IMG/VR virus record: IMGVR_UViG_3300042314_001260
Coordinates: 1 to 22,388 of that record
Length of the DNA: 22,388 nucleotides
DNA from: a virus
Reading direction: 5' to 3' (one strand)
Positions 1-22,388 of the stretch are shown in pieces; the stretch's first letter is position 1, and every line of letters begins with the position of its first letter. Under the pieces are notes generated by a model. The model saw nothing but the letters and a program-made list of their open reading frames with translations, did no database searches and was not told the origin of the DNA. Made by a program: the position numbers and the translations under genes.

Positions 1-1
1 A

Positions 2-841
2 AATCCTGCAGAGCGCATGCGCATCGAGAATGCACTGTTTGATCGTATGCGTCCGATTCACGATCAGCAGCAAACAGCTCTAGACGCCAAGCTTGCAAAC
101 ATGGGCATCACGGCTGGATCGGAGGCCTACAACCGCGCATCACAGCGTCTCGGTGATCAGCAATCGCGCGAGCGTTTCAACGCTCTCGAGATGGGCGGCA
201 ACGAGATGCAGCGCCTGCTCAATATGCAGATCGCAGAAGGACAGTTTGAGAATACTGCGCGGCAAAACCAGCAGGGCATGGACATCAACACGACCGGCTT
301 TAACAACAACGTCTCGAAGGATAGATTTGGTCAGGATATGACCATATCTGAGTACCAGAACAAGCTTCGCCAGCAAGCAATCACAGAGCAGATGATGCAG
401 CGCCAGATGTCTCTCAATGAGATGAATGCGCTCTTGAGCGGGCAGCAAGTGCAGATGCCAAGCATGCCGCAATTCAACGGCGCAGCGGCCTCACAGCCAA
501 CGCAATATCTACCGGCGGCACAGCTGCAGGGACAGGCACAGCTGGATGCGTTCAACGCGCAGAACCAAAGCGCGAACAGTTTCACAAGCGGTCTATTTGG
601 TCTTGGCGGTTCACTTGGTAGCGCCGCGATGTTCGCATTCTCTGACTCACGCTTGAAGAAAATTATCAAGCGCGTCGGCGAAGCGCAAGGCATTCCGCTC
701 TACCTGTTTAAGTACTTGGGCAGCAACACCGAGCACATTGGCCCGATCGCTCAAGAAGTGCAGAAGATTCGTCCTGACTTGGTCAAGCGCCATCAGAACG
801 GCTACTTGATGGTTAATTACAAACTACTGATGGAGGCTTGA
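2..841 (+). CDS. Virion protein with S74-like chaperone C-terminus (5' partial)
   Basis: The frame is open to the left edge of the window, so the true start lies upstream; the first ATG inside is at 17. About 190 residues of Gln/Asn/Met-rich, charged, helical sequence are followed by a glycine-rich linker and then FSDSRLKK (about residues 208-215 from that ATG). This matches the Ser-Asp-x-Arg-Leu-Lys signature that opens the peptidase S74 intramolecular chaperone domain of tail fibres and spikes. GPIAQEVQ and a short tail follow, so the domain is only about 66 residues and lacks the long C-terminal helices of full S74 domains. The N-terminal part resembles phage proteins found next to internal virion proteins (recalled, not searched). 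It is first in a compact run of structural genes and the next ORF starts one base after its stop. Likely a tail or ejection-apparatus component; receptor-binding sequence is not visible. Confidence 0.7.
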   Translation, partial: NPAERMRIENALFDRMRPIHDQQQTALDAKLANMGITAGSEAYNRASQRLGDQQSRERFNALEMGGNEMQRLLNMQIAEGQFENTARQNQQGMDINTTGFNNNVSKDRFGQDMTISEYQNKLRQQAITEQMMQRQMSLNEMNALLSGQQVQMPSMPQFNGAAASQPTQYLPAAQLQGQAQLDAFNAQNQSANSFTSGLFGLGGSLGSAAMFAFSDSRLKKIIKRVGEAQGIPLYLFKYLGSNTEHIGPIAQEVQKIRPDLVKRHQNGYLMVNYKLLMEA

Positions 842-842
842 T

Positions 843-1301
843 ATGGCCGGCGTAATTCCAATGAATGGATATCTCACCCCCGAGCAGGCCGCAATGATGG
901 CCGGTATTGAGGATCCAGGCGAGCGCATGAACACACTGGGCGGCATGCAGCGCTTTGCAAACATGCTGCCCCAGATGAACCAGATCAAAGAGCGCAGCAA
1001 CGGCCGCGTAGTTGGTCGCACTGATCCTATGGAAGGTTTGTCTCAGATGGGATCGCAGCTCGCTGGCGCGTACATGAACAAGCAGCTGATGGACAAGTAC
1101 GGCGCGATCATGGACAAGAACAATCAGCAACGCATCAGCGCTGCACAGATGCTCGCAGATGCTTTGCGCAGAACACCGGCGGCGGGTGCCGCAGCACCTG
1201 GTGTAGCTCAGGCATACCCTGTCGCTTCGCAGACTCCAGCAAACGGGCGCGAGATTCCTGCGTACACGCCGCACGAAATCGACTACTACGGCGGCTACTA
1301 A
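843..1301 (+). CDS. Small putative virion protein
   Basis: A 152-residue protein that starts one base after the previous stop and ends three bases before the next start, so it is probably translationally coupled. It is rich in Met, Gln, Ala and Gly, has no TM segment or signal peptide, and ends in an Ala/Pro-rich stretch followed by the aromatic tail DYYGGY. The composition is like its neighbours, which are internal virion or tail proteins. I do not recognise the family. A minor structural or assembly role is inferred only from position and composition. Confidence 0.65.
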   Translation: MAGVIPMNGYLTPEQAAMMAGIEDPGERMNTLGGMQRFANMLPQMNQIKERSNGRVVGRTDPMEGLSQMGSQLAGAYMNKQLMDKYGAIMDKNNQQRISAAQMLADALRRTPAAGAAAPGVAQAYPVASQTPANGREIPAYTPHEIDYYGGY

Positions 1302-1304
1302 GAC

Positions 1305-2882
1305 ATGCGTGACTTGCTTGACGTAATCGCGAACGCAGAATCTGGCGGCAACATTAACGCTAGATCAAGCACGCCCTTGTCAGATGCACAGGGTTTGTTT
1401 GGGTTCACTGACGCGGCGTTCAGGCAAGTGCAGCAGGATCATCCAGATCTGCGGCATATCACCAAAGATCAATGGGCGGTCGACCCCCAGCTTCAGCGCA
1501 CTTTTGCCGATCGCTTAAAGCAGCGGCACGAAAGGATCCTGGCCGGCCAGGGGATCGATGTGAACCCGGTGAGCCTGTACGCAAACTGGCATTTCGGTGA
1601 AGGCGGCGGTCCGAAGTTCTTGAAGTCTGCGCCTGACACTCGGATGGAAGACATCCTAGATCCGATTGCGATTGCGGCCAACCCTCATCTGCAGGGCAAG
1701 ACGCAAGCGCAGATCATGGAGTTATTCAGCAAAAAGATGGGAACGGCATTGCCCAATGCAGTGTCGGCCTCCTATTCGCAAGGAAATAGAAACATGGATC
1801 CAACACAGGCACCCCAGTCGGCGCTCCCGAATGCTCGAGGACTCTACAACCCAGAAGATCCGTTGAGTGTGTACAACTTCATTGTCTCTAACCAGCAGAA
1901 CGTGCCGGTTCAGCAGCTAACGCCTGAGCAAAAAGAGATGCTGCTTGCCGATCGTCAGCAGCGTGCTGGCATGCTTCCGATGGCTCTGGCAGCTTCGCTT
2001 GCCGGCGACAAGCGCATTTCGGCAATGGGCGGCGCACTAGCGCAGGACGCATTTAAGGCACGCGGCCCGCAGCGCCTGGGCAATGCTGGCTGGCTTACTG
2101 AGGACGGCACTGTCATCAAGGATCCGTTCCAAGAAGAAGAAGGTCAGCAACGTCGCCAGGACACAGCGCTCAACTTGGCGCTGCAGACATCGAACACGCA
2201 GGCTTTGCGTCGACTGGCCACAGAGAATACGTTCACGCAAGCTGGTCGAACGCCAGAAGGAAAGCCCGTTGTAAGCAATCGCACCGGCCAAACCTACGTT
2301 GTTGAGAGCGGACCAAATGGTCCGAGCTACACGCCTTACAGTCAAAACATTATCCCGACCGGCACCTACGACAAGAACGTGCAGGCCGTGCAGGAGGCGC
2401 TTGGCTCGGTAAGACGCTCTGATGCGATTCTTGCGCAGGTAGAAAAGAACCCTGAAGCCTTTGGCATGGTTGCCCAGGGCGTCTCGCGGCTTCCACAATT
2501 TGCACAAGGTCGTGCAGCAGAAATTTTGTTGCCACCTGAGACGATGAAGGCTCGCACAGACGTATTGCGCTCGGCAGCGCAAGAAATCAGCAGCCTCTAC
2601 GGTGCAGCGCTTTCGCTTGGCGAACAGGCCCGCGCCAACACCTTCATCCCCAACCAGGATGACCCTCCACAGGTTGTCATTCAAAAGCTCAAGGCGGCTC
2701 GCGACTGGGCTCATTCCACGACACAGAACTACGGTTCTGGAGTCCTTCGCGACGCACAAGGGCGATCGGCAATGCCGGCGCCTCAATCAGGACCACAAGC
2801 TCCCGCAGCTGGCGGCGAGACACGCAAAACGATCAACGGCAAGAACTACGTTAATCGTGGTGGCCAGTGGTACGAGGAGTGA
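1305..2882 (+). CDS. Virion-associated lytic transglycosylase
   Basis: A 525-residue protein. The N-terminal ~150 residues begin with IANAESGGN (residues 8-16), the Glu-Ser-Gly-Gly catalytic signature of soluble lytic transglycosylases, followed by GLFGFTDAAF and ANWHFGEGGGPKFL, which fit the lysozyme-like fold used by virion muralytic enzymes. It would cut peptidoglycan locally while DNA is ejected. The remaining ~370 residues are Gln/Ala-rich and probably structural. The C-terminus ends in a GK-x-YV-x-RGG-x-WYE motif, which I recall at the ends of several phage internal proteins. There is no signal peptide, as expected for a protein packaged in the virion and not a lysis endolysin. It sits between a small structural gene and a large internal virion protein. 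Catalysis is inferred from the motif. Confidence 0.75.
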   Translation: MRDLLDVIANAESGGNINARSSTPLSDAQGLFGFTDAAFRQVQQDHPDLRHITKDQWAVDPQLQRTFADRLKQRHERILAGQGIDVNPVSLYANWHFGEGGGPKFLKSAPDTRMEDILDPIAIAANPHLQGKTQAQIMELFSKKMGTALPNAVSASYSQGNRNMDPTQAPQSALPNARGLYNPEDPLSVYNFIVSNQQNVPVQQLTPEQKEMLLADRQQRAGMLPMALAASLAGDKRISAMGGALAQDAFKARGPQRLGNAGWLTEDGTVIKDPFQEEEGQQRRQDTALNLALQTSNTQALRRLATENTFTQAGRTPEGKPVVSNRTGQTYVVESGPNGPSYTPYSQNIIPTGTYDKNVQAVQEALGSVRRSDAILAQVEKNPEAFGMVAQGVSRLPQFAQGRAAEILLPPETMKARTDVLRSAAQEISSLYGAALSLGEQARANTFIPNQDDPPQVVIQKLKAARDWAHSTTQNYGSGVLRDAQGRSAMPAPQSGPQAPAAGGETRKTINGKNYVNRGGQWYEE

Positions 2883-2885
2883 AGC

Positions 2886-4676
2886 ATGGTTAGACCCGTA
2901 ACCGATCCAGCATTGCTCGAGCAGCTCAACGGAGGAGGCGGTGCCGTAACCGATCCTGCGTTGCTAGAGCTTCTGAATGCCAACCCACAAGCAGCCAAAG
3001 CTGCGCAGTTCGCAGGCGGCGACAACGTCAAAGAGATGAACCCCGTCATGAAGGTGCTCGGGGGCGCAAAAAGCGCCTTTGACCGCGCAGCTTATGGCGT
3101 CGGCTCGCTTGTGCCTGACATCCTGCCAGACGGTGTTCGCGATTACATTAACGACAGCACGTTCGCCAAGGTAACCGGCCTAACGATGCCATCAAACAAG
3201 CAGATGGCTGACGATGTCGCGCAAGGTCGTGCCTTTGTTAAAGACGCAGGCGGCTGGGGCATTGCTGGAGATATCGCCGGCGAGGTTGGCTTGACCTTGG
3301 TGCCTGGTGCAAAGGGTATGCAGACCGTTCAGGCTGGCGGTCGCATGTTGCCTCGAGCTCTTGGATTTATCCCAAGCAGCACAACCGGAGCGGCTGCGAT
3401 TAGCGGCGGTGCCATTAACGCCCTCACCACGCCTGACGATCGCGTAGGCGGTGCAATAGCCGGTGCTGCAGGCGGTGCCATTGGTGACGTCGCGGGGCGA
3501 GCGTTGACAAAAACTCTAGGTGGCATGATTTCCAATAGGGTTACGCCTGACGCCCGCCATCTGATGGACGACGGTGTCTTCGTTCCGATGTGGAAAGGCA
3601 CCGACAGCGGCCTTGTGCGCAATTTGTCTGAGCGAGCCAAAGTTCTCCCGATCGCTGGCGACATCATTCGCGGCCAAGAGCGCTCGGCATTTGAAAGCTT
3701 TAACAAACGCCTGGCTGAAATTGCAACACCGCCCAAGCCTGTGCTTGATGACGTCGGCAACGTGCTGCGCTGGGAAAACAGCCCTGTGAAGCTTTCTGGC
3801 TCGGACGCTATTAACGGCCTACGCGGCCGTTTTAATGATGCCTACGACGCGCTTTACAAGGGGCGCGGGATACCAGTTGATGACGTCTATGCAAACCAGA
3901 CAGCAAACATTCTGGAGAGCACTAAAAATTACTTCCCGCGCATAGCAGACGATGTCGAAGCGGCTTTTAGACAGGCAGACGACATCCTTCGCAAGGGCAC
4001 AGAGACAACAACGTCACTCAGCCCAATCAGTAACGCGTCCGGACAGCCGTTTGTAAACACTCAGCTTGGTCATGCAGCTACACGGCCAGAGTCGGTTAAG
4101 CAAGCGATCGATGTGCTCGATACCCGCATTAAGACAGCGTATGGCCGCGGCGATGCCGAGGCAGCAGAAGCCCTCAAGGATCTGCGCAGTTCGATTGAAC
4201 AGCTGCGTATGCGCGGCTTGCCGCCCGAGGTTGCTGATCAGGCTGCAGACATTAATAAGGCCTATGCAAGCTTCATCCAGCTGCAGCGTGCTAATGCCAG
4301 CCTGGGAGCTCAGAAGGCCGAGATGGTTTCCCCAGGGCAAATGCTTAACTCAATCAAAGCAGGTGATCGCACACCAAACAAATCTGCATTCTCAGGCGGC
4401 AACGCGCTGAACCAAGCAGAGGTTCTGCGTGCCGAGCGTGTTCTCGGGAATCGCTTGCCAGATGTCGGACCAGGTACTGCAGAAAAGCTTGCTCCCTTTA
4501 TTGGCTTCGGGGGTCCCATGATCCTCGGCGACATGGGCGCTACTGCATTACTTGGTACAAAAACCGGGCAGCGCTTTTTGATGGGCGACCTACCTGGTCA
4601 AGCAGGAATACGTCAATACGGAAGTCAATATCTTGTGCCGGCGCTTCGCAACTTCGGCATGTCGGTTGGAAATTAA
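2886..4676 (+). CDS. Large internal virion / DNA-ejection protein
   Basis: A 596-residue protein starting four bases after the transglycosylase stop. The N-terminus carries a tandem motif, VTDPALLEQLN and VTDPALLELLN (about residues 4-31), a short repeat recalled at the N-termini of other phage internal proteins. Residues ~140-215 form hydrophobic Gly/Ala-rich segments that look membrane-active, such as AGAAGGAIGDVAGRAL, followed by a long helical region. Its size, the membrane-active stretch and the neighbouring virion transglycosylase suggest a podovirus-type ejection protein that helps make the DNA channel across the envelope. No enzymatic motif is seen. The exact family is not recognised. 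Confidence 0.65.
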   Translation: MVRPVTDPALLEQLNGGGGAVTDPALLELLNANPQAAKAAQFAGGDNVKEMNPVMKVLGGAKSAFDRAAYGVGSLVPDILPDGVRDYINDSTFAKVTGLTMPSNKQMADDVAQGRAFVKDAGGWGIAGDIAGEVGLTLVPGAKGMQTVQAGGRMLPRALGFIPSSTTGAAAISGGAINALTTPDDRVGGAIAGAAGGAIGDVAGRALTKTLGGMISNRVTPDARHLMDDGVFVPMWKGTDSGLVRNLSERAKVLPIAGDIIRGQERSAFESFNKRLAEIATPPKPVLDDVGNVLRWENSPVKLSGSDAINGLRGRFNDAYDALYKGRGIPVDDVYANQTANILESTKNYFPRIADDVEAAFRQADDILRKGTETTTSLSPISNASGQPFVNTQLGHAATRPESVKQAIDVLDTRIKTAYGRGDAEAAEALKDLRSSIEQLRMRGLPPEVADQAADINKAYASFIQLQRANASLGAQKAEMVSPGQMLNSIKAGDRTPNKSAFSGGNALNQAEVLRAERVLGNRLPDVGPGTAEKLAPFIGFGGPMILGDMGATALLGTKTGQRFLMGDLPGQAGIRQYGSQYLVPALRNFGMSVGN

Positions 4677-4688
4677 AGGAGAAACGAA

Positions 4689-5699
4689 ATGCCACGCAAC
4701 GCATCAGGCACCTACACACTGCCAGCTGGAAACCCAGTAGTAACTGGCACCCTAATTGAGTCCTCATGGGCTAATGACACGCTTGGCGATCTAGCCAGCG
4801 CAATGACCGACTCGCTCTCGCGTGATGGCGAAGGTGGGATGACCGCAGCTCTGCGTGTCGTTGACGGCACAGTCAGCGCTCCAGGCCTTGCATTTGTGAA
4901 CGAGACTGGCAGCGGCTTGTATCGCACTGGTGCTGGCGATTACTCTTTTGCCGTTTTAGGTACGCAGAAAATGCGTATTACGTCTAACGGCGTTGATGTG
5001 ACGGGCGCATTTTCTGTCAGTGGGGACACGTTGACGGTCTCATCGAGCACTGCCTACTACCCGCAGATGATCGCTCGCAACAAGACCAACGACGCCAACG
5101 CTGGATACCTTGTTCTTGAGAAAGATCGTGCTGGTGCAGTCGTGCAAAACGGCGACATTCTTGGCAGCCTGATTTTTCGTGGATACGACGGTGCTGCATA
5201 CCTGCAGGGAGCGGCTATTACCGCGTCCGTGAACGCGGCTCCTGGAACAAACGACATGCCCACCGCGATGATATTCGCAACAACACCAGACGGTGGCGCT
5301 GGTGTCTCCGAGCGCATGCGTTTGCAGCTAGGACTTTCTGTCGGCACAACAGCAGATCCCGGCGCAGGTGCCATATACGCCACCGGCAACATCACGGCGT
5401 ACTACTCGGACGAGCGCTTAAAGACCAAGCTCGGCAACCTTGAGAGCGCACTCGACAAGATCTGCGCGATCGACACGTTTTACTACGAGGCCAACGAAAC
5501 CGCTCAGGCGCTCGGCTACAAGGCAGAACGTGAGGTTGGTGTTTCGGCTCAATCAGTTCAAGCCGTATTCCCAGAGCTTGTCGCTCCCGCTCCAATTGAT
5601 GCTCAATATCTAACTGTGCGTTATGAGCGTTTAGTGGCACCGATCATCGAAGCGATCAAAGAGCTGCGTGCTGAGGTTGCTGCATTAAAGGGGGAGTGA
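4689..5699 (+). CDS. Tail fibre protein with S74 intramolecular chaperone domain
   Basis: A 336-residue fibre. The start is supported by an AAGGAG site just upstream. The N-terminus (LPAGNPVVTGTLIESSWAND) is a familiar virion-attachment type in phage fibres. A beta-rich shaft or head region spans about residues 55-235. YYSDERLKTKL begins at residue 238, the S74 signature, followed by about 95 residues including VGVSAQSVQAVFPEL and a C-terminal helix (VAPIIEAIKELRAEVAALK). In this family the domain trimerises the fibre and then cleaves itself off, with the cut just before the serine, here S240. It lies directly upstream of a glycine-rich adhesin, so the two may form one adsorption device. Confidence 0.85.
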   Translation: MPRNASGTYTLPAGNPVVTGTLIESSWANDTLGDLASAMTDSLSRDGEGGMTAALRVVDGTVSAPGLAFVNETGSGLYRTGAGDYSFAVLGTQKMRITSNGVDVTGAFSVSGDTLTVSSSTAYYPQMIARNKTNDANAGYLVLEKDRAGAVVQNGDILGSLIFRGYDGAAYLQGAAITASVNAAPGTNDMPTAMIFATTPDGGAGVSERMRLQLGLSVGTTADPGAGAIYATGNITAYYSDERLKTKLGNLESALDKICAIDTFYYEANETAQALGYKAEREVGVSAQSVQAVFPELVAPAPIDAQYLTVRYERLVAPIIEAIKELRAEVAALKGE

Positions 5700-5700
5700 A

Positions 5701-7278
5701 ATGACTCTACCAGCAAGCGGTCAAATATCGATGTCGCAGGTGAACGTCGAGCTGTCGCTGTCTGCGACGGCTCAGATCGCTCTTGGCGATGCAGCCGTTC
5801 GCAATCTTGCGCAAGTGCCGTCTGGTGCTATTAGCTTGGACAACTTGCACGGCAAGTCGTCTGGAGTTTTAGCAACTTATCTGATCGTTGGTGGAGGTGG
5901 CGGCGGCGCAACGAGCCTATACGGAGGCGGTGGTGGTGCGGGTGGCGTATTGACCGGCACGGCAAGTTTCCCATTGTCCACAGGAACAGCAATTACCGTC
6001 GGTGGAGGTGGTGGAGCGCAAGCGGGTGGCTCCAATTCATTGATTGCCGGTGTAGCCACAGCTTACGGCGGTAATGGCGCAACTTGGCAAGTCGGTGCTG
6101 CGTCGGGTGGAGGCGTAGCTGGACAAACGTATCCGGGTGGTAGCAATGCCAGCAATAGCGGAGGTGGTGGAGGTGGTGCTGGAGCAGCTGGCGCTAACGC
6201 CGTCGACAACTACTCGTCTGGATCGGGCGGCGCAGGAAAGGCAAGCAGCATCACTGGCTCGTCAGTTCTTTATGGCGGTGGAGGTGGTGCTGGTGGCCGA
6301 ACAGCTGACATCGGAATCTTCCCCGGAGCTGGTGGAGCAACCGGAGGCGGTAACGGCGGAAGCAACCCCGAAAACGGCTACGCAGGAACGGCAAACACCG
6401 GTGGCGGCGGCGGTGGTGCAGGCTACAACGGAAACTTCGGGGTTGGTGGAGCAGGCGGCTCAGGTGTTGTTCGTATTCGCTACCCCGGCGCACAGCAATT
6501 TGCCGGTGGAACGGTCACAACTGTTGGCAGTGACACCCTTCACACCTTCACTTCGAGCGGCACGCTTGATCCCGGTATTGCGATCGACTATCTGCTTATC
6601 GCAGGCGGTGGTCAAGGTGGCGGCGGTCACGGTGGCGGCGGTGGTGGTGGTGCCGGTGGTTTCCTTGAAGCCAGCGGCGTAATTGCCGTAAATCGCACGC
6701 ATGTAGTTACTGTCGGTGCAGCTGCTAACAACAGCGTTCTTGCAGTCTCTGGTGGGGCAACTATCGCTACCGCTATTGCCGGTGGCTATGCACCGGGTGG
6801 TAATGGTGGAAGCGGTGGCGGTGGTCAAGGTACGCAAGAGGTAGCAGCACCGGGCAACGGAACAGCCGGGCAAGGAAACAGAGGCGGCTATGCGCAATAC
6901 ACATCCGACTTTGGTAACGCTGCGGGCGGTGGCGGCGCCGGTGGAGTTGGCGGTAACAGCCAATGTACGCACTGCGGTGGAGATGGTGGTTTAGGAAAGA
7001 CCACAACCATCACTGGCACGACACTGACTCTTGCGAGCGGTGGCGGCGGTGGCGGCTACGCCACGATGGGGGTCGCCCCACCCGGAGGCGGTGGAAATGC
7101 TGGTTACCCCGGCCAAGCAAACACGGGCGGCGGTGGCGGCGGTGGGAACCTTGGCGGCTCTGGCGTCGTATTCCTCAGATACCTCGGCGCACAGAAGTTT
7201 ACCGGCGGCACTGTCACCTCTTCAGGTGGCTACACCATTCACCAATTCAACTCGAGCGGCACTCTTGTGCCTATCTAA
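5701..7278 (+). CDS. Glycine-rich tail adhesin with duplicated domain
   Basis: A 525-residue protein, starting one base after the fibre stop with a GGGGGAG ribosome site. Residues 1-54 (SGQISMSQVNVELSLSAT through NLHGKS) resemble a short N-terminal module recalled in many phage tail proteins. Two homologous glycine-rich domains follow, about residues 59-291 and 296-525. Each opens with [YL]LI[VA]GGG, carries many runs of three to seven glycines, and closes with GSGVV-x2-RY-x-GAQ-x-F-x-GGTVT...T-x-H-x-F-x-SSGTL. Runs like these can pack as polyglycine-II helices, as in the S16 gp38 adhesin; using that fold here is inference. The protein probably binds the host surface. The GC-rich Gly codons make out-of-frame ORFs here artefacts. 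Confidence 0.85.
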   Translation: MTLPASGQISMSQVNVELSLSATAQIALGDAAVRNLAQVPSGAISLDNLHGKSSGVLATYLIVGGGGGGATSLYGGGGGAGGVLTGTASFPLSTGTAITVGGGGGAQAGGSNSLIAGVATAYGGNGATWQVGAASGGGVAGQTYPGGSNASNSGGGGGGAGAAGANAVDNYSSGSGGAGKASSITGSSVLYGGGGGAGGRTADIGIFPGAGGATGGGNGGSNPENGYAGTANTGGGGGGAGYNGNFGVGGAGGSGVVRIRYPGAQQFAGGTVTTVGSDTLHTFTSSGTLDPGIAIDYLLIAGGGQGGGGHGGGGGGGAGGFLEASGVIAVNRTHVVTVGAAANNSVLAVSGGATIATAIAGGYAPGGNGGSGGGGQGTQEVAAPGNGTAGQGNRGGYAQYTSDFGNAAGGGGAGGVGGNSQCTHCGGDGGLGKTTTITGTTLTLASGGGGGGYATMGVAPPGGGGNAGYPGQANTGGGGGGGNLGGSGVVFLRYLGAQKFTGGTVTSSGGYTIHQFNSSGTLVPI

Positions 7279-7301
7279 GCAAACAAAGGAGCAAAAGAAA
7301 T

Positions 7302-7691
7302 ATGTCCCACTTTGCAAAACTAGACGAAACAGACACCGTAATTCAGGTGCTTGTCATTGAGCAGGACGCTATCAATACGGGGTTGTTTGGTGACCCAGCG
7401 TCGTTCGTTCAAACAAGTTACAACACCAAAGGCGGTGTTCATTACGACGCAGTAACCATGCAGCCGTCGGCCGATCAAAGTAAAGCATTACGAAAAAACT
7501 TTGCGTGCATTGGCGACAAGTACGACCGCGTGCGGAATGCGTTTATCAAGCCACAGCCGTTTGCGTCGTGGGTGCTAAACGAAGACACATGCCTTTGGGA
7601 TGCGCCTGTCGCAAGACCTCAAGACGGCAAGATCTACGACTGGGATGAGGCGACGACAACCTGGAAGGAGATTGTGTTGACCGCTGCATAG
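7302..7691 (+). CDS. Small conserved phage protein of the tail-fibre region
   Basis: A 129-residue protein. The ATG at 7302 is chosen because AAAGGAG lies 10 bases upstream and the sequence from MSHFAKLDE onward is the part I recognise; the longer reading frame runs back into the Gly-rich adhesin gene. Features are VIQVLVIEQD, SYNTKGGVHY, LRKNFACIGDKYD, AFI-x-PQPF-x-SWVLNEDTCLWDAP and DGKIYDWDEATTTW. Closely similar small proteins occur beside tail genes in cyanophages and other aquatic phages (recalled, not searched). No function is established to my knowledge. Aromatic and Trp-rich sequence suggests a small beta-rich fold, perhaps a structural or accessory tail protein. Confidence 0.8.
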   Translation: MSHFAKLDETDTVIQVLVIEQDAINTGLFGDPASFVQTSYNTKGGVHYDAVTMQPSADQSKALRKNFACIGDKYDRVRNAFIKPQPFASWVLNEDTCLWDAPVARPQDGKIYDWDEATTTWKEIVLTAA

Positions 7692-7716
7692 CGATAAGCA
7701 CAACGTAGAAAGATAA

Positions 7717-8337
7717 GTGAAACAAGAAGACAGCCAGAGCAGCACGAAGGACACTCTTATGAGTGTCCTCTCGTACATCGATAGCCCTTTCAAGCTCCTG
7801 GTGGTCTTGCTGCTTGGCGTTCTCGGATTCGTTGGCTATTTCATCTACACCAATCAAGGCGTGATGCTTGGCGCCTACCTTCAATCGCGAGAGATGCCAA
7901 AACTCGACGATTCACGCTTCGATGATGCGGCCGCGATGATCTTTAAAGAGACGGGCGCCGAGGTCGTGTCGATCTTTACGGTCGATCCGATCTTGAATAA
8001 GCGCGTCCTGGTTCGTGCCTACACCAAGGGCGGTGGACGTCAGAAGTCGCTCGAGGGAGTGGACGTCAAGCTCTTCTCCAATAGCTCAACCAATAACGCC
8101 GACGTCGTAAAGCTTATGGCCGGCGAAGTTCCGTGCGGCCAGTACTTGCGACCACAGTCGGTCGCCGGTTTGTTCTATTTATCCCAGGGCGTGCAGTACA
8201 CCTGTCGGGTGAGTAGCCCATCGGCAAAAGAGCAGTTCGTAGGCCAGATCACTGCGGGATGGATGGTCGAGCCTGACCTTGATCACGCACGGTCTGTCCT
8301 GACAATCGTCGCCGATATGTTGGTGAAACAAAAATAA
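7717..8337 (+). CDS. One-TM protein of the lysis cassette, candidate holin
   Basis: A 206-residue protein from a GTG at 7717, or 192 residues from the ATG at 7759. One strongly hydrophobic segment (FKLLVVLLLGVLGFVGYFIY, residues 25-44 of the long form) is followed by a ~160-residue soluble domain with two cysteines (PCGQYL and YTCRV). Topology would be N-in, C-out. A single N-terminal TM plus a large periplasmic domain is the layout of the phage T4 holin T, and the gene lies where a holin is expected: the downstream endolysin has no signal sequence and needs one. Sequence homology to T cannot be claimed. The soluble part could also be a GAF-like sensor fold. The ATG has a better ribosome site (GAAGGA) than the GTG, but that site is inside a hairpin. 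Confidence 0.65.
   Translation: MKQEDSQSSTKDTLMSVLSYIDSPFKLLVVLLLGVLGFVGYFIYTNQGVMLGAYLQSREMPKLDDSRFDDAAAMIFKETGAEVVSIFTVDPILNKRVLVRAYTKGGGRQKSLEGVDVKLFSNSSTNNADVVKLMAGEVPCGQYLRPQSVAGLFYLSQGVQYTCRVSSPSAKEQFVGQITAGWMVEPDLDHARSVLTIVADMLVKQK
7746..7769 (+). promoter_or_regulatory. Hairpin hiding the internal ribosome site of the candidate holin gene
   Basis: AGGACACTC (7748-7756) and GAGTGTCCT (7761-7769) form a perfect 9-bp stem with the four-base loop TTAT. The Shine-Dalgarno GAAGGA (7746-7751) is in the 5' arm and the ATG (7759-7761) straddles loop and 3' arm. In mRNA this would block the ATG start while leaving the GTG at 7717 free, or give a switchable dual start. No T-tract follows, so it is not a terminator. 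Confidence 0.6.
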
Positions 8338-8348
8338 GGAGTAAATAA

Positions 8349-8435
8349 ATGAAAGAAAAATTGGAAGGACTCAGGGCTTGGTTTAAGGCGAAGTGCGAAG
8401 CAGTAAAGGCCTGGTTTTCAAGAGCAAAGTCCTAA
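8349..8435 (+). CDS. 28-residue cationic amphipathic peptide in the lysis cassette
   Basis: An AAGGAG site at 8336-8341 lies 7 bases before the ATG, and the TAA stop directly abuts the next ATG at 8436, so translation is well supported. The peptide has 8 Lys/Arg against 3 Glu (net about +5). It contains an 11-residue repeat, RAWFKAKCEAV then KAWFSRAKS. Placed on a helix, L5, L8, W11/F12, C16, V19 and W22/F23 form one hydrophobic face with the basic residues opposite. It has no TM segment. It lies between the candidate holin and the i-spanin. A membrane-active lysis accessory, similar in idea to the cationic phage disruptin of phiKT, is possible, but this is inference from composition and position. 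Confidence 0.65.
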   Translation: MKEKLEGLRAWFKAKCEAVKAWFSRAKS

Positions 8436-8870
8436 ATGATCCCGATGCTTTACCTCAAGATTGGCATTGCCGTGCTTGTTGTCGCCGGGGCTTACTACAA
8501 AGGCTATGCGGACGAGCATGAGCGCTTCTTGAAATTTCAGGCTGAAGTCGCAGCCGTTGGGAAAGCGCAAGAGCTTGCCAACCAAAACGCAGTCAAGACG
8601 GCGGAGTTAATTTCAGAAGGGGTCAAAGATGAGTATGAAGTTCGTATCGCTGCTATTCGCAGTCACTACTCTAATAACACTCGCCGGGTGCAGCAGTGTG
8701 GTTCCGGTGGCAGTAACTTGCCCCCCGTTCCCCAGCCCGCCGGCGTCGTTAATGGAGGCGCCGACGACCCTGCCCTTATTGAACTTTGTGCAGCCGAAAC
8801 AGCAAAGCTCGTAGCTTTGCAGAAATGGATTTCTAAACAGCAAGAGGTAAGTAAAAATGGAAATCAGTAA
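8436..8870 (+). CDS. Rz: i-spanin (Rz-like)
   Basis: A 144-residue protein starting immediately after the preceding stop. An N-terminal uncleaved membrane anchor (LYLKIGIAVLVVAGAYYKGY, residues 5-24) is followed by a charged, helical, coiled-coil-prone periplasmic region. Rz proteins anchor in the inner membrane and join outer-membrane Rz1 to fuse the two membranes in the last step of gram-negative lysis. The assignment is made firm by a lipoprotein gene nested in the +1 frame at 8629-8814. The last 14 bases overlap the endolysin start, an inverted order since lambda places Rz after the endolysin. It implies a diderm host. Confidence 0.85.
   Translation: MIPMLYLKIGIAVLVVAGAYYKGYADEHERFLKFQAEVAAVGKAQELANQNAVKTAELISEGVKDEYEVRIAAIRSHYSNNTRRVQQCGSGGSNLPPVPQPAGVVNGGADDPALIELCAAETAKLVALQKWISKQQEVSKNGNQ
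8629..8814 (+). CDS. Rz1: o-spanin lipoprotein (Rz1-like) nested inside Rz
   Basis: A 61-residue protein entirely inside the i-spanin gene in another frame. MSMKF starts a signal peptide whose hydrophobic core ends in the lipobox LAGC (residues 18-21), so the mature outer-membrane lipoprotein would be about 41 residues starting at C21. The mature part is proline-rich (CPPFPSPP), as usual for Rz1. AGAAGGGG at 8615-8622 precedes the ATG at 8629; the ATG at 8635 is an alternative. Fully embedded Rz/Rz1 pairs are a known arrangement. Confidence 0.88.
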   Translation: MSMKFVSLLFAVTTLITLAGCSSVVPVAVTCPPFPSPPASLMEAPTTLPLLNFVQPKQQSS

Positions 8871-9468
8871 AGAGCAGCTAGTCTCTTCAGGCATCTGTAG
8901 CCCAGCAATGGCCGACAAGTGGTGTGATCAGCTCAATGCCACTATGAATCGATTTGAGATCAATACGCCGTACCGCGTGGCGGGCTTTCTTGCCCAGGTC
9001 TCGCACGAATCTGGTGGTTTTCAGTTTGTCACCGAGAACCTGAACTACAGCGCCGAGGCTCTCTCCCGCGTCTGGCCAAGCCGGTTCCCTGCCGACATCG
9101 CCGCCGCCTACGCCAGGAACCCCGAGAAAATCGCCAATCGTGCCTACTGCGACCGCATGGGCAACGGCGACGAGGCAAGCGGCGATGGCTGGACGTATCG
9201 CGGCCGTGGGCTCATCCAATTGACCGGCAAGGACAACTACGCGGCCTTCTCGCTTCAGTGCGACAACGAGGCCCTGGTGGATCCCAACCTGGTCGCGGAG
9301 CCGGCGCTGGCCGCTGATTCTGCCGGGTGGTTTTGGTCCAGGAACGGGCTCAACGCCTTGGCCGACGCAAACGACATCGTCGCCATGACCAAGCGCATCA
9401 ACGGCGGCACGCACGGCATCGATCACCGGCAGCAGCTGTACGCTGGAGCGATGTCAGTTTTTGCTTAG
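8857..9468 (+). CDS. Endolysin, glycoside hydrolase family 19 type
   Basis: A 203-residue enzyme that starts 14 bases before the Rz stop, with AAGAGG upstream. GH19 chitinase/lysozyme landmarks are visible: FLAQVSHESGGF with catalytic Glu at residue 51, a second acidic residue at E60, YRGRGLIQLTG (residues 114-124), and ITKRINGG-like MTKRINGGTHG near the end. It would hydrolyse glycan strands of peptidoglycan. There is no signal peptide or SAR segment, so release needs a holin, which fits the upstream one-TM gene. It is the last gene of the rightward late region; a terminator lies at 9720-9750. Confidence 0.9.
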   Translation: MEISKEQLVSSGICSPAMADKWCDQLNATMNRFEINTPYRVAGFLAQVSHESGGFQFVTENLNYSAEALSRVWPSRFPADIAAAYARNPEKIANRAYCDRMGNGDEASGDGWTYRGRGLIQLTGKDNYAAFSLQCDNEALVDPNLVAEPALAADSAGWFWSRNGLNALADANDIVAMTKRINGGTHGIDHRQQLYAGAMSVFA

Positions 9469-9473
9469 AAAAT

Positions 9474-9491
9474 CGTGTGTAGTTTTTGTGT
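9474..9491 (+). repeat. Left arm-type integrase repeat of attP
   Basis: The 18-mer CGTGTGTAGTTTTTGTGT is repeated exactly and in the same orientation at 9682-9699, about 100 bases left and 50 bases right of the tRNA-derived core. A diverged inverted copy lies at 9544-9559 (its complement ends in TTTTTGTGT). Direct and inverted repeats around the core are the pattern of arm sites bound by the N-terminal domain of tyrosine integrases. Confidence 0.7.
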
Positions 9492-9543
9492 TGTAACTGA
9501 GAAAAAATGTGCATAAATCTGGCTATTTTTGACACGCAAAACA

Positions 9544-9559
9544 ACACAAAAACACATAC
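9544..9559 (-). repeat. Inverted, imperfect copy of the attP arm repeat
   Basis: Read on the minus strand this is GTATGTGTTTTTGTGT, sharing TTTTTGTGT and, beyond it, TTGT with the repeat at 9474. It lies between the left arm repeat and the core, so it may be a further integrase arm site or an Xis/IHF-region element. Confidence 0.45.
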
Positions 9560-9587
9560 AAATCAATTACTTAGGCAATTATAGATA

Positions 9588-9635
9588 GGACTGTTAATCC
9601 GCAGGTCGCTGGTTCGAGTCCAGCTCGGGGAGCCA
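9588..9635 (+). other. attP: attP core: 3' half of a tRNA-Asn(GUU) gene
   Basis: From GGACTGTTAATCC (anticodon GTT at 9593-9595) through the T-arm GCTGG-TTCGAGT-CCAGC (9608-9624), acceptor strand TCGGGGA (9625-9631), discriminator G and encoded CCA (9633-9635), this matches the 3' half of a bacterial tRNA-Asn gene. Bases before 9588 no longer fit: the stem should read GCGGA but is TAGGA. The D-arm and 5' acceptor strand are absent, so it is not a tRNA gene. On integration the phage would rebuild the host tRNA 3' end. The crossover probably lies in the anticodon-loop region. The adjacent integrase and flanking arm repeats support this. Confidence 0.92.
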
Positions 9636-9681
9636 ATAAAATCAAGGACTTACGCGGTTTTTGCGGTGCAACAAAAAAAGC

Positions 9682-9699
9682 CGTGTGTAGTTTTTGTGT
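9682..9699 (+). repeat. Right arm-type integrase repeat of attP
   Basis: An exact second copy of the 18-mer at 9474-9491, same orientation, 46 bases right of the tRNA-like core and on the integrase side. Confidence 0.7.
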
Positions 9700-9719
9700 A
9701 GTAGGTGGTTTTTAGGCAG

Positions 9720-9750
9720 AAAAAAAGGGGCTTCACAGCCCCCTTTTTTT
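9720..9750. terminator. Bidirectional intrinsic terminator
   Basis: GGGGCT-TCAC-AGCCCC (9727-9742) is a 6-bp GC stem with a tetraloop, flanked by A7 on the left (9720-9726) and T7 on the right (9744-9750). It can terminate both the rightward lysis transcript and the leftward integrase transcript, whose genes converge here. Confidence 0.85.
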
Positions 9751-9772
9751 AACTAAAAAATCACCCTTTTTT

Positions 9773-10765
9773 TTAAGCAACAACCCGCAGATTTGGCTTC
9801 GAACTCGTGCTGATGTTGATGTTCTTGGCCTGCTCGATCAGGTGTTTTTGAGAAAGGTGAGCGTACCTCTGGAGCATCGAAGCTGATCTCCAGCCTCCTA
9901 ACTCCTGAATGACATGCATTGGCGTGCCGGCCATTGCATGCCAGCTGGCAAAGGTATGCCGCAGGTCATGGAACCTCATGGTCTGCGGCAAGTCAGCTTT
10001 ATTAAGCGCCGACTGCCACGCCTTCCAACTAATCTGCTCCACAGTAAACACAAAGACGTCGTGCTTGCCCTCTTGCGCCTTGATCGCTTTGTAGGCGTCA
10101 TCGTTAAGCGGCACAGGGATCGCGCGACCCGCCTTGGCATCCTCTGGATTAATCCAAGCCATACGCTTCTCAAGATCCACCTGGTCCCAGCGCAACCCGT
10201 AGATGTTTGATTTGCGCAGCCCCGTGGAGACGGCCAACACGGCTGGCGCCTTGTGGCCCTCGGGCAACGCATCGACCAAGTCGCTAAATTGCGCAGGCGT
10301 CAGGTACGACACGCGAGAGTTTTGCTCGACATACGTTTGAAAAGCCGGGACGCGATCGACCCACTCCCACACATCCCGCGCACGGCGAAAAATTGCACGC
10401 AGCAATGCGACGTAGCGGTTCTTGGTCGCAGGCGTATCAAAGCCAGCCAGAAGCCCGACAACCTGATCGCGGGTGATGCTGTCTAACGTCAGCTTGCCCA
10501 GGTGAATACGGAAGTACTCAAGCTTTGCAATATCGTCGCGAATCGAGCGCTTGTGGTCCTTCTCATCAAGCCAGCGGACTGCGGCCTGCTCGAAGGTGTA
10601 CTTGGGCTTGACGCCTAAGCGCTCCTGCTCCCACAGATCAGCCTTGATTTTGTCGTGGAGCTCTTGCGCAGCTTTTCGCGAGCTTGTCTTAGCCGATCTT
10701 CTAACAGTGTGGTGATCGGTCTGGATGTAGATGTGCCAGACGTCCCCTCGTTTGAATATAGACAT
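9773..10765 (-). CDS. int: Tyrosine-recombinase integrase
   Basis: A 330-residue site-specific recombinase. Residues 1-50 look like an arm-binding domain, ~55-140 a SAM-like core-binding domain, and ~150-310 the catalytic domain. The catalytic set is visible: R184 in STGLRKSNI, K211, H266-x-x-R269 with H270 in RFHDLRHTF, W292 in LGGWRS at the His/Trp position, and nucleophile Y301 in QRYAHLS. It would recombine attP at 9588-9635 with a host tRNA-Asn gene. The ATG at 10765 has AAGGA 9 bases upstream. It overlaps the excisionase ORF by 151 bases, lies at the distal end of the leftward operon, and also has a candidate private promoter inside xis. Confidence 0.96.
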   Translation of the reverse strand: MSIFKRGDVWHIYIQTDHHTVRRSAKTSSRKAAQELHDKIKADLWEQERLGVKPKYTFEQAAVRWLDEKDHKRSIRDDIAKLEYFRIHLGKLTLDSITRDQVVGLLAGFDTPATKNRYVALLRAIFRRARDVWEWVDRVPAFQTYVEQNSRVSYLTPAQFSDLVDALPEGHKAPAVLAVSTGLRKSNIYGLRWDQVDLEKRMAWINPEDAKAGRAIPVPLNDDAYKAIKAQEGKHDVFVFTVEQISWKAWQSALNKADLPQTMRFHDLRHTFASWHAMAGTPMHVIQELGGWRSASMLQRYAHLSQKHLIEQAKNINISTSSKPNLRVVA

Positions 10766-10935
10766 GGTTCGTGTTCCTTGGGTTTGTGTTTAAGTGCTTC
10801 CTTGGTTTCGTTTAAATCCAGCCGCCATGCACCTCCGATCCGGTAGGCAGGCAGCTGGCCCTTGTCGATCAATCGACGCACAGTTGAGCTTGATACCCCA
10901 AGCTCGACTGCTGTTTCTAGTATAGTTTTAAGCAT
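10615..10935 (-). CDS. xis: Excisionase-like helix-turn-helix protein
   Basis: A 106-residue ORF whose first ~45 residues match the small MerR-type excisionase fold: helix-turn-helix LETAVELGVSSSTVRRLIDK (residues 6-25) and the wing LPAYRIGGAWRLD (28-40). Such proteins bend attachment-site DNA and bias integrase toward excision. The remaining ~55 residues are polar and low in complexity, and lie over the integrase start in another frame, so the functional domain is probably just the N-terminal part. The ATG is 17 bases beyond the RuvC stop codon, with an operator-like site across the junction. It could instead be a general DNA-binding protein, but its position next to int favours Xis. Confidence 0.8.
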   Translation of the reverse strand: MLKTILETAVELGVSSSTVRRLIDKGQLPAYRIGGAWRLDLNETKEALKHKPKEHEPCLYSNEGTSGTSTSRPITTLLEDRLRQAREKLRKSSTTKSRLICGSRSA

Positions 10936-10948
10936 GATATGTTGTCAA
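10919..10948 (-). promoter_or_regulatory. Candidate integrase promoter inside xis (pI-like)
   Basis: On the minus strand TTGACA (10948-10943) is a perfect -35, followed by an 18-bp spacer and TATACT (10924-10919) as -10. The start point would fall inside xis, downstream of its ATG, giving integrase without complete Xis. Lambda pI has the same placement. The -35 is inside an operator-like site. Confidence 0.55.
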
Positions 10949-10956
10949 ATTCTCAA
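10941..10956. promoter_or_regulatory. Operator-like site at xis/int
   Basis: Minus strand TTGAGAATTTGACAAC. It shares TTGAGA-N3-T-N-ACAAC with sites at 18141 and 18891 and covers a candidate -35 box. Likely bound by the phage repressor or Cro. Confidence 0.6.
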
Positions 10957-11432
10957 CGGTGCAGGATGGCATAAAGGGCAAGCAGGGCTGAATCCGCTCT
11001 CCCGTCGTCTTTAACTCGCTTGAACTCACTGGCGTGGGCCGGCCAGAGCTCCATCGCCCGCTGCCGGCTGGCCCCCTTGCCAGGCGCAAGCTTCATGGCC
11101 TTGGACCAGGTTTGAGGCGGCACCAGCTGGTAAGGGATCATCAGACCCGCCAGGAGCCCCTCCAGGACGCCCAGGGAGCGGCCAAAGCCAAACATTGAGG
11201 TCACACCCTGCCCAGGCCTTGCAGACACGCTCTCGACCACGGCAAAGCAGGGCTCGCGGGTAAACAGCTGCAGCTCCGCGACAATCGCCTGGGGGGCGAC
11301 CTTGCGCTTCATGCTTGAGCCCACCTTTACCTCGACGGTCGGCATGTCAAAGGTCTGGACTATCTGTGCGTTGTCGTCCAGGACGGTGAAGGCGCCGTCC
11401 AGGCCTGGGTCAAATCCGATTGTGTAGCTCAT
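10953..11432 (-). CDS. ruvC: RuvC-like Holliday junction resolvase
   Basis: A 159-residue protein of RuvC length and layout. Acidic active-site residues are visible: D8 in GFDPGLDGA, E67 in AVVESVS, and D143/D147 in KDDGRADSALL. The stretch PPQTWSKAMK followed by GKGASRQRAMELWP is the usual RuvC region between the second and third motifs. It would cleave branched recombination or replication intermediates before packaging. ATGA overlap with the upstream winged-helix gene (11429-11432) shows coupling. Its stop codon lies inside the operator-like site upstream of xis. It belongs to the recombination set of this operon. Confidence 0.88.
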   Translation of the reverse strand: MSYTIGFDPGLDGAFTVLDDNAQIVQTFDMPTVEVKVGSSMKRKVAPQAIVAELQLFTREPCFAVVESVSARPGQGVTSMFGFGRSLGVLEGLLAGLMIPYQLVPPQTWSKAMKLAPGKGASRQRAMELWPAHASEFKRVKDDGRADSALLALYAILHR

Positions 11433-11758
11433 AGCGATGTTCTCTTCTTGATGATGTAGTTCTTTAGGTATCGACCGTTCTTTGTCGGTGTCTTTGACTT
11501 AACGGTGTCTAGGATCTCGGCATGAACCAGCTGCTCTAGAGCTCGGTAGATCGTCGTCTTCTGAAAGCCTGAAAGCTTCAAAATGTCCTGGGCGCAAATC
11601 TCCCCATGTTCCTTGACGATTTCGTGGACAACCTTGCGCGATGCCTCATCGGCCGGGACGTAGGTGCCGTCAACATACCGACGGTGCCCCCGTACCTTTG
11701 GTGCCTGGATTTGGCCAAGCATGCACTGCAGCCAGTGCTCAATTGGATCTATTGCCAT
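11429..11758 (-). CDS. Small winged-helix DNA-binding protein
   Basis: 109 residues from the ATG at 11758, chosen because GAGGA lies 5 bases upstream; an in-frame ATG at 11773 overlapping the previous stop is the alternative. Residues ~36-90 form a winged helix: helices around RKVVHEIVKEHG, ICAQDILKLSG, FQKTTIYRALEQLVHAEIL, then a basic wing (KSKTPTKNGRY). This layout is like Rrf2/MarR or replication-initiation winged helices. The basic C-terminus supports nucleic-acid binding. It lies between a nuclease and RuvC, so it may be an early regulator or a recombination accessory. The specific role is unknown. Confidence 0.7.
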   Translation of the reverse strand: MAIDPIEHWLQCMLGQIQAPKVRGHRRYVDGTYVPADEASRKVVHEIVKEHGEICAQDILKLSGFQKTTIYRALEQLVHAEILDTVKSKTPTKNGRYLKNYIIKKRTSL

Positions 11759-11769
11759 CGCAGTCCTCA

Positions 11770-12930
11770 TCATCGTGTCATCGCCTTGAGTGCATTTATG
11801 GTCGCTTTGTTCTTTTCAATTTGCGCCTTGAACTTCTTGCCTTCGGGGGAGTTGTCCTCGCTATAGACGAGATCCAGGTCATCCTTCATGTCGGCAATGC
11901 TGGGTCCGACTTCCGCACCGAAAATCTCCTTGATCTCCTGGACGAACTTATCGCCCAGCATGGCTGGGTCAATGCTTGCGAGCTCAGTGCTTTTGAACTG
12001 ACCAGGCAGCGAGCCATTCACAAACTCGGTCCCGTCCTCTTTCTTGTAGGCAATGTGCGTGGCGCTGCCATCGACGGGCCTGGCAAACGGCACCAGGTCT
12101 GGGATGTAGAGGTGCTGGGCGCAGCCCTTGAGCTGGTCCTGGAATGTGATTCCCTTGCCGTGCGCCTCGCAATGCCAGGCCGCGTTCTTCTCAGGCGTTG
12201 CGTGGCAGCAGGTGCGGCAATTAGCCTGTGCAATTTGCTGGCCGTGGCAATGCTCGTAGAAGTCGCACCACTTGCACTCATACCAGCTCGGGTCTTGCGA
12301 AATCTTGACCGGCGCGGTGCTTGACTTGATCAAGCGGCCGGCGCGATCCATGTAATTGTCGAAGACGTCTTGATCAAAGTGAACCCACTCCGAGTAGAGG
12401 TCGTCGCTGTCCTTGCACTGCGACAGATACATCGCGCGATCAATCTCAAGCAGCCCCATGTAGCACTGCATCTGGGCGTAGTGCTGGGGCTTTGACTCGC
12501 GCACGCCTTTCTTTTGCAGATCGGCAAAACTCTTGGTGTTGTGTGTTTTGCACTCGAGCACCGCCCAGCTCTTTGGACCCTCTTCAAAGCCGCGCCCTAT
12601 GCCATCGACCGACCCGGAGAAGTGGCCGTCGTGTGCGTTTACAGAAATCTGCTTGCCGTTTTCTTCATCAGTCGTGTAAAGCTCAATGCCCAGAGCACGC
12701 AAATCGGACACTAGCCTCTCTTCTTCGCGCTTGCCGGTATCAAAAATGCGCCTGATGCGGCCTGGGAATTTGGACTCAAGCGCCCAGCGCCAGGTGAGCC
12801 AGATGTACTTGTCGCAGCTGTGGCCGATGACCGAGCAGCCCATGTGGGGGCGGGGGTCTTCTTTCTTCTGCTCGTATAGCCAGTGAATCTTTCGCGCCGT
12901 GCTCTTACTTGGTTCTGGGATTTGTGCCAT
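11770..12930 (-). CDS. PD-(D/E)XK (RecB/Cas4-like) nuclease
   Basis: 386 residues from the ATG at 12930; an upstream in-frame start at 12960 would deepen the overlap with the preceding gene. Active-site motifs in the chosen numbering are D109 in GSVDGIG, E126-C-K128 in VLECKTHN, and Q149-HYAQMQ, the order seen in RecB-family exonucleases. Four cysteines, C39 in SCDKYIWL and C219-x2-C222-x5-C228, are placed like the Fe-S cluster ligands of Cas4/AddB-type nucleases. More Cys/His sit in CRTCCH. It probably resects DNA ends to make single strands for the Sak4 annealing protein encoded upstream in the operon. The family is clear; the direction of resection and the cluster are inferred. Confidence 0.82.
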   Translation of the reverse strand: MAQIPEPSKSTARKIHWLYEQKKEDPRPHMGCSVIGHSCDKYIWLTWRWALESKFPGRIRRIFDTGKREEERLVSDLRALGIELYTTDEENGKQISVNAHDGHFSGSVDGIGRGFEEGPKSWAVLECKTHNTKSFADLQKKGVRESKPQHYAQMQCYMGLLEIDRAMYLSQCKDSDDLYSEWVHFDQDVFDNYMDRAGRLIKSSTAPVKISQDPSWYECKWCDFYEHCHGQQIAQANCRTCCHATPEKNAAWHCEAHGKGITFQDQLKGCAQHLYIPDLVPFARPVDGSATHIAYKKEDGTEFVNGSLPGQFKSTELASIDPAMLGDKFVQEIKEIFGAEVGPSIADMKDDLDLVYSEDNSPEGKKFKAQIEKNKATINALKAMTR

Positions 12931-13108
12931 CGCTGTATCCGTACCTGTATCCGATTTCAAAGGCCTTGCGCAAGGTCATGGTGCCAAGGTCGTTCTTGTT
13001 TTCTTCAATAAAGCGAGAGGCCTCTGCGTAAGCATTTTGCAAGTACTCGGTGAGGTTTTTTCTCTTTAGTCTCTGCTCTAGCTCTTCCCAGGATTCGTCT
13101 TCTGTCAT
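12905..13108 (-). CDS. Small early protein, unknown
   Basis: 67 residues from the ATG at 13108, which overlaps the upstream stop as ATGA; a longer frame upstream is overlap only. Sequence is acidic and helical (ESWEELEQRLKRK, ENKNDLGTMTLRKAFEIGYRYGYSDG). No signal peptide or TM. Not recognised. It is one of three small coupled ORFs between the methyltransferase and the nuclease. Confidence 0.65.
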   Translation of the reverse strand: MTEDESWEELEQRLKRKNLTEYLQNAYAEASRFIEENKNDLGTMTLRKAFEIGYRYGYSDGTNPRTK

Positions 13109-13314
13109 TCTGGTGCCTCCGTATACAACGGTTCCCATCCCTCTGTGGGGAACGGATCATTTTTGTCGAGGTAGTGCCATTCATTTCTGTGCTGGTAACG
13201 CCAGGCGACTGGCTCGGACTCCAATGCAATTTTTAAAGTTGCGATTGCAGTGGGCACGTTTAAGTCATGGCCGGTTTGCAGGAGCGCCAGCGCTCTTCTT
13301 ATGTGCGTTTTCAT
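13105..13314 (-). CDS. Small phage protein of the PVAWRY...EPLYT type
   Basis: 69 residues. ATGA overlap with the preceding gene supports the start. The N-terminal helical half is followed by EPVAWRYQHRNEW and ends GWEPLYTEAPE. A PVAW ... PLY pattern recurs at the ends of many short phage proteins of unknown function (recalled, not searched). Role unknown. Confidence 0.7.
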   Translation of the reverse strand: MKTHIRRALALLQTGHDLNVPTAIATLKIALESEPVAWRYQHRNEWHYLDKNDPFPTEGWEPLYTEAPE

Positions 13315-13496
13315 TTTTTTGCCTTCGCGCGATCAAGCTTGACCTCGGGGTAATAAAGCTTGCCGCCGATGTTGCTGGGTTCTTTCAATGCGTCGAGAGA
13401 ACCAGGGCGTGGGACGATGTTGAAGAAGTGAGCAATTGAAAGATGAGGGCGATTGACCCTTTCAATCATGTTGGGTGGTACGGGCTTCGATGTCAT
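13311..13496 (-). CDS. Small early protein, unknown
   Basis: 61 residues. The ATG overlaps the methyltransferase stop as ATGA and its own stop overlaps the next ATG the same way, so it is translated in a coupled chain. Basic and proline-containing (RPHLSIAHFFNIVPRPGSLDALK), with no TM or signal. I recall similar short phage ORFs but no function. Confidence 0.68.
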   Translation of the reverse strand: MTSKPVPPNMIERVNRPHLSIAHFFNIVPRPGSLDALKEPSNIGGKLYYPEVKLDRAKAKK

Positions 13497-14764
13497 GTTG
13501 TCTCCTGTTGATTTTGTTTTTGTATGCGTTTGCCGATCCAGTGCATGACTGGCACGGCCATTGAATTACCTAGTGCTTTGTAGCGAGGACCGTCTGGCGC
13601 GTCGTCTTTCTTGCGCCAAGGGATGTTTGTGTAACCGTCAGGAAAACCTTGCAAGCGCTCGCACTCGGTTGGGGTTAGGCGGCGGACTGCCATGTTTGCT
13701 AACGCCACAGCGGGAAGCGGTCTGCCGCCACCTGTCGGCGATCCTTTGAGCAGTGGACCAGTTACGTCATCAGGTCCGTGAGCGTTGTTTTCATAGTCAA
13801 CGCCGCCGATAATCGGCTGAATAGTCACTGGCACATTCCCACCACCCATGCCATATGTAGCAGATACTGTCCCACAAACATCTTTTAATTCAGTCACTCG
13901 ACTGTCTTGACTATGTAGTTCGTAAACGGGCTGCGCCACCCCATGCACACCCGTCGCATTAAGCGTGTACATTGGGCCACCAACAGTAAATCCATCACCA
14001 TTGCCGCCGTTTTGTGGTTGTCTACCAATTGTGTTTTCGGCAAGGGCGATGCAAGGTACAAATGTTTCAGTTTCAGAATCAAGGCGAGTTTTTGTAATTA
14101 GACATTTTGCAACGTCCGGCGTAACAGTTACACACTCTTCATGGTTGTTGCGGCTGATTCCAAAGCGCGCTGCAATTGTTCCGGCAACCTCTTGCCCCTT
14201 TTCTCTGCTCGGCGCAGGATTCCCTGACAAGCTGTGGGGCTCAAAAAGAACCGCTGCTGCACTGCGCCAGTCTCCAAGACATCCGACAACGAACACACGA
14301 CGGCGTCGCTGGGCCACTCCAAAGTATTGAGCGTCCAGCACTCGGTATGCGAACCCGTACCCGAGTTCTGCCACCGCCCCGAGGAAGGAACCAAAATCCC
14401 GTCCTCCAGATGAACTGAGGACGCCCGGTACGTTTTCCCAGACAAACCATTTGGGCTTAAAGCGGTCAAGAATTCCGCAATAGACGAGGGCGAGGTTTCC
14501 TCGGGGGTCTTCAAGACCTTTGCGTAACCCGGCGACGCTAAAGGACTGACAAGGGGTTCCTCCGACAAGAAGGTCAACTGGGTGCTCAAAATTCCACTCC
14601 TTATATTTGGTCATGTCGCCCACGTTTGGGACTGATGGGTAGTGATGCGCCAAGACCTCAGACGGGAATGGCTCAATCTCTGAAAATGCAAGGGGAGACC
14701 ACCCCAGCGTGTGCCACGCCACGGTCGCTGCCTCAATGCCACTGCACACGCTTAGGTATCTCAT
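13493..14764 (-). CDS. DNA (cytosine-5) methyltransferase
   Basis: 423 residues from the ATG at 14764, which is 17 bases after the DUF669 stop and starts directly at motif I; the frame is open further upstream, but that part overlaps DUF669 in another frame. C5-MTase motifs: SVCSGIEAATVAW (motif I, residues 5-17), GGTPCQSFSVAG (motif IV, nucleophile C72), ENV (110-112), QRRRRVF (motif VIII, 152-158), then a variable target-recognition region of ~200 residues, and ALGNSMAVPVM (motif X) near the end. It would methylate cytosines in phage DNA, probably to escape host restriction; no partner nuclease is seen. Target sequence cannot be read. A second ORF is overprinted on residues ~59-212. Confidence 0.95.
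   Translation of the reverse strand: MRYLSVCSGIEAATVAWHTLGWSPLAFSEIEPFPSEVLAHHYPSVPNVGDMTKYKEWNFEHPVDLLVGGTPCQSFSVAGLRKGLEDPRGNLALVYCGILDRFKPKWFVWENVPGVLSSSGGRDFGSFLGAVAELGYGFAYRVLDAQYFGVAQRRRRVFVVGCLGDWRSAAAVLFEPHSLSGNPAPSREKGQEVAGTIAARFGISRNNHEECVTVTPDVAKCLITKTRLDSETETFVPCIALAENTIGRQPQNGGNGDGFTVGGPMYTLNATGVHGVAQPVYELHSQDSRVTELKDVCGTVSATYGMGGGNVPVTIQPIIGGVDYENNAHGPDDVTGPLLKGSPTGGGRPLPAVALANMAVRRLTPTECERLQGFPDGYTNIPWRKKDDAPDGPRYKALGNSMAVPVMHWIGKRIQKQNQQETT
14128..14589 (-). CDS. Candidate overlapping gene inside the C5 methyltransferase
   Basis: A 153-residue ORF in a different frame on the same strand as the methyltransferase. It starts at TTG (14589) with a perfect AAGGAG (14602-14597) 7 bases upstream; in the methyltransferase frame those bases encode Lys-Glu. 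The protein reads STQLTFLSEEPL near the start, SSGRWQNSGTGSHTECWTLN in the middle, then VVCSLSDVLETG, RFFLSPTACQGILRRAEKRG and LPEQLQRAL. I recall proteins with these same segments annotated in other phages next to or over C5 methyltransferases, but cannot check. Stop-free length alone is weak evidence. The ribosome site and the recognisable protein sequence are the stronger points. Function unknown. Confidence 0.5.
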   Translation of the reverse strand: MSTQLTFLSEEPLVSPLASPGYAKVLKTPEETSPSSIAEFLTALSPNGLSGKTYRASSVHLEDGILVPSSGRWQNSGTGSHTECWTLNTLEWPSDAVVCSLSDVLETGAVQQRFFLSPTACQGILRRAEKRGKRLPEQLQRALESAATTMKSV

Positions 14765-14780
14765 TGCTGCAAAGCCCCTT

Positions 14781-15263
14781 TTATTTTCGGTTTTGCCAAG
14801 GCTTTGCGGCTTTCGCAACATCTGGCGCAGAGGAAGGGCGTGCGAGCGGTGCCGCGATGGTCTTGAGCGACGAGGTGTACTTGACGCGATTGCGCGTCGG
14901 GTCGTTCTTCTCAAGGCCCACACCGATCACAAGCGACGAGCCAATCAGCTCGTCCGTGTCGCCGCAGCTGGGCTTGCCCAATGTGGCCAGGCAAAGCTTG
15001 GCAAACTGCTGCTCACCAATCTCCTGGGCCTTCGGGTTTGAATTGACCAGGTTGTAATTGGCCCAGACCTTTCGATCGGCGTACTCACCACCGGTGATCA
15101 AGTACTCCACCGAAACGTAGTAGCCAGTGCCGGTCTTTGTTTCGCGGTAGTCGGCGTCGGTGATCGTCGCGTCGTACTCGCCATCGGGTAATGGCTTGCG
15201 ATCGAAGTCGTTGTTGTTAAGCTCTTCGACGTCGCCGCCGTATGTAAATCCGAGTTTTGCCAT
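14781..15263 (-). CDS. DUF669-family protein, putative ssDNA-binding partner of Sak4
   Basis: A 160-residue protein. The pattern PLPDGEYDATITDADYRETKTGTG, VEYLITGGEYADRKVW and NYNLVN...AQEIGEQQFAKL is that of DUF669, an OB-fold-like phage family that occurs next to Sak4-type recombinases and is thought to bind single-stranded DNA. The C-terminus is flexible and Ala/Pro-rich, ending KPWQNRK. It lies 25 bases downstream of the Sak4 gene, a common pairing. Confidence 0.85.
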   Translation of the reverse strand: MAKLGFTYGGDVEELNNNDFDRKPLPDGEYDATITDADYRETKTGTGYYVSVEYLITGGEYADRKVWANYNLVNSNPKAQEIGEQQFAKLCLATLGKPSCGDTDELIGSSLVIGVGLEKNDPTRNRVKYTSSLKTIAAPLARPSSAPDVAKAAKPWQNRK

Positions 15264-15288
15264 TTAAGTTTCCTCTTCGTGTTTAAAG

Positions 15289-16038
15289 TTAGGCGCTTAG
15301 ACGCGCGGACAATTGCTCTGAAAATGCGTCCCACGAAAGTGGGCAGTCCTCCAGACCAAATCGATTACCACTCGGGTACGCTGGGTGCGCCTCGAGGTAC
15401 AGCATGCGTTCGCCAGTCTTTAGCGCTTTGGTTTCTTTGTTGCCAAACCCTGCATCTGTTTTCTTGATCGCAATACGGTGGGCAGCAAAGCCAACGATGT
15501 CGGCCCACTCTTCGACCAGGGCAGAGGCGCGGTTGTGCAGCTTGAGAACCCAGGCGTCATAACCCTCATGCGTGGGCGACTCGATGCGCTGCTGCTTAAC
15601 GTGACAGATCAGAATCACGCCCATGCCACGCTCGCGGCGTAAAGCCTCAAGCCCATCGAGCAGGTTTTTCCACTCGGCTGCTGCCGCGACATAGCCCTTG
15701 CCAAAGCCTGGCGTCTCGATGTCCTTCCAGCCGTTGGCCTTGCAGACATGCGCCTGGATCAGTGGCTCACACCAGTCGAGGCTGTCGAGAAAGACGTTCT
15801 CGAACTTGTGATCGTCATTTAGTAGCGTGCCGATCGCGGAATAGATGTCGTCTAAAGACTGAGCAATCGGGAAGGCGTCGGCGTCAATGCCGCTCATGCC
15901 GTCTTCGGTCAATATGCCGATCGAGTTCGGCGCCATCGCGGCGAAGGTTGACTTGCCAATCTTGGGCTCGCCGGCCAGGAGGATCTTTGGCGCCTCCATG
16001 CGCTTGGTCTTGCTGATACTGCTTAAATCGAACGACAT
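15289..16038 (-). CDS. Sak4-like RecA-fold recombination ATPase (AAA_24)
   Basis: 249 residues from the ATG at 16038, chosen because GAGGAG in the end of the upstream gene is correctly spaced; the frame is open upstream but that reads through the neighbour. Walker A is GEPKIGKS (residues 23-30), Walker B VFLDSLD (82-88), and ILICHVKQQ is a likely sensor/motif 3 strand. These define phage nucleotide-binding proteins related to Sak4, short RecA/Rad51-core proteins that promote single-strand annealing. It works with DUF669 next door and probably the PD-(D/E)XK nuclease. A RecB-type nuclease plus Sak4 plus RuvC would be a self-sufficient recombination pathway. Confidence 0.85.
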   Translation of the reverse strand: MSFDLSSISKTKRMEAPKILLAGEPKIGKSTFAAMAPNSIGILTEDGMSGIDADAFPIAQSLDDIYSAIGTLLNDDHKFENVFLDSLDWCEPLIQAHVCKANGWKDIETPGFGKGYVAAAAEWKNLLDGLEALRRERGMGVILICHVKQQRIESPTHEGYDAWVLKLHNRASALVEEWADIVGFAAHRIAIKKTDAGFGNKETKALKTGERMLYLEAHPAYPSGNRFGLEDCPLSWDAFSEQLSARLSA

Positions 16039-16042
16039 AGTT

Positions 16043-16426
16043 TCACTCCTCAATTTCAATAGAGACGCCAGTCTTCTGAGGCTTAACCTCAACAGCGCGG
16101 GCGATTTGGGACCAGAGCGCGGGTTGCTCTGAACGGATTTTTTTAAGGCGCGTCTCGTCAACCTTAAGCTCGAGGCGCAGTGGACGAATGTCGTCTGGCC
16201 AGCTCTCGGTCATCTCATCGAGCTTGATGCGGTCCACCTTGTAGGAAAGCTTGCCGACCGTGGTGATCTTGATGCCGTCACCGATGTCGGTCGTGGTGGA
16301 GCCCTCTTCCTTGGTGTTTACAAGCTTGACCAGCTGCTCCTCGACCGCAATGCGGCGCAGGTTGGCCAGGCGCTCATCGGTCTTAGCTGCGAGCCATTCG
16401 TTGGTTAATTCCTTAGCTGTTGGCAT
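16043..16426 (-). CDS. Small early protein near the recombination genes (paralogue A)
   Basis: A 127-residue protein ending five bases before the Sak4 start. Helical N-terminus, then a beta part EEGSTTTDIGDGIKITTV, and a C-terminal half with SWPDDIRPLRLELKVDE, RLKKIRSEQPALWSQI and VEVKP. I recall this type upstream of phage annealing or ssDNA-binding genes (DUF7173-like, from memory). A shorter paralogue lies at 16934-17269 in the same operon. Function unknown; the position suggests a recombination or replication accessory. Confidence 0.75.
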   Translation of the reverse strand: MPTAKELTNEWLAAKTDERLANLRRIAVEEQLVKLVNTKEEGSTTTDIGDGIKITTVGKLSYKVDRIKLDEMTESWPDDIRPLRLELKVDETRLKKIRSEQPALWSQIARAVEVKPQKTGVSIEIEE

Positions 16427-16441
16427 AATCTCAACACTCCA

Positions 16442-16621
16442 TTAAAAACAATTAACGACAGGTGTGCCACCAGGCGCTATGCATACAGTGCAAAACCGGC
16501 CTGTGTTGTGGTCGTAGTAGGTAGTGCAGCTCTGTGCGATGGCGTCCACGCCAAAAAAGCACGCCGCGACGATCGATAAAGCTACAAAGGACTGCAAAAG
16601 AAAGCGGGCAAATTTGTTCAT
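16442..16621 (-). CDS. Small secreted cysteine-rich peptide
   Basis: 59 residues from the ATG at 16621, chosen because GAGGAAATT precedes it; the open frame upstream overlaps the neighbour. Basic start MNKFARF, hydrophobic core SFVALSIVAACFFGV, and a good signal-peptidase site after AIA (before QSC, about residue 30). The mature ~29 residues contain four cysteines (SCTTYYD, RFCTVC, VNCF), enough for two disulfides in the periplasm. Not a lipoprotein, since the cleavage site lacks a lipobox. The precise family is not recognised, though short Cys-rich exported peptides do occur in phages and prophages. It would be expressed early, so it could act on the envelope or on superinfecting phage; this is inference. 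Confidence 0.68.
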   Translation of the reverse strand: MNKFARFLLQSFVALSIVAACFFGVDAIAQSCTTYYDHNTGRFCTVCIAPGGTPVVNCF

Positions 16622-16628
16622 AATTTCC

Positions 16629-16880
16629 TCAGTGCAAAATTGCGCAGGCAAGGCCAACTACAAGCCGGTCTCGATCAAGCCACGCGACGTAGGGGCCATC
16701 AATCATCATTTGGCCGTAGATGCAATCGACTAGCTCGAAATCGTCCAGGACATGATGGTAGCCACTCAGGTGATACAGCCGCATCTCGTTAAAGAATTCC
16801 TCGCGGCCTTCCTGGTCAAACACCTCGATCATGTCCTGCGAGTCGCGGGTGTCGAGTTCGATCACATGTTCATACTGCAT
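16629..16880 (-). CDS. Small early protein, unknown
   Basis: 83 residues from the ATG at 16880, which has GGAG 6 bases upstream; an in-frame ATG at 16892 contains that same site and is less likely. Acidic, mixed alpha/beta, with clustered HHVLDDFELVDCIYGQMMIDG. No TM segment, signal or known motif. It lies seven bases before the secreted-peptide gene. Confidence 0.62.
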   Translation of the reverse strand: MQYEHVIELDTRDSQDMIEVFDQEGREEFFNEMRLYHLSGYHHVLDDFELVDCIYGQMMIDGPYVAWLDRDRLVVGLACAILH

Positions 16881-16903
16881 GACAATCTCCATAAGTCTTG
16901 TAG

Positions 16904-16927
16904 GCAGCTGGCATGAATCCCAGCTGC
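16904..16927. other. Intercistronic hairpin
   Basis: GCAGCTGG (16904-16911) and CCAGCTGC (16920-16927) make a perfect 8-bp GC-rich stem with an 8-base loop in the gap between two early genes. No T-tract follows on either strand, so it is more likely an mRNA stability or processing element, or a protein site, than a terminator. Confidence 0.45.
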
Positions 16928-16933
16928 TCTACT

Positions 16934-17269
16934 TTATTCAAGACAGAACGAAATTTTTACTTCTTTAAATTCGATCTCGACCAGGTGCTCGATCTGTTGC
17001 CAGAGCAGCGGCATCTCTTGTCTAATTTTTCTGATCCTGTCTTCGTCCAGCACTGGGCCCAAGTAGGCGGGCTGGATCTCTGTGGGCCAGCTCATTGTCG
17101 CCATCATTAAGGCGCCTGGGTCGGCCCTGTAGGAGTACAGGCTTGTGGCCTGCATCCTTGTACCAATTGAGTCGAGCATCTTTATGCTCGCCTGAGCTTT
17201 CATTTTCTTTGCTTGTACTTCTAGTTCGTTTGCGGCTTTCAGCGCGTCAAATAATTCGTGCAAATCCAT
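16934..17269 (-). CDS. Small early protein (paralogue B of the 16043-16426 protein)
   Basis: 111 residues from the ATG at 17269 (AGGA about 10 bases upstream). The C-terminal ~50 residues align with the gene at 16043-16426: SWPTEIQPAYL / SWPDDIRPLRL, LDEDRIRKIRQEMPLLWQQI / VDETRLKKIRSEQPALWSQI, then VEI / VEV. The N-terminal half is different, helical (DLHELFDALKAANELEVQAK), and lacks the central beta part of the paralogue. Duplication and divergence within the operon is the simplest reading. Function unknown. Confidence 0.7.
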   Translation of the reverse strand: MDLHELFDALKAANELEVQAKKMKAQASIKMLDSIGTRMQATSLYSYRADPGALMMATMSWPTEIQPAYLGPVLDEDRIRKIRQEMPLLWQQIEHLVEIEFKEVKISFCLE

Positions 17270-17310
17270 TTTCTGGGTTCCTGTGTTTTTGTTTAAATGA
17301 GGCAGCACAA

Positions 17311-17340
17311 GATATAGTTAAAACCAAACCGAAATTTCAA
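17311..17340 (-). promoter_or_regulatory. Candidate internal promoter of the early operon
   Basis: The 76-base gap before the gene at 17269 holds, on the minus strand, TTGAAA (17340-17335), an 18-bp spacer and TATATC (17316-17311). It would re-initiate transcription ahead of the recombination genes. No operator-like repeat is seen here. Confidence 0.35.
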
Positions 17341-17345
17341 AAGCC

Positions 17346-17567
17346 TTAAACCAATTGTGATTCGATGCTAAAACCAGCAAAGTAGCCGAGCCACATGACC
17401 CCTACCATACCCAGCGCAAAACACACACCGCCCAGCCATGCGCCAAAAGGTATACGCTCCTGTGGTGCGTGATAGGTGTCTAAGCCGCTTGCCCTGCGTG
17501 TGAACTTCAAGGTGTGGTTTTGGTGCGAGTAATCGGGGAGGTGTCCCCAGTTGTCGTTGCGTGCCAT
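17346..17567 (-). CDS. Small one-to-two-TM membrane protein
   Basis: 73 residues from the ATG at 17567 with GGAG 9 bases upstream; an alternative TTG at 17582 has no site of its own. A hydrophilic His/Asn/Arg-rich N-terminal half is followed by a hydrophobic C-terminal segment (FGAWLGGVCFALGMVGVMWLGYFAGF) long enough for one bent or two short TM helices. Not recognised. Together with the next upstream gene it makes a pair of early membrane proteins. Confidence 0.6.
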   Translation of the reverse strand: MARNDNWGHLPDYSHQNHTLKFTRRASGLDTYHAPQERIPFGAWLGGVCFALGMVGVMWLGYFAGFSIESQLV

Positions 17568-17585
17568 TCTTGTGTTCTCCAAAAG

Positions 17586-17840
17586 TTAGGCGTTGTGGTT
17601 TTGAAAAAAGAAGTGATAAGAAATATTGATGGCCAACCAAGCGCAGCCAAGACCCAGAAATATTCCAAGCAAGCCATAGCTCGAGATGCCAATCGCAGCG
17701 CCTGCGATCGAGACCGTGATCACCAGGGCGTGCATGCAGACGTTCATAAAATTTTTGAATTTGGGGAAACTGCGGTAGAGCTCGGTCATGATTCCGTAGG
17801 CAAACATGACGATGGCTGTTGCGATGAGTGCGTCTTTCAT
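17586..17840 (-). CDS. Small polytopic membrane protein
   Basis: 84 residues from the ATG at 17840, which has CGGAG at proper distance; the longer frame to 17879 has none. Three hydrophobic stretches (ALIATAIVMFAYGIM, ALVITVSIAGAAIGISSYG, LLGIFLGLGCAWLAI) separated by a basic loop (RSFPKFKNF) indicate a three-TM protein ending in His/Phe-rich HFFFQNHNA. Not recognised. Possible roles are envelope modification or exclusion during early infection. Expression from the repressed early promoter argues against a role in the resting lysogen. Confidence 0.62.
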   Translation of the reverse strand: MKDALIATAIVMFAYGIMTELYRSFPKFKNFMNVCMHALVITVSIAGAAIGISSYGLLGIFLGLGCAWLAINISYHFFFQNHNA

Positions 17841-17881
17841 TTCGTGTTCTCCGCTGTTAGGTGGGGCTTGCGCCCCCATTA

Positions 17882-18088
17882 TTAAAAAATGTTGATGTTG
17901 ATCGCGACAGAATTTGATCCTGCAAATTTTTTGTTTTTAATTTTTGGTTGATTCACGCCATCCCATTCCCATCGGTAATCGGGATAAGCCTCATGCGCTC
18001 TGTCCAAACTCTCTTTGTCTGTTGTCTTGCAAATGCTGCAAACGTAAATTGATGGAGTGGTTTTTGTGTAGATGTTTAGATATTTCAT
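17882..18088 (-). CDS. First gene of the early left operon, unknown
   Basis: 68 residues, with CGGAGAAAG upstream of the ATG and about 32 bases downstream of the predicted start point of the leftward promoter. It contains one CSIC pair that could bind metal only as a dimer or with other ligands, a DKESLDRAHEAYPDYRWEWDG stretch, and a basic Asn/Lys-rich end. No TM or signal. Being first in the operon suggests an immediate early takeover or regulatory role, but no family is recognised. Confidence 0.6.
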   Translation of the reverse strand: MKYLNIYTKTTPSIYVCSICKTTDKESLDRAHEAYPDYRWEWDGVNQPKIKNKKFAGSNSVAININIF

Positions 18089-18126
18089 GTTGCTTTCTCC
18101 GTTTGTGTTTGTGTTGAACTGATGCC

Positions 18127-18155
18127 ATTACAGCATGGCATTGAGAAAATCACAA
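18127..18155 (-). promoter_or_regulatory. Early leftward promoter (PL-like)
   Basis: On the minus strand TTGTGA (18155-18150), a 17-bp spacer, and TGTAAT (18132-18127) with an extended TGC just before it. Transcription would begin near 18120 and run through all leftward early genes. The -35 is part of an operator-like site. TGCCAT/ATGGCA (18123-18128/18135-18140) forms an additional inverted repeat over the -10. Confidence 0.65.
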
Positions 18156-18156
18156 C
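18141..18156. promoter_or_regulatory. Operator-like site at the early left promoter
   Basis: TTGAGAAAATCACAAC. The 15-mer TTGAGA-AAA-TCACAA is a near-perfect palindrome, broken only at position 4/12 and the centre. It is the most symmetric of three related sites (others at 10941 and 18891). Confidence 0.65.
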
Positions 18157-18224
18157 AAAAAGAGGAATATTTATATTTATTGAAATTAGGGATCAATAGC
18201 TTTTAACTATTCCGTGGGGTGCTG

Positions 18225-18851
18225 CTATAGGGGGCGGATCCAGAGCACTGGGCTTGCCCAGGCGATGACCTGGTTCTCTAGGGGATCGGCCGTTGCATTT
18301 AGTGGGTAGATGTTGACTGTGTTGGCCTTGTACCCACGGCGTACCAGGCAGGTTAGGTGCTCCTGCTCGGTGAGCTGCACAAGCGCTGGGCGATCGATTA
18401 CGTTCTGTCCCGTTGTCTTCTCGCCAGAGACAAAGACTAGCCATCCGTCTTGGCTTGCACCAGGCTGGCGTACCTGTAGGCAAAATGAATCAGCTGGCAC
18501 ATCGGCCGGGGCAATAGCGGTCTCGAGCGTCTTGTCATTAGAGAAAGTCACGCGTGACTTCTCGCCTATGAAACCTTTGATTTTTACCTTGCGAACGTCA
18601 TCGGTGACATCGATGCCTGCGTGGCGCATGACCTCGGCCACAGAGACGTTGAAGATGCTGGCGATTTTGTGAACCTCGCCGGTGGTGATTTTCCGTCTGC
18701 CGCTTAACATCAACGTAACGGCCGAGGGATCCAGGTCAATCATTTTCGCCAGCGTGCGCTGCGAAATCTTGATGGCCTGAAGTCTTCCAATAAACCATTG
18801 CTTGTTGAACGAGTGCGGTTTTGTGTTCATGATCTTGTTTGTGTTTGACAT
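18225..18851 (-). CDS. CI-like lysogeny repressor
   Basis: 208 residues. The ATG at 18851 follows CGGGA closely; ATG 18830 is an alternative. An N-terminal XRE helix-turn-helix lies at ~28-55 (ISQRTLAKMIDLDPSAVTLMLSGRRKIT), and a C-terminal S24/LexA-like beta domain at ~90-208 ends VIAWASPVLWIRPL, a tail I recall in proteobacterial prophage repressors. Where LexA-type repressors have the Ser of GDSM this one reads QPGASQDGW, and near the Lys position it reads LTCLVRRG, so the self-cleavage dyad seems to be missing. It would bind the three TTGWNA-N3-TNWCAA sites and shut the early promoters. It is divergent to a Cro-like gene, as in lambdoid phages. Induction may need an antirepressor. Confidence 0.88.
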   Translation of the reverse strand: MSNTNKIMNTKPHSFNKQWFIGRLQAIKISQRTLAKMIDLDPSAVTLMLSGRRKITTGEVHKIASIFNVSVAEVMRHAGIDVTDDVRKVKIKGFIGEKSRVTFSNDKTLETAIAPADVPADSFCLQVRQPGASQDGWLVFVSGEKTTGQNVIDRPALVQLTEQEHLTCLVRRGYKANTVNIYPLNATADPLENQVIAWASPVLWIRPL

Positions 18852-18876
18852 TCCCGTGAGTGGATGTTTCGTGTCG

Positions 18877-18905
18877 ATTTTACTACTCTATTGAGATATT
18901 AACAA
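18877..18905 (-). promoter_or_regulatory. Repressor maintenance promoter (pRM-like)
   Basis: Minus strand TTGTTA (18905-18900), 17-bp spacer, TAAAAT (18882-18877). The predicted start near 18870 leaves a ~20-base leader to the repressor ATG. The -35 is one half of the operator-like site, which implies autoregulation. Confidence 0.6.
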
Positions 18906-18906
18906 C
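18891..18906. promoter_or_regulatory. Operator-like site between repressor and cro
   Basis: TTGAGATATTAACAAC, third member of the set at 18141 and 10941, located 12 bases before the cro ATG. It would control both the repressor and the rightward early transcript. Confidence 0.62.
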
Positions 18907-18918
18907 CTATTAAAAATC

Positions 18919-19152
18919 ATGGAAAAGATAGAACCCAAAACCCCGGCACAGATCGTTATTGCCGCGTTTGGCACCAACGCTGAGGTCTCTCGCATCCTTG
19001 ACGTATCCAAGTCAACCATCACTCGGTGGGGGTACACAAAAGAAGAGGGCGGCACAAATGGCCTGGTGCCTCAGAAGCACTGGCCGGCATTGCTGTCTGC
19101 GGCTAAGCGCCGCCGGGTCAAGCTAAGCCTGCGCCAACTTGCTGGTCTTTGA
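18919..19152 (+). CDS. Cro-like small helix-turn-helix regulator
   Basis: A 77-residue protein divergent from the repressor. Residues ~20-37 form a helix-turn-helix (NAEVSRILDVSKSTITRW), then GLVPQKHWPALLSAAKRRRVKLSLRQL, a pattern typical of small phage regulators in the Cro position (YdaS/carph-isopro-like, from memory). It probably binds the same operators and favours lytic growth by repressing the repressor gene. No Shine-Dalgarno is visible before the ATG (upstream is ACCTATTAAAAATC), so it may be leaderless or poorly translated. A clear rightward -35/-10 pair could not be assigned. Confidence 0.8.
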   Translation: MEKIEPKTPAQIVIAAFGTNAEVSRILDVSKSTITRWGYTKEEGGTNGLVPQKHWPALLSAAKRRRVKLSLRQLAGL

Positions 19153-19200
19153 TATTCCCATAGCGTTGTTAAAAAAGCAATGAGATAAGAAAATGACAAC

Positions 19201-19270
19201 GGCGGTCGGCACTCACGCACTGATCATGCATTGAGCTGGGTCTTCACTCTCCCTCCCCGAGCCGACCGCC
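19201..19270 (+). promoter_or_regulatory. Long-range hairpin in the leader of the primase gene
   Basis: GGCGGTCGGC (19201-19210) and GCCGACCGCC (19261-19270) are perfect 10-bp GC-rich complements separated by 50 bases. The loop includes CTCCCC (19253-19258), which is complementary to the primase Shine-Dalgarno GGGGAG (19308-19313). It is the main content of the 167-base gap between cro and the primase gene. It may be a translational control element or a protein or replication site in DNA. A 13-codon ORF begins at 19193 but is not convincing as a gene. Confidence 0.5.
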
Positions 19271-19319
19271 ACCTGAAGTAGATGGGAGAACAAGTGCAAA
19301 GAAAAAAGGGGAGTGATCA

Positions 19320-21272
19320 ATGTCCGCTGTACTTCAAGAAGAGCCATCACCAGTGATCAGATATTCGCTTGGCGTGAGCCGGTTCGATGCGACGCCTAAG
19401 CAGTGCCAGGCTGCAGACTTTCAAGCGTTTCAAACCGAGGTTTTGTCCAAGCGAGCGGCCGTCAAGGGCTACACCTATATCTCGGCACCATTCAGTAATG
19501 GCCAGCGCTCCAAAGAGAGCGTAGAGCTCTCGCGATTCATCCCGATGGATTTCGATGGGATGCCAGGTGAGGAAGCATTCATAGAACTGCGCACCTGGTT
19601 GATTCCGTATTCAGCATTTGCTTACACCACCTCTAGTCACACCCCAGAATCCCCCAGGGCGCGAGCCATCCTTGAGGCATCCAGAGAGATGACCAGGGAA
19701 GAGAGGATCCGTGTGTGCATGGCTGTTCAAGCCAGGATTGAGCGCGACATACAAGGCATCAAGTTTGATGCGAGTGTGTATCGCGGCGAACAGCCTTTTT
19801 TTACACCTATGTTTACGTCGACCGATTACTTCTTCGAAGGCGAGCCGATCGACGTAGACGCCATGCTGGCCGAGGCGCCTGAGCTCAAGCCTGAGGGCGC
19901 AAGCACGGCCAAGAACCTGGCGCAGATATCGAGCACCGACCCTGTCCTGCGTGAGCTGCTTGCACGCAGCATGGTGAAGCGTGACCTGGGCGGGGGGCGC
20001 TTTGCTGTGCATTGCCCATGCGCCGACGAGCACTCGGGACCGAGCGAAAGTGAGACGGCCACCGTCTACACGCTGCCTAAGTTCAACGGCTTTGACTTCG
20101 GCAACTTCACTTGCTTGCATGACCACTGCAGGACGCGGCCACAGCACGCATTCACCCAGGCGCTAGACCTCGAGCACAACCAGGTCAGGGGCGAGCAGTC
20201 CAAGGTCCTGAATGTGGACCACAGCATCTTGATTCACAAGCAACAGGAAAAGATCCAGGTCCAAGCAGAAGAGCGTCGGGGGCGGTTCAGGTTCTTACGC
20301 GCAGCTGACTTGATGCGTGAGCAGCGCGTTGGCTGGCGTGTCCTGGATGTGATCCCCAGGCGCGGCCTGGTCGTGATGTGGGGCGCTCCAGGCTCAGGGA
20401 AGTCATTCGCCGCGTTCGACATCGGTGCAGCGATAGCGCGAGGCAATAAGTATCGCGGCAAGAGAGTCAAGAAAGGGCTGGTGCTTATCATCGCGGCCGA
20501 AGGCGACCTGACGTCCAGGACGATGGCCTACATCCGCGAGAACAACCTGGCCGAGGACGAGCTTGAGAACCTGCTCATCATGCAAAGAGCCGTCAACATG
20601 CTGGACCCGCACCAGGACATGGACGACCTGCTCGAGACCATGCAGATGGTGACAGACAGCGTGGGCGAGGAGCTCGCGCTAGTGATTGTCGACACGCTTA
20701 ACCGGGTGATGCCAGGCGGCAATGAGAACGCCTCCGAAGATATGGGCGCCGTCATCAGCAACGCCAAGAAGATAGAAGAGCAGTTCCAGTGCGCCGTGAT
20801 GTTTATCCATCACTCGGGCAAGGATGAGACCAAGGGCTCCAGAGGCCACTCGAGTCTGAAAGGCGCGATGGATGCCGAGATCAGCATCATCAGAAACGAG
20901 GACATCCGCACCTTCAGGATAGAAAAGCAAAAGGAAGGGCGCGACTACTACGACCTGTACAACTTCAAGTTGAAGACCATCGACCTGGGCGCGATGTCCG
21001 ACTTCGACTCGGATGCCGAGGAGCATGAGCGCCTGACCAGCTGCGTGATTGAGGAGACCGATGAGGTGCCCGATCGCCAAGTCATCACAAAGAACACAGG
21101 AATCCTTCAGGCCGCGTTGCTGGCCTCAGAGACAGGCAACAGGGAAGACGTCCGACTCAAGTACTACGAGCTGCACACGGGGAACGCCGAGGCCAAGCGC
21201 AAAGCGTTTAACCGAGATTGGGGCAAGTACATGGGCGAGCTGGTTAACCGTAAGACAGGGGAAAGGGAATGA
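19320..21272 (+). CDS. Primase-helicase fusion (RepB-like primase, zinc motif, RepA-like ATPase)
   Basis: A 650-residue replication protein. The start follows GGGGAG by 6 bases. Residues ~10-190 carry FIPMDFDG (acidic pair D77/D79) and TTSSHTPESPRARAI, the pattern of archaeo-eukaryotic-type phage/plasmid primases. Residues ~230-271 hold a metal-site candidate HCPCADEH ... FTCLHDHC. Residues ~325-560 form a RecA-fold hexameric helicase domain of the RSF1010 RepA (AAA_25) kind: Walker A GAPGSGKS (355-362), Walker B LVIVDTL (454-460), and MFIHHSGK (494-501). The C-terminal ~90 residues are helical and may bind partners. It would prime and unwind phage DNA, probably at the repeat-rich segment just downstream. 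It is the first major gene of the rightward early transcript. Confidence 0.92.
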   Translation: MSAVLQEEPSPVIRYSLGVSRFDATPKQCQAADFQAFQTEVLSKRAAVKGYTYISAPFSNGQRSKESVELSRFIPMDFDGMPGEEAFIELRTWLIPYSAFAYTTSSHTPESPRARAILEASREMTREERIRVCMAVQARIERDIQGIKFDASVYRGEQPFFTPMFTSTDYFFEGEPIDVDAMLAEAPELKPEGASTAKNLAQISSTDPVLRELLARSMVKRDLGGGRFAVHCPCADEHSGPSESETATVYTLPKFNGFDFGNFTCLHDHCRTRPQHAFTQALDLEHNQVRGEQSKVLNVDHSILIHKQQEKIQVQAEERRGRFRFLRAADLMREQRVGWRVLDVIPRRGLVVMWGAPGSGKSFAAFDIGAAIARGNKYRGKRVKKGLVLIIAAEGDLTSRTMAYIRENNLAEDELENLLIMQRAVNMLDPHQDMDDLLETMQMVTDSVGEELALVIVDTLNRVMPGGNENASEDMGAVISNAKKIEEQFQCAVMFIHHSGKDETKGSRGHSSLKGAMDAEISIIRNEDIRTFRIEKQKEGRDYYDLYNFKLKTIDLGAMSDFDSDAEEHERLTSCVIEETDEVPDRQVITKNTGILQAALLASETGNREDVRLKYYELHTGNAEAKRKAFNRDWGKYMGELVNRKTGERE

Positions 21273-21556
21273 ATGAGCGATTGCTAGAACTTGCTCTGCA
21301 GGCTGGGGCTCGAGAGTGCGATACAGGAGCCTTGATCACAGACGACATTGCCCTGACGCAATTTGCCGAGCTGGTGCGCCAAGACTTGTACCAAGTGATC
21401 GGCAAAAACGTGATTGAGCAGATCAATGGGGCAACGCAGATGGAGCGGAAGGCTTGCGCTCAGATCTGTTTAGTAATGGCGAGCAAAACTGAGGACATTC
21501 GGAGGGCTGCTTTGGAGGTTGCTGCTGAAAATATCCTGGCTCGAGGTGGTCAATGA
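21269..21556 (+). CDS. Small protein coupled to the primase gene
   Basis: A 95-residue helical protein whose ATG overlaps the primase stop (ATGA, 21269-21272). The C-terminal half, ERKACAQICLVMASKTEDIRRAALEVAAENILARG, resembles the ends of many short phage replication-region ORFs (recalled). No TM or catalytic motif. Coupling to the primase suggests a replication accessory, but the function is unknown. Confidence 0.72.
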   Translation: MNERLLELALQAGARECDTGALITDDIALTQFAELVRQDLYQVIGKNVIEQINGATQMERKACAQICLVMASKTEDIRRAALEVAAENILARGGQ

Positions 21557-21558
21557 GC

Positions 21559-21680
21559 GGGACATTGTGTCCCGGGACAGCGGGACAAACGAGACAAACA
21601 TGTCCCGCAGACAACCAGGAAGGGCGGGACAAACGGGACATCTGTATATATACAGTGTCCGTGTCCCGCTCTGATGTCCC
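21559..21680. repeat. Iteron-rich candidate replication origin
   Basis: In 122 bases there are five exact GGGACA (starts 21559, 21574, 21582, 21626, 21635) and four exact TGTCCC (21568, 21601, 21662, 21675), plus near-copies such as GAGACA at 21591. TGTCCCGGGACA at 21568-21579 is a 12-bp palindrome. The centre is the AT palindrome CTGTATATATACAG (21642-21655) flanked by GGGACA and TGTCC, so the whole can fold into a long cruciform. Repeats occur in all three frames, so they are not protein repeats. Position directly after a primase-helicase gene suits an origin; binding by a repressor or terminase are alternatives. Confidence 0.6.
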
Positions 21681-21712
21681 GGTCGGTAAGGATTCTTGAG
21701 GGGGTGGGTGCG

Positions 21713-21793
21713 ATGTGGGTTTACTGGTTTGTGACGGTGTTGGCTTTGTCGTGTTTGGCTTGGCCTTACATCTTGGTGGCATTGATGCTTTAG
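21713..21793 (+). CDS. 26-residue transmembrane micropeptide
   Basis: ATG at 21713 follows GAGGGG by about ten bases. The peptide is almost entirely hydrophobic (WVYWFVTVLALSCLAWPYILV), a single TM helix with no charged residue. It fills part of an otherwise gene-free stretch between the iterons and the next gene. It may be a real small membrane protein, but at this length coding status is uncertain. Confidence 0.42.
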   Translation: MWVYWFVTVLALSCLAWPYILVALML

Positions 21794-21868
21794 CTTTTCC
21801 CGCATGTTGTGGAAAGTGCAAGGTGTGGTGAGAATGTCTTATCAATTAAAAATTGGGGTGAGATTGAG

Positions 21869-22348
21869 ATGCAAGAGGGCGTGAGTACCCTGGAAAGGGA
21901 GGGCAAGGAAAAAAAAGGGAAAGGATCCTCTCCCGCGTCCTTAGCAAACCTGACGGCGCGAGGCCGACCGCCTGGCACGCCCAACAAAGTCACGCGATCG
22001 ATACGGCAGGCCGTCATGGACTCGATCGAACCAGGCAAGTGTCACCCAGACGGCCTGGCTGGCTGGCTCATAGAGCGAGCCCTGGGCGGCATCGAGGACA
22101 GGAAGATCTACGCGGCGGTCGTCAGCAGGGTGATACCCATCGAGATCACCGGCGAAGGGGGCGGCGCAGTCAAGGTCGACCTCGGCTGGTTGGCCGGCCG
22201 AAAGATAGGCGGCGATGTCATTGACATCACACCAGCTACACAAACGAGCGGAGAGCAAGCAACGACGCGGCTGGCTACGGATTTTCAATCCGAAGCACCT
22301 ATCGCCGGCGGCATGCCAGGCGTCAACCAGGTGAGAGCAGGTGAGTAA
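21869..22348 (+). CDS. Small basic phage protein with GRPPGTPNK motif
   Basis: 159 residues from the ATG at 21869 (GGGGTGAG upstream); a GTG at 21809 in the same frame would add 20 residues. A charged start (EREGKEKKGKG) leads to TARGRPPGTPNKVTRSIRQAV, a GRP-x-G-x-x-NK pattern seen in small phage proteins near terminase genes (DUF5681-like, from memory), then helical sequence and IPIEITGEGGGAVKVDLGWL. The AT-hook-like GRP suggests DNA contact. Its place between replication and packaging genes fits a terminase-associated or small-terminase-like role, not proven. Confidence 0.65.
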   Translation: MQEGVSTLEREGKEKKGKGSSPASLANLTARGRPPGTPNKVTRSIRQAVMDSIEPGKCHPDGLAGWLIERALGGIEDRKIYAAVVSRVIPIEITGEGGGAVKVDLGWLAGRKIGGDVIDITPATQTSGEQATTRLATDFQSEAPIAGGMPGVNQVRAGE

Positions 22349-22388
22349 GCCTCGAGCTCTAGCCCTGTGCCTGGCCATGCGTGCTGCC
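22341..22388 (+). CDS. Possible start of the next gene (3' partial)
   Basis: A GTG at 22341 overlaps the previous stop by 8 bases, has AGGTGAG upstream, and stays open for 16 codons to the window end (SKPRALALCLAMRAA). Too little is seen to name it. Confidence 0.3.
   Translation, partial: MSKPRALALCLAMRAA

Follow-up and report, generated by a model that had tools for sequence, protein, structure and literature searches.

Single dispersed pseudo-palindromic sites as probable operators of a CI-like repressor in a clade of uncultured phages

The locus and its relatives

The window, by which we mean the whole stretch of DNA analysed, is a 22,388-base IMG/VR phage contig from an uncultured virus of bacteria. 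Its rightward open reading frames are followed by a long leftward early (recombination) operon that holds small genes and genes for DUF7173 proteins, a Sak4-like AAA protein, SSB, a methyltransferase, a nuclease-like protein, a RuvC-like resolvase, Xis and Int (Table 1). A gene for a CI-like repressor lies upstream of this operon, and on the other side of the repressor are a divergent Cro-like gene, a primase/helicase gene and a terS-like gene.

Judged by the repressor, the nearest named phages were Itty13, BcepIL02 and other Lessievirus-like phages (26-32% identity), and closer relatives were found among IMG/VR contigs only, which are denoted here by L numbers. Compared with the repressor of the window, those of L005-L008 are nearly identical, and identity is 80% in L009/L010, 73% in L011, 66% in L014, about 47% in L021/L022 and L024, and 39% in L025. 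The sole find of a genome scan for the integrase was a locus in an Erwinia MAG, 38% identical. The DNA cytosine methyltransferase gene (13493-14767) varies strongly, with 57-99% identity among otherwise near-identical contigs, and L009 and L010 lack it.

Table 1. Coordinates of genes, candidate operators and predicted promoters in the window; bits are full-matrix scores.
Feature	Coordinates	Strand	Remarks
Rightward ORFs	1-9468	+	
Long leftward (early/recombination) operon	18088 to 9773	-	
Tyrosine integrase (int)	9773..10765	-	PF00589, 1.3e-30; ATG at 10765
Excisionase-like protein (xis)	10615..10935	-	HTH_17; PHROG 'excisionase' families; ORF overlaps 5' end of int
DUF7173 protein	16043..16426	-	PF23791, 6e-9; start codon within operator C
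CI-like repressor, 208 aa	18225..18851	-	HTH_3, 1.1e-7; likely binder
Cro-like protein, 77 aa	18919..19152	+	P22_Cro, 8e-4, under Pfam cut-off; possible second binder
Primase/helicase	19320..21272	+	AAA_25; PHROG primase/helicase families; first gene past operator E
Operator A, TTGAGATATTAACAAC	18891..18906	+	67-bp repressor/cro gap; perfect match; 21.9 bits, rank 2
Operator B, TTGAGAAAATCACAAC	18141..18156	+	Gap between repressor stop and left early operon; 22.5 bits, rank 1
Operator C, TTGAGATTATGCCAAC	16419..16434	-	Overlaps DUF7173 start codon and ribosome-binding region, inside left operon; 15.4 bits, rank 5
Operator D, TTGAGAATTTGACAAC	10941..10956	-	Across stop of RuvC-like gene and gap before xis start codon; 19.5 bits, rank 3
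Operator E, TTGTTAAAAAAGCAA	19166..19180	+	Between cro and primase; 15.7 bits, rank 4
Possible weak site F, TTGTGGAAAGTGCAA	21807..21821	+	Upstream of terS-like gene; 9.0 bits
Predicted repressor promoter, TTGTTA-17-TAAAAT	18877..18905	-	9/12; -35 is half-site of A
Predicted left-operon promoter, TTGTGA-17-TGTAAT	18127..18155	-	-35 is half-site of B
Predicted int-only promoter, TTGACA-18-TATACT	10919..10948	-	11/12; -35 is half-site of D
Predicted primase promoter, TTGTTA-17-GAAAAT	19166..19194	+	8/12

Related sites at gene boundaries

An earlier note on this DNA had placed three related sites at 10956-10941, 18141-18156 and 18891-18906. All three are present exactly there, and no other perfect match to TTGAGANNNTNACAAC occurs in the window. 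When up to two mismatches were allowed, the window had six matches, compared with a mean of 1.28 in shuffled sequences, and 0 of 100 shuffles reached six. Given that this consensus was derived from the three sites themselves, out-of-sample tests were used. In 14 related and control records, 62 forward matches to TTGWNANNNTNWCAA with at most one mismatch were obtained against 8 for the reversed-pattern control, the records being related so that the 62 matches are not independent events.

The control positions in the window and in its relatives were used to build a matrix, and in leave-out versions the position under test was dropped. The best five 15-mers of the window started at 18141 (B), 18891 (A), 10942 (D), 19166 (E) and 16420 (C), and the next best scored 11.2 bits. 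The five sites thus outranked the rest of the window, and the many equally good matches within coding regions that the earlier note had named as an objection were not found. With the leave-out matrices, the number of chance matches expected at the score of each site, based on whole-window shuffles, was 0 for A, 0 for B, 0.03 for D, 0.20 for C and 0.73 for E. The initial set of three was correct and also incomplete, since E and C are among the top five as well. These two are the weakest by score alone, and E, which had been noted as a weaker look-alike, is accepted as an orthologous operator because it is conserved in relatives.

Together the sites are five 15-bp pseudo-palindromes of the form TTG-N9-CAA (consensus TTGAGAWWWTCTCAA), one per gene boundary and spread across 8.2 kb. 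The pseudo-palindrome had been proposed from the window, and it recurs in relatives at the same boundaries (repressor/cro, post-repressor, cro/primase and xis start). The relatives with sites at orthologous places have repressors 39-80% identical, and the places of the operators were conserved while the flanking DNA often turned over. Matches in the regulatory gaps were compared with shuffles of the same AT-rich gaps, and there were 5 matches in the window (0.16 expected), 4 in L014 (0.10 expected) and 3 in L025 (0.17 expected; 1/1000 shuffles). The corresponding fractions were 8/1000 for L011 and 10/1000 for L021, and six of the seven phages exceeded at least 99% of the shuffles; L024 on its own showed no significant excess in this test (129/1000). 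The L025 count misses site E of that phage, which extends 3 bases into cro (7164-7178).

The 15-mer of operator A, TTGTTAATATCTCAA, is unchanged in the window, L007, L010, L011 and L014, and L025 has the variant TTGATAAAACCTCAA, while no site was found in the repressor/cro gap of L024. In the window this 67-bp gap holds one site only and no tripartite operator cluster. The gap after the repressor holds a site in every relative examined, reading TTGTGATTTTCTCAA in the window, TTGTGATTACCTCAA in L021, TTGCGATTACCACAA in L011, TTGCTATAATCTCAA in L010, TTGTTATAATCTCAA in L014, TTGACATTTTCTCAA in L024 and TTGAAATTTTTTCAA plus TTGCGTTTTTCTCAA in L025, and the flanks of this site in the window and L010 are unrelated. 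The two L025 copies are in tandem (8150-8220), and the second, TTGCGTTTTTCTCAA, has TAAAAT 16 bp past its half-site hexamer. Orthologues of operator D were found in L010, L021, L023 and L025, with the site at the xis start reading TTGAGAATTTGACAA, TTGATAATTTGACAA (L021) or TTGATATTTTCTCAC (L025). Operator E has orthologues in L010, L011, L014, L021, L024 and L025, and TTG-N9-CAA occurs in the cro/primase gap of every phage having that region. Operator C matches the consensus perfectly in L007 and L011, is eroded in L021, was not found in L025 and is otherwise, as in the window, one base off. A further one-mismatch match, TCGACAGAGTCACAA (L005; a variant in L009/L010), was rejected as a site since no regulatory boundary was recognised there.

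FNR/CRP-type factors bind half-sites of the type TTGAT/ATCAA, and the FNR site spans 14 bp. Single sites such as TTGATATTTTCACAA partly resemble FNR-type half-sites, which could suggest that a host regulator of this kind binds here. The present sites are spaced over 15 bp with an odd centre, are confined to the lysogeny and early gene boundaries of the clade and are absent from the examined stretches of BcepIL02 and Itty13. Binding by a host factor is therefore extremely unlikely, and an FNR-type identity was rejected on spacing, symmetry and copy number.

Site F scores at a level where about 2.4 chance matches are expected in the window, and it is kept as a possible site because TTG-N9-CAA is retained there in four phages (window, L014, L022 and L011). 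Several other elements were noted near E and F. A TTCCC box (19155-19159 and 21797-21801) lies 5-6 bp upstream of both sites and is also found in several relatives. In the primase leader (19201-19270) a 10-bp stem can be drawn, GGCGGTCGGC...GCCGACCGCC. Relatives conserve its pairing region, though with changes; there was no Rfam match, and the folding energy is ordinary (z 0.39). Upstream of terS (21555-21690), iteron-like GCGGGACAAACGGGACA repeats surround a TGTATATATACA palindrome; in L010 every repeat unit is GCGTGACA, as if the repeats evolved together with a protein that binds them. L007 has TTGAGAAAACCACAA close to the repeats upstream of terS, and this sequence was not found in the window.

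Predicted promoters under the sites

Promoters for int, the left operon and the repressor, each using a half-site as its -35, had been suggested at the three initial sites, and their hexamers and spacings were confirmed and are conserved across relatives. The repressor promoter has the same hexamers and spacing in L010, L011 and L014, and TTGATA-17-TACACT in L025. For the left operon, hexamers and spacing are identical in L021; this promoter was not listed by the promoter scan because the scan requires A at position 2 of the -10. The int promoter reads TTGACA-18-TATATT in L021 and TTGATA-17-TATTAT in L025, and the primase promoter reads TTGTGA-17-GAAAAT in L010 and L014 and TTGTGA-17-GATAAT in L011.

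When single sites were compared with flank shuffles, the result was mostly non-significant (fractions 0.02-0.99). In a set test, the gene direction was fixed and the best -10 lying 16-18 bp away from a half-site was summed over phages. The sets at A, B, D and E were each reached in 0 of 2000 flank shuffles, and the -10 at site F was weakly supported (fraction 0.044). Given that the single-site calls are weak, the promoter claim rests on these conserved sets, whose members are related sequences. The view that each operator covers a -35 was borne out at A, B and D, and also at E. It did not hold for the left operon of L010 and L014, where the operator covers the -10 (TATAAT) with TTTGCA or TTGTTT as the -35 17 bp upstream, or for operator C, at which no promoter and no -10 conservation were found (shuffle fraction 0.44). 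As far as these predictions go, the constant feature is an operator over a promoter in either register, not an operator over a -35.

These data also bear on whether the motif could be mere promoter consensus, with -35 half-sites that are symmetric by chance and have no operator function. The half-sites do coincide with -35 boxes at four places. However, the CAA of the far half is conserved though no promoter needs it, the motif lies on the -10 in L010 and L014, and site C has no promoter, which together make this explanation very unlikely. Operator C itself, with about 0.2 chance matches expected in the window, may be a roadblock to elongation, a weak accessory site or a coincidence.

In the cro direction, no conserved -35/-10 pair was found. 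The candidates near operator A (TTGAGA-18-AATCAT in the window and TTGAGA-17-GAAAAT in L014) were rejected, as they are not conserved and their -10 abuts or overlaps the cro ATG. There was no clear ribosome-binding site before cro at 18852-18918 in the window, and a leaderless cro mRNA is possible, as reported for PY54 (PMC4488713).

The -10 of the int promoter (10924-10919) lies inside xis, 11-16 bp past the xis ATG at 10935. Given this position, a transcript from the promoter should contain int but not the xis start, so that the embedded promoter should yield integrase without excisionase. A promoter over the xis start that serves int without xis is an arrangement like that of lambda pI, and it is kept in L021 and L025. 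L025 keeps the promoter with another half-site as the -35 and the -10 at another codon, which suggests that the promoter is under selection and is not a by-product of xis coding. From the position of operator D we infer that CI would repress this promoter.

The binding protein and comparison with known switches

The gene between A and B encodes an HTH protein with a lambda/LexA-type fold, which points to this CI-like protein as the binder. Its AF2 model has a pLDDT of 82, and the top Foldseek matches were the lambda-186 hybrid and lambda CI (E 7e-8 to 2e-6). The C-terminal domain matched lambda CI fragments with a TMt of 0.65-0.67, and LexA chains ranked lower; the protein thus combines a Cro/C1-type HTH (HTH_3) with a LexA/lambda-type C-terminal domain (Foldseek). 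Among the families listed for eight repressor members, at E up to 1, there was no match to peptidase S24. In the repressor alignment, judged by eye, the expected stretch showed no invariant Ser, and R/K/Q occurs where the Lys would be. Self-cleavage of the repressor is therefore doubtful, as no conserved Ser-Lys dyad was seen by eye. The Cro-like protein (AF2 model, pLDDT 90) was closest in fold to Cro of Xfaso1, N15 and P22 at E 0.06-0.5, none below 0.05, and on this model it likely belongs to the Cro family. A divergent gene for this 77-aa HTH protein is present in all clade members having the region.

Since both genes are always present in the clade, its sequences do not tell whether CI or Cro is the binder, and comparison with the Lessievirus-like phages was informative. 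In these (BcepIL02, DC1, JC1, Itty13, Parlo and Pavtok), a related CI gene (26-32% identity) is followed by the left operon. No TTG-N9-CAA sites were found in the stretches searched of BcepIL02 and Itty13. Instead, a 17-bp pseudo-palindrome with a different sequence occurs in both gaps flanking CI in Itty13 (GTTTGCATAATCGAAAC and GTTTGCAAAACGCAAAC), Parlo (GTTTGCATAACGCAAAC and ATTTGCAAAACGCAAAC) and BcepIL02 (GGTGCGACTATCGAACC and GGTTGTAAAATCTAACC). In these three the downstream copy supplies a -35 (TTGCAA, TTGTAA or TTGCAT) located 17-18 bp before TACAAT, TAGAAT or TACTAT, and one of these -10 hexamers was found 17-18 bp past the downstream copy in 7/7 phages examined. In a pairwise test for a shared palindrome, the result was clear for Itty13 and Parlo (0/100 shuffles each) and fair for BcepIL02 (2/100). 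DC1 and Pavtok gave a weak result (8/100), and JC1 and BcepMigl did not reach significance. The test is underpowered and picked the wrong pair in the window (54/100 shuffles), where site A is only partly symmetric, and it was applied to the Lessievirus-like set only. The word 'operator' is absent from the papers on JC1 and CSP3, and 'promoter' from that on JC1.

The layout is thus the same in both groups, with pseudo-palindromes flanking CI, the downstream one of which contains a -35, whereas the Lessievirus-like operator is 17 bp long with another sequence and tblastn detected no homologous Cro in BcepIL02 and Itty13. The layout stayed while the operator sequence and the helix-turn-helix of CI changed together, and this speaks for CI as the protein that reads the operators. 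It also suggests that the layout is old and that operators change together with their repressor, and the two groups offer a natural data set for the evolution of repressor-operator pairs.

These results weigh on the possibility that the Cro-like protein, as a lytic repressor, is the main user of the sites, with CI using other sites or only some of them. A Cro-like protein adjoins the sites in every phage of the clade, and in PY54 Cro is reported to bind one palindrome that lies upstream of the repressor gene (PMC4488713). However, the two-sided layout persists with another operator around the related Lessievirus-like CI genes in the absence of a Cro homologue in BcepIL02 and Itty13 (tblastn, 1e-4), CI is a better candidate than Cro for controlling int in a lysogen, and lambda-type CI and Cro share operators so that binding by Cro would not be exclusive. 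We therefore regard assignment of the sites mainly to Cro as unlikely. The five sites are most probably operators of the phage's own CI-like repressor, probably shared with the Cro-like partner. The symmetric sites overlap the predicted promoters of the repressor and the early operons, as in a CI-type switch. The earlier note proposed a single regulator for lysogeny, early genes and integrase, and support for this comes from the site, its place and the promoter spacing, all conserved in phages whose repressors have diverged down to 39-47% identity.

We infer the identity of the binder, repression by binding and the timing of events as follows. At four sites RNA polymerase would need one half-site as its -35, and a bound repressor dimer would exclude the polymerase. 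Repressor on A would block its own promoter, giving negative autoregulation, and repressor on B, E and D would do the same to the leftward-transcribed recombination operon, the rightward-transcribed primase gene and the integrase promoter at the xis start, respectively. In a lysogen all four promoters would then be off together, and one repressor can very probably switch off repressor, early, replication and integrase genes together during dormancy. Before repressor accumulates, integrase would be made from the embedded promoter with no excisionase, and the left operon would read through xis and int. Operator C, at a start codon with no promoter, may act as an elongation block or be a weak accessory site. 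The parts are of a known kind, that of the CI-type switch, and the set of single dispersed operators including one at an integrase promoter appears new, being undescribed as far as we have checked. It would represent a compact wiring for lysogeny control in an uncultured phage clade, with one operator type and one copy per control point.

The switch resembles that of lambda CI/Cro (OR, OL) in that the repressor and Cro-like genes diverge, that they share pseudo-palindromic operators which lie over promoters, and that the repressor has the lambda-repressor fold. In lambda, the CII-controlled pI serves int alone and pL serves xis plus int (PMC5300877), and the predicted int-alone promoter and early left promoter for xis plus int repeat this division. 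The differences are that the operators here are single whereas those of lambda are in tripartite clusters, that the repressor here shows no conserved Ser-Lys dyad, and that an operator covers the int promoter whereas lambda pI is switched on by CII. Among the window proteins scanned, domain and PHROG scans recognised no CII-like gene, and an integrase promoter under the common operator at the xis start would tie integration to the repressor level without a recognised CII.

The tripartite cluster is a mark of lambda itself rather than of all CI-type switches, and PY54 also has a single operator, adjoining cI (PMC4488713). The immB regions of N15, PY54 and phiKO2 share with the window a CI, an all-helical Cro and simple palindromic operators. 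They differ in operator sequence and in belonging to linear plasmid prophages, and control of integrase from a distant site is unmentioned in the passages on them (PMC4488713).

Finally, the stoperators of cluster A mycobacteriophages (L5, Bxb1) are asymmetric sites of 13-14 bp, present in 20-30 copies and oriented with transcription (PMC6550527). The likeness lies in one repressor with genome-dispersed sites, some of them away from promoters (PMC6550527). A combined scheme for a Gram-negative phage, in which single dispersed CI operators block promoters, give a stoperator-like block of elongation or translation start at the DUF7173 gene and also shut an int-only promoter that is CII-controlled in lambda, seems rather doubtful to us as a whole. 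A stoperator-type identity was ruled out on the same grounds as the FNR type, since the sites here are five symmetric 15-bp sequences in both orientations, four of them at predicted promoters.
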